64,000 nt of DNA from Torymus aiolomorphi (lineage: Eukaryota; Arthropoda; Insecta; Hymenoptera; Torymidae): contig CM070874.1 in assembly GCA_036365515.1 (NCBI GenBank), forward strand, positions 44,887,083 through 44,951,082. The letters run 5' to 3'. The translations under genes and the position numbers were made by a program. Below the pieces are notes generated by a model. It made no database searches. It was not told the DNA's origin and saw only the letters and a program-made list of their open reading frames with translations. Shown here piece by piece: positions 1 to 64,000 of the stretch. Each line of letters starts with the position of its first letter. Position 1 is the stretch's first letter.

Positions 1-276
1 CCTGGTTGAGCGGATCTCTGCGGCGAAGATGTCTCCGATGTCAGTTAAGTGCCTCCTTTTTGATGGTTATTTATTAGTTTAAAATCCCAACAAGAAGGGC
101 TGAGTACTCTGTGTGATGTTGTTTTTCCTTTGATTTCTTCTAGTTACAGCAGAGAGGAAACCTGAAGGTGCGGGTCAAGGCCAGAGGACTCCTTCCACCC
201 AGTGTAATGCTTCAGTTGTAGTGTATTTGTATTTATGCGCCTACATATGTGTATGCATAGTGAGGCATACTGCTGT

Positions 277-329
<53 letters not shown>

Positions 330-1699
330 GTGAGTGTGTATATATGCATCTAGATCCTAATCCACTTGATGCTTCACTGCACTTTGTGTTTAAAACCTGT
401 GTGGCTCCATCGGATCAGGCTGCGTTACTAGGATGTTCCCATGTGCTCCGCTGTCGTGCTACACTCACCAGTATCTGCGGAGGGGATGATGCTAGGTGTC
501 GATTAAGGAAAGGCGAAGGGTTGACTGGAACTCCTTCGAGCTTCGACTCTTGTCGAATAATCTGAACTCATATAAGGCGAGGAAAGAGAAGGTACAAGGG
601 GAAGCAGGACAGTTGAGGATGTCACCTGGCATTCGTCCACCACTACATGGAGAAAGACCGCAATTCCCTGCTTATTGCAGGGAGGTGAGTCAAAAAAAAG
701 AAAAAAAAAGCTGGATATTAATTGTATGCGTACAAGCGGCTAACATCAGTTCACGGGTACATACGCACTTATGAGTACATGCATGGTATACCTCTCACTG
801 ATGGTATATGTATGTAATGACTATTTTAATATGCGACTTAGAGCTGAGGCTTATTTGACGTACATACAAGGTATTATATTGATAAGCGAGATATCGATAT
901 TTATGATGAACTTTATATATAATAATAAAAAGTAAAAGAAAAGAAAAAAAAGAAAAAAAAGAAATCAATGCGCTTATGCCGGGTAGATCATCCTAAATCT
1001 TATTTGTTTACTTATTATCCTATTGATTCTAGGGGTGCAACTAGAGAAGAGGAAAAAAAAGGAGACGTAGAGAGGGTTCCGTCACAATCTCCCCAGCGAC
1101 CTACTCGAAGGAGCTTCTACTACCAAAAATGATCTGGTGGAGGTGCTTCCCCTGTCGAATAGCACTACCGAGTTCAATGAATCGCCTTTGGTATCTGGTA
1201 CGAGCCCTGGAATGGAACAACTAACAGCCTTATATTATTTAACCAGCTGACGGATGAGACTAGGAACCAACAACTCTGATCTGAGGACTAGTTAGTTATT
1301 CTCACTTCAAGGACTCGGGATTCCTCAATAAAACCCCTTTTATTGCGGCAAGGGTAACACTCGCGGCCTACACACATACACAAATTTCTACCGCGCGCTA
1401 ATTCACAACTTTGTTCGGAGAACTCTATACATTAAAGAAACAATAATATGATACGAAAGGCAACTTACTTTGTATAAATGGTGAATCACTCTAGTGCTGT
1501 TTCTCTACTGTGGTTGCAAATTATTTGATTATTATTGTTGATAGTCCGAGTTCGATAGGATCTGCGTGCGATTTGTATTTGAGTGTAGTAATATTCGCAG
1601 TATTATAATGCGTTATACTATGATGGAATTATTGAAACAAAACTGATGATCCGGGTTTTTTTTGATAATGTAGAAACATGTGCGATAAAAAGAAAACTG
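1..1699. other. Left flank, no gene recognised
   Basis: I see no convincing coding exon, RNA gene or transposon end here. The open frames are short, and those around 344-774 lack recognisable domains. The stretch holds a TA microsatellite, A-rich runs near 920-965 and an AATAAA-containing segment near 1328. It could be decayed repeat or intron sequence. Confidence 0.5.
280..327. repeat. (TA)n microsatellite
   Basis: About 24 uninterrupted TA dinucleotides are read directly from the sequence. Confidence 0.95.
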
Positions 1700-2170
1700 T
1701 AAAAAAATAATTTTGGCCACTGCGACTCTTTCAACGTATATATAAAAACTGATTCTAGTAGACTTCGCTTAGTCTAAGCGTGAAGGCTGCTAATTTCTTA
1801 CTGCCGAGTTGGCGTGGCATCGTCGAGCTGCGCGTCGCCTTCCCCCTAATTGTGCTCGCTTTCTCTCTCGTACCCACACACCATATACCCCTTGACGACA
1901 ATGTCGCACCGCTGTGCAACGCTTATCGCCGCTAAGGGGTGTCTTATTACTCGGCGCGTGTAGGAATGCGCTTTTCGGCTACGAGGGGAGAGTGCTGCGT
2001 GGACGCAACTTGTTGCAGCTTTGGGCGATAAGCTCTTAACTAGAATCGCGTATACAAATTTTAAAATTTTACTGCGGGGAAAATATACGTTCCAATGAAA
2101 ATCATTGTATTCATTATAATTTTAACCAATTAAAGAAAAAAAGGTAAAGCCAAAAAGTTGTCACGTAACA
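1700..2170 (-). repeat. 3' LTR of the errantivirus-like element
   Basis: The sequence is nearly identical to 12397-12868. In element orientation it starts TGTTACG, directly after the polypurine tract, and ends TTTTTTTACA. A palindromic hairpin (1763-1785, core CGCTTAGTCTAAGCG) and a TATATATA motif (about 1736-1745) are present in both LTRs. Confidence 0.93.
1763..1785. promoter_or_regulatory. Hairpin palindrome inside LTR
   Basis: CTTCGCTTAG and CTAAGCGTGAAG form a stem of about 11 bp with one mismatch. It is kept in the other LTR near 12460-12485. It lies close to the TATA-like motif, so it could fall in the R/U5 part of the transcript. Its function is not known. Confidence 0.5.
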
Positions 2171-2182
2171 CCCTCCCCTTGT
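2171..2182 (-). promoter_or_regulatory. Polypurine tract
   Basis: The minus strand reads ACAAGGGGAGGG immediately before the TG that opens the 3' LTR. This is the expected place and composition for the plus-strand primer of an LTR retroelement. Confidence 0.8.
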
Positions 2183-2430
2183 GGAACGTTTGCCGCCCAC
2201 GGAGAACTTGAGTCATAGGAAAAATGCTGATCCACTGGAAGCGCTGCGCCTGGTCGTGTCTCGAAGAAGAAGGAGAGTCTGGAAAGTCCTACTTGGTTTT
2301 GGAGAAGGATAAAAAATATTTTTGAAGTCCTAAAAATTTTTTTGTTTTGTTTTATTGCAAAAATATTAAGTCCGTCATTAGTGTGGAATAAGAGTAAAAT
2401 ATAAGTGCATTGTGGACCCCTTGAGGATCC

Positions 2431-2875
<445 letters not shown>

Positions 2876-2877
2876 GC

Positions 2878-3945
2878 TTAGTAAGTCCCTCGTTTACACA
2901 TCCTGAGGTGCCCTTTTAGGCTACGCCGCGTCATTCTAAATCCACAACCATGGTGTTTGATTATCTCCAATCCTGCTTGGAGATCGCAAATGGCTTGATG
3001 ATTGAAGATGTGCTTTCGGATCACATCACGCCCGCACATCGGGTGGTAAATAGTTAGGCGCTCCTTCTCTCGTGCAGAGATTATGGGGGAATCGTCGGAC
3101 ACGCCCCATATTTTGGCGGCGCACGGTTCAGGGCTGTCTCTGCGTCTTGTAGGTTGAAATATTTGATATAGGTCTGGATGATCCCCCTGTCTCCGATGGG
3201 GTGGGAGAAAAAGTAATCTATCCGCCCATATCTGCCGAATTGTTTGACGACTTCTAGTTCTTCGTCGACCGGGGTGATCACGATAGTGATCCTAAGCCCC
3301 GCAACATGCTCACTCATGCTGATCATTTTGGGGGTCCGCTCCCGTAATATTCGCGCGAACCTTTCTGCTCCCGTTTCGGGGGCCTTCAGCATTCTCGGCG
3401 ATTCTTTCGGTTCCGCTTGGCGTTCCTCTTGCTGCGTGGGCGGTTGATCACTTGGATCATCTTGGGGGGCAGAGTCCTCCTCGTCCTGATCCTCTTCGGA
3501 CGTCACGTCATCATACGCCCACAGGCTGTATTTATGGAATGCCTTCAAGCATTCGTCGAAGCTACTGAACTCTGCGTTCAGTGTATAGCTGGTACGCCCG
3601 CGTTTCTCTTTTTGATCCGGCCCCGTGAAATGGAGTGCCCCGTCTTTCCTCAACATCCGCATTAGCAGGGTAGTGGATCGACAGTCCATGTGTTCAAAAG
3701 TCCCCGTTGTTGGCTCTTCCGGATTCCCGTATATGGATATCAACCGTAGTCCGATCGCGTTCTCGATTTCCTGATCCTTATCTTCTTGGCTGGTTTTTTT
3801 CCTCGTCAGTGGGGATACAGGAAGGAGAAGGTTCGCGTCGAGCCCTCCATTTCTCGGCTATCCTTTGAAGGGCAACTGGTAAGCCTCCCAGTGCTCCTCC
3901 TGTACCTGACGCGTTGTCCTCTTGGGTTGATAGTAATCGAGACAT
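2878..3945 (-). pseudogene. Accessory gene B: two RRM-like folds plus two HCHC fingers, frameshifted
   Basis: Three open segments in different frames follow each other. The start is taken as the ATG at 3945, just after a 3' splice-acceptor-like sequence; there is no ATG at the upstream end of that frame. The first segment (to 3778) is low-complexity and basic. The second (3081-3743 and a little upstream) holds a weak RRM-like unit (residues about 1-70 from 3743), an acidic Glu/Asp/Pro/Gln linker, and a clearer RRM-like unit (about 148-208) with strands LRITIVITP and TYIKYF around a helix ending KQFGRYGRI. The third (2878-3102) holds two fingers of pattern H-x2-C-x11-H-x3-C. The frame breaks at the A7 run 3794-3800 and again near 3085-3105. 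A nucleic-acid-binding role is inferred. No retroelement gene known to me matches this arrangement. Confidence 0.6.
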
Positions 3946-3947
3946 GG

Positions 3948-3965
3948 CTGTAACAGACAATGACA
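3948..3965 (-). promoter_or_regulatory. Candidate 3' splice acceptor before accessory gene B
   Basis: The minus strand reads TGTCATTGTCTGTTACAG, then CC and the ATG at 3945. A pyrimidine-rich tract ending in CAG two bases before the start suggests a spliced subgenomic mRNA, as errantiviruses use for env. Splicing itself is inferred. Confidence 0.5.
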
Positions 3966-4075
3966 AGTTAATTGGGGTTTTATTTAAGCTTGGGATGGGG
4001 TAGATAAGAAAATGGCAAGGCAATATATATGTTTTTATGGGATAGAGACAATGGTGAGCGTTATTACAGAAGTCC

Positions 4076-4695
4076 TTATTGTTTTCGTAATTGTTCTAGG
4101 GCTCGCTGTCGCGAGCATGTGGGCAAGTGCATAACCCAGTTTCTGGTGTCAATAGGAAATCCACAGGTTCGGTGGGTCCTTTCCGTGATTCTATTGGTGA
4201 TGGTGTATTGGCGTAGGGCGGGTCGAGCTCGGTAACGTGCATCGCTCGAGCGAAGGGCATGGTTAGCATCTGCCTGGTGGTGGTACTTCACGAATCCATG
4301 GGACAACCTGTCGAGATGGTCCCTTCTCGTATAACAGTATTCCATGGTCCCGAATTTCGCAAAATGGGAAAAGAAACGGCGTTCGATCTTCTTTTCACCC
4401 TGATTTCTTTCTGTCCCTTGCCTGATCGTCGATCCCATGGTAGCTGACAGAATATTCGATTCTTATCGAATTTAAGGTTGTCTTTCTTGTTCGGAACCTT
4501 CCGGACTTCGGATCGCATTTTCGGGTCAGGGCTCCCGAGTCGTGACGTTTCTTCAATGTCTTCGGTTGCAAGTACAATGGGTGCGTTCTTGCCAGGGTCA
4601 GAGAGGGTTTTGGTGACCTCGTTTTTTATTTGAGTGGAGATAGTTTTTTCCATCCGTTGTAGTTGGATCAAGACCGTATTCAGAACTGAATCCAT
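4076..4695 (-). pseudogene. Accessory gene A: RRM plus one HCHC finger, one frameshift
   Basis: Two overlapping open segments (4288-4695 and 4076-4438) together cover one RRM. The first has a helical N-terminus rich in Gln, Lys and Thr, a charged middle and an RNP2-like strand RIFCQL (residues 80-85). The second supplies the helix IERRFFSHFAKFG, the RNP1-like strand SHGFVKYH (residues 46-53 from 4438) and the final helix DANHAL. It then has one H-x2-C-x11-H-x3-C finger (H89, C92, H104, C108). The strand and helix order is that of a canonical RRM, so the frame change between about 4385 and 4430 is a break inside one domain. The gene lies 140 bp after env in element orientation. The finger matches those of gene B, so the two genes are probably related by duplication. 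Confidence 0.65.
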
Positions 4696-4696
4696 G

Positions 4697-4712
4697 CTAG
4701 AGAGGAAAGTCC
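4697..4712 (-). promoter_or_regulatory. Candidate 3' splice acceptor before accessory gene A
   Basis: The minus strand reads GGACTTTCCTCTCTAG, then C and the ATG at 4695. The position and composition parallel the acceptor before gene B. Confidence 0.5.
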
Positions 4713-4835
4713 ACTATGGAATGCTCTGTAACCGAGGGGAACCGGGATGATTAGTATTTATTCGGTGTCGATGGTTGTGATGGGACATGAGGAGATGGAT
4801 ATTGGGACGGGGCTCTTAAGGTTTTCTGCGGAACG

Positions 4836-6704
4836 CTATCCCGTTCCGGATCCCTGCATCTCGATGTCATACCCCCGGATAATAGGTTTGGACGTGGAGC
4901 GCCGGTTCCGCTTGAAGGGAAAAATTCGTGCGACGAGGTACAAAACGGCGCAGATTATGAAAACTCCCTGGACTCCCAGCCCGCTATAGATCAAGTTATT
5001 GGTGAAGGAAGTAGCCCGCTTGTGTCGGCCAACTTCTTGGAGTTGTGCCATGATGCTTTTCAATGATTCCTTTCTGTCGCCCCAAGACGGTAGATGACTT
5101 AAGGCTTCTTGTGTTAGTGTTGCCTCGCTGGTTGAGGAATTGTCCCGTAACTGAAAATTCGGTAGGAGGTCCGTCACGTTCAGTCCAAAATCTGGGTCGT
5201 ATATATATTGGGTCCTGAAGGTCCTGACGCTATTAGGAATTAAGGTCAGATGCGGAGTACGTCCCATGCATCTCTCGGCCAGTCTTAGTATCCCCACCCC
5301 CTGGAGGTTAACATTTTTGTAGACTTCCCCTGGACACGAGACCTGTATGGTCTCAGTCTCGATAGTGGAAAATAACCAGGTGCCGTCGGTTTCTAGATAG
5401 CGCCATTGCGTCGTGGTTTCCGGTCTCATGATGATGTTGCACAAGGAAAGGGATGCTTTCGTGGGATTGGTTAACATTTCGATCTCGCATTCCTTATGCC
5501 CCCCGGCGGTGTAGACGGCTCCTTGAGTGGGGCACATGTACCCATAGTGAGAGTCGAGGCAGTCCTTCAGCTGATGTTGATGGATCTTGAGGTAGGTCCT
5601 TTGATCTTTGCTAAGAATCATATACTCATATTCGGGGACGATACAGGCGGACCCTAGAGGATGCCCCGGAACGTTTTGAGGTATGGCGACGGGGTGTAGT
5701 CTGTATAAATCATAAGAAGTCCTATCCGTGAGCGGGAGGCTTAACCTTGCCAGAACCCTCCCTGAGTGGTATATAGCGTCTATGGAGGCAATTCGAGCGA
5801 TTTCCTCGGCTCGGATGTGTTGAGTAGGGATTGGGAGATCCAGATTGTCGTCTAATTGCCGAATATCGCTCGCGATACTCTGAATAGTGTCCCTCCTTAA
5901 CAGCCGGGGATGTATTCTTCGTTCCATCAGGTTGTTAAGGATGGCTAACAATTCTCGGTTGCAATAAATGAGATGGTCCATCTTGGCCTCGGTTTGTCGT
6001 GCGAACGCGTTTAGTTCCCATAAGAACTGGTTCTTCTCGGAATCTCTAGTGAGGTTATTCACCTTGTCTCGCATCTGGACTTCCATTGCTTTTACTAGAG
6101 CTTGATGAGATGCTGTCATGTTATAAAGCTCTTCCAGCCCTGCCGCTAAGATGTGTGTTTTGTCCTCGGTGAGTTTCGCAAGTTTGGTTTGATCCTGGAA
6201 GAGTTGGTCGATGTTTTTGTTGATCAAGTCCGCGTCCTCCTCCGTGACGAGTCCGAATAGTCCTTTGCTCATACTTCCGATTATTCCTAAAGGGGCCATC
6301 CTCTTGAATCGCATGTCTCTAAGAGGGGGGGGGGGCGTGTTAGGTTCCCTGACGTTCATGCTTTCCGCTAGGATCCGAATCTCGTCATGTAAGTTCAGGA
6401 GCGTTTGGTGTTTTACGTCCATTAGTTCTTTGCTGAGGATAGTATAACATCTATGCGGGTCGAAATATGCTTCGCACCTCTTGAGGTTAGCTGCGTAACT
6501 GTTAGAGGGTCGGTGGGTATTGATGAAGGCCGGTATGTCCAGATAGATAACGATCTTCCAGTCGTTTTTTCGTATCCGCACGGCTCGGGTCCGTTCATAA
6601 TAGATCCCGGGGTTGGTTCGAATCGGGGTGACATCGTAATAAGGGTCCGCAATGGCTAAAGTCCCCACCCCTAGGAAGAGGATTGCAGCAAGCAGTAGGT
6701 GCAT
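4836..6704 (-). CDS. env: Envelope fusion protein of the errantivirus-like element
   Basis: A single open frame of 622 residues from an ATG. Residues 1-19 form a hydrophobic signal peptide. At 132-135 the sequence RFKR is a furin-type site, followed by a Gly/Met/Leu-rich stretch (136-155) that resembles the fusion peptide of baculovirus F-type proteins. Next comes a long helical region with heptad-like spacing (about 157-240), then a Cys-containing ectodomain. A membrane anchor at about 573-595 is followed by a basic cytoplasmic tail of about 25 residues. The layout matches insect errantivirus Env, which derives from or is related to baculovirus F. The gene starts about 50 bp after the integrase stop, and expression by splicing is expected from the family. 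The frame is intact although neighbouring genes are damaged. Confidence 0.85.
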   Translation of the reverse strand: MHLLLAAILFLGVGTLAIADPYYDVTPIRTNPGIYYERTRAVRIRKNDWKIVIYLDIPAFINTHRPSNSYAANLKRCEAYFDPHRCYTILSKELMDVKHQTLLNLHDEIRILAESMNVREPNTPPPPLRDMRFKRMAPLGIIGSMSKGLFGLVTEEDADLINKNIDQLFQDQTKLAKLTEDKTHILAAGLEELYNMTASHQALVKAMEVQMRDKVNNLTRDSEKNQFLWELNAFARQTEAKMDHLIYCNRELLAILNNLMERRIHPRLLRRDTIQSIASDIRQLDDNLDLPIPTQHIRAEEIARIASIDAIYHSGRVLARLSLPLTDRTSYDLYRLHPVAIPQNVPGHPLGSACIVPEYEYMILSKDQRTYLKIHQHQLKDCLDSHYGYMCPTQGAVYTAGGHKECEIEMLTNPTKASLSLCNIIMRPETTTQWRYLETDGTWLFSTIETETIQVSCPGEVYKNVNLQGVGILRLAERCMGRTPHLTLIPNSVRTFRTQYIYDPDFGLNVTDLLPNFQLRDNSSTSEATLTQEALSHLPSWGDRKESLKSIMAQLQEVGRHKRATSFTNNLIYSGLGVQGVFIICAVLYLVARIFPFKRNRRSTSKPIIRGYDIEMQGSGTG

Positions 6705-6754
6705 AGTGAGGGAAAAAGCGCAAAAGCGTACTACCTAAAATTCATGCAAGGTGA

Positions 6755-9415
6755 TTAGTCAGAGGAGTCAGTAGGGGGGACGACTTTTAATTTATCCGTG
6801 TGTTTCCGAATTCTCTTCCCATTTGGGAGTTCGAGGATCACGTTGTTTCGTCCGAGAATTTCTACGATTTTCAGTGGCTTATTATAAAAACTGTCGAATT
6901 TTGAGGTACGGGGTTCCTTTAATACCCACACGTAATCACCGATCTTTCCCTTAAGGTTTTTAATTTTGAGATCATACCGATCCTTGCTCCGTATTTTGTT
7001 CGCGATCTGCGTCTCACCCGCTACCAGCTTCAGTTCACCCAACCTGGTCACAAGGTCCTGCAGATACACATTGTAAGTGCGCAACTTCTCGTCGTTAGGT
7101 ATGCGCATAGGGAACCTAGCCAGTTTGCCAAAAACGAGCTCGAACGGGGTAAAATTTGTTGCTGAGTGTACACTAGTATTGTAGGTGAACGTGGCAAACG
7201 GCGCGAGGTTGTCCCAGTCGTCGTACTTTTCGGAATACGTTCGAATAAAGTCGACCAAAGGGGCGTGACTACGCTCCAGCGATCCATTAGTCTGAGGGTG
7301 GTACCCCGATGTGGTGAGGTGATGTATTTTGAAGATCCTCATTAGGCTGTCAAAAATTTCGAAGAGGAAACTGGTTCCTCTATCGGACAATATAGCTCGG
7401 GGGGCGCCGAATTTGCAGATGAGATGTTTGGCTAGAGTGTCCGCGATGGTTAGGGCCTTGATATTTGGCAGGGGTATTGCGATCAGATATTTAGTGAGAT
7501 TACACTGGATAGTTAACATGTGGCAATTCCCGCGCGGAGTGATCCTGCGTTTCCCCACGGTGCCAATGGAGATTTTGTCGAAGGCTTCGATCGGGGTGTC
7601 GGTGATGATCATAGGTTCTCGCGTTTTGATCCGTTCTATTTTCCTTTCTTGACAACTTGGGCACCGACGTACGTGATCTAGAACATCATTGCGCATCCCC
7701 GGCCAATAATATCGCTCTCGGATCTTCTGGTACGTTTGGTTGATATCCTTGTGTCCTCCTACCAGGCTGTCGTGCAAGGTTTCGATGATCCGCTGTCGTT
7801 CTTCCTTATCAGGCAACTCCACCTTTCCATAACACATCACGACTTTAATCGGTGTTCCGCTGAAAATCTCCACGAGGGTCTCGGTGAGGAGTCCAGGGTC
7901 TAAGGTGTCGGTGAAGTCTCCTCTCCGGGATATCCTGATGCTGGATAAGTTTTTCTTCAACAAGAGGCCTCGTAGGTTCTTCAAACTGCATTTTAAACAT
8001 TTTATGTCAATAGGGTCGTAATATCTCTCTTTGATTACGAGAGAGAAGATATTATGGTTCTTATAAGGAGTAGTAATAATTTGCCCCAGTTTGGCCTTTT
8101 TTGATTTGAGATTCTTGAGGTCTAGAGCCCCGATGTCAGACAATAAGCGAGCAACGGGGTTATTTGTTTCGCAATCCTTGGCCAAAAAGTGGGCGTAATT
8201 GTCTCTCTTATAAGTGAGACACTGCCGTGAGATAATGACGTTGTTCTTAAGAGGTAGTGGTATGGCTGGCCGTTGCTCCTCTGATTCGCTAGGGCCTTCG
8301 GAGGGTGGCAATTTCCTTCCGTTGCTGCAGTCCGGATCGACGTATTGGTTCAGAGGCTGGTATTGCCCGAGCATAGACATGAACAACCCCAAGGTGTCGA
8401 TCGGCGGTTGAGTGAATTCTAAGTGTACGGGTTTAGACCCCTCCGCTTCTTCTCGGATATTCTCCAGCTGAGGGAAACGGGGAATAGGTTTAAAACTCCC
8501 AGGGGGGTAGGGAGTGCTTCTGGCCGTTGGAAGGCCTGCTCTTACTTTGGGAGTTACCGATATGGCGCGCTGCACGGGTTGGCTGATCATAGAACCGTCG
8601 CGCTCTCGGTTGGGTTTTTCTGGGGCTGTGTCTGGGTTCGAGGACGTAGCCGATTCGGGTTCGGTCGCGACCGCGGCCCGTTGCACCAGTTCAGTGATCC
8701 TTTGAGATAGAGCATCGTCATTCTGCCCATCATATAGATCCAACTGGTCCAATACGCTGCGTGTATGATCGTCAACAACGTCCCCTTCGGATAAGTGGGA
8801 CGGGAGCTCGAGAGGAGGGATCTCATCGCCCTCTTCCTCTATTCTCGTTTTCTCCGCCAGAATTCGGAGGCTCTCCTCAAACTTGCGGGCAGATTCCGCG
8901 ACTTCCTCAGGACTGATGGTGACTTGTCCGGGAGAGAGATCGTCATCCACTTCAGAGGCGCTCTGTTCTGGTGCAGTAGCTTGGATCTCCACCTGCTCGT
9001 CGACTGGTGCAGAAGTATCCGCAGTGGCGTCCATTTCGGATAATTCATTGGTGGTTTCTCTTGGTTCCTCTCCTTTCTCGTCGTTAAGCCTGATCCCGCT
9101 TCTTCGAGGATCATAGATCGGGGTTTTTGGTTCGTCGGTTTCGCCGGATTCCCCCCCTCCTGAGGAGGAAATGATCGATGAGTGCCGGCTAAACTGGGGT
9201 CCTATAGAGACATCCACAGGGCGACAACTAACCTCCTTTGATGGGGCCGGAAGTCCTTCTGTGTCGACGATTGCGACGGAGGGGCAGGCGATCGTTTGTC
9301 CGAATCCTTGTTCCCTGCAGAACCTATTCTTTTCCTCAGCCGTGTCCGCTGGGCTATCACGCTGTGTTCCAACACAGGCGCGGTCTTTTTCTTTAGAGCA
9401 CCCAAGGGGCGCCCT
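6755..9415 (-). CDS. pol: Pol, second part: acidic linker, macrodomain-like segment, integrase (-1 frame, catalytic Asp changed)
   Basis: The frame is open from 9415, after an in-frame TAG at 9416-9418, and overlaps the RT frame by about 210 bp in the -1 register. It has no early ATG, so it is the continuation of Pol. Residues below count from the GTG at 9217. There is an acidic disordered linker (to about 320), a macrodomain-like segment (325-465) and an integrase zinc motif with H482, H489, C519 and C522. The catalytic core has D612 and E648 separated by 35 residues, as expected. The first catalytic Asp should be at residue 552, in the ISI-x-TVG context, but the codon at 7562-7564 is GGC, Gly. 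The C-terminal part resembles the GPY/F-type region. Integration activity of this copy is therefore doubtful. Confidence 0.85.
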   Translation of the reverse strand, partial: RAPLGCSKEKDRACVGTQRDSPADTAEEKNRFCREQGFGQTIACPSVAIVDTEGLPAPSKEVSCRPVDVSIGPQFSRHSSIISSSGGGESGETDEPKTPIYDPRRSGIRLNDEKGEEPRETTNELSEMDATADTSAPVDEQVEIQATAPEQSASEVDDDLSPGQVTISPEEVAESARKFEESLRILAEKTRIEEEGDEIPPLELPSHLSEGDVVDDHTRSVLDQLDLYDGQNDDALSQRITELVQRAAVATEPESATSSNPDTAPEKPNRERDGSMISQPVQRAISVTPKVRAGLPTARSTPYPPGSFKPIPRFPQLENIREEAEGSKPVHLEFTQPPIDTLGLFMSMLGQYQPLNQYVDPDCSNGRKLPPSEGPSESEEQRPAIPLPLKNNVIISRQCLTYKRDNYAHFLAKDCETNNPVARLLSDIGALDLKNLKSKKAKLGQIITTPYKNHNIFSLVIKERYYDPIDIKCLKCSLKNLRGLLLKKNLSSIRISRRGDFTDTLDPGLLTETLVEIFSGTPIKVVMCYGKVELPDKEERQRIIETLHDSLVGGHKDINQTYQKIRERYYWPGMRNDVLDHVRRCPSCQERKIERIKTREPMIITDTPIEAFDKISIGTVGKRRITPRGNCHMLTIQCNLTKYLIAIPLPNIKALTIADTLAKHLICKFGAPRAILSDRGTSFLFEIFDSLMRIFKIHHLTTSGYHPQTNGSLERSHAPLVDFIRTYSEKYDDWDNLAPFATFTYNTSVHSATNFTPFELVFGKLARFPMRIPNDEKLRTYNVYLQDLVTRLGELKLVAGETQIANKIRSKDRYDLKIKNLKGKIGDYVWVLKEPRTSKFDSFYNKPLKIVEILGRNNVILELPNGKRIRKHTDKLKVVPPTDSSD
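7823..8245 (-). other. Macrodomain-like segment within Pol
   Basis: This covers residues about 325-465 of the integrase-frame protein. It begins with a hydrophobic strand, then YAHFLAKDCE, a helix, a GQIITT strand, FSLVIKERYYDP, a long helix rich in Leu and Lys, SSIRISRRGDFTDTLD, a helix, and IKVVMCYG. The order of elements parallels TARG1/OARD1-type macrodomains, which bind or remove ADP-ribose: His-x-(Ile/Leu)-Ser/Ala-x-Asp-Cys, a Gly-(Gln/Glu)-(Ile/Val) strand, a lysine-ending strand, an Arg/Pro-Ile-Gly-x-Gly-like loop and a last strand ending the fold. The catalytic loop is not clearly conserved (RRGD in place of an IGCG-type loop), so a binding or purely structural role is possible. The assignment rests on pattern reading, not a profile search. 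Confidence 0.5.
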
Positions 9416-12213
9416 CTACCTCGGACGGGGTTAAACACGGCCTTTGAGCGAGACGCCAGCGATTGAGTCCCGGACGGACCGGCTGCACCAAGGGCGGGCG
9501 TCGGTGTAAGGGGTCTATCACCCCCGTTTCCCGTGGGCTTGCCTGCGTCCTTACGATCCTTCAGAACCATGATCTTCAGCCGCGGGAGCTTTGTGTTAAT
9601 CTCGTCTTCGTCAGGTTGATCTGCGGGGTTCCTGGATAACGCATCGGCGTTGCAGTTCAATTTTCCGGGTTTGTACTTGAATGTGTACTCGTACCCGGTG
9701 AATTTGAACATCCAACGCATGAGTCTTTGTCCCGGATCCTTCCGACTGTGCATCCAATTAAGGGGCTCGTGATCGGCTACTAAAGTAAACTTACGGCCTA
9801 ACAAGTAGGCTCTGAACTGGCTGAGAGCATATAGGACGGCTAGGCATTCCTTTTCGGTAGTACTATAGTTGCGTTCGGCTTTATTCAGGGTCCTCGATAG
9901 GTAATTTATGGGGTGATCAAATTTGTCCCTCTCTTGACTTAGTACGGCTCCTATGGCTCCATCAGATGCGTCAGTTGTCAGAGTGAAAGGTTTATTAAAA
10001 TCAGGGAACGCCAGAATTGGATAGTTACATAATTTGTCCTTCAAGATTTCGAACGCTTCCTCCTGATCGGGACCCCACAGAAAGTCTTTATCCTTTTTCT
10101 GGAGTTCGTACAGTGGCTTAGCGATCTTGGAGTAATCCTTGATAAACCGGCGATAGTACCCGGTGAGCCCAGTGAACTCTCTCACATTCCGTACCGTCTT
10201 GGGTCGAGGGAAATTCTTTACAGCATGAATTTTTCCTGGATCCGGTTCAACGCCCTTGGCGCTGACAATATGCCCTAAAAAGGCTACTTCCTTGCCCAGA
10301 AAGTGCACCTTTTCAGGTTGTAGGACGAGCTTGGTTTCTGTTAACCGGTCGAAGAACTTCCTTACTCGGCGGTCATGTTCTTCGAGGGTTTTAGCGTGGA
10401 TGATTACGTCATCCATGTACACCAGCAGCTCTTTACAATCGATCCCGCGCTTAATTTGATCCATTAGTCTTTGGAATGTAGCGGGGGCATTTTTGAGTCC
10501 CATTGGCATACGATTGAATTCATAGTGTCCTTCCGGCGTGGAGAACGCGGTTTTCCATTTGTCCTCTGGAGCCATTTGAATTTGATGAAAACCGGAAGCT
10601 AAATCGAACACCGAAAAATACACGGCGCCTCCCAATTGATCTAGAAGCTCGGCTATGCTCGGGAGGGGGTATGCGTCTCCAACAGTGCGTTGATTTAATT
10701 CTCGAAAATCCACGACCATGCGCCATCTAGGCTTCCCTTGTGGGTCCGGCCTCTTAGGGACGATCCATATCGGGGAGCTGCTAGGGCTATTGGAAGGCTC
10801 GATGATTCCCTCCTTAAGTTTCTTTTCGATGTCTCTTTGTATGAATTCCTTGTGTGCCACGGGATGTCGATATTGTTTTGCATTAACAGGCTTGTTGGTA
10901 TCCGTAGGGATAAAATGTTCCACAGCGTCCGTGCATGGCAAGGGGTCTCCTGGTAATAGGAAGACATTAGTGTAATCGTGGATCAATTTATCTACATAGG
11001 CCTTTTCTTGATCGTTCAGATGATCGGTGGGGATAATCTTTTTAAGTTCTTGCATCCTTTTGGAGCTTTCCATGATGGGGTTGTTGGCTGCGACCTCGAT
11101 ATCATCCTCCGATCCTGGTTCGAAGTCCATAGCTGCGTATTCGAAAGGAATGAGTTCTCCCGGTTGTACTTCGATGGTAACATCGTCCTCACGAGTATTG
11201 ATGGCCATCACATGGCAGCAGTTGTTTTCCACCCTTACGATTCCTTCTCCCACGTAGACGTCGTCGTACCCGACGTCCAGAAGAGGTAGGTAATCTTCCT
11301 TCAAATCCGTCTTGGCGAGGTTAATTTTAAGCACCCTGCGCGACCGGCGGGGGATAGTGTACCGAATGGGGGCAGGTTTGTGGGGCGAGTCAGTAGGCGG
11401 TCCCTGTAGGTTTTTATTGCTAGTCGTTTCAGTGCGTGGAACGGTGGAGTCTGCCTCCTCGCCCTTTGGTTGCTTGCAGGTGGCGGTGTCGCAAATATTT
11501 ATTGGTTTGGGCGCGGCGGGCGGATCGATGAAAGGAATTGGGTGCATGACGTCGCTCCCAATCATCAACGTATTATAATGATACGAGATGACAGCCTTTT
11601 CTTGCTTAAGGTAATTTCTACCTAGGACCCCGTCTTGATCGATAGGAAAGTCATCGTAAGTGACTAAAAACGTGACAGGTTTCTCCCGGATGGTAAGGGA
11701 GACAGTGCCTAAGGTTTCTACCGTTTGATCGCTAATACCGATCAAAGGGATGGCTTGGTTAGTGTCCACCAGTGCCTTGGGATCCAAGGCTCCAACCTTA
11801 ACTAGGTTGACGGTGGCACCGTTGTCAACCATAAATAAGAGTCCATCCTTGCGACCCTCGGGAACCCTTACGCGTACTACTGTAGGCTCATCCTCTCTCG
11901 CATCCTCTCGGCCAACTGATGAACAGGAACCAATCCGGACGGCTGTGTCATCGGGGCTCTTGCTAGAAACACCCGTGGCGTCGGGCTGGTTTGACTGGCT
12001 TGCGGAGTGAGTTGACTTACCGGTGGTTGCTCGCGAGCCATCGGCTGAACGATCGGTGCTGAGTGAACAGGGCTCGCCTCCGAAAGTTCCGGACGAGCCC
12101 TCTGGGAGTTTAAAGACGCCTGCGGCGAAGGGTATGAGGTCGGTGGGCCATGGGATGGAGGAAGGCCAAGGGTAAAACCCGAATGAGTTTATTGATTGTT
12201 TGGGTAGTACAAC
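9202..12213 (-). CDS. pol: Pol, first part: protease, reverse transcriptase, RNase H
   Basis: The frame is open from 12213, after a TAG at 12214-12216, and is entered from gag by a -1 shift; the first ATG is only at 11832. Counting from 11832, the protease has a DNGA active-site variant of D-T/S-G-A (residues 3-6), preceded by the strand GLLFM, and a VLGRNYL element (69-75). RT has D410 in FDLASG, MPMGLKNAPATFQ (442-454) and YMDD (472-475). RNase H has D621, E660 and D687 in TDAS, STTEKE and ADHEP. The tail (about 800-816) contains an AT-hook-like RGRGRPLG followed by lysines. No stop interrupts protease to RNase H. Length and motif order fit Gypsy-type Pol. Confidence 0.92.
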   Translation of the reverse strand, partial: VVLPKQSINSFGFYPWPSSIPWPTDLIPFAAGVFKLPEGSSGTFGGEPCSLSTDRSADGSRATTGKSTHSASQSNQPDATGVSSKSPDDTAVRIGSCSSVGREDAREDEPTVVRVRVPEGRKDGLLFMVDNGATVNLVKVGALDPKALVDTNQAIPLIGISDQTVETLGTVSLTIREKPVTFLVTYDDFPIDQDGVLGRNYLKQEKAVISYHYNTLMIGSDVMHPIPFIDPPAAPKPINICDTATCKQPKGEEADSTVPRTETTSNKNLQGPPTDSPHKPAPIRYTIPRRSRRVLKINLAKTDLKEDYLPLLDVGYDDVYVGEGIVRVENNCCHVMAINTREDDVTIEVQPGELIPFEYAAMDFEPGSEDDIEVAANNPIMESSKRMQELKKIIPTDHLNDQEKAYVDKLIHDYTNVFLLPGDPLPCTDAVEHFIPTDTNKPVNAKQYRHPVAHKEFIQRDIEKKLKEGIIEPSNSPSSSPIWIVPKRPDPQGKPRWRMVVDFRELNQRTVGDAYPLPSIAELLDQLGGAVYFSVFDLASGFHQIQMAPEDKWKTAFSTPEGHYEFNRMPMGLKNAPATFQRLMDQIKRGIDCKELLVYMDDVIIHAKTLEEHDRRVRKFFDRLTETKLVLQPEKVHFLGKEVAFLGHIVSAKGVEPDPGKIHAVKNFPRPKTVRNVREFTGLTGYYRRFIKDYSKIAKPLYELQKKDKDFLWGPDQEEAFEILKDKLCNYPILAFPDFNKPFTLTTDASDGAIGAVLSQERDKFDHPINYLSRTLNKAERNYSTTEKECLAVLYALSQFRAYLLGRKFTLVADHEPLNWMHSRKDPGQRLMRWMFKFTGYEYTFKYKPGKLNCNADALSRNPADQPDEDEINTKLPRLKIMVLKDRKDAGKPTGNGGDRPLTPTPALGAAGPSGTQSLASRSKAVFNPVRGRGRPLGALKKKTAPVLEHSVIAQRTRLRKRIGSAGNKDSDKRSPAPPSQSSTQKDFRPHQRRLVVALWMSL

Positions 12214-12396
12214 CTAGGGTCTATTGGTTCTTTAGGTCGAGGGGTTCCTTGCGGGTAACCTCGACCTCGACCTCGATATCCCCCTCTACCTCGATTGTAT
12301 TGCGCGAAGGGGGGTCGATCGCCACCGGGAGCGCCTCCATTGGGCGATGGTTCAGCCGGCCCCGTGTAGAAGTATCCGATATAGGGGTTTTCCAGT
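12189..12396 (-). pseudogene. gag: gag 3' remnant, RG-rich
   Basis: Only the last 65-70 residues of Gag remain. They include an Arg/Gly/Tyr-rich nucleic-acid-binding tract (RGGYRGRGRG) and end at a TAA at 12189-12191. The open frame runs upstream into the LTR by chance. No capsid region, start codon, leader or primer-binding site lies between it and the LTR, so at least 1 kb has been deleted. Confidence 0.8.
12198..12204 (-). promoter_or_regulatory. gag-pol -1 frameshift slippery heptamer CCCAAAC
   Basis: In the gag frame the codons are TAC CCA AAC AAT CAA TAA, so C-CCA-AAC fits the X-XXY-YYZ rule. Slipping back one base gives CCC AAA and enters the pol frame, which is open from just upstream. 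The gag stop lies 7-9 bases further on. I did not fold the downstream RNA. Confidence 0.8.
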
Positions 12397-12868
12397 AAAA
12401 AAAATAATTTTGTCCACTGCGACTCTTTCAACGTATATATAAAAACTGATTCTAGTAGACTTCGCTTAGTCTAAGCGTGAAGGCTGCTAATTTCTTACTG
12501 CCGAGTTGGCGTGGCATCGTCGAGCTGCGCGTCGCCTTCCCCCCTAATTGTGCTCGCTTTCTCTCTCGTACCCACGCACCATATGCCCCTTGACGACAAT
12601 GTCGCACCGCTGTGCAACGCTTATCGCCGCTAAGGGGTGTCTTATTACTCGGCGCGTGTAGGAATGCGCTTTTCGGCTACGAGGGGAGAGTGCTGCGTGG
12701 ACGTAACTTGTTGCAGCTTTGGGCGATAAGCTCTTAACTAGAATCGCGTATACAAATTTTAAAATTTTACTGCGGGGAAAATATACGTTCCAATGAAAAC
12801 CATTGTATTCATTATAAGTTGAACCAATTAAAGAAAAAAAGGTAAAGCCAAAAAGTTGTCACGGATCA
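12397..12868 (-). repeat. 5' LTR of the errantivirus-like element
   Basis: About 98% identical to 1700-2170. In element orientation it opens TGATCCG where the partner has TGTTACG, and ends TTTTTTTTAC directly against gag-derived sequence. The missing primer-binding site marks the deletion junction. Confidence 0.92.
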
Positions 12869-14523
12869 GATGTGTTAAATGAAGTGTTTATAACAAATTT
12901 AGAACCTCTACTTAAAATCAGAATTTAAAATATTGGTCAGACGTTAGAGGCTTGGTTAAAAAAAAAGCATTTTTTGTCTATACTTCAAGAAACTGAGTCG
13001 ATATTAGTGCTGTGCTCTTGTACATATTTACTTAAACACCAATTAAAAGATTATGCCAAATGAACATTAAAATACAGAAAAAAGCCAAAATGATGTGCTA
13101 TTGTTGTGAAAATTTCAACGAATAAAAGTGCTCAGTTAATCTAATTTTATAATTTTCTCACGGAGGGAGACGTCAAAATGTTTCAGAGGATTTCTCAGTA
13201 AATATTTTTCTACACAAGATTCAGATAATTATTTGAAAAAGTATACAAGAATGTTAAGAAAGCTTTTATTATCAGTAATTATAGTTCATAAACTGATTGT
13301 TTTTAATTTTACAAGATGTGTGCGGCAATCATGAGTTATTAAATTAAGCTGTTTTATACTTTCTACTATAAAAGAATATCGATAAAGCTTTTTTCTCCCA
13401 ATGATCCTTAGTTCATAAACTTTTGTTTTTAATTTTGCAAGATGTGTCTGATAGATTATTAATTCAAGTGGTTTCTAGTGAAAACTTCAACGAATCCAGG
13501 TGTTGAAAATAATGTAATTAATGATTGGCTTATGGTGAGGGGCACCAAATGATTCAGAAGAGCCATTTGTTCTGTGAATATACAGTACATGAAACCATAA
13601 TATAAATTACTGTAATGGCTACTTTTTGAATCTGCAACCAACATTTTAATTTGCTAGCTGATTGTGATGCAATAATATGATTATTAGATCTAGTACCCTT
13701 GCAAGTCTTTGATAAAATATTATGAAAAAGAAATATGTGGATATCAAAATTGTAAAAAAAACAAAAGCAAATGGATGCATAAGAGTGTTTTGTAAAAAAA
13801 CTTAGTATCAGGTTCTGTTACGTAAGGGTAGTTAACTTGGCAAAGTTTGAGCTTCGCATTTTGTAAAGGCTAGAGGATTAGGTGATTTCAGAGAAATAGA
13901 TGCGAAAGAATAGTTTTTAAAAAACTTTGTACCACCTGCTGCTATGGAAATGGCAGTTGACATGAGAACTCAACTGCTCAGCCAACTTTGAGCTTCAAGT
14001 TTTATAAAAGCAAGAGAATCAAGTGATATAGAGATTTGAATTGTAATTCTGAGAACTTGTACTTTTTTCTTCTATTCCTTGCGATAGCTACAAAGAAAAA
14101 ATATATTATTGTTATCGTTTTTAACAACTTTAAATTCTCTGTTGAAATACTAATAAAAGTTTAATGTTTTTATCCAAACAATCTTGCTCTCAACAACTGT
14201 CCAACTCTCTACAAAGAACTTGACTGAAAGCTTAAATGTTTTTTTGAAACAATTATAATAAATACTTTTAAAACCTATTTTTTAAAGTATTTTCTATCTG
14301 TAAATTATTCATTATTATATTTGCTCTACAAAATATCTCAAAAAATGGTCCATTTCTATATCTTTTAAAAAATCCATTAATAAATTATTTTACAAAACTT
14401 CTACAATCCTTTACAAACTTTTGCAAGCAACGAGAATGTTATGAGGCCATGTTATTATTAAAAAAATGTTCTCAGTGCACGCCATCTGTGAGTGTTCTTG
14501 GAACTAAAAGTTCTACGCATACA
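12869..14523. repeat. AT-rich decayed tandem repeats, no gene
   Basis: No gene is recognised. Two pairs of diverged direct repeats of about 125 bp are visible. One starts near 13262 and 13388, sharing AGTTCATAAAC and TTTTTAATTTTRCAAGATGTGT. The other starts near 13797 and 13922, sharing CTTTGAGCTTC and AGTGATWTAGAGA-type words. They look like old local duplications. Confidence 0.5.
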
Positions 14524-15295
14524 GCGTTGACCCCGCAGTATTCTGACTGTATCATTTGAGCAACTTCAGAGCGTACATTTGTAAGACGGAGTGAACAGCT
14601 GTTTGGATCCAACGGAATGGACCAATCCTGAATTTCGAACGTGGGAACGGATAATTAACGACAACGAGATTGTTCGGATTTGTCGTCTAAGTTATAAACA
14701 CAAAGTGAGTAAGCTTCTTGTTGTACCGAAAATTATTTAGAATAATCAATTATGAAATATGTCTAAATAAATATATTAATATTATTTTACAGCTGTGCAT
14801 ACAATGCTAAACGATCTTCTACCAGTTCATGTTTACTACAGATTTAATCCTTATTTAGCAGAAATGCTCATTATGGTAGAAATAAAGGAAAATTTCAACA
14901 TGCTGCTAAATTATGCAAGCAATAACACCTGTGCAAAAAATTACTGATTGGGTTAAGTTACAAAGAATTATTTTAGGCATTTAAACGTCAGAAATATCAA
15001 AAAGTGGCGTAATTCCTGTATATAACAGAAAATACAATCATTAAAGAAACTTCTAGACTTGTATTGCCTTATTATCTCTTTAACATTTATTCCTAAGAGA
15101 TATCTATAGAAATATGTTTTAGGCTGTGATATAAATAGTTTTATGTTATAGAAAAAAGGGTTCAGTCAAATTTTATATGCTTTATGAAAATTATGTCTAA
15201 AAGGAATCTAGTAACATGAAGCTGAAAAATGAATATAAATTTACTTAAAACATGTAAGTCGCTTACTTGAAATGGATCAATAGGAAAATATCTAC

Positions 15296-15760
15296 AACTA
15301 ATTTATGATCGCTTTTGCGTAAATTCATGTTTCGGAAAGTACTTTCATAAGTCATTTTCGCTTCCAATCGATAGTTAATTTTAAATTTCGTATTAATTGA
15401 AAATTTTGCGTTTTGCACGGCTAAATTTGTGATATATTACTAAATTGGACCTCTAACAACCATTTCCAATTTGTTTCATCGAAATACATGTTTCGGAAGG
15501 TACTTTAATAAGGCATTTTCGGTTTCGCTCAGTACTAAATTTATAAGAAAACTAAATTTTTGCGTTTTGCACGCCCAATTTTTTGTGGATATTATTGCGA
15601 GTGCATTGGAAACTACACTCATAAGTTTCTGGGTGAATCGATGTTTCGGAAGATATAAATAATTAATAAAAACGCAGCCTAACCTATAGATGAATTTTCA
15701 CTTGTATGCAATTTATTTATAAAACTGCATTTTGCACGCCAAATTTTGCAGTGATTAAAT
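15296..15760. repeat. Three tandem units of about 155-160 bp
   Basis: TGTTTCGGAA recurs at 15328, 15489 and 15642, and a GCGTTTTGCACG or GCATTTTGCACG word recurs in each unit. The same array in reverse complement lies at about 30390-30850 in the other arm, so it predates the duplication. Confidence 0.8.
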
Positions 15761-16586
15761 AACGGATAAATAACGGCAACGCGATAGTTCGGGTTTTTAA
15801 GCGGAGAATTATTTCATCTTTTGGAGGTAGTAATAATAATAATAAGAATAGTGGCTTTGAAATCTTTAAGTATTTTGAATTATTTCTTGTATTTCCATTA
15901 TATTTATTTTTTTTCTTTTATGATAGTAACACATTATTTAATAATTTGTTAATAAAAAAATTTGTTGGATTAAGGTCTTTGTTTAAAGAATTTTGTAATG
16001 CTAAATCATTTCAAATATTAAAATAATGTGAAAAATAATTCAATTTTCCTAAATAAAACATGAGACAGAACTTTGTTTAACTATTAATAATAATTACTTC
16101 TACTATTGTTATATCATGATACATGGGTTAAAAATTATTGAAAAAATAAACTATAGTTATTTTAATAAATATAGTTGAATACAATGTCATTTATTATTGT
16201 CAACTACATTGAGAAGTATTTTTTTCACAAATCAATAACATGTAGAAAACAATTAGTTTAGAAGAGAGCATGCGTAACAGCTTAACACTGAGCGTAATAA
16301 TAGTACATAATAATATAATAATATTAATGATAATATGAATCGCAGCTTACATATATAATGTTAGGTCATACAATAAATCAACTGGTTATCCAGAAGTCAA
16401 CAGTACAATTGTTAAACCTCACGCCGAATAATTTGCCATACACTTATCCAGCACGATTTTTAACAAAACAAACAAATTAAAAGAATTAAACATACACTTT
16501 ACATTTAAATAATTCAAGAATAATATAATTTCTAGTATTATCAACACTTTTATATTAACTATATAATGTAACAACGCCAAGCTATA

Positions 16587-17188
16587 CAAGGTGTCCCATT
16601 TTAATCGCCCCAGGCAAATATCTTGAAAAGTATGAGAGATGGAAAAAAACTTTAAAAACAAAAGTTGTAGGGTGCAAAGGGGGTCAGCTAATGGTAACAA
16701 CGACTTTGACCTTGAACTCTATTTTCAAGGTTATTTCAAGGTCAAAGTGATTTTTTTAAATGAGAATCCCTACTTTCGACCCCGGAAATAGAAAGATCAG
16801 AAAATTTTACGTTCAGAAAGGTCTGATATGTTGGGGTTTCAAGGTCAACCAGCTAATTTAATGAGGTCGACCTGGGAATACCTCTAGGAAGGACAAAATT
16901 GACCTTGACGTTCAAGGTCATTTTAAGGTAAGTTGATTTTATAAAATGGAACCCCTTATTTTTGACCCTGGAAATGGAAAGAGCGGAAGAATTTACGTCC
17001 GAATATGACCTTGACCTCGACCTTGACTTTAACCGTGATCTGGAAGGTTAATTTAAGGTCAAGTCGATTTTTTAAAAATTCCCTTATTTTTGACCTCGGA
17101 AATGGAAAGAGAAGAAAATTTTACGTTCAGATATGTACCGTCATATGGTGTCAAAGTTGGCCCTCTGGGGTCAATTAAGGGTCAAATC
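16587..17188. repeat. Left TIR of the mariner, with TCAAGGTCA sites
   Basis: The repeat contains internal subrepeats, with GGAAATRGAAAGA followed by TTTACGT near 16784, 16970 and 17099. It has six perfect TCAAGGTCA words in either orientation, at 16707, 16736, 16840, 16900, 16912 and 17006. TCAAGGTCA is the extended half-site bound by FTZ-F1 and ERR-type nuclear receptors. Confidence 0.9.
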
Positions 17189-17746
17189 GTGCTTGAGGTC
17201 AATTGGGGTCAAATTAATTTTTTTAATCTGATGTGTTCTTACTTTTGTCAGCGTAACTCTGAAGGATTTTTGGGATTAATTTTCGGTATGAAAAGGTACT
17301 TTTCTTCTTGTTCTTTCTTGGTTAGGTTGGCACCATTGAAATGTACGGCTACGTCAAATGATATTTTTTAAGTATGAGTGACCGATTACTTTAAGGTAGT
17401 TATGAGGCGATGATTTAATGGTTTTGTTATGAGTCAATTATAAATATTCGAATTCTTTAGTTTGGTCAATTTGGGAATATTTTCATTTTTTTTAAAGAGT
17501 AATAACAATACTGCACTCGAAAATAGGTAGAGTTAGTTATTTTTAGTGGTGTCACTGTGCACAGTACAAATAAAGAAAACCTTTTGATTTCTTATTATTG
17601 AATAGCATACGGTAATGATTTCATGTGTTTATTAGAATAAATAACTTTTTCGCTCATTTCCGAAAATTGCCTTCTTAATTTCTTTTTATACATACAATTG
17701 AAGTGGAAAACCAAATTTCTTTTGTGGTACCATATTCCTTTTTGAG

Positions 17747-18805
17747 ATGGCTGATTACACGCCCCAGGAGATTGTGAATATGATAAAAGTTGTTGGTGAA
17801 TGTCATGATAATTATAGGGCTGCAGAAAGACGCTATGCCGAGAAATATCCCAATGCCCGTCACCCAGATAGGAAAGCCATCAAAAGATTATTAACGCGAG
17901 CTACACAAGGCTCCATCGTTCGTAAGAGGCGCAAAACTGGAACGAAACAGCACATTGCGCTGGGTGTGCGAGCTATTATTGCTGAAAATCCCCACATTTC
18001 AACACGAGATTTGCAACGAATGCATGGTGTTCCCAAATCAACAGTAAATCGCCTGTTGAAAACATCTAAATTTCACCCCTACGACGTTCGCCTTACACAA
18101 ACACTAGAGGATGGAGATTATGCACGGCGTTTAAATTTTTGTCAATGGGCAAATAATCAGATACGTAGGGACCCTTTCTTTTTTGATCGAGTGCTATTCT
18201 CAGATGAAGCAAAATTTGATAATATGGGTGGTGTCAATCTTCATAATGCCCACTATTACGCTGAACAAAATCCTCATTGGCAACGAGATCATCGAATCCA
18301 GAGACGTTGGTCAATAAACGTGTGGGCAGGTATAATTGGAGATTATGTGCTGGGACCTATCTTTTACAATCAAAATTTGAATGGACAATTGTATTTGGAT
18401 ATTTTGCAAAACCAGCTACCTCCTCTATTAGAAGATATCCCACTTATCTTACGGCGGGATATGTGGTTTCATCAAGATGGAGCTGCTGCACATCGCGTTC
18501 GATCAGTCAAGAATTTTCTCAATGATACGTATCGTAATCGTTGGATTGGCATCGGCAGCCAAGTACACGAGTGGCCGCCTAGATCCCCAGACCTCACACC
18601 TCTTGACTTTTTTTTGTGGGGAGTAGTTAAAGGCAAAGTTTTTGCACATGCTCCAACAACCTTAGAGAACATGAGAGGAAGAATTATGGAAGCTTTCCAA
18701 TCCATTTCAGTGGAAACATTGAGGAATGTTCAAGCAAGCTTCCGAAGAAGGATGCAAATGTGTTTCAGAGAGAACGGACACTTGATCGAGCATTTGCTGC
18801 CTTAG
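17747..18805 (+). CDS. Tc1/mariner-superfamily transposase, intact
   Basis: The frame encodes 352 residues from an ATG. The N-terminus (about 1-60) resembles the DUF4817-type helix-turn-helix seen in arthropod mariner relatives. A second helix-turn-helix follows (about 88-115, with RDLQRMHGVPKSTVNRLL). The catalytic triad is D in LFSDEAKFD, D in WFHQDGAAAH and D in SPDLTPLDFFLWG. Thirty-seven residues separate the last two, a DD37D spacing. It cuts and pastes the element at TA. No stop or frameshift is present and the ends are intact, so it may still be active. I would place it in the IS630-Tc1-mariner superfamily without naming a family. Confidence 0.9.
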   Translation: MADYTPQEIVNMIKVVGECHDNYRAAERRYAEKYPNARHPDRKAIKRLLTRATQGSIVRKRRKTGTKQHIALGVRAIIAENPHISTRDLQRMHGVPKSTVNRLLKTSKFHPYDVRLTQTLEDGDYARRLNFCQWANNQIRRDPFFFDRVLFSDEAKFDNMGGVNLHNAHYYAEQNPHWQRDHRIQRRWSINVWAGIIGDYVLGPIFYNQNLNGQLYLDILQNQLPPLLEDIPLILRRDMWFHQDGAAAHRVRSVKNFLNDTYRNRWIGIGSQVHEWPPRSPDLTPLDFFLWGVVKGKVFAHAPTTLENMRGRIMEAFQSISVETLRNVQASFRRRMQMCFRENGHLIEHLLP

Positions 18806-19025
18806 AGCTTCAAATGACAGTCCCTTAATCAATCGGCCCTTTTCAGGGCCAATGATGTACGAAATCCTTTCGGCAACCTCCACGCGGTGCACATTGGGTA
18901 ATGCTAATGTCGAGGGTAGTCTTTCTAATTTTCGATTCATTTGAGGGAGAAAAAATACTTTTAGATTCCTAAGTAACTCATAAAAACAGTGAAATCCACT
19001 TCAAAAAAATTAATTTATTTATTAT

Positions 19026-19622
19026 TACCCTTAATTGACCCCAGAGGGCCAACTTTGACACCATATGACGGTACATATCTGAACGTAAAATTTTCTTCTC
19101 TTTCCATTTCCGAGGTCAAAAATAAGGGGATTTTAAAAAAATCGACTTGATCTTAAAATAACCTTCCAGATCACGGTTAAAGTCAAGGTCGAGGTCAAGG
19201 TCATATTCGGACGTAAATTCTTCCGCTCTTTCCGTTTCCGGGGTCAAAAATAAGGGGTTCCATTTTATAAAATCAACTTACCTTAAAATGACCTTGAACC
19301 TCAAGGTCAATTTTGTCCTTCCTAGAGGTATTCCCAGGTCGACATCATTAAATTAGCTGGTTGACCTTGAAACCCCAACATATCAGACCTTTCTGAACGT
19401 AAAATTTTCTGCTCCTTCCATTTCCGGGGTTGAAAGTAGGGGTCCTCATTCAAAAAAATCACTTTGACCTTGAAATAACCTTGAAAATAGAGTTCAAGAT
19501 CAAAGTCGTTGTTACCATTAGCTGACCCCCTTTGCACCCTACAACTTTTGTATTTAAAGTTTTTTTCCATCTCCCATACTTTTCAAGATATTTGCCTGGG
19601 GCGATTAAAATGGGACACCTTG
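19026..19622. repeat. Right TIR of the mariner
   Basis: Reverse complement of 16587-17188 with scattered differences, ending CACCTTG next to TA. It also carries several AAGGTCA words. Confidence 0.9.
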
Positions 19623-19624
19623 TA

Positions 19625-20753
19625 TATTTACTTTGCACACTCACACGTCATACTCATACATTATACGTACATTAATTTCAACTAATATGTACAAAATTAT
19701 TACACTAGATTCGTAAAGCAAACAAAAATTAGTATGAACTACATTTCATGAAAAATGAACAATTAATGTCTAGATTAAATGTTGGATTAGCACAATTTTT
19801 ACTCGAAGGCACGTTTATTAGCATAATTTTTACTCGAAGGCACGTTTTGAGAAGATTATTATCATTCAATTTTTCATTACATATAAGTTATCAAAAAGTC
19901 TTTTGTTACAGATAGTATAATCGTCAAAAAGTTACAAGTTGTAGTACAAAAATTCGTCATTGGTTTGTTACTTTAGCTTTGCTCCAATTTGAAAATATGA
20001 AATTCAAATCTGAAAGGATTAGGACGAGCTGAACGAGAGTTTCCTCTAAATTGTCACGCACGGAAGAAATGCAACAAATATTAACTATTACACAGATTGT
20101 TAATTCGAAATTTCGTCATCTCCGTCGAGAGAACAGCACGTGGGAAAAGCTATGCATAAGTAACATCGGCGCGCGTCTCTTATTTACAATTGATTGTGTA
20201 TACATATACAATTTTCTAATATTCGATTATCTTTTATACACTCAAAATATTCGACTTCCAATTCGTCATCGTCGACTATATCCATCGCCTTCCCACGCTC
20301 TCTTTTTCCCAACGGAGGTCTACGTTACTCACATACATCGTTTCTTCTAGACACTGCGAGGGGTACAAGTTACGTAGTAAATCAGTTTTCTACCTCTCTT
20401 GATTATTTTTTTCGTTTTTTTTTTAACACGTTTTCTCCTTAACATTTGAAAATATATAATTATTTATATCCTTATATTGCATTGCTAGCACTTCATGCAG
20501 CTACATCCCTATATAAGCCAACTCTTCGTAGGATATCGTTCGCTAACATGATCGTTGCATATATGCATAAGTATACTACAATGCGGTGTGTATACGGATA
20601 TCGGAGTCTCGGAGCGCGAACTTTATATATAAAGCTGCGCAAGTGTCGCGCGCGCGGTACACACAGACATGCGTGTTCCTGTCACTATATATCGTGTCGA
20701 GAGAAAGAGAGAGAACATTTTTTCCTTTTTTTGCTATCGTTTCACTAAAAACT
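19625..20753. other. Segment downstream of the PDZ exon, likely 3' UTR or flank
   Basis: I see no gene on the plus strand. Read on the minus strand it follows the PDZ stop codon, so part of it may be 3' UTR. A minus-strand AATAAA occurs at about 19814-19819. The whole stretch is missing from the mirrored arm. Confidence 0.35.
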
Positions 20754-20923
20754 TCACGATAACTTGGTGGCGGGGTGTCTGACTAGGAGGTTCACTACCA
20801 TGTCGGGTAGCTTCTTCATCAGGGACCAGGCCTCGATGCACGATATGCGGCTCATAGCTTGCTTGTTCACCTTGAGCAGCTGATCACCTGCCCGTAAAGC
20901 ATCAGTTTTTTCGGCAGCTCCTC
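20754..20923 (-). CDS. Last exon of a host gene, C-terminal PDZ domain
   Basis: The exon begins after a 3' splice site (TTATTTACAG, AG at 20924-20925) and ends at a TGA at 20754. It encodes about 56 residues with the second half of a PDZ fold: the turn and strand ALRAGDQLLKVN, the helix IEAWSLMKKLP and the last strand VVNLLVRHP. The first half, including the carboxylate-binding loop, must lie in upstream exons that I cannot find in the window. Higher GC and clean coding sequence set it apart from its surroundings. It could also be a fragment moved here by duplication. Confidence 0.7.
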
Positions 20924-21321
20924 CTGTAAATAATATCATTTTTTTAGATAATGTGGTGGAGAAAATTATAACATTTTTATTGAGAATTTTTTTCAACAAT
21001 TTTTATTAGTACCCGATGTGATTAACTAGATTAATTATACATTTAATTATGTAGAAATTATTTTTAAAATAATTCCTTTACACAAAGAACTGTTAAAACA
21101 GTTTTTTTATTTTTCTAGTCAATGTACATAACAAATTTTTATATTTTTAAGCCCATTTCAGATGAAATGCCTCATTTTTAGTTGAATGACTAAAAACAGA
21201 ATTTTTAAATATTTCTTATCTCTTTCAACTCATATTCTCAATAAAAACACTCTACAAATAAAAAGAAATTTTCTATATGATTTTATGAATATAGTTTTGT
21301 GAATGTGATATACCATATTAG

Positions 21322-22222
21322 GTGAACTAGAAGAAAAACTGAGAGAAGCAGCACTATACAGAACTAATGTGGAGTATAAAGCATGAAACTGCAAAGTTTA
21401 AAAGTCAAACTTGAATCTCTTGAATCACAAAGGTGTATAATGGAACAAGGGAAACATTTCAAGACTAAAGCAGATAAAGCACCTGATCTTGAAAGAGAAC
21501 TGCATAAAGCAGCTGAACTGATAACATCATTAAGAGAATCTGTCAAAGGGACATTATTGTTAGAGGCATTGATGGAAACTTTACAACGTAAGTAACAAAG
21601 AATTTTATTTATCTCTTAATTAAATAATTTATAATAAATGTTTTCGATTCAACTTGATTTGTAGATTAAAACGTACTGAAAATTTGGAGCAAGAAATTTC
21701 TCAATTGGAAATGACCAAAGCTGAATTTTTGTTAAAAATATCTGTATATGAGACATTGGAATTAGTGGCACTCCTATTGGGCTTTAATGAGAAATTAATC
21801 TATGACAACACTTAGAAGCTCTGTTAACAGCTAAAGAAGATAACTTAAGGTCTAAACAGACTATCTAGATTTATAAGTAGGCTACTGAAAAAGATGCTAC
21901 TAGAGAAAGAGACATCCACAGGCAACAGCTTGATACATATGACAAAGAAATATCTGGATATATCAAAATACTGAAACTCACAATTTACTTAGCGAACGAT
22001 TTCCAGCTTTAGAATATGCAATAGAAGACTACAGGTAAATTTTAGCACAACTTTCATAATACAAATATATTTGTAATTTTAATGTTTCAACATTAACATG
22101 TATATTGGCTTTTTAGGGAACTAGTGTCAAAATTTGAATCTGATCTCGAAGGTATGCATGGACAAAGTCAATGAGATGAAGTCATCAAATTAAAAGAAAA
22201 AATCGAGAAACTGATAAAAAGA
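21322..22222 (+). pseudogene. Coiled-coil gene fragment, MAD1-like, left copy
   Basis: Exon-like pieces keep their splice signals: an acceptor before 21322, a donor GTAAGT at 21588, an acceptor before 21665, a donor after 22034 and an acceptor before 22117. The peptide is a continuous coiled coil: ELEEKLREAALYRTNVEY, then SLKVKLESLESQR, then ENLEQEISQLEMTKAEFLLKI, then RERDIHRQQLDTYDKEI. The RD-x2-R-x2-L-x-x-Y-D-K/S-E pattern recalls the spindle-checkpoint protein MAD1. A TGA with frame change at about 21384, and further stops near 21812, 21867 and 22172, show decay. Kept introns mean it arose by DNA duplication, not retrocopying. The family assignment is tentative. Confidence 0.5.
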
Positions 22223-23073
22223 AATTTCCTACCTAATATTTATTTTAACATCCCACAAGACATTTTGTAGAAAAATAATGTATGTATCTGACATTTTCAA
22301 AAACATTCATTACAAAAAACATTTTAATTAGAATCATTGTTAGTTATTACCATCGTCAATTATCGAAATTCAATTTTCATGTTATTTTCATCATACCTCA
22401 TTGTTTTATTTAATTAATTAATAAATTATCAGGACAATCTTTTTTTAATAATGATGTATCAAATAAAATATTCATACAAAAAACTATTTAAGATATAGAA
22501 TTTATTTTCCATCTCACTGTATACCAAAACATTATTTTCATTATTTCATTTCTCGAGTCTCGACTTGTGTACCAGAAAGATAACATAGTGAATTACATCG
22601 ACTCGCAGCGGAAGGGAAAACGATAGGAAGCTAATTTATAAGCACTGATTATTAACTCCTCATGGCACTTGTAAATTAAACATTAATAATTTTAAGTATA
22701 AAGTCTCTACAAAAAGTTGAAAAAATTTTTTCCTTTTTTTAATTTTAATTTTTCTATTCTTATATAGTCTCTTCAAAAATTGTGAAATCTACAAGTATTC
22801 TACAAAAGTACTCCTTACAAATTCTTTAATTTATTAGTAAGAATCAAAAGATCGTGCAAAACCTAAATGTTTAAAAAACGAATTATTCTTATTATCTCTC
22901 TTAACAACTGTAAAGTTTCTTTTCGAAATACAATAATTACAAGACATATTTTAATAAGAAAAATGAATAGTTCATGTAAAACTTATGAATAACAATACTA
23001 CCATTTAATAATATTATTATATGATATTATTAAAAATATACTATATAATAAACTCTCATAACGTTATCACACT
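22223..23073. other. AT-rich arm sequence, no gene
   Basis: No gene is recognised. The sequence is mirrored at about 27460-28292. Confidence 0.6.
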
Positions 23074-24480
23074 ATGAAATATTATTTTCTCTTAAAAACT
23101 TGTGAAATCTATTTAAAAAAACATTTTACAAAAGTTAAAACTAAGGCAAGTATTAGACTTTATCCCTTCCTCTCTCTCTCTACCTCCCTCCCTCTCTACC
23201 TCCTGCTCCATCTCTCTCTCCCTTTCGCTCTCTCTCCCTCTCTCTCCCTCCTTCTCACTCTCCCTCCCTCTTTCACCCTGTTTCTCTCGCCCTCTCTCTA
23301 TCCCTCCCTCTCTTTACCTCCCCCTCTCTCTCCCTTTCTCCCACTCTCTCAACATCCGTCAAATTGAGTACCAAAAATTTTAATAAGAGCTTAAATATTT
23401 TTTTAAAACCATCAACACGTTTTTTAAAAGCTAATTATTTAATTACGGTCTCACAACCCAATTTGTCTTGTCCTGTTAATTCTTCTAGTCTCATCTATTC
23501 AATAAGCACTCTCTACAAATGGTAATAATTTTTTTCCTGACTGTACAAATAATAGTATTGTTAATTATCCCTCCCTCTCTCTCTCCCTTCCTCCCTCTCT
23601 CCCTCCCGCTCCACCTCTCTCACCCTTCCGCTCTCTTTCTCCCTCTCTCCCTCTCACTCTCCCTCCCTCTCTCTCCCTCCCTTTCTCTCGCTCTCCCTCC
23701 CTCTTTCTCCCCTGTTTCTTTCGCCCTCTCTCTATCCCTCCCTCTCTTTCTCTCCCCCTCTCTCTTCCTTTCTCCCTCTCTCTTAACATCCGTCAAACTG
23801 AGTGCCAAAAATTTTAATAAAAGCTTAAATATTTTTTAAAACCATCAACACGTTTTTTAAAATCTAATTTTTTAAGTACGGTCTAACATCCCAATTTGTC
23901 TTGTCCTTTTAATTCTTCTAGTCTCATCTGTTCAATAAGCACTCTCTACAAATGGTAATAATTTTTTTCCTGACTGTACAAATAATAGTATTGTTAATAT
24001 AAAACTTTCTACGAAAATATAAAATAAGGCAAGTATAGAAGTTTTTTTCTTTATAATCTACTCTCCCTCCCTCACATCTCCCGCCCTCTGTCGCCCTCTA
24101 CCCCCACCCTCGCTCTCTTCCTCTCTCCCTCTCTCTCAATATCCGTCAAACTCTGTACCAAAAACTTTAATGAGAGCTTTAATATTTTTTTAATACAATC
24201 AGCACGTTTTAAAAAAAATAATTTATGTACGTTTTAACAACACAATTTTTGTCTAGTCCATTTATTTCTTCGAATCTCATCTATTCAATAATTAGCTAAG
24301 CACTCTCTACAAATGGTAATAATTTTTTTCATGACTGTACAATTAATAATATTGTTAATATAAAACTTTCTGCGAAAGTATAAAATAAGGCAAGTATAGA
24401 CGTTTTTTCTGTATAATCTATAAAATAATATTTGTGATTTTGTAAAAGAAAGCAAGTAAATACCAGTGAAAAAGTCTTTT
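23074..24480. repeat. Triplicated module with CT-rich tract, left arm
   Basis: Three successive modules each contain a CCCTCTCTCT-type tract (23163-23350, 23567-23790, 24060-24140). Each is followed by a CATCCGTCAAA or ATATCCGTCAAA word and AAGCACTCTCTACAAATGGTAATAATTTTTTTC. The mirrored arm has only one module (27110-27451). The Ser/Leu/Pro-rich frames here are artefacts of the repeat. Confidence 0.85.
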
Positions 24481-25300
24481 ACTTCTTTGTGTCATTGTAA
24501 GCTAAACAAATTATATGTAAGTAAGTACATTCAAATTGTTCACTGCAAATCAAACAAACGAAAGTTGAGTAATCAATTATCGATAGTCAAGTAATGCAAA
24601 AAAATCGCGGAAACTACTGTATGTCTTCTCAGAACTGTATTCAAATTTGTTCATCTTTCTATACAAATTAAACACAAGAAAGTAGTGAAATCAATTTATT
24701 GTAGTCAAGTACCCATAAGTAAACTTCACTGACATAATACAACTTATCGTTCCTACTCAAAAATATTCAGCCAACGGGCATAAAATACTACTTAACGCCC
24801 AAGAAGCGTAATAGTTCCCGTACTCCTACAAAACTTTATATAACCTACGCACTTTACTCCCGTGTGGGCAACAATTATTTCAATTATATAATAATTATGT
24901 AAGTACATTCAAATTGTTTATTGTAAATCAAACAAACGAAAGTTGTGAAATCAATTACCGATAGTCAAGTAATGCAAACAACTCTCCGAAACAACTGTAT
25001 GACTGTTCTCAGAAATGTATTCAAATTTGTTCATTCTTCTGTACAAATTAAACGCAAGAAAGTACTGAAATCAATTTATTGTAGTCAAGTACCCATAAGC
25101 TAACTTGACTGACATAATAGAACTTGTAGTACCTTGCGTGTAAAATTACATTTTACGTCCACGTTGTAACTTCAAAAATATTCAGCCTGTGGGCATAAAG
25201 TATTACTTAACGCCTAACGGGTGCAATAGTTCACATACTCCTGCAAAACTTTATAGAACCTACGCACTTTACGCCCATGTGGGCGAAAATTATTTTAATT
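24480..25300. repeat. Tandem duplication of about 380 bp, left arm
   Basis: Segments near 24510-24850 and 24895-25265 share long blocks, including AATCAAACAAACGAAAGTTG, GTAGTCAAGTACCCATAAG and a CGCACTTTACKCCCRTGTGGGC word. The partner arm carries one copy (26440-26800). Confidence 0.85.
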
Positions 25301-25560
25301 ATATAACTATTATGCCTTCTTTTTATTTCTAAAATTCATAAAAATTTTTACAGATATTTACGAAAAGTCAAAGCATGTATAAAAAAATTACATAGTTACC
25401 ACCACATCACCATTTTTCATTAATCTTTCTCAATTGTGAAATTTCTATAATATTACGCATCTTGGGAGGACAATGGAAGTCTATAGACTGCTCTAGCAGG
25501 GGTGGTCCTCCAATCTCCCATACATACTTGGCGGGCCCGACGGTTTGCAGTTTAAGGTGT

Positions 25561-26164
25561 AGACATGGTTATTTTCATATAAGTATTCATATGCTTAAAG
25601 ATCAGATAAAATGAATAAATAGGTTGCTTCAACATATTAAATACTGATTCGTATTGAATCTGTTTTATATAGAAAGTGCAAACCCGCATGAAAATATCAT
25701 ATGTGATCTCATGCGAGAATATCGGGCATCAGATCTCATATGTGATATCATATGAGATCCCATAATATATAAAATTGGAGATGACATCACATATATGATA
25801 TTTCATATGAGATCTGATGTCTCAAAGACTCATATGAGATCTCATATGATATTTACACGCGGGAAAAGGATAAAAAATAAGTGGCTTATAAAATGGTTAG
25901 AAAAATCTAAAGCACTTTTGAGTAGACTATGTCCATATAAATTTATATGCATTTTTATCTCATTCCCACTTAAAAAAGACGGACAAAAGGAAAAATATTT
26001 TAGGTAATGAGAGTAAACCATGAAATCGTGCACATGTAGGGATACTATATTTAAACGGTATCAATTAAAAATTAGAGCCTATGTAATTATCTATAGTGGA
26101 CTTATAAGTATAAACAATGTTAATCAATTTATGAAAAAATTTAGTATTCTACATTTACAAAGCC
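25561..26164. other. Spacer at the centre of the inverted duplication
   Basis: Unique sequence of about 600 bp with no recognised gene. It contains a dense cluster of CATATGAGATC/GATCTCATATG words at about 25690-25855. Confidence 0.8.
25690..25855. repeat. Cluster of palindromic CATATGAGATCTCATATG words
   Basis: At least eight complete or partial copies of the 9-11-bp half-site occur in both orientations within 165 bp. One is a perfect 18-bp palindrome near 25831-25848. The function is unknown. Confidence 0.75.
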
Positions 26165-27160
26165 CACTGATAAACTGCAAACCGTCGGGCCCGCCAAGTA
26201 TGTATGGGAGATTGGAGGACCACCCCTGCTAGAGCAGTCTATAGACTTTCATTGTCCTCCCAAGATGCGTAATATTATAGAAATTTCAAAATTGAGAAAG
26301 ATCAATGAAAAATGGAGATGTGGTGGTAACTATGTAATTTTTTTATATAGGCTTTGACTTTTCGTAAATATCTGATAAAATTCTTGTGAATTTTAGAAAT
26401 AAAAAGAAGGCATAGTAGTTATATAATTAAAATAATTTTCGCCCACACGGGCATAAAGTGCGTAGGTTCTATAAAGTTTGGTAGGAGTATGGGAGCTATT
26501 ACGCCTGTTAGGCGTTAAGTAGTACTTTATGCCCGCTGACTTAATATTTTTAAGTAGTTACGAAAAGTTGTATTATTCAGTCAAGTTAACTTATGGGTAC
26601 TTGACTACAATAAATTGATTTCAGTACTTTCTTGTGTTTAATTTGTATAGAAGGATGAACAAATTTTAGTACATTTCTGAGAATAGTCATACAGTTGTTT
26701 CCGAGAGTTGTTTGCACTACTTGACTATCGATAATTGATTTCACAACTTTAATTTGTTTGATTTGCAATGAACAATTTGAATATACTTACTTACATATAA
26801 TTTGTTCAGCATACAATGACTCAAAGAAGTAAAAGACTTTTTCACTGGTATTTATTTGATTTCTTTTAAAAAAAACATAAATATTATTATTTTATAGATT
26901 ATACAGAAAAAACGTCTATACTTGCCTTATTTTATACTTCCGCAGAAAGTTTTATATTAACAATATTATTATTGGTACAGTCATGAAAAAAATTATTATC
27001 ATTTGTAGAGAGAGCTTAGCTAATTATTGAATAGATGAGACTCGAAGAAATAAATGGACTAGACAAAAATTGTGTTGTTAAAACTTACATAAATTATTTT
27101 TTTTTAAATGTGCTGATTGTATTAAAAAAATATTAAAGCTCTCATTAAAGTTTTTGGCAC

Positions 27161-27451
27161 TCAGTTTGACGGATATTGAGAGAGAGGGAGAAAGGAAGAG
27201 AGAGGGGGAGGTAAAGAGAGGGAGGGATAGAGAGAGGGCGAGAGAAAGAGGAGAGAAAGAGGGAGGGAGAGTGAGAAGGAGAGAGAGAGGGAGAGAGAGC
27301 GAAAGGGAGAGAGAGATGGAGCAGGAGGTAGAGAGGGAGGGAGGTAGAGAGAGAGGAAGGGATAAAGTCTAATACTTGCCTTAGTTTTAACTTTTGTAAA
27401 ATGTTTTTTTAAATAGATTTCACAAGTTTTTAAGAGAAAATAATATTTCAT
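27161..27451. repeat. GA-rich tract module, right arm
   Basis: Single counterpart of the triplicated CT-rich module of the left arm. It has GAGAGAGGGAG-type runs from 27176 to 27366. Confidence 0.85.
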
Positions 27452-28292
27452 AGTGTGACACCGTTATGAGAGTTTATTATATAGTATATTTCTAATAATA
27501 TCATTATTAAATGGTAGTATTGTTATTCATAAGTTTTACATGAACTTTTCATTTTTCTTATTAAAATATGTCTTGTAATTATTGTATTTCGAAAAGAAAC
27601 TTTACAGTTGTTAAGAGAGATAATAAGAATAATTCGTTTTTTAAACATTTAGGTTTTGCATGAACTTTTGATTCTTACTAATAAATTAAAGAATTTGTAA
27701 GGAGTACTTTTGTAGAATACTTGTAGATTTCACAATTTTTGAAGAGACTATATAAGAATAGAAAAATTAAAATTAAAAAAAGGAAAAAATTTTTTCAACT
27801 TTTTGTAGAGACTTTATACTTAAAATTATTAATGTTTAATTTACAAGTGCCATGAGGAGTTAATAATCAGTGCTTATAAATTAGCTTCCTATCGTTTTCC
27901 CTTCCGCTGCGAGTCGATGTAATTCACTATGTTATCTTTCTGGTACACAAGTCGAGACTCGAGAAATGAAATAATGAAAATAATGTTTTGGTATACAGTG
28001 GAATGGAAAATAAATTCTATATCTTAAATAGCTTTTATATGAATATTTTATTTGATACATCATTATTAAAAAAAGATTGTCGTGATAATTTATTAATTAA
28101 TTAAATAAAACAATGAGGTATGATGAAAATAACATGAAAATTGAATTTCGATAATTGACGATGGTAATAACTAACAATGATTCTAATTAAAATGTTTTTT
28201 GTAATGAATGTTTTTGAAAATGTCAGATACGTACATTATTTTTCTACAAAATGTCTTGTGGGGTGTTAAAATAAATATTAGGTAGGAAATTT

Positions 28293-29192
28293 CTTTTTAT
28301 CAGTTTCTCGATTTCTTCTTTTAATTTGATGACTTCATCTCATTGACTTTGTCCATGCATACCTTCGAGATCAGATTCAAATTTTGACACTAGTTCCCTA
28401 AAAAGCCAATATACATGTTAATGTTGAAACATTAAAATTACAAATATATTTGTATTATGAAAGTTGTGCTAAAATTTACCTGTAGTCTTCTATTGCATAT
28501 TCTAAAGCTGGAAATCGTTCGCTAAGTAAATTGTGAGTTTCAGTATTTTGATATATCCAGATATTTCTTTTTCATATGTATCAAGCTGTTGCCTGTGGAT
28601 GTCTCTTTTTCTAGTAGCATCTTTTTCAGTAGCCTACTTATAAATCTAGATAGTCTGTTTAGACCTTAAGTTATCTTCTTTAGCTGTTAACAGAGCTTCT
28701 AAGTGTTGTCATAGATTAATTTCTCATTAAAGCCCAATAGGAGCGCCACTAATTCCAATGTCTCATATACAGATATTTTTAACAAAAATTCAGCTTTGGT
28801 CATTTCCAATTGAGAAATTTCTTGCTCCAAATTTTCAGTATGTTTTAATCTACAAATCAATTTGAATCGAAAACATTTATTATAAATTATTTAATTAGGA
28901 GATAAATAAAATTCTTTGTTACTTACGTTGTAAAGTTTCCATCAATGCCTCTAACAATAATGTCCCTTTGACAGATTCTCTTAATGATGTTATCAGTTCA
29001 GCTGCTTTATGCAGTTTTCTTTCAAGATCAGGTGCTTTATCTGCTTTAGTCTTGAAATGTTTCCCTTGTTCCATTATACACCTTTGTGATTCAAGAGATT
29101 CAAGTTTGAGTTTTAAACTTTGCAGTTTCATGCTTTATACTCCACATTAGTTCTGTATAGTGCTGCTTCTCTGAGTTTTTCTTCTAGTTCAC
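28293..29192 (-). pseudogene. Coiled-coil gene fragment, MAD1-like, right copy
   Basis: Mirror copy of 21322-22222 with the same splice-site layout and the same inactivating changes. It differs at a few codons, for example LKLKLESLES in place of LKVKLESLES. The shared defects mean the gene was already dead when the segment was duplicated. Confidence 0.5.
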
Positions 29193-29549
29193 CTAATATG
29201 GTATATCACATTCACAAAACTATATTCATAAAATCATATAGAAAATTTCTTTTTATTTGTAGAGTGTTTTTATTGAGAATATGAGTTGAAAGAGATAAGA
29301 AATATTTAAAAATTCTGTTTTTAGTCATTCAACTAAAAATGAGGCATTTCATCTGAAATGGGCTTAAAAATATAAAAATTTGTTATGTACATTGACTAGA
29401 AAAATAAAAAAACTGTTTTAACAGTTCTTTGTGTAAAGGAATTATTTTAAAAATAATTTCTACATAATTAAATGTATAATTAATCTAGTTAATCACATCG
29501 GGTACTAATAAAAATTGTTGAAAAAAATTCAAAAAGTGCAAAGTAAATA

Positions 29550-29551
29550 TA
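29550..29551. other. Empty mariner target site
   Basis: The reverse complement here reads GCTATATATTT, exactly the flanks of the mariner (GCTA and TATTT) joined through one TA. Confidence 0.9.
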
Positions 29552-30389
29552 TAGCTTGGCGTTGTTAAATTATATAGTTAATATAAAAGTGTTGATAATA
29601 CTAGAAATTATATTATTCTTGAATTATTTAAATGTAAAGTGTATGTTTAATTCTTTTAATTTGTTTGTTTTGTTAAAAATCGTGCTGGATAAGTGTATGG
29701 CAAATTATTCGGCGTGAGGTTTAACAATTCTACTGTTGACTTCTGGATAACCAGTTGATTTATTGTATGAACTAACATTATACATGTAAGCTGCTATTCA
29801 TATTATCATTAATATTATTATATTATTATGTACTATTATTACGCTCAGTGTCAAGCTGTTACGCATGCTTTCTTCTAAACTAATTGTTTTCTACATGTTA
29901 TTGATTTGTGAAAAAAATACTTCTCAATGTAGTTGATAATAATAAATGACATTGTATTCAACTATATTTATCAAAATAACTATAGTTTATTTTTTCAATA
30001 ATTTTGAACCCATGTATCATGATATAACAATAATAGAAGTAATTATTATTAATAGTTAAACAAAGTTCTATCTCATGTTTTATTTAGGAAAATTGAATTA
30101 TTTTTCACATTATTTTAATATTTGAATTGATTTAGCATTACAAAATTCTTTAAACAACGACCTTAATCCAAAAAATGTTTTTATTAACAAATTATTAAAT
30201 AATGTGTTACTATCATAAAAGAAAAAAAATAAATATAATGGAAATACAAGAAATAATTCAAAATACTTAAAGATTTCAAAGCCACTATTCTTATTATTAT
30301 TATTATTACTACCTCCAAAAGATGAAATAATTCTCCCCTTAAAAACCCGAACTATCGCGTTGCCGTTATTTATCCGTTATTTAATCACT

Positions 30390-30850
30390 GCAAAATTTGG
30401 CGTGCAAAATGCAGTTTTATAAATAAATTGCATATAAGTGAAAATTCATCTATAGGTTAGGCTGCGTTTTATTAATTATTTATATCTTCCGAAAAATCGA
30501 TTCACCTAGAAACTTATGAGTGTTATTTCCAATGCACTCGTAATAATATCCACAAAAAATTGGGCGTGCAAAATGCAAAAATTTAGTTTTGTTATAAATT
30601 TAGGTCTGAGCGGAATCGAAAACGCCTTATTAAAGTACCTTCCGAAACATGTATTTCGATGAAACAAATTGGAAATGGTTGTTAGAGGTCCAATTTAGTA
30701 ATATATCACAAATTTAGCCGTGCAAAATGCAAAATTTTCAATTAATACGAAATTTAAAATTATGTATCGATTGGAAGCGAAAATGACTTATTAAAGTACT
30801 TTCCGAAACATGAATTTACGCAAAAGCGATCATAAATTAGTTGTAGATAT
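30390..30850. repeat. Mirror copy of the three-unit tandem array
   Basis: CGTGCAAAATGCA and TTCCGAAACAT words recur at the same spacing as at 15296-15760. Confidence 0.8.
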
Positions 30851-31612
30851 TTTCCTATTGATCCATTTCATGTAAGCGAATTTCATGTTTTAAGTAAATT
30901 TATATTCATTTTCAGCTTCATGTTACTAGATTCCTTTTAGACATAATTTTCATAAAGCATATAAAATTTGACTGAACCCTTTTTTCTATAACATAAAACT
31001 ATTTATATCATAGCCTAAAACATATTTCTATAGATATCTCTTAGGAATAAATGTTAAAGAGATAATAAGGCAATACAAGTCTAGAAGTTTCTTTAATGAT
31101 TGTATTTTCTGTTATATACAGGAATTACGCCACTTTTTGATATTTCTGACGTTTAAATGCCTAAAATAATTCTTTGTAACTTAACCCAATCAGTAATTTT
31201 TTGCACAGGTGTTATTGCTTGCATAATTTAGCAGCATGTTGAAATTTTCCTTTATTTCTACCATAATGAGCATTTCTGCTAAATAAGGATTAAATCTGTA
31301 GTAAACATGAACTGGTAGAAGATCGTTTAGCATTGTATGCACAGCTGTAAAATAATATTAATATATTTATTTAGACATATTTCATAATTGATTATTCTAA
31401 ATAATTTTCGGTACAACAAGAAGCTTGCTCACTTTGTGTTTATAACTTAGACGACAAATCCGAACAATCTCGTTGTCGTTAATTATCCGTTCCCACGTTC
31501 GAAATTCAGGATTGGTCCATTCCGTTGGATCCAAACAGCTGTTCACTCCGTCTTACAAATGTACGCTCTGAAGTTGCCCAAATGATGCAGTCAGAATACT
31601 CCGGGGCCAACG

Positions 31613-32650
31613 CTGCCCACCTACATTAGCGACTGAACCCAACACAATTTTTGTTGAGTATTACATGACCTTAAAATCAATAACTAGTGTTATGCAATAT
31701 TTTACGAAACCAAAAAAGTCGTAAAACACATTAAACAGATTTACCTACAAGTGTAACATAGAACTTTCCATATTTGTGTCTGATATATATTTTTTATACA
31801 CTCTATTATAGGTTGTTAAACTGCAAAAATGTTTGATAAGCACGATTAATTAGTAATAGCACAATGAATTATGTACTATGAATACATAAATATTATTAGC
31901 AGCTCTCATTTATACTTGTACAAAGTCAATGACGTAAGGTCATTGGCTGTATAAAATAGTTAAAAAAATGAAGTGCATGTAACATTGTTAATAAAAACAT
32001 TTTAATCCCTACCGCACGATATAAAAATTAAATTTTAACAGCAGATAATATTTTTCTATAAGTATAAGAGGTTATCAAAAATCTTGAAGCTAATGGCCAA
32101 ATTTACTACCACTCTGGTGTTATTAATTAAAAGGTGATTAATAACACCGGAGTGGTAATAAATTTGGCCATTAGCTTCAAGATTTTGGATATTAGAAGAA
32201 ATCTACCATTAGCTGCATTATACAAAAATAGTATAAGAGGTTAGTCTAATTTGAATCTATGACAGATTTTCATTTGTCAAATCCGGGCTTGACTAGAAAA
32301 ACGTCACCACCTTAATCCGATATTGATCAGTATCTTGATCAGGACTGGATGAGTACAATCAAGATCTTGATCAAGGTCTTATTTTATACTGATTTTATTT
32401 CTGGTCGGGATACACTCATGTTATAATATCATAACTTGCATGTGATAATTACACAAAAAATACATCTGATTTTTACTTCAGACGTTTGCACGTTATATTC
32501 ACTTCATTTTTCTCTCCGTGGTGGGACACGCACATCAGTGGCGAGAGGGACGCGCGCACACGAGGACTATCGCGACCGCCGAGAGGCAGGGGAGAAGAAA
32601 TGTAGACAGCAGGTCGCGTTCGCACACAATCACACATATATACTAACATA
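31613..32650. other. AT-rich intergenic sequence with one hairpin
   Basis: No gene is recognised apart from the hairpin listed separately. The moderately GC-rich part at 32510-32620 has open frames but no domain. Confidence 0.5.
32073..32192. repeat. 120-bp near-perfect hairpin flanked by 14-bp direct repeats
   Basis: The arms of about 55 bp read TATCAAAAATCTTGAAGCTA from the left and its complement from the right, with a loop of a few bases (AAAAGG). AGTATAAGAGGTTA occurs at about 32061 and again at about 32230. It may be a short foldback element. Confidence 0.75.
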
Positions 32651-32652
32651 TT

Positions 32653-33015
32653 AGAGAAGGAGCGCTTGGATCGAAAAACTGACGAAATTTTGGGGGTGTA
32701 ACTGGAGGGGGGACATACTTTTCTCACACTATCCAACGACGTTGATGGAATTTTCGAAAATCGGTGGTGGGGGTAGAAATTTTGGTTTTTCGCTTATAAT
32801 TCGAGAAGGAGCGCTCGGATCGAAAAACGGATGAAATTTTGGGGGTGTAACTGGAGGAGGGACGTACTTTTCACACACTATCCGACGATATTGACCGAAT
32901 TTCCAAAAATCGGTGGTAGGGGTAGAAATTTTGGTTTTTCGCTTATATCTCGAGAAGGAGCGCTCGGATCGAAAAACGGACGAAATTTTGGGGGGTGTAT
33001 TCCAATGGGGGGGGG
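32653..33015. repeat. Tandem repeat, period about 150 bp
   Basis: GAGAAGGAGCGCT, then CGGATCGAAAAAC, recurs at 32653, 32803 and 32952. Each is followed by GACGAAATTTTGGGGG or GATGAAATTTTGGGGG. Two full units and part of a third are present, with few differences. Confidence 0.9.
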
Positions 33016-33132
33016 TATCACTTTTTTACATAGAATCATAATATGGTGTATACAAAATTTTCATAACCTCAAAATTGTGCAAAATATTTTGCGCGCGCAG
33101 CGGCCTCGTAATTCAACTGTGAGTATACATAT

Positions 33133-33203
33133 GACTCGATAGCCTAGTGGTAAGGTGACTGCTCAATAATATAGAGATCGTGAGTTCAAATACACCCTCG
33201 GCG
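33133..33203 (+). repeat. tRNA-like SINE head, copy 1
   Basis: An A-box-like TAGCCTAGTGG and a B-box-like GAGTTCAAATAC stand at tRNA spacing, followed by a run of T. The acceptor stem does not pair well, so this is a tRNA-derived repeat, not a gene. Confidence 0.5.
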
Positions 33204-33353
33204 ATTTTTTTTTTCATAAAACTTTTTTTATATTAAAATATTAATGTTTGTCGGTAAAGTATATAATATACCAACAGTGTTCTACCTTACCACCGTAAAC
33301 ATTGAGGCCTTACGCGTGCTATTAGATACAAATTCAGCTATGAGTATACGTAC

Positions 33354-33424
33354 GTCTCGATAGCCGAGTGGTAAAGTTGCTGCTTAGTAATCTTAAAATC
33401 GTGGGTTCGTATCCATCCTTAGAC
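33354..33424 (+). repeat. tRNA-like SINE head, copy 2
   Basis: The A box is TAGCCGAGTGG and the B box GGGTTCGTATCC. The ends GTCT and AGAC pair, and a run of 13 T follows. Upstream GAGTATAC and TTCARCTRTG words match copy 1, so the two form a tandem pair 221 bp apart. A diverged true tRNA is possible but the middle of the stem is poor. Confidence 0.5.
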
Positions 33425-33534
33425 GTTTTTTTTTTTTCATGAAAACTTTTTTATTTAAATGTTCGTCTCGATGTTACTGCGCTTCTTTACTCCATTTTAT
33501 TTCATTATTGTTCAGCTGAAGACCGGTCGCCGCT

Positions 33535-34252
33535 GGCCCACAGTGGAGCAGATGAAACTATCGTAGGACAAAATTCCTCTCTGGTTGAAATCGCATCTTA
33601 TTGTAACTATTTTTTTTTTAAACCTTCCTTTTTGTAAAAGCTACAAAATGTGCTTGCAACTTTTTTCTAGTTATTGGACTATTGGGTCATGTTCAAAAAT
33701 GACAAAAAATGTATTTGAACCTAAAATTTTCCGCTCTTTTAGAATCTGAAGTCAAAAATTGACTTTCTGTGTAGCTAACTAATTTGACTTTTAAATGACC
33801 ATCAACCTGATGTGATGGGATTCCGAATTCGCATTAAGTCATCCAAAAACATCAAGATGTACTGTCCACTTTACGGAATTTGATCTTTTCTTGGTGCCTG
33901 TGTTATATGACCCAGGTTTTTAAATGGTTAAAAACAGTTTTCAAAATAGCAAAAAATTTCTCACATAGAATTTTTAAGTACCGATCACATTTCTATCATC
34001 GATATTGACTGACCCAAAACTTTTTATATGTCAACGAATTCCAAAACATTGTGTTCTACGAAAAATTTGAAATCTTTTGTCTTTTTTCAGGAAAATTCTA
34101 TATGTAGGCATTAGAAAATCAAAAAAGTTGCAAGCACATCTTGTAGCTTTTATAAAAAGCTAGGTTTAAAAAAAAATAACTTCGATACGATGCGATTTCA
34201 ACCAGAGTGGAAATTTGTCCCACGAGAGTTTCATCTGCTCCACTATGTGGCC
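33535..34252. mobile_element. Non-autonomous element with 130-bp TIRs
   Basis: The left end (AGTGGAGCAGATGAAACT, then GAAATCGCATC and GTTTAAAAAA-type words to about 33665) is the inverted partner of 34115-34252. The interior has no coding capacity. A clear target duplication was not found. Confidence 0.8.
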
Positions 34253-34323
34253 GCGCGCGCGCAAAGCCGCTGGCTGCTCGCGTCGCTTCTTGAGTCGCCG
34301 ATTCTGGAGCCGCTGAGTCAGTA

Positions 34324-34713
34324 GGGTAAGTGTGGGTACTACTGCGAACGTGGGTATTATTGTGTATGTATTACTGCTGTAGAATCTTATGGAAAATCGC
34401 AGTAATACCAGCGACGTACTTTTTGGGGTTCTGCGCATGCGCCAGCGCTCTCCCTATGCTTTAATATGGCACCGTAATACCAACGCAGTAGTTGCAGCAG
34501 CTTCGCAGTATCACCAGCAGAAAGATCTTGTTTTCAAAGTCATTTTATACATTTATTTATCAATTTTTGTTCTAAAATTGTACTTTAATCGATAGATATG
34601 ATACCTAAGTTCCGTTATCAAAAAGAATCAGCATAATTTTTTTGCATGGAGACGAAATGTATTCGTTTGAAACTAACCTGAAAAAAATACCGCCGTAGTA
34701 CCCACACTTACCC
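34324..34713. mobile_element. TA-flanked MITE, GGGTAAGTG family, copy 1
   Basis: The ends GGGTAAGTGTGGGTACTAC and its complement are flanked by TA. Internal words (CTATGCTTTAATATGGCAC, TACCAGCAG-like) recur in the copy at 60307-60810. Confidence 0.8.
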
Positions 34714-34724
34714 TATACTTTCTA

Positions 34725-34830
34725 CAGTCAAACAGCTGACCGCAGTTCTGCAGTCAGGCTTGACCGCAGAAACTATACTGACTCCAGAACCGGCCTGACT
34801 CCACAACCGGCTGACTCCAGAACCGATCTA
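34725..34830. repeat. Short tandem repeat of CTGACTCCAGAACCGG
   Basis: Three to five degenerate units of about 15-18 bp (CTGACTCCAGAACCGG, CTGACTCCACAACCGG and relatives). Confidence 0.7.
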
Positions 34831-36959
34831 GCTTATCTACTATTGTTTAACTTGTGATACGTGCCGTATGAGATATTCTCGATTCCGAAGCTTTTCACTT
34901 AGAAATTTATATAAGTATGCTTTCGAAAGACTTTTACTTTTGGTAGAAGGACAATGGTAAAATCAACAAACCGCTATAACTAAAAACGTATTATTCAGTA
35001 TTAATTATTGTAGTTGAAAACATGTCGATATATTATTCAAAAGTTTACAGCTATTTGTTACTATAGAATAGCGAGACTTCCAATGTAGCACACTGTTTTA
35101 AATGACTGTAATAATTAGACAGAATATTATTTTGAGGTTTCGGACTGATCAATCTCAAGGAAAATGCGTTCAAAATAATATGTTGGAGTTTCTAAGTGAT
35201 TATACAAGTTAAGTAATCGAAAAAATATATAAGCTAAGAACGAAGAAAAGTGATCATTTGTGAAAAAACATTTGTAAAACTGCATTAAATACATTATGTA
35301 AAAATGTAAAAACAAATACAAAATAATAAAAACAAATAAATATTATATTGTCGATTCCATAGTCTATTTTCCCGTCAAAGTACTGGATTTTCGAATTTTT
35401 ATTTTACGCTCATTGCATCGTAAGGTAGCATTTTACACACTCAAATTAGGGTGTAAAATCGAATTCTACGCATACTATTGTAAAAACCAATATTCGTAAA
35501 CAACCTTTTGATCCAGCGAAATTACCTTGCCCTACATTAATATAGGTATATTGTGACTGTCCTGTTATAGTTACGATAACAGAAAGTTTAAAAAGAATAC
35601 TCAGTACTTTAGAAAAAGTCATGCCAAAGCATGATTTCTAAAAATTTCTAAAGCAATTTCTAAAAAATGTTTTTTTAGTAGCTATATAATTGTACATTAT
35701 GTAACAAAAAATGTTTTTTTAGTAGCTATATAATTGTACATTATGTAACAATCAAGACTAAAGTCGCAGATTATTCCCGCCGGTGAGGTCACTGGCCGAC
35801 CGAAAGTATTTATCACCCAAGGGAATGATCGTCTTTATAGTCCCGTGTTACATATAGTACATTATTCCCAGCTCCATTATGACGATTTTGTAGACTCGAA
35901 AAGTTATTTGGTATTTATGTGTTATAATTTTTTTTTTGTTTTAACCAAATTTATCATAAACGTAAAAAATTGGACGATGTTACTTTTGCACTGCTTTTCA
36001 GGCTATAAAGTACCCATTATATAGTGGAGATGGGAATAAAATATATTTAATTGTGTAATGTTATCTTATTGTAGATGCTTAGCGCGAGGTAAATACTATT
36101 TTCTTATAAAATGTCGATTATCGAAATTTAAGTACTCTTAATCTTTTCAATTGAATATTTTTTTCATGTCCGAATAAAGCACTTGAAAAAATAATTCATT
36201 GCATAACATGAAATAAAATAATAATAAAAGAAATTAAAGTGATAAAACATTCTGCATTACTACCGATGCGGAAATTCTTTCAACTAGACAGCACTTGTAG
36301 TCGTGCACCTGTCTAACGTGTATGTACATAAGGGAAATCTTGTCAGGGTTAAAAGCCTTGCCGTTTCCGCTATAGCTAAACCAGTAATTATTTTCTGCAT
36401 TTTTATGATGCATGATACTTTCAGTAAAGAGAAATAATTTTAATTGAATTGCGTATGCGAAATTTGACAGATCATTTCCAATAGAATTAGTACAAAGAAG
36501 GAATACAAGCACACATTTTATACAAAACATAGCTGTTGCGATTTTAATAATAATCAATGCCATGCCTATAAATGGGATTTTCATACATCAAAACGTGATT
36601 TATAAATGTTTCATAAATCAAAATAATCTTTCATTTCTTGGAGACCCTGATGTGGTTAACCGGATTTGAGAAAAACACAAGAATTCGCTCAAGCGCAACT
36701 ATAAATTATGAATATAATAAAGCGAATTAGTACTTGAACTTTTTGTATTCCAAGTCTATTTTAACTTTCGTAGTATATATTTTGATATTAGTATATATAT
36801 ACGCATGAAAAGAAATAAAATTGCTCGCATGCAGCGTAAAAGGTAGAAGAAAATATACCTTTCTTCCGCCACTTTCTAAGAATGAAATGCGGTAAATTAT
36901 AAATGTAACTGTATTTTGCTATAAGTGTGATTCAGAAGTAAAAGTCCAGCCAAATCGAC
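34831..36959. other. AT-rich sequence, no supported gene
   Basis: Apart from the 44-bp duplication I see nothing structured. A 116-residue minus-strand frame at 36234-36584 starts with a hydrophobic run but has no recognisable domain or exon signals. Confidence 0.5.
35662..35750. repeat. Exact 44-bp tandem duplication
   Basis: A 44-bp unit containing TTTTTTTAGTAGCTATATAA is repeated twice without visible change, so it is recent. Confidence 0.9.
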
Positions 36960-37224
36960 TGCACTTTAGGAATTTGAGCAGTTCTCGATATTATCTAATA
37001 CGCGTCACTGGCCCATTAGATATAAAAAAGCCGAATTTCGGCAAAAACTACGTGCGAGTTGAACGCGACCGCGCGATTGAAAAATTCGCAGAAGGGGAGC
37101 TACGTGTGCGCTGTACTTACCTATATAGAAAAGTGACCGTAGCCTCCCCGAGACACGTGCGCTCACGCGCGGAGAAAAAGCCATCGGCGGCAGAGGCACG
37201 TCCCCGCGCTGCACTATACAGTCT

Positions 37225-37232
37225 GTATATAT
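37225..37232 (+). promoter_or_regulatory. TATA box of a host promoter
   Basis: TATATATA lies at the edge of the only strongly GC- and CpG-rich block in the window, which contains CGCGCGCGCG and GCCGCCGCCGCC. Initiator-like CTCAG or GCAGTTG words follow about 40-55 bases later. Confidence 0.5.
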
Positions 37233-37259
37233 ACATTCGCAGCGGCGCGATCGGAATCG

Positions 37260-37738
37260 ACCAATCGCTCAGCGCGCGCGCGCAGTTGGTTGCCACCGCC
37301 GCCGCCGCCGTCGCGCTCCCGCTCCCGCAATCCCGCGAGCTGCGGCCCGCGGCTCAGTTGCTGGCGAGACGCCGCGGAATCGAGCCGAGCGGGAGAGTCG
37401 CCCGCGCGCTGCCGTGTCGTGCTGCCGGCTTTTTACAAGCGCCCCCCCCCCCCCTCCCCCCGTGTTGTCGCCAGTGTCCCTCCCCCGAGTCGACGAAAGG
37501 GCCAAGTAGCTGACACTTATTGTCCGGGCAGAGGACCGCCAGCGCAGGGCTTGCGGCCAGTGCGCGAGGGCCGAGTGCTTCTAGAACTACTGCGAGGAGG
37601 GGGGCCGTCGTCCAGCTGGTCCGCCACGCGGCGGAGGATGCGCAGTCCGCTCAAGGTCGCGAGAAGGCGGCCCGCGGAGCGTTGAATGGACAGACGGGGA
37701 TCAGCTCCACCGCCGCCCGAGCCGCTCAGAAGCCGCAC
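37260..37738 (+). CDS. Candidate first exon of a host gene
   Basis: GC-rich sequence after the TATA box ends at a consensus 5' splice site (CGCAC, then GTAAGT at 37739-37744). Most of it is probably 5' UTR. The ATG at 37686 opens 17 complete codons and two bases before the donor, encoding a short Pro/Arg-rich start. The next exon is not recognisable downstream in the window, so the first intron may be long. Longer GC-driven frames in this block start at non-ATG codons or run past the donor. The gene cannot be identified. The transcription start is inferred. Confidence 0.4.
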
Positions 37739-37744
37739 GTAAGT

Positions 37745-40525
37745 TGGGACCGGACCCCGGCTCTTTCACTGCAGCGCGCGATTTTCGGCTGCTCCCTTCA
37801 CTAATTGAAAGGAGCGGCCTTTCAATCCTGCGCCCGCACTGCGAGCTGTAGAATGCAAATAAGCTAGATAATATTTCGGACCGGCTTCGTACGTGCATCG
37901 CGCGAAAGGCCCGAGAGTGGTACTTGATTTATTGCGCGAGGTGCATCGCGTTGCCAAGTCACTGATAGACCGTAATTATTGATTTCTAATGTTTCGAATA
38001 CCTTCAATTTGACAATGGAAATGGGGTTAAATCGGAAAATTCCAAAATCGGATCTCCCGGAACTTTCTAGAATTCAATTTTAGATCTGGTTTTCAAGTAA
38101 GAGTAATTTTACCGAGAAAACTAAACCAACAATACAATTTTTAATTTAAATAGTTCATTTAAAGATGTAAGTATTAACCACTGGAAGAAATTAGTGTCAA
38201 GAGGTCATGGAAATTCGGGTTTATTTACTCACGATGAAAGTAACCATTTATTTACTCTTGAAACTTTGATTAACGAGTCCGAAAAATTAGTTTTTTCTTG
38301 CGAACTTTAAGCTTCAGCAAATTCCGTCGATGAATGAATTAACTTGTTGGATGAAAATACAAACCATCCCATGATAAAGACGCAAAAGGTTCAATAGTTT
38401 ATTATTCCTCGTGCTGCGCGAATTCTGGATATTTAAGTGAGTTTGTAGGAACTGTGGCGTTATATGACGACTATACGTGAACCTCGTTATTAAAAGAAAT
38501 TCAATAAAAAAAAAAAAAAACATAAAAAATTGGCTATTCAAGTCCATTGGCTTCTCTGAATTTGGTGTAAATTTTCTACTCATAAGCTCTTAAAAAATAA
38601 TTCGATAAAACATTTCATTACTAAAAATAAAAAATTCATGTTGACATAGACGAAAATACCTACCTTTGGCCAAACAAAAAAAAATAAATAAAATGGACAA
38701 TTATATTTTACACATGAATTATTACAACATAACCAATCATCAAATAATAATCAATCACATTTATATAACGCATTTGCCGAAAACTAAATTCAATAGCTTG
38801 AATGTAATATCGTAATTATATATTTTTTAAGCATTGTCCTGAGTCACTAATGTAACTAGTTTCTTAAGAATAGCTTCCATGTATCCACTGTAGTCTATTA
38901 TTATAAAATCTATTAGGTCTATTACTGATTTTAAAGAGTGGATTTCAAGTATATAGGGTTAAAATAAATCATGCTTTTAATATTTTCTTAATAATTTTTT
39001 GCATTAACCTATATTCACAAAGTATGTATCTATGAAATTGAAAAAGTAAACAGTCATTTGTTAGTAAATGAAAAATGTACTAAAAATTTGGTTAAATTAT
39101 TACTTTTGGAAGAAAGAAATAGAATAATTTAACTACAACTATGTTTATGCAATAAAGAACTTGCTGTGAATTTAGTTTGAAAATACTGATAGATATATCC
39201 GTTGCTATCGCAATGGATTAGCACAAACCACTTTTAAGAATAACAAATTTATTAGAATCCTTCACGCGATCAATATTTACTACATAGCTCTATCGATTTA
39301 TTGTTTTACAGATGTAACCAAGCATTCTTCCTTTCTTATCCAGCGCTTTTCTATATTGAATTAATGAGAAGGCCGCGCATCACGCAATGTCGAAACTATT
39401 TTTTTTTTTATACAGGGAAACGTCAAATTGCCGGATAAAATTAGATAAAATCACCAGTGACGTAGTCGATGACTATCAATCGAAGAAGTGACTGGAACGA
39501 GTTTTTTTACTGAATCCCCATGTTTATGATTGCGCCATACGAATGTATGATGTTATTTAGAATACTTTAACTAGTGTTTACTAAATAAAATTATTTTTAA
39601 CTTACTATTCCCGAGTAAAAAATGCGTTCTTTCCTTTTTAAAAACTCTCGCTGACATATTATGATTTTCAAATGTGCAAATTGTAGCTTTCACTATATGC
39701 ACTCCTATGAAAATATTAGATAATAACAGGTTCTATGTGGGCGGGAAAGTTGTTTTATTGCCGTTCTCTATTTTAAAAAATGAATATGAAATTTTTTATA
39801 CGGATGTGAAGCAACTGACTTCGTACTGAAGATCGTCTTAACGTAAAATCGGAACCTTTGGCTTAGTTAGGTATACCCTTTTTTAAATTAAAATTTACTC
39901 AACATTTTATACAACAGTAAATCATTACAACATTTAAGTGCCTTGTTTTGCATAAACCTCAAATATTCATGAGTCAAAGTATTTCTTTTTTCGTTTTAAT
40001 TAGTAGCAACTATGCAGAATTCGGCATTGTAAAATAGTGAGGCAATAATGGTACGACTTTCACACACCTTGTGCACTTCAAAAAGTTACGAGAACATATT
40101 AAACAAGAACTTAGCAGCAATATCGTTTCTGGCTACTTTATTCAAGTACTGAGAAGCTTGAGACAAATTTGTTACAACCTGGGCGGAGCTCCATTTCTTT
40201 CAAACAGTTTAATTAACTATAATATTGTAATATTAATTAACGAACTTTGTATTATATGTAAAACAATTACAATACAATATTCGATAATACATATTTGTTT
40301 TGCTATGATCCAAAATAGAAACCCATAGTAGCGTAGTCTAGTTCTACGGCGTATCGGAGTTTTTGTCATGTTATCGCATTCGGAAAATAATCCCGGTGAA
40401 ACGCTATTCGGAAATCGGTCTTCCTGACTCATTTGACCATAGAACATTGAATTTTATCGAAAACCTTCGGCCTCTGACATACATAAATACAAAACTTTTA
40501 CAGTAAAATGCCAAGCAAAAAAAAA
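37745..40525. other. AT-rich sequence, no gene recognised
   Basis: This is probably intron or intergenic sequence downstream of the candidate first exon. No exon, RNA gene or transposon end stands out. Confidence 0.5.
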
Positions 40526-41379
40526 CCGCTGCCAATTCATTGGCACGTAGCTTCCTCAACCGTAATTTGTTGATTCCTTTAATTAATTTTTATAACAAAA
40601 TTTATAATTTTTTAAAAAATTTATTGCATAATTATAATTAAAATTCATATATGAATATTAAAAATTGTTAATTTTTAAATTTATTTATTTATTTATTATT
40701 TATTTATATCAAATTTATATAAATTTTGAGCTGATAAATAAAGTTATCATTTCAAATAGAAGTAAAATATCTATATTTTATAATAAAACAAATAGCTATC
40801 GCGGTTGTTTTGTTATTAACAAAAACGTGTTTTTTTTTATTTCATAATTCATATTTTTTAAGAAAAAAAAAATTGATAGCTATCATTGTTCTTTTGTTAT
40901 TAATAAAAACGTGTTTTTTTAAAAAAGTTCATAACTCACAAATAAATTATAATAATGCAGAATATAATGCATTCATAATGTATAATTCATAATTATAATA
41001 GATTATAATAGATATAATTTTTAAACATTTTAATTCATTTTGTTGGTTGGTTTTTAAAAATTAAAAAAAATCATCGAATGCCTACTCAATGACGTTTCCT
41101 CATTCCACACCACCTAGCGGTAGATATCACTGCGCGTTTTTTTAAAATAAAATATAAATCTTTTTTAATTTAGAGATTAAATTATTTTTTGTAACACATG
41201 AATGATTTTCTGCGTTTTCCTAAATAAAAATATGTTCTAAAAAGTGACTTTTTTTACCTATCGTGTAAAGAAATTCATTCTCTCCCTCTGCTCTAAAATT
41301 ATGTAAAATCGCGAAAATGAATTTAGCCTTGCTTTTTAGGTTCAAAAACGCATAAAATGGAGTTCTGAGTTTAAAAAAA

Positions 41380-42135
41380 AAAACACGTTTTTGTTTTTGA
41401 TGATAACTAAAGAACCGTGATAGATAGAAAATTAATTTTTTTTAGAAAATACAGGTATTTTAATTCTCTTTCGAATGCTACCCACCCCATTCAGATACAT
41501 AGAGCCGTTCTCGAGAAATTACGATTTTTAAAAAATGTCAAAAAATTTTTAACCTCAAATATCTCTGAAATTTATGGACCAATCATTTTGCCCAAAGAAC
41601 TCGACCGAGAACTATAAAAAATCTACCTCTAAAAGGAATTTTGAAGCCATTAAGTCAATTTTACTCTTGTAATCGTTGGACATACAAAACTGATTTTTTC
41701 ATTTTTCAATTTTTTACTCAAAATCTAGCCTACAGAATGTATTCAAATTTTAACAGATTATAGCTATTTATATTCTGTATTATCACGATTTTTCTCAAAA
41801 AAATTGACCGTTAAGTTTAGGAGTTATAAGCTTCTAAATAAAAAATACGTTTTTGTTAATAACAAAAGAACCGTGATAGCTAGAAACTTTTTTTTTTTAG
41901 AAAATATAGGTATTTTAATTCTCTTTCGAACGCTACCCATCAGATTCGAATAACTCGATCCTATCATTAAAAAAAATCAAAAAACAGTTTTGAGAAAATC
42001 GAAAATTTGAAAAAAACAAAAACGCATCGCCCCAATAAAAAAATGGATTTTTGACCCGCCATCACGCAAAAAAAAAACAAAAAAAATGAGACCTGTCCGG
42101 TCAAAATCGACTGAGTAGAAGCTGAGATCCAGGCG

Positions 42136-42215
<80 letters not shown>

Positions 42216-43700
42216 TCCATACAGACATTTTTCAAAAACCATGTATTTTGATTCCTAACACCTCGGAACACAATTATAACATGTTTTTACAACTCAAAAA
42301 TTTACTATCACAAAGCTTCCTCTAGGAGGAAGCAAAAATAAATAAAAGTTAAAATGCTTTTAAAAGCTTAAGCACTCGGGTAAAATATTTCTCTGAATGA
42401 AAATCTCTATCAAAAATCTACTAACATTCACAAAAATGTTATGAACTGCAAGACTAATAAATAATTCAAAATAAATTGAATAATTAACCATTTAATGTTT
42501 GAATATAAAGATAAATAAAGTGTATCGAAATAAAGAAACACTTTTTTTATACAAATATTCAATATTTACACGTTAGTGTATAAATAATCCTTTTAAAATA
42601 AAAGTATTGTTTTTTAAATATTACATTTACTCAATTAAAGAAATTTAAAGAAAAAATTAATAAAACTTACACGTTACAAGGCGTAATTTATTCTACTCGT
42701 GCGAATTATCTACATATATTTTTATTCTTGTTATTGAAGCCCGGTATGTGTTTCAAGCTTCTAAGGATCAGCGCCTAAGGCTTTATGTCTTATATAACAT
42801 AATGTCATAGGCACTAAAAAGTTAATCTTACTTTCGTTTCTTCACTGTCAATAAAGTACGACACTAATTTCAAGCATTTAAATTAAAACTTTAATGCGTT
42901 ATATATTTCGCGCAATCGCTACGTTCTGTTTTCTAATGTACATTATATGGCAGCTCTGTAATATACAAGCGTATAAAATTGTTAAACTCTGTACTCTGTT
43001 ACATACTCGTTAAATTAATCAATTTATCTACAAAAATTTTAATGGTTAATAAACAAATTGAAAAATGCGATATCATGTTCATGCGTTATGGTAAATTGTT
43101 GAATAAGAAAAAATGAAGTAATGCATGGTTAAAAAAAGAAAATTTATTTCCTTCAAGTTAACTACAGTGATACTCTAAAAATGCTAGAAATGGCTGAACC
43201 AATGGAAAAAAAAGTCCCAAAGTCAACGACATAAACACGGATTTCAGCTTTATTGGTAAAAGATACATTTCAAATGATCGCGTTTATAGTTTGGCGCACA
43301 GTTAATTTCGAATTTTTTATTTTCTCAAAGTTTATTTTTGCTTTTTTTTTTTAATGATAAGATCGAGATATTTGAATCGAATGAATAGCATTCGAAAGAG
43401 CATTAAAATATCTATATTTTCTAAAAAAAAAAATTTCTCTAGCTATACGGTTCTTTTGTTATTAACAAAAATGTATTTTTTTAAAAAAGCTTATAAGTCT
43501 TAAACTAAACGGTCAATTTTCTTGAGAAAAATCATGACAATGCAGAATACAAATAGCTGTAATCTGTAAAAATTTGAATTCATTTTGTCGACTAGTTTTT
43601 GAGAAAAAAATTTTCTCAAAAGTCTTTCATTTCTAATGTGAAGTCTTTCATTTCTCAGAAGTATTTCATTTCTAATGTGAAAAAAATGAGTTTTGTATAT
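41380..43700. repeat. Internal inverted repeats of the 5.4-kb element
   Basis: A module with GTTAATAACAAAAGAACCGTGATAGCTAGAAA and GGTATTTTAATTCTCTTTCGAA lies at about 41380-41480 and again at 41790-41990. It is inverted at about 43320-43540, and a related forward piece occurs at 40790-40990. Confidence 0.7.
42139..42210. repeat. (AC)n microsatellite
   Basis: About 36 uninterrupted AC units. Confidence 0.97.
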
Positions 43701-43799
43701 CCAACGATTACGGGAGTAAAATTGACTTAATCGCTTTGAAATTCCTTGTAGCGGTAGATTTTTAATAGTTCTCGGTCGAGTTCTTTGGGCAAAATGATT

Positions 43800-44545
43800 A
43801 GACCAGAAATTTCAAAAATATTTTAGGTTAAAATTTTTTTAACCTTATTTTCAAATCGTAATTTCTCGAGAACGGCTCCATGTATCATCTCCAAATTTAT
43901 AGACAATATATTGTATGTGATATAGACAATATGTGCGTGAATTTTCATCACTATCGAACGATCACTTTTTGAAATATTTGATTTTGAAAATCTTCGTATT
44001 TTACAAAGTTATTTTTTTTATCGCATGATAACTAGAGAAAACAAAAATTGGTTTAATCATGTTGAAATTTTGTGGAGATGTAGAGTCTATTTATTATCGT
44101 ATAAGTCCTTTAGGTAAAAGAATTTTCTCATTATTTTTAGAGATATTTAAGGTTAAAATTCTTTTGTGGTTTTTTTCAAAATCGTAATTTCTCAATGACG
44201 ACTTAATTATCAGCTTGAAATTTATAGACTATTTTGTATGCAATATAGGTAATACCTGTGTAAAATTTCATCCAGATTATATGGTTACTTTTTGAGATGT
44301 TTGATATTTAAAATTTTAGTCTTTTTGAAAATGTCTTTCTTTGTTATCGCACAATATAACTACATTAAAATTTTTTTAATTCTTTGAAATTTGGTGGAGA
44401 TGTAGAGTTTGTATATTATTTATTAGAAAAGTTCTTAGAGAAAAAGAATTCGTTTATGAATTTCAGAGATATTTGAGGTTAAAACTATTTTAGCCCTCTT
44501 TTAAAATCGTAATTATTCGGGAACGCATTTATGTATACTAGAAAA
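43800..44545. repeat. Tandem repeat, period about 325 bp
   Basis: AAATCGTAATT with TCTC or TTCGG recurs at about 43853, 44182 and 44505. Each is preceded by TTTNAGGTTAAAA and accompanied by GTGGAGATGTAGAGT in the units. Diverged. Confidence 0.75.
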
Positions 44546-44828
44546 TGGAAATGACATGCGCTATGCGCTATGCGCCGATGCACGCATGCTGTATACCTGC
44601 TTTTGTTTTGTTATAGCCATTTACTATTTTTAAGGTTAGAACCTTTTTCTTACATCGGAAATTCCAGAAATAGCACACAAATACGGACAGGCATACTACT
44701 AGAGACAAGTACGCTATGTGTGAAATTTCACAAAGAAAATATAATTTGAAGTAAAGGTTATTTAGGAATTTTAATTTATTTTATTTATTTTTCACACATA
44801 ATTTAAAAAAAATAGTACATTACGATAC

Positions 44829-44928
44829 GTGGGCCGGAAATTGGATTTCCGGGCCGTGCGTGGTATGACGCCCGAGGCGAAGCCGAGGGCGTCATGACGC
44901 ACGGCCAGGGCATCCAATTTCCGGTCCA
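44829..44928. repeat. GC-rich 100-bp hairpin with CGAGGCGAAGCCGAGG loop region
   Basis: The arms (TGGGCCGGAAATTGGAT, then GGGCCGTGCGT, then ATGACGCC) pair with the complement on the right almost without mismatch. The centre is CGAGGCGAAGCCGAG. The same GGCCGAGGCGAAGCCGAGG word recurs at about 45211-45229. The surrounding DNA is strongly AT-rich, so this stands out. Confidence 0.85.
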
Positions 44929-44942
44929 AGTATTGTATACTA

Positions 44943-45737
44943 TTTTTCTTACTCCCCGGCCGAAAGTACGTTCTGTAATTGTTAAATAATTGATAAAATT
45001 GCGTTGTCGTCTGCTAGCTGTGTTTGAGACGTTTGAGTGTTAGTTTTTCTTTCGACCCGCTCGATAGTACTGCCTCTGTCGGCCGCTTTGGGTAGCTCAG
45101 TCGATATTACCGACCGTTTTTTCTTTCGACCCGGCGTGGAGAGCTGGTTTTTGGCCGTCTGCTACTTTCGCTGTTACAGAGATGGTTTGATGCCCGCCCG
45201 ACATTTGCAAGGCCGAGGCGAAGCCGAGGTTTTGCTGGTCGGGGCGGGCACCAGAAACACATTCATTAAAAAAAGACAACACCACTTTTTATTTCAACTA
45301 ACTCTTTTTTCTCGTCACAAGTGTACTTTCATCTGTCTATTTCGTACGTGTCTAACCTTCACACCACACAAACATATTTCTTCGAACGCTTCCGTCCGTA
45401 CGTTTACTTAATTGTTTCTACACGACTCGAAAGTACGTGTAGGAAACAAGAGGAAAAAACAATGACCACGATCAAACAACACCACTTTTTATTTCATTTA
45501 ACTCTTTTTTGTCGTCACCTGTGCACTTTCCTCTGTTTATTTCGTACGTGTCTAACCTTCACACCGCACAAACATCTTTCGTCAGACATGCGCGCGGGCG
45601 CTCAAGCGCCGCGGGTCAGGAAATTTCGGCAGCCAATCAGAGCGCGCGGTTGGTCTAAAATAGGATGCGAAAGTTTCTCTTTCGGCCCGGAGATGCGGGC
45701 CGAAAGTACGTACTTTCGGGTGGGCGAGTAAGAAAAA
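44943..45737. mobile_element. Nested 0.8-kb MITE-like element
   Basis: Both ends read TTTTTCTTACTC, then SCC, then CCGAAAGTACGT inward. Inside is a direct repeat of about 110 bp (about 45275-45385 and 45473-45585) containing ACACCACTTTTTATTTC, CTCGTCAC or GTCGTCAC, and TTTCGTACGTGTCTAACCTT. The two similar open frames here come from that repeat. Confidence 0.75.
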
Positions 45738-45927
45738 ATCATTTCTATTATTTTATTCATATTTTATACATAATTTAAAAATTAATAATTTTGAATCTTC
45801 ATAAATGAATTTAATTATAATTATGTCATAAATTGTTGTAAAAATTATAAATTTTGTTATTAAAAATTCATTAAAGGAATAAGCAAATTAAGTTTGAGGA
45901 AGCCACGGGCCAATGAATTGGCAGCGG

Positions 45928-47231
45928 TTTTTTTATTTAAACAGAAAATACGTTTAAACATTTTTCTCGTGGGACAAGAGGTTTCTTCTTCATACAAAAC
46001 GATTTTGGTTAGAGAGGATTTTCCTATTGGTCAACTAGACCTTCTATTTCCTTGAAGAGGAATCCTTTTCGTACAAGAATAATTTGACAGTAAAGGGGTT
46101 TCTTTTGTGGCAAGAGGAATTCATTTTGGTAACCAAAACAATATTATTTTCCTCTTGGATCAAAATGATTCCATTTGCTACCAATGAACTTTTCTCTGCG
46201 TGTAGTCATTCTATCAGTATTTCAATACACACTTATAGAAAATAAAATGCTCCATGAAACTCAAATTATCTTTTACAAAAACATGTATGCATTTTTCCTG
46301 AATTCCAGAGGAAAGATAAACTAATTGAGGGTTCTTTGGTAATTTATTAGAGTAGACTTTTTTAAAAAGTGTATAAGTATCTGGCTATTTTCATCAATTA
46401 CATATGCAAAAGTTTGTACACCACCGAGAACGTAATTAATCTGGCGATGAATCTTGAAAATCTTCCTAGAGCTACTTACAATTAGTTCTGGAAAGTAAGT
46501 AAAACTTTCATTTATTATGCAATATAAGAGGCACGGGCTCCTGCCGACGACGGCTCCGGCTTCCTCGAACGGTGCACCGGCGCACTGTGGCCATAACAAT
46601 TTTTAGTTAAAAAAAGTCCATTTAAACGAATCGCAAGGCCGCATCGCCGCGATTTTTCTTTTCATTATCTTTTTATCTTCTTGCTTTAACTTGAAACATC
46701 TTTCATTTCTAAAAAAATTTTTGGGAAATATGTGACCTTTGTCATAAGCAGCAATAACTACAGCGCAACTTGATGCAGAGAGCTTATAAGTCAGCCGCTT
46801 CGGGTCCTCTTTGGACTAATCAAATGATTCATGGCGGTTAATAAAGGTGCGAGCAAGAGTCTTTTATTAAGACATTTAATCAGAGTGTCGAGAGTGAAGA
46901 ATGCAATCAAGCCAAACAAATATTTAACTCGCTCGCCCATATCGCCGCGGCACGTATTATCCGCGCTGACATTCTTGTTCAATTATGCCGATTGCCGGAA
47001 AAGGTATAAAGTGACGCGTGGCGCTGATAACAATTAAATCGAGGTTCGCGCGCTGGCTGTTTATTGGCCCGGCGCAATTCGTTCCGGCGAGAAACTCATT
47101 TCGCGCTGGCAGTTGCGATATCAATGATTGGATATTTTCGAGGAGTCAGCGGCGCGCCTGCGCAGAGGGGGAGGATTTTCTCGCGAATTCAGCGGATTTT
47201 AATTGTCTAATTGAGGTCAGCTGTCGGTTTT
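45928..47231. other. No gene recognised
   Basis: Moderate GC between 46780 and 47230. Short open frames are present but have no domain or splice support. Confidence 0.5.
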
Positions 47232-47279
47232 TCTATCGGTCAACAGCCCGATGCTTATCGCTTAGAAATGCAACCAATT
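47232..47279. repeat. Target-site duplication of LINE 1, left
   Basis: Forty-eight bases starting TCTATCGGTCAACAGCCC are repeated exactly at 49501-49548. Confidence 0.9.
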
Positions 47280-47483
47280 TATTTATTTATTTATTTCACC
47301 AAAATTAAATTTACATCGGTAAATCCTATAGAAGTATACGAGATACTTGTACATAGGTTGGTACAATACTTACAAAACTAAATACTTAAAACTAAAAAAT
47401 AAATATAATAATCTTTAATTTCGCAGTAACAAAACATAATTCATATAAAATGTGTACTCGCACATAACAAATTGATAAACATT

Positions 47484-48109
47484 TTAATAATTTGTAACAT
47501 CGTAATTAGATCTCATGAATTTTTTTAATTTAATTTTAATACTATTTTTATTACTAGATAGAGTTTTATACTCGTTTGGAAGATCATTGAAAGCGTGTAT
47601 GGCTGCCACATAACTTCTCTTATCGCTGACAGCTTTGTTCATTGTTGGTAATTGAATTGTTTTGTACCTAGTGTTTCTCGCTGTTTTTATAAATATTTCC
47701 TTCAGAGTTTCGTAATGATATAATAAACAAGTATACTTATAGACTTGGTTAATACTTAAAGGATTGTTATCGCCTAGAAAATTTCTATTTATTAATTTAA
47801 TAATTCTACCCTGTATTCTTTGTAGTAGGCGTATAAGGGTTTTATCTGCTGCACCCCAAGCTTTTATGAGACTATGGTAGAAGCATAGTAAACCATGCGA
47901 AGGGTTTTGGTATTCATTTTATTTCTAATTTTAGCAAAAATAAATATGAGATATTTGTTTTTTTTATAATATGTTGAACATGTATATCCCATTTCATATT
48001 ATAATCAAAATGTACCCCTGAATATTTAACGCACTCGACTCGTTTAATTGGTTGATTTTTAGTCTTAATAGATAGATCTTTGGGCACACTATTAAAGTAG
48101 AGACCAAAG

Positions 48110-48162
<53 letters not shown>

Positions 48163-49426
48163 TTTTATTTACATTCAGTGACAATTTATTACAAGCGAAC
48201 CAATCAGCAACATATTCAAGATATTTGTTCATTTTGTCTTGAGCTGACGTCCACGTTTTGTCACTTGATATGACAACAGTGTCATCAGCATATGACATTA
48301 TGGTCTCTTTTGGCATATCTTCCAGTAGATCATTTACATATAGTATAAATAGTAGAGGACCTAAGATAGTTCCTTGGGGAATACCAGTTGTAATTAATTT
48401 ATAAGAGCTTATGTATTCATTAATTTTAACATTTTGCAATCTATCTGAAAGATAGCTAGTTAATAGCTTTAGAGCGTTACCTCTTATTCCATATCTATCA
48501 AGTTTCTCTACTAAGATTTTATGATTCACCGTATCAAAAGCCTTTGCCAAATCCAAAAAGGCCGCGATTATTGGTATGCTCTTGTCTAGATTAGAATAGA
48601 TTATGTTTGTAAGATAGCTTAAAGCATCAGTAGTTCCCCTGTTTTTAACAAAACCATATTGTTTATCCGAAATTGTTACATGCGCTTAAGAAGGCATATA
48701 ATCGATTATATATAATTTTTTCAAAGATCTTAGCAATGTTTGAAATAAGCGAAATAGGTCTGTAGTTGAAGGCACATGACCTGTCTCCAGCTTTAAATAT
48801 GGGAACCACTTCTGCAGTTTTTTATACCCGAGGCCATTTGGAATTAACAATGCATAAGTTGAAAATATATTTTAAAGGTAGCGATATATACGCGGAGATC
48901 GTTTTTAAGGTCTTACTATTAATGCCATCTACACCTCCTGTTTTGTCTTTCATTTCGCTGATTATTTTATAAACTTCGAGCTGATTTGTAGGATTGATAA
49001 AGTTTGTTTTTGGATTTGTTCGAGGTAATTTTATATTTGCATTAGTCGAACGTTTAATTTTGTTACTTAAATTTAAACCTACATCACAAAAATATATGTT
49101 CATGTAATTAGCTATATTACATTTGTTATCTAATTTTTCATTATTTACTGTGAGGCTATTTATACTATTTACCTCTTTTTTTTCTTAGATAAGCTAGAGT
49201 TTATAAATTTCCATAATTTTTTGGGATTATTACTACAAGATTCCACTTGATCTTTTTCATGTTTAATTTTAGCATCTTTTATGACCTTATCTAATAATTT
49301 GACATAGGCTTTGTAGTCACTTTTTAATGTTACATTATCAGTATCGCTTCTCCATAAACTATAGAATTTTCCTTTGGTTTGACAGGATTTCATTATTGCG
49401 CTTGTGATCCATTTTTTTCTTGGCAC
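47484..49426 (-). pseudogene. LINE reverse transcriptase, Jockey/CR1-like, broken
   Basis: In element direction there is a linker between endonuclease and RT (49169-49426, ending at stops near a lysine run), then early RT (48822-49103). A frameshifted stretch with FNYRPISLIS-like coding follows (about 48700-48830), then the RT core. The core has DLAKAFDTVNH, TGIPQGTILGPLLFILYVND and the catalytic YADD (48113-48556). A TA microsatellite interrupts the protein after the core. The C-terminal part with KTLIRLLQRIQGRIIK continues to a stop at 47484. At least two frame breaks and the repeat expansion make it inactive. Confidence 0.85.
48114..48159. repeat. (TA)n microsatellite inside the LINE RT
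   Basis: About 23 TA units replace a short coding stretch just after the RT core. LINE-type coding resumes on the other side. Confidence 0.95.
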
Positions 49427-49500
49427 TAGACTTTTATTGTACCGTTTTTAGTTATTGATTATTGTAGCTTTATCTGTACATTCCTGTATCTGTACATTTC

Positions 49501-49548
49501 TCTATCGGTCAACAGCCCGATGCTTATCGCTTAGAAATGCAACCAATT
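49501..49548. repeat. Target-site duplication of LINE 1, right
   Basis: Exact copy of 47232-47279. Confidence 0.9.
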
Positions 49549-50344
49549 CCCGAGCACTTTAGATTTGTTAGCCGGCGCTGATTATAAAGATGCTGCGCGC
49601 ACAACAACACCGCTGCTCGCCGCCTAGCCCGACGAGCTGCTCTTTTTTACGAGCGCCGAGCTCCACTCCATCAACGCTTTTATTCCTATATGCGCAGAAA
49701 TTCCTTTCAATATTCCCTCCATAGCGACGCTACTCGCCATTCTCATTTTTTTTTTCTTTTCCTTTTGCCTTTTATGACTGCGGCTAATCACATTATATGG
49801 TCATTTCGATATTTTTTTTCTCTGCAAATCTTCCCTTTATTCTCGAGTTTCGACGTTATTAAAACCACGAGCTTTTTCATATTCATTCAAGACATGACGA
49901 TATGTAGCCTCTATATCAAGGTTGTACCCAGTTTAGATAGTATGATAAAAATATTGATAAATAATCAACCCATCAATGCTTGATCATTTATATTGTGAAG
50001 GTAATCAATTATCTCTTTAACAAAGTTTTATAGTTGCACTAACATCTGGTATATTGGCAGACGACTCTGTCCTGCTAACTTCACACTATATATTTCCGAT
50101 CCATGCGTCTGAACTCTTCACAAAAAGTTTAGTTCTCGATACAAATACCGTCAATGATTTCACTTCGTGTGCCTTAGCCAATGTCGAGCTCCGAGGAGTA
50201 AACGCAGTAGAGTGCAGGGATGAGGGCAACGAAATGGTGATCTCTTGAGGCGCGGACTATGGAAAAATAAAAATGCCGCCAGAGGATTTTAGTTTCGCTG
50301 TGGTAAACACTGTACTCCCATCTCTCTCGAAATCAGACTCTCGA
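49549..50344. other. No gene recognised
   Basis: Mixed composition. Nothing recognisable before the start of LINE 2. Part of it could be the LINE 2 5' UTR. Confidence 0.45.
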
Positions 50345-50360
50345 AATCCATGCTGTTAAG

Positions 50361-50765
50361 ATGCTATCACCGAATAGTAGTGCGCCGGGATCTCTCATAC
50401 TAGAGAACCAATTAACTATAACATCAGAAAATGCTCAAAAAAGTGAAATCATTGACGGTCCGAGGAGTGCATTCTCTTTGCTAGTTAGACTATCCAGTGG
50501 AGAGTTACTTACGCAAATTTTTAAAGAAAAAAGAAACCTCACAATTTTCTCGCTAATGGATCTAAATCCGTCACTTATTGGTGATATTTCAACCACTAAA
50601 CGAAGCCAAACTAACATCTTTATAAATTATTATCTACAAAAAGAAAAGTATAATGAATTTAAAAAAACTAAGAACCTATGCAAAGTCAATTGGTCTTAAA
50701 TATGTGTGGCATAGAAGTGGAAAATTTTCCATCAAGAAGAGAGACGGGAGAAAGCATACGTTTTT
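50361..50765 (+). pseudogene. LINE 2 ORF1, FP/gag-like
   Basis: The open segment to 50699 contains RSAFSLLVRLSSGELLTQI and INYYLQKEKYNEFKKTK. After a frame change near 50685 it continues as a KYVWHRSGKFSIKKRDGR-like block to a TAG at about 50763. The block order resembles the C-terminal half of insect LINE ORF1 proteins with a baculovirus-FP-type domain. The N-terminal part and any start are uncertain. Confidence 0.55.
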
Positions 50766-51044
50766 TCTACAACAAAACATCTAGATAGTATATTATTAAA
50801 ATCAGAGAAAGTAAATAAAAATAAAATTAACACGAATGTAAATGCTGAATCTGGACAACAAAATAACAACAATGACAAAAATAACAAAAATAACCAAAAG
50901 GCTACTTCTAGCAACATTAATGAAGAACATGATGGAATAAACCACAAACAAAGTAAAACTGTGAATAAGACTAAAGCAAAGGATAAAAAAACTAAAAACC
51001 AGAAAGTTACAAATACACCAATAATACAAACTCAAAACGTATCC

Positions 51045-53896
51045 TCTCCCGCGTGACTAGATAAGCTCTCCACTGAAAGTCGTAAGAGAGATCGGGGAGT
51101 GCTGAGAGCATTGTTCATTAATGCAACTTCTTTCAAGAAGCACGTTGATCAAGTTCGCATATTTCTGTGTGATAACCCGACCTGTGACTTATTTGGTGTG
51201 GTAGAAACTAAGCTGGACCCCTGTATCTCAGATGACGTCATTCAGGTCCGAGGATTTAAAGTATTTAGGCAGGATAGAAACAAGGATGGGGGAGGGGGAA
51301 GATGTTGCCCTTTATGTACGGAAAACCTATATATGTGAGTTTTTAACATCATCTGATACGCAAGCGAGCGGTAAACCAGGGAAACCCGAATATATTTTCT
51401 GTTCCGTCAAAAAGGGTGACACCGAGCCATTGCTGGTGTCTGTCATTTATAGACCTCCAGGTATATCTTTCACCAAAGACTCCAACCTTATTGATAAATT
51501 AAGGGATTACTGTGCTTGTTTCTCACGGAAACTTATCCTTGGAGACCTGAATGCCGATCTCCTGAAAGATGGCCATGAAGCACAATTTGTCAGCAAACTT
51601 TCAGCTGAACTATCGTTACAGGTCGTGCAGCATGGTGCCACGAATCACCACACACGCAGCTCTCATACATAGATTGACCTTATTCTTGTCGATGAAAATG
51701 ATACAGTACTGGACGCACGTAACATCCCGGCGAACTTTCACAGCACTCACAACATAACTGTCGTATCTCTCACATGGGTAAAATAGCCACTAGACAACAT
51801 AGGACCCATTGAGTATAGAATGTATAAAGATATAAATCCATCTGAACTGGCTGTCGTTTTGTGTGCTTGTGATTGGTCGTCATTTACTGACGGTACAAAT
51901 ATTGACACTGACGCTGCTCTAAACTGCCTCTGTGACAACCTAACGAGAGCAATAGAACAACTTGCTCCGCTAAAAACTTAAAAACCTAAAAAGAACAAAC
52001 TGCCATGGGCTGGAGCGGAGCTAAACCCTCTGCAACAAAAACGTGACGCTGCATGCAGACGTTTCAAGAGAACAAGAGACAAATTTTTCTTAGAACAGTT
52101 TTTATCACTTCGACAAACTGCTGATGACCTTGCTACACAGGCTAGGACATTATACTATCACAATAGGCTGACAGAGGCTCTGGCAAATAGTAATGTTTGA
52201 AAGGAGCTCAAAGACCTGGGGCTGCTATCCAAACCGGATGAGGATTTGAATGGTCTGGCGCCGGATGAACTGAATCAGCACTTTGATGGAGTATCAGTCT
52301 CGTTGCAGGACAGTGATGGGAGGTGTAAGGATGTCTTAAATACTGCAAGTTTGGAAGGTTTCAAGTTCAAAGAGGTTGGCTTGGCAGATGTCGTCCTTGC
52401 AGTCTCCCATTTCTCGTCTCAGGCTCGTGGTGAGGATGGCATTACCCAAAGTGTTGTTGCTAAAGCCCTCCCTATAATTGGGGAACATCTTGTGGGGTTG
52501 TTCAACTCCTCCTTTGCGCTGGGTGTTTTCCCGGATCTCTGAAAGAAAGCTCGCCGTAAGACCTATGAAAAAATGCGCTGCGCCAAAGAGTCCATTTGAT
52601 TTTAGGCCAATTTCGATTTTATGCTTTCTTTCAAAGGTTCTAAAGAAGATTGCACTACACCAAATGCAAGAGTTTCTGAAAAAAGAGAAAATCCTTGATC
52701 CTGTGCAGACGGGTTTTAAAAAACATCACTCAACTGTGACAGCGCTCCTTAAATTGACAGAGGATATACGTCGCGGCATCGACAGGAAATACGTCACGTT
52801 ACTGCTACTGTTTGACTTTAGTAAGGCATTCGACACAATTTCTTCCTCTCGTCTTCTCGAAAGGCTGAGATTGATGGGATTCTCCAGAACTGCTCTTCAG
52901 TGGATAAGCTCCTACACTTCTGGTAGGCAATAATGTGTTTAGACACAGTCCCAAGGTTCATCTTCGTAGTTAAACACGAATCTTGGAGTACCGCAAGGAT
53001 CAATTCTGGAACCCTTGTTGTTTTGTCTATACATCAACGACATACGTGATGTACTTGACTCGAGATGCATCAATCATATACTGTATGCTGATGACTTACA
53101 GGTTTGTGTACAAGTGCCCAAAGAAAATCTAGATGTGTGCATCCAAACACTGCAGCAGGCGGCAAGGGTGGTGTCGGGGTGAACCGTGGGCGTCTCTCTC
53201 AAACTCAACAAGCTAAAAACAAAGGCAATTGTCTTCGGCGGAAATCGTTTTATTAATGATTTTTACTCAAGTGCTGCGTCGAGGACAATCGACCTCGGAG
53301 ATGGTGTTGGTATCCCATTCTCTGACACCGTCACAAGTCTTGATGTTGTACATGTTACCAAGAAATTCAATCGAGTGATGTTTGCACTACGATTCTTTCG
53401 GCGTTACACCACAGAGGCTTTGCGTAAAAATCTCGCAACCGCTCTGCCGTTCCCTCATCCGGACTATTGCTCAATAGTTTTTCTTGATGCATCTCAAGAG
53501 TTAAAAACCAGACTGCAAAGACTGCAAAATTCAGGTGTGAGATATGTGTTAGATTTGGGTCGGGGTGATCGTATTTCTCCCCATAGAGCAGTTCTGAGCT
53601 GGCTACGCATTGAATGGAGGAGACACTATTTCATGGGGATATTGATGTATAAAATCATGCGTATGCATAACCCGAACTACCTTGAGAGTCTCTTCACTCG
53701 GTATCTGCCCAGATCTGCCACTAGGAGCGAAATTAAAGAATTAACAGCACCCCTGATGCGCACTGAAACTGGAATAAAATCGTTCAGCGTACGAGGTGCG
53801 CACCTCTGGAACTCTCTGCCTGCTGAGGTTAGAAATCTTCCATCGCTCAGCAGGTTTAAGGCTGCTCTAAGAAGGCACTTTCTCACATTAGACTAA
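51045..53896 (+). pseudogene. LINE 2 ORF2: APE endonuclease and reverse transcriptase, broken
   Basis: The endonuclease part has FGVVETKLDP (catalytic Glu region) and then, after a +1/-1 break near 51290, VIYRPPG and LGDLNADLL. In-frame stops occur near 51670, 51785, 51980 and 52198. RT resumes with DFRPISILCFLSKVLKKIA, HSTVTALLKLTEDI, LLLFDFSKAFDTI (52478-52933), NLGVPQGSILEPLLF (about 52980) and HILYADDLQ (about 53080). The C-terminal LINE domain (53186-53896) has RRLQNSGVRYVLDL-like and HLWNSLPAEVRNL motifs. The family is Jockey/CR1-like. It has been inactive for a long time. Confidence 0.85.
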
Positions 53897-53930
53897 CCAC
53901 TTACAAAACGGGCGATCTCTATATGTTAGT

Positions 53931-53939
53931 TTTCCTAAA
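53931..53939. repeat. Target-site duplication of the Foldback-like element, left
   Basis: TTTCCTAAA here against TTTCCTAAT at 60054-60062, eight of nine bases identical. Confidence 0.7.
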
Positions 53940-54039
53940 CGTCCTTTAAGTTGGCAGGTCACTTTCGGAAAATCGTCATTATTACTATTGGATAATTTGC
54001 CGCTAATTATCCGTAAATTATCCGTAAAAGCCAAAAATT

Positions 54040-55650
54040 TGCCGCACCCCATTAAAAAAAATACAGGGTGCACTGCCAGCTTAATTTTAAGATAGCAGGA
54101 CACTATCGTAATCAATAAATAAAAAAAAATGGTTCGGTGGGAATTTGCCACTAATTATCCGCAGTTGATCTGTAAAGGTCCGAAATTTGCCGCACTTTAT
54201 TTATAAAAAATACCCGGACGCACTGCCAGCTTAATATTAAGATAGCAGGACACTATCCTAAAATTAAAGAATAAAAAAAATTGGTTCGGGGGGAATTTGC
54301 CGCTAATTATTCGCAGTTGATCTGCAAAGGTCCGAAATTTGCCGCACTTTATTCATAAAAAATAACCGGACGCACTGCCAGCTTAATATTAAGATAGCAG
54401 GACACTATCATAAAAACAATGAATAAAAAAATAATAGTTCGGGGGAAATTTGCCGCTAATTATCCGCAGTTGATTTGTAAAAGTCCGAAATTTGTCGCAC
54501 TTTATTTATAAAAAATACCCGGACGCACTACCAGCTTAATATTAAGATAGCAGGACATTATTATAAAAACAATGAATAAAAAATAATGTTTCGGGGGGAA
54601 TTTGCAGCTAATTATCCGCAGTTGAACTGTAAAGTTTCCAAATTAATCGCAATTTATTGATAAACAATACCCGGACGCACTGCAAGCAGTTTATCATGAT
54701 AGTAATGGGTCTGAACTTTGCAACGTTGGACTGCAACGAAATAAAAAAATAATTTATTTTACTTCACGTTTATACTAAATAATATTAATTAAGTGTAGAT
54801 TTTATGTGTTATAATATAAAATAACCTCATAACAAAGCTTTAGATAAAATTTCTATTGTTAAATAACTTTAATCAATCGTAAAAAATTATTTCGTTGCAT
54901 TCCAACCATACCAACTTCAGACCCCAGTGATAGCAAGACACAGTCGTAAAAACAATGAATAAAAAAAAATAGTTCGGGGGGAATTTACCGCTAATTATCC
55001 GCAGTTGAACTGTAAAGGTCCGAAATTTGCCGCACTTTAATTATAAAAAATATCCGGATGCACTGACAGCTTAATATTAAGATAGAGGGACACTATCGCA
55101 AAATCAATTAATAAAAAAAAATGGTTCGGTGGGAATTTTCCCCTAATTATCCGGAATGATCTGCAAAGGTCCGAAATTTGCCGCACTTTAATTATAAAAA
55201 ATATCCGGACGCACTTCCAGCTTAATATTAAGATAGCCGGACACTATCGCAAAATCAATTAATAAAAAAAAATGGTTCGGTGGGAATTTTCCGCTAATTA
55301 TCCGGAGGTGATCTGCAAAGGTCCGAAATTTGCCGCACTTTATTTATAAAAAATACCCGAACGCACTACCAGCTTAATATTAAGATAGCAGGACACTATC
55401 CTAAAATTAAAGAATAAAAAAAAATGGTTCGGGGGGAATTTGCCGCTAATTATCCGCAGTCGATGTGTAAAGGTCCGAAATTTGACGCACTTTATTTATA
55501 AAAAATATTCGGACGCACTGCCAGCTTAATATTAAGATAACAGGACACTATCATAAAAACCATAAATAAAAAAATGGTTCGGGGAGAATTTGCCGCTAAT
55601 TATCCGCAGTTGATGTGTAAAGGTACGAAACGGTTTTTCTTTTATTAAAA
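54040..55650. repeat. 152-bp satellite array, left arm
   Basis: Units repeat at about 54152, 54304, 54457 and 54609, and again after a nested 220-bp insertion. Each holds GGACGCACTGCCAGCTTAAT, ATTAAGATAGCAGGACACTA, a GAATTTGCCGCTAATTATCC block and AAAGGTCCGAAATTTGCCGC. The last units are more diverged. Confidence 0.9.
54706..54926. mobile_element. 220-bp MITE nested in the satellite, copy 1
   Basis: The ends GGGTCTGAACTTTGCAACG and GGGGTCTGAAGTTGGTATGG run inward with shared TGCAACGAAATAA further in. The core is AT-rich. Confidence 0.75.
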
Positions 55651-56635
55651 TTAAATATCTCGGCAACAAATGAAGCTAATTAAATGAGACAAAATGGAAA
55701 TTGTTCGTTATTAAGAATAACGTGTTTATGGCTTGTGTTTGATGTTCGTAGATGCAATAGTTTTACTGGCAGAGCGATATAATCAATGAATTTGTTAATA
55801 ACAATTTATTTCCTGGTTTTTCGAAAAAGTACCTAAGAAGTTCGTAAAATACGTACAAAAACCAATTAATCGCCCAAGGATATGTAACTGTACAAAAACT
55901 TTATGCGAAAAGTGGCTGGGCATCCGCATTAAAAGTACAGCCTGTGTATTACACAGGACCACAAATTTTGGTTTTCGATTATCGTGAGCAAACAAACGCA
56001 TGTCCTCTAAACATATTTTCGGTTGCTGAACTCGAATCTGTTCAGTATTTTTACCTATCACGTCCACACTTTTAGTCCATTACGAAAATGTGTTCAATTT
56101 TAACCAAATCAACGTATCACGCGCATATTTTTTTTTCTTGATATTTTGTAGTGGCAGCCCTGCGCGCCCGCGTGTGTACCGCTGTGAGCATCGTCTATAC
56201 ATAAGAGACTCTCTACCTACTGAGCTTTTGGCTCTGTGCTTTGTGTGCTCCATAAAAAATATCATTGTCCGAAATTTAGCATACTCGTGATCAGGGTTCC
56301 AAATAATTAATTAAAATTTGAATTAGTTAGCCCGTTTAATTAAGAATAAAATTTTTAATCCCTAATTAATTAAACGAGTTTTAAAAGAGACGCTTATGTT
56401 TCTCTTAGCATAAGGAAATCCGCGTTATAAATTGAACACATTATACCGTACAAGGAGTCGAGCTCTCGAAGACGAGCTTTGCATGCGTACATTCACATAA
56501 GTATAAGAAGGTTCGCAAAAAAATGTGAAAAGGGCTTTCCGAAATTTTTCGATCTGGCAGGGCAATTTATAAAAATAGAAAATATTACTTCTGAAACATT
56601 TGCCGCTTATTATTCGTGATTCAATCGTGTAACTA
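55650..56635. other. Core of the Foldback-like element, no recognised gene
   Basis: A minus-strand frame at 55795-56067 has mixed, protein-like composition but no ATG start and no domain I know. An inverted ATTAATTAAAATT/AATTTTTAATCCCTAATTAATT motif lies near 56300-56385. Confidence 0.45.
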
Positions 56636-56639
56636 AGGC

Positions 56640-57025
56640 CTTTGCAAAAGTGGAGGCACGTAGACAGGCTACCTATAAAATTATCAATCAAATAAGTTCT
56701 CAACGCAAGTAGACGGAGGATGCCAATGACACGCAGAAAAACAGAGTCACACAAACCGGCTGCCTTATAAAATCAAATAATTTCTAAACATAAATAGGCG
56801 GACGAAGCGAGTTACACGCAGGAAAGTTAGGACACGCAGATGGGCTACCGATGAAATTTTCAATAAAATAATTTCTAAACCCGAATAGGCGGGGAATCTA
56901 GTTTCACGTAGGAAAGTGGCGATACGCAGACAGACTAGATATCAAATTATCGCAATGAAATTTCTAAACGCAAATACTCGGGGGAAGCGAGTTACACGAA
57001 GTAACGTGGAAGCACGCGGTCTCGA
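56640..57025. repeat. Diverged tandem repeat, period about 90-95 bp
   Basis: Four to five units share AATTTCTAAACNNAAATAGGCGG, GAAGCGAGTTACACG and ACGCAGAYGGGCTACC-type words. They belong to the core and not to the 152-bp satellite. Confidence 0.7.
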
Positions 57026-57916
57026 AGTATAAATTTTTTAAAAATAAAGTACGACAAATTTCGGACCTTTACAGATCAATTGCGGATAATTTGCGGCAAA
57101 TTCCCCCGTCTATTTTTTTTTTTTTCATTGATTTTATGATAGTGTCCTGCTATCTTAATATTAAGCTGGCAGTGCGTCCGGTTATTTTTTATAAATAAAG
57201 TGCGTCAAATTTCGGATCCTTATAGAGCAACTGCGGATAATTAGCGGCAAATTCCCACCGAACCATTTTTTTTTATTCTTTAATTTTAGGATAGTATCCT
57301 GCTATCTTAATATTAAGCTGGCAGTGCGTCCGAGTATTTTTTAAAAATAAAGTGCGGCAAATTTCGGACCTTTACACATCAACTGCGGATAATTAGCGGC
57401 AAATTCTCCCCGAACCATTTTTTTTATTTATGGTTTTTATGATAGTGTCCTGTTATCTTAATATTAAGCTGGCAGTGCGTCCGGATATTTTTTATAAATA
57501 AAGTTCGGCAAATTTCGGACCTTTACACATCAACTGCGGATAATTAGCGGCAAATTCCCCCCGAACCATTTTTTTTTTTATTCTTTAATTTTAGGATAGT
57601 GTCCTGCTATCTTAATATTAAGCTGGCAGTGCGTTCGGGTATTTTTTATAAATAAAGTGCGGCAAATTTCGGACCTTTGCAGGTCAACTCCGGATAATTA
57701 GGGGAAAATTCCCATCGAACCATTTTTTTTTATTAATTGATTTTGCGATAGTGTCCCTCTATCTTAATATTAAGCTGTCAGTGCATCCGGATATTTTTTA
57801 TAATTAAAGTGCGGCAAATTTCGGACCTTTACAGTTCAACTGCGGATAATTAGCGGCAAATTCCCCCGAACTATATTTTTTTATTCATTGTTTTTACGAC
57901 TGTGTCTTGCTATCAC

Positions 57917-58136
57917 TGGGGTCTGAAGTTGGTATGGTTGGAATGCAACGAAATAATTTTTTACGATTGATTAAAGTTATTTAACAATAGAAATTTTATC
58001 TAAAGCTTTGTTATGATGTTATTTTATATTATAACACATAAAATCTACACTTAATTAATATTATTTAGTATAAACGTGAAGTAAAATAAATTATTTTTTT
58101 ATTTTGTTGCAGTCCAACGTTGCAAAGTTCAGACCC
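57917..58136. mobile_element. 220-bp MITE nested in the satellite, copy 2
   Basis: Reverse complement of 54706-54926 with few changes. Confidence 0.75.
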
Positions 58137-59062
58137 ATTACTATCATGATAAACTGCTTGCAGTGCGTCCGGGTATTGTTTATCAATAAATTGCGATTAA
58201 TTTGGAAACTTTACAGTTCAACTGCGGATAATTAGCGGCAAATTCCCCCCGAAACATTTTTTTTTATTCATTGTTTTTATAATAATGTCCTGCTATCTTA
58301 ATATTAAGCTGGTAGTGCGTCCGGGTATTTTTTATAAATAAAGTGCGACAAATTTCGGACCTTTACAAATCAACTGCGGATAATTAGCGGCAAATTCCCC
58401 CCGAACTATTATTTTTTTATTCATTGTTTTTATGATAGTGTCCTGCTATCTTAATATTAAGCTGGCAGTGCGTCCGGTTATTTTTTATAAATAAAGTGCG
58501 GCAAATTTCGGACCTTTGCAGATCAACTGCGAATAATTAGCGGCAAATTCCCCCCGAACCAATTTTTTTTATTCTTTAATTTTAGGATAGTGTCCTGCTA
58601 TCTTAATATTAAGCTGGCAGTGCGTCCGGGTATTTTTTATAAATAAAGTGCGGCAAATTTCGGACCTTTACACATCAACTGCGGATAATTAGCGGCAAAT
58701 TCCCACCGAACCATTTTTTTTTTTTATTTATTGATTTTACGATAGTGTCCTGCTATCTTAATATTAAGCTGGCAGTGCGTTCGGGTATTTTTTATAAATA
58801 AAGTGCGGCAAATTTCGGACCTTTGCAGATCATTCCGGATAATTAGGGGAAAATTCCCACCGAACCATTTTTTTTTATTAATTGATTTTGCGATAGTGTC
58901 CCTCTATCTTAATATTAAGCTGTCAGTGCATCCGGATATTTTTTATAATTAAAGTGCGACAAATTTCGGACCTTTACAGTTCAACTGCGGATAATTAGCG
59001 GCAAATTCCCCCCGAACTTTTTTTTTTTATTCATCGTTTTTACGACTGTGTCTTGCTATCAC

Positions 59063-59282
59063 TGGGGTCTGAAGTTGGTATGGTTGGAATGCAACGAAAT
59101 AATTTTTTACGATTGATTAAAGTTATTTAACAATAGAAATTTTATCTAAAGCTTTGTTATGAGGTTATTTTATATTATAACACATAAAATCTACACTTAA
59201 TTAATATTATTTAGTATAAACGTGAAGTAAAATAAATTATTTTTTTATTTCGTTGCAGTCCAACGTTGCAAAGTTCGGACCC
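59063..59282. mobile_element. 220-bp MITE nested in the satellite, copy 3
   Basis: Same sequence and same junctions as copy 2, so it arose by array duplication and not by new insertion. Confidence 0.75.
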
Positions 59283-60053
59283 ATTACTATCATGATAAAC
59301 TGCTTGCAGTGCATCCGGGTATTGTTTATCAATAAATTGCGATTAATTTGGAAACTTTACAGTTCAACTGCGGATAATTAGCGGCAAATTCCCCCCGAAA
59401 CATTTTTTTTTTATTCATTGTTTTTATAATAATGTCCTGCTATCTTAATATTAAGCTGGTAGTGCGTCCGGGTATTTTTTATAAATAAAGTGCGACAAAT
59501 TTCGGACCTTTACAAATCAACTGCGGATAATTAGCGGCAAATTCCCCCCGAACTATTATTTTTTTATTCATTGTTTTTATGATAGTGTCCTGCTATCTTA
59601 ATATTAAGCTGGCAGTGCGTCCGGTTATTTTTTATAAATAAAGTGCGGCAAATTTCGGACCTTTGCAGATCAACTGCGAATAATTAGCGGCAAATTCCCC
59701 CCGAACCAATTTTTTTTATTCTTTAATTTTAGGATAGTGTCCTGCTATCTTAATATTAAGCTGGCAGTGCGTCCGGGTATTTTTTATAAATAAAGTGCGG
59801 CAAATTTCGGACCTTTACAGATCAACTGCGGATAATTAGCGGCAAATTCCCACCGAACCATTTTTTTTTTATTTATTGATTTTACGATAGTGTCCTGCTA
59901 TCTTAAAATTAAGCTGGCAGTGCACCCTGTATTTTTTTTAGTGGGGTGCGGCAAATTTTTGGCTTTTACGGATAATTTACGGATAATTAGCGGCAAATTA
60001 TCCAATAGTAATAATGACGATTTTCCGAAAGTGACCTGCCAACTTAAAGGACG

Positions 60054-60062
60054 TTTCCTAAT
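60054..60062. repeat. Target-site duplication of the Foldback-like element, right
   Basis: TTTCCTAAT, matching 53931-53939 at eight of nine positions. Confidence 0.7.
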
Positions 60063-60306
60063 ATCGTCCCATATACACTGCATTTATTTATTTATTTGAA
60101 TGAATGTATTTATTAGCGTAAGTGGGGAGTCTGAATGTAGAATTAGTATTTTAATCTTAGTTTTAAGTTTACTTTTGAGTACCTGACTAAGTCAGTAGTA
60201 TTCTTAATGTATTAAAAACTAGTCATTTTTTCGTGTATTTCTAGTGAATTTGAGCTTCTGTCTGTGATATCGCTAATTTCTGGTTGTGACTTACTCTGTA
60301 GTATTA

Positions 60307-60810
60307 GGGTAACTGAAGATATTCTTGCGGTTGCAGATATTATTGCGTTTACAGAATTTCGCAGAAAACTACGCTTTATGATATTTTTAGACCTAATTTT
60401 TTCACGTATTATTCATTTATATTGTTAAATATATCTTAACCGTTAATCTTTTAACACAAATATAACGCATATTTTACTTTTAGTCGCCAAACCGCAGTAA
60501 TACCTACATGTTCAATACACATGCACAGCTGGTATTATTGCGGTCGTCCCTATGCTTTAACATGGCACAATAATACCTGCACAATAATATCTTCATGCCG
60601 CAATAATACCAGCAGATAGATGTACCTTTTAATATTCTTTTCACAAATTAATTAAACACTTTTGACTATAAAATTATAGCTTTATAAATAGATACTACAC
60701 TAAAGTTTTATTAGCAAAAAATAGCAGATTGATATGTTTACATTTGGATGAGATAGATCAGTTTGAAACTAACCTAACAAAATGCATCGCAATAATACCT
60801 TCAGTTACCC
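60307..60810. mobile_element. TA-flanked MITE, GGGTAAGTG family, copy 2
   Basis: The ends GGGTAACTGAAGATATTCTTGCGG and its near-complement are flanked by TA. The middle shares CTATGCTTTAACATGGCAC and AATACCAGCAGATAGATG with 34324-34713. It is about 115 bp longer than copy 1. Confidence 0.8.
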
Positions 60811-60812
60811 TA

Positions 60813-62205
60813 TTAGTTTTCAAGAGCAATAACTGTGATATCGTACAAAAGAGAAAAAGACTGACAAACGCAAATTTGCTGTATTTGTATTTTTTGAATG
60901 AATTGTATTTTTGAAAGAATTATTGTATTTATTTTTAAACTGTTTTTATATTTTCGCTATTTCTTTGTATTATATACACGACTGTTAATATGTTATTAAA
61001 TCATTTGTAGATTAATCAGATTTGCAATAAATGACTATTACTATTACTATAACCAATTTCCCCACGAATCAATGCGTTTCAATACAGAAAAGAATAAGTG
61101 TAGGACAAATGTTCCAAGACTAAGGTTCCAGAACAAAGTGCAGTTAAAGTTAAAGTTTCTTCGAATTGACATTGTGTATTCTTTTTCAGGGAAAATGACA
61201 ATGAAATGAAAGTGATTTGTGAATGATTTACAAACTAAAAATTCGTTGCATAAATTCTTGCAAGTATACACAAAAAAGCTTACGCATATTTTTCGCAAGT
61301 TTTACAATGGGGAAGTAAACTACTTTTCATGTCGCAAGTCGGGAAAAACGTCAATCGCCGGGAATATCCCAGATTCGTGCTCTTTCTATAAAGTTCGCTG
61401 GCGGATCTCTGCGCATATCCGTTGCTAAACAGCCCATTCGAAATCAATGCGAGGAGAAAATTTTATCGCCAAGTCGAGCGTTGCGCTGGAATATACAATA
61501 CACATATCTGTGGCTTCCAGGAATAACGATCGACCTAACCCACTTGAGGGTCAAAATTGAGTTAGCACCAGAATTTATACCTTCTAACTACCCTTTTTCA
61601 TGTGGAACTGACCCGGAAATCTGAAACGCGTTCAAAGAGCTAATATCAGCTAAGTGCATAACCACTTAACTGCACCTATGCTCGGAAAAACCACTTAACT
61701 GAATGCGGTATTCTTTGAAGGAAATGGTCCTGCTGTCCAATAAATATAAAACGATTTTTTATTACATCGTAGTTTTCAAGTCGTTATTTATTCAACTCCT
61801 TTTCAAGATCTATAAATAATTACACAACAAATTAGAATAACACACCTATAAAAATATTTTATAAATTATACGCAATAAACTTACACATCATTCGTCAACT
61901 TAAACAAGTAAACTATGCGATGGAGAGAACATCGCGTGTCAATGACAGTGGTTCCAAAGTTCTCGAATTTACAATATACTAATCGAAGTTTGTGTGTGTG
62001 TAGAGATTAGACCAAAAAAAAAGGAAAGTGGGGATTGACTACTAGATTACAGCTATGTAAATGTGTGCGAACCAGAAGTGAATAGGAGGAGGAAAGCGGT
62101 GGATAGAGACGTACCACACGCCTACTTGCTACAGCTACTATGTATATGTGTGCCATATATGTATGAGTAGTGTTAATTAGTGTAGGGTTACATTTTTTCA
62201 TTGTA
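60813..62205. other. No gene recognised
   Basis: AT-rich, with a short TG run at 61990-62000. Open frames lack domains. Confidence 0.5.
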
Positions 62206-63864
62206 TATCTGCCGAATCATTGCTTCCTTTTTCGCATTTCTAACAACTATAAATCGCAACTAACTAAAAAATCTATTGTTTGTTATAAAAGTTTTGTACT
62301 CTGTTTTTAAATCTTGAGTATCATATTGTCTATTAAGGCTATTATTTTGGCAGTGGATAAAAAGCATTTCAGAAAGCAATCTCTTATGTCGGTTTTATTC
62401 TTGATCTAAAATGTTGATCTTATTAAAGTCAAATGAATGTTGTGTGTTTTGTATATGCTGATATATACCTGACCTGTCTCTTTTGTATTTACAATCGCTC
62501 TCATGTTCTTTCCTTCTTTTTAATAACTTGCGAGAAGTCTGTCCAACGTATGTAGCATTACATTCTTTACAAGCTAGCTTATAAACAACATTCACTTTCT
62601 CGTCTATAGTATATGGATCTTTTCCTAATTTAATCAATTTATTAAATTTGTTAATAATTGAGTTGACAACATTTATACCATTGTTTCTAAGGATATTTTT
62701 TATATGTGGATTAATGAATTTTACATATGAAAGAGTCATAATACTATTGTAGTTGATATTGTGCGAATTTTGGTTATTGTTTTCGATATTAATTTGAGTG
62801 ATTCTTTTTTGAATGTTTGGTTATAAAGTCTACAGAATAATTATTGTCTAAAAGTAGATGTTTTATGAAATTTAAATTCTTCTTCGTGAAACTTCTCATC
62901 CGATAATTTAATACTTTTGTCAACTAATGAACACACGATACCTATTTTGTTACTAATTGGATGATGTGAATAAAAGTTCAAAAGTCTTCCGGAAAAGGTT
63001 GGTTTTCTATACCAATTAATAGCCAAAGAATTATCGTTTTCTTTCATAATACAAATATCAAGAAAGCTGATTCTATTATTCATTGATTTCTCACTAGTAA
63101 ATTGTAAATTATTGTCAAAACTATTGAACAACGAGACGGTGTAATCAATCATATGCGACGGTACGCACATAATAATGTCGTCAACATATCTATAAAAAAC
63201 GGCACTGGAAAAAAATTTTCGAAAGTGCTTGTTGTTCAAGATCTTCCATCACAATGTCGGATAAAATAGGGCTTAAAGGGTTACCCATCGCAGCGCCAAA
63301 TATTTATTTATAATAATTGTTATTAAATTGGAAATAATTATTGTTGAGTATAAAATGAATGGTATCTATAAATTCATTACAACTAATATTGATAAAATTA
63401 AATAAATATTGCCATCTTTTTTCTAATGCATTAAAAATTAAATAATCAGCGACATTAGAGAATAAACTAACCACATCAAGACTTATAATCTCATATCCTG
63501 GTGGGATTATGATATGGTTAATTTTTTGCTTAAGTTTCCAGCTATTATCCACATGTGAAGCTGGTCTTTTTAATGTCTTGTACAAAAACTTAGCAAAGAA
63601 TTTAGAAATAGTATATGTGGGTGTATTAACAGCTGATATGATCGGTTTAACTGGATAACCCTCTTTGTGGATTTTTATAAGACCATATCCTCTCGCAATA
63701 GTACATTTACTAGAAACAGACTCTAAGTTGATGTTATCCATTGAAAAATTGACGTTATTTAACTTGTTGATTAACTTATCCGTATTTTTCTCTAAATATG
63801 GGAGTGGTTTCTTTTTTACCTCTACATAGTATTTTGGATCGGAAAATAAAGAATAATCAATCAT
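62206..63864 (-). mobile_element. Penelope-like element, minus-strand copy
   Basis: RT and a GIY-YIG endonuclease lie in the order typical of Penelope-like elements. The 3' limit is uncertain. Its upstream end abuts a second copy in the opposite direction. Confidence 0.85.
62395..63864 (-). pseudogene. Penelope-type reverse transcriptase with GIY-YIG endonuclease, broken
   Basis: The first segment (63304-63864) has ARGYGLIKIHKEGYPVKPII, the Penelope RT signature, and GYEIISLDVVSLFSNV with the first catalytic Asp. After a stop at 63304 the same frame resumes with AAMGNPLSPILSDIVME. The next segment (62841-63239) has FYRYVDDIIM with the catalytic Asp pair. The last (62395-62739) has VYKLACKECNATYVGQTSRKLLKRRKEH, the GIY-YIG endonuclease start with its CxxC, and ends at a TAA. 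Two or three frame or stop breaks make it inactive. Confidence 0.85.
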
Positions 63865-64000
63865 ATCATAATCCCACCAGGATATGAGATAATAAGCCTT
63901 GATGTGGTTAGTTTATTCACTAATGTCGCTGATTATTTAATTTTTAATTCATTAGAAAAAAGATGGCAATATTTATTTAATTTTATCAATATTAGTTGTA
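63863..64000 (+). pseudogene. Penelope-like element, plus-strand copy, cut by the window end
   Basis: Encodes PPGYEIISLDVVSLFTNV and NSLEKRWQYLFNFI, the same RT stretch as 63390-63540 on the other strand but with the usual FTNV where that copy has FSNV. It begins inside the RT, so it is 5'-truncated and sits head to head with the minus-strand copy. Confidence 0.85.

What the first reader, a model, noticed from the sequence alone, without database searches (positions are those of the whole stretch)
2878..4695. Retroelement carrying two RRM plus zinc-finger accessory genes downstream of env
Seen: between env and the polypurine tract lie two genes on the element's coding strand. Gene A has a canonical RRM layout (RIFCQL, FSHFAKFG, SHGFVKYH, DANHAL). 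Gene B has one clear and one weaker RRM-like unit. Known: errantiviruses normally have gag, pol and env only, and RRMs occur in LINE ORF1 proteins. Inference: this lineage acquired RNA-binding accessory proteins, perhaps for RNA export, splicing control or packaging. I know of no described errantivirus with such genes.
Basis: partly seen in the sequence, partly recalled or inferred. Interest (0 to 1): 0.88.

Follow-up and report, generated by a model that had tools for sequence, protein, structure and literature searches.

The report
Retroelement with two captured RNA-binding genes
A family of virus-like jumping genes in this animal genome carries, after its envelope gene, two extra related genes for proteins with predicted RNA-binding and zinc-finger domains, likely taken from a host RNA-binding gene and probably used to control the element's own RNA, a gene set that its known relatives are thought to lack.

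Summary
Between env and the 3' LTR lie two minus-strand genes, A (4695-4076) and B (3945-2878). Both are frame-broken in the window copy, but other copies keep them open (both in 13 of 30 fetched loci). They belong to the element: in 20 diverged loci, with env down to about 50% and B to about 30% identity, env matches in 20 and A in 19. Between families A gives dN/dS 0.11-0.19 (six pairs); B gives 0.07 in one pair near saturation. An acceptor-like site precedes B's ATG in 13 of 16 loci against 2% of other ATGs; for A and env the signal is weaker. A matches RRM_1; B is predicted as two RRMs plus two fingers; they share an RRM-finger cassette (E 3e-10). The best solved match of A is RBM45 (4e-8 in one subfamily, next protein 0.03), so a host RBM45-like gene is the likely source. 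That A and B act on the element's own RNA is inferred. I found no such errantivirus described, but the main metazoan survey could not be read here.

The parts
2878..3945 (-). Gene B: RRM1, RRM2 (predicted) and two C-terminal HxxC...HxxxC zinc fingers; 355 aa where open, broken over three frames in this copy
4076..4695 (-). Gene A: RRM plus one HxxC...HxxxC zinc finger, basic (pI 10.1 in L009); 206 aa where open, broken over two frames in this copy
3948..3960 (-). Acceptor-like site TTGTCTGTTACAG ending 2 nt before the gene B ATG
   Evidence: read; other loci (L009, with the same letters, misses the strict rule by one pyrimidine)
4726..4738 (-). Acceptor-like site CCCTCGGTTACAG 30 nt before the gene A ATG
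   Evidence: read; other loci; position varies between families
4836..6704 (-). env, baculovirus F-like envelope protein, 622 aa, open
   Evidence: PF12259 E 2e-32
6755..9217 (-). pol, integrase part; out of frame with the RT part in this copy
   Evidence: Integrase_H2C2 E 3.7e-22
9202..11832 (-). pol, part with RT and RNase H
   Evidence: RVT_1 E 1.6e-35, RT_RNaseH_2 E 4.3e-38
12189..12397 (-). remnant of gag (RG-rich tail); most of gag is missing in this copy and present in other copies
1701..2165 (-). 3' LTR, the part shared with the 5' LTR
12398..12863 (-). 5' LTR, probably cut short on its inner side where gag is missing
2171..2180 (-). polypurine tract AAGGGGAGGG next to the 3' LTR
   Evidence: read

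Best explanation
This is a lineage of envelope-carrying Ty3/gypsy retroelements in which two conserved, paralogous genes after env encode proteins with a predicted RRM-and-zinc-finger build, likely captured from a host RBM45-like RNA-binding gene and predicted to bind the element's own RNA and set the balance of spliced and unspliced transcripts. Shown: position inside the LTRs, many copies with open frames, conserved env-A-B order, purifying selection on A, the RRM match of A, the RRM-finger cassette shared by A and B, acceptor-like sites before B. Inferred: capture from RBM45 and later duplication inside the element; separate spliced mRNAs for env, A and B. Untested: that basic A binds the element's RNA, that acidic B is its partner, and that together they hold back splicing or promote export and packaging of unspliced RNA, a role like that of Rev or Rex in complex retroviruses (named from recall).
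Against: No expression, splicing or binding data exist here. B's second RRM lacks the usual aromatic residue of RNP2 and one of RNP1 (read), and Pfam finds no significant RRM in B of this family. The B model has mean pLDDT 59.7; the A model, made on the ENA relative P0005 and not on the window family, has 58.1 with its second RRM at low confidence. The RBM45 link rests on one short domain: the best single stretch of the A profile is only 0.004. The comparison RRMs of the host were chosen for likeness to RBM45 RRM2. The N-terminal RRM of A (best 9.5 bits), the first RRM of B (best 5.3 bits) and B's second RRM (7.8-14.6 bits, L009 nearer to RRM1) have no or weak ties to it. Tree support is below the usual cut-off and the AU test rejected only one of six other groupings (p 0.026; the rest 0.052 to 0.25). 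For B of the third subfamily ELAVL1 scores slightly better than RBM45 (1.8e-4, 3.7e-4). Three very close B pairs give dN/dS 0.38, 0.42 and 0.94, and the usable B pair is near saturation. The strict acceptor test gives 0 of 8 for env, against 113 of 880 other ATGs, although all 8 have TTYCAG; for A the site counted lies at 1, 8, 32 or 39 nt by family. Rows in these counts are related copies, not independent.
Confidence: 0.45

Rival explanations
1. A and B stand in for a nucleocapsid: the zinc fingers and RRMs coat and package genomic RNA in trans because Gag has no CCHC knuckles.
For: Gag frames of three other copies have no CCHC array; A of L009 is basic, pI 10.1; fingers and RRM are shared by A and B; in one subfamily B ends in a CaaX-like CxxQ/K in 10 of the 11 loci whose tail was found (14 scanned) and in 3 of 3 ENA proteins, which would place it at membranes where particles form.
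Against: Several errantiviruses are described with zero CCHC arrays and set apart from spumaviruses by additional genes (PMC2774666, passages seen), so lack of CCHC alone does not call for a helper; Gag has an RG-rich tail that may do the job; L009 of the window family and L071 have no CaaX-like end.
Confidence: 0.25
2. A and B are host-directed: decoys or antagonists that act on host RBM45 or on RNA-silencing machinery.
For: Likely host origin of the RRM; accessory genes after env recall those of complex retroviruses (recalled).
Against: A is under purifying selection between families; the aromatic RNA-contact residues are mostly kept in A (alignment); nothing here links them to silencing.
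Confidence: 0.15
3. Chance open frames or host sequence caught in one or a few copies, without function.
For: Both frames are broken in the window copy.
Against: A and B are found in diverged element subfamilies with order and selection kept, and in L071.
Confidence: 0.02
4. The RRM came from another host source such as an ELAV- or PABP-type protein, or from a virus.
For: ELAVL1 slightly ahead of RBM45 for B of the third subfamily; AU tests reject only one of six other groupings.
Against: RBM45 leads for A in the PDB searches with two different queries (profile of ten A proteins; L072); host RBM45 RRM2 leads for 6 of 6 A units.
Confidence: 0.2

Closest known systems
Errantiviruses (gypsy, ZAM group; env-carrying Ty3/gypsy)
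   Same: LTRs, RT-RNase H-integrase order, baculovirus F-like env, Gag without CCHC
   Different: Two further genes between env and the 3' LTR; the 2009 survey names additional genes in Ty3/gypsy for the Tat clade and some fungal chromoviruses, and sets several errantiviruses apart from spumaviruses in this trait (PMC2774666, passages)
RBM45 (Drb1), host RNA-binding protein
   Same: RRM of A keeps R-x-F-C-x-x-P and FGxxEY; tandem RRM layout in A relatives with an N-terminal RRM
   Different: Short proteins with added HxxC...HxxxC fingers; 28-34% identity in the RRM in five A proteins, 39% for L072; the rest of RBM45 (recalled) is absent
Complex retroviruses (HTLV, lentiviruses, spumaviruses; recalled)
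   Same: Accessory genes 3' of env, likely made by extra splicing
   Different: Different retroelement family; no sequence relation known to me; RRM and finger proteins instead of Rev, Rex or Tas types
LINE ORF1 proteins with RRMs (recalled)
   Same: RRM plus zinc finger in a retroelement protein
   Different: Those are the main RNP protein of non-LTR elements, encoded before the RT; here the genes follow env. Not compared by sequence.

Membership tests
Errantivirus-type Ty3/gypsy element | RT, RNase H and integrase in that order | tested here: met
Errantivirus-type Ty3/gypsy element | env with baculovirus F protein homology | tested here: met
   E 2e-32
Errantivirus-type Ty3/gypsy element | Gag without CCHC arrays | tested here: met
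   three gag frames of other copies
Errantivirus-type Ty3/gypsy element | RT phylogeny inside the errantivirus clade | not tested
   no reference RT set was used
RRM proteins (PF00076) | Match above the gathering score, gene A | tested here: met
   (23.9 bits, cut-off 20.7); L009 22.5 bits; the incomplete A of L071 stays below (17.5 bits)
RRM proteins (PF00076) | Match above the gathering score, gene B of this family | tested here: not met
   met in the third subfamily (34.4 bits)
RRM fold | beta-alpha-beta-beta-alpha-beta fold, second RRM of gene B | tested here: met
RBM45 family | Best match of the RRM to RBM45 | tested here: inconclusive
   gene A: yes, tree support 90/88; gene B mixed:
RBM45 family | Full RBM45 domain set beyond RRM1-RRM2 (set recalled) | tested here: not met
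   A is 206-246 aa where full length and ends in a finger; the gene is therefore not filed as an RBM45 orthologue
Rev or Rex-like regulator | Binding of own unspliced RNA and promotion of its export | not testable with these tools
   needs experiment

The most novel reading that the evidence does not exclude
Errantiviruses have their own complex retroviruses: this lineage captured a host RBM45-like gene, duplicated it into a two-protein RNA-control system expressed from extra spliced mRNAs, and in one subfamily added a prenylation signal to the second protein so that it tethers the viral RNA to membranes for assembly, much as the large delta antigen does.
Probability: 0.2. Interest if true: 0.9.

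Novelty: new variant of a known kind. Interest (0 to 1): 0.78.

Why it matters
Accessory genes after env are what separates complex from simple retroviruses, and the sources of many of them are unknown (recalled). Here a plausible host source (RBM45) sits in the same genome, and many related copies at several depths of divergence allow the capture, duplication and selection to be traced. If the proteins control the element's RNA, it would show that an unrelated branch of env-carrying retroelements reached post-transcriptional self-control on its own.

Tried and rejected
Pfam on gene B of the window family gave only weak hits (TTI1 TPR, zf-TRAF_2, Nup35 RRM), taken as uninformative. PDB search with the B profile gave nothing at E 1 or better. 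No relatives were found in viral contigs (profiles of A and B), in phage records (P0005 alone), or for B of L071 in the protein collection. Foldseek of the B model against viral structures gave no match at E 0.001 or better; the top row is an alphabaculovirus RRM protein at 1.5e-3. Foldseek of the A model was inconclusive, with RRMs and Y-family polymerases mixed; its second look has mostly RRMs at the top, with a few unrelated chains (rank 9 a dehydrogenase). A first tree of all RRM units did not resolve. Split pol was considered as a feature and rejected: of 8 other copies, 5 are open over the whole 1.2-kb stretch and a sixth for 386 codons, so the split is damage of this copy. Literature: ten searches; in their listings I saw no errantivirus with RRM genes. 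Passages only were seen of PMC13172572, PMC2774666, PMC12992720 and PMC3230855; the last names RRMs only as a common Pfam family. The survey by Chary and Hayashi 2025 (eLife 108449), cited in PMC13172572, is not held, so novelty against it is untested.

Full report
Anatomy. The window lies in an unnamed 1.08 Gb genome. The element runs on the minus strand from the 5' LTR at 12863-12398 to the 3' LTR at 2165-1701 and below; the shared LTR stretch differs at 7 of 441 aligned positions. In order it holds a gag remnant, pol (RVT_1, RT_RNaseH, Integrase_H2C2), env with baculovirus F homology (E 2e-32), gene A and gene B. This copy is damaged: most of gag is missing and pol, A and B have frame breaks, while env is open. 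Of four other copies whose gag region was fetched, three have a frame of 445-483 codons there and one has it in two pieces; the three have no CCHC array. Around the pol break, 5 of 8 other copies are open throughout and a sixth for 386 codons.

The two genes are real. Gene B gives 117 matched stretches in the genome (150 of 161 candidates scored) and gene A 150 (150 of 442 scored), some loci in more than one piece. Of the 30 best B loci, the window's own copy among them, A is open in 19, B in 21, both in 13, and 29 of 30 have an LTR match downstream of B, two of them short. Of 20 fetched diverged loci, chosen for their B match, 20 have an env match and 19 an A match in order; an integrase match is found in 16. 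Counted from env, 61 of 71 loci have a scored A behind it, 57 a scored B, and 66 an A, a B or one of 14 RBM45-like places picked by me. The 5 without may lie outside the capped hit lists or may lack the genes. Identity falls to about 50% in env and 30% in B, so the genes are old in the lineage. Proteins from ENA contigs extend both families, three for B and six for A; the fetched locus closest to P0001 is 52% identical over most of its length, but a search of the whole genome with it did not complete.

Selection. Between families A gives dN/dS of 0.11 to 0.19 in six pairs; four more are saturated. B is saturated in most pairs; one pair gives dN 0.157 and dS 2.30 over its C-terminal 260 codons, itself near saturation. 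Three very close B pairs give 0.38, 0.42 and 0.94, as one may expect if recent copies drift. Within the family pN/pS is 0.53 for A and 0.57 for B. As a yardstick, part of env in one pair gives dN 0.073 and dS 0.80.

Source. The A profile has RBM45 as best PDB match (4e-6 for the whole chain, 0.004 for the best single stretch), and A of L072 finds RBM45 at 3.8e-8 with the next protein at 0.031. The host has an RBM45 orthologue at L063 (E 6e-37 to RBM45, next protein 8e-23). With its RRM2 as query, the genome returns RBM45 itself, its RRM1, one other RRM, and then many loci with one repeated match pattern at roughly 33-41% identity; the one I read, L072, is gene A of a fourth subfamily; the rest were not read. 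Host RBM45 RRM2 is the best of 10 RRMs for 6 of 6 A units, but those RRMs were chosen for likeness to it, and the N-terminal RRM of A and the first RRM of B show no clear tie. The A units, one B unit and RBM45 RRM2 fall on one side of a branch with support 90/88; six other groupings are worse by 5 to 16 log units, and one of the six is rejected. Capture from RBM45 is thus likely, not proven.

Expression. A YAG stands 2-3 nt before the B start in 15 of 16 loci; under a strict rule for pyrimidines 13 of 16, against 36 of 1596 other ATGs of the same loci. For A, in a 40-nt window, the strict count is 11 of 12 against 153 of 1269, with the site at different distances by family. For env it is 0 of 8 against 113 of 880, yet all 8 have TTYCAG 23-34 nt before the start. 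Env is typically made from a spliced subgenomic transcript in Drosophila elements (PMC12992720, passages). So env, A and B are likely made from alternative splices of one transcript; no transcript was seen.

Mechanism. An element that needs unspliced RNA for gag-pol and genomes, and spliced RNA for three 3' genes, would gain from a protein that sets this balance. A basic RRM-finger protein of likely RBM45 descent, with an acidic paralogue as partner, fits such a role. This is inference. A nucleocapsid-like or assembly role is the main rival; it draws support from the CxxQ/K end of B in one subfamily (10 of the 11 loci whose tail was found, 14 scanned, and 3 of 3 ENA proteins), a CaaX-like box that L009 of the window's own family lacks.

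Novelty. A 2009 survey names additional genes in Ty3/gypsy for the Tat clade and some fungal chromoviruses, and sets several errantiviruses apart from spumaviruses in this trait (PMC2774666, passages). The listings of my ten paper searches showed no errantivirus with RRM genes, but the 2025 metazoan survey could not be read. I rate it a new variant of a known kind.

Noticed in passing
L037-L050, C-terminus of gene B; P0001-P0003: B proteins of one subfamily end in CILQ, CVLQ, CTLQ, CCVQ or CILK (10 of the 11 loci whose tail was found, 14 scanned; 3 of 3 ENA proteins), a CaaX-like prenylation box after an acidic YxTP tail.
   Followed up: partly
window 17747-18805 (+): Open 352-aa frame with a DUF4817 helix-turn-helix (above cut-off) and a Tc3-type transposase domain (27.9 bits, cut-off 31.5): probably a mariner-like transposon.
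   Followed up: partly
window 53994-59999: Arrays of a 152-bp unit in one orientation at 54.0-55.6 kb and, by the printed units, the opposite one at 57.0-60.0 kb, like the arms of a foldback element.
   Followed up: no
window 2434-2570 and 2770-2872: Long TA microsatellites inside the element between gene B and the 3' LTR.
   Followed up: no
window 53186-53896 and 63304-63864: Fragments that read like LINE and Penelope-like reverse transcriptases (by eye, no search).
   Followed up: no
window 9217-6755 and L051-L058: Pol has a long stretch, about 300 residues by eye, without a Pfam match between RNase H and integrase.
   Followed up: no
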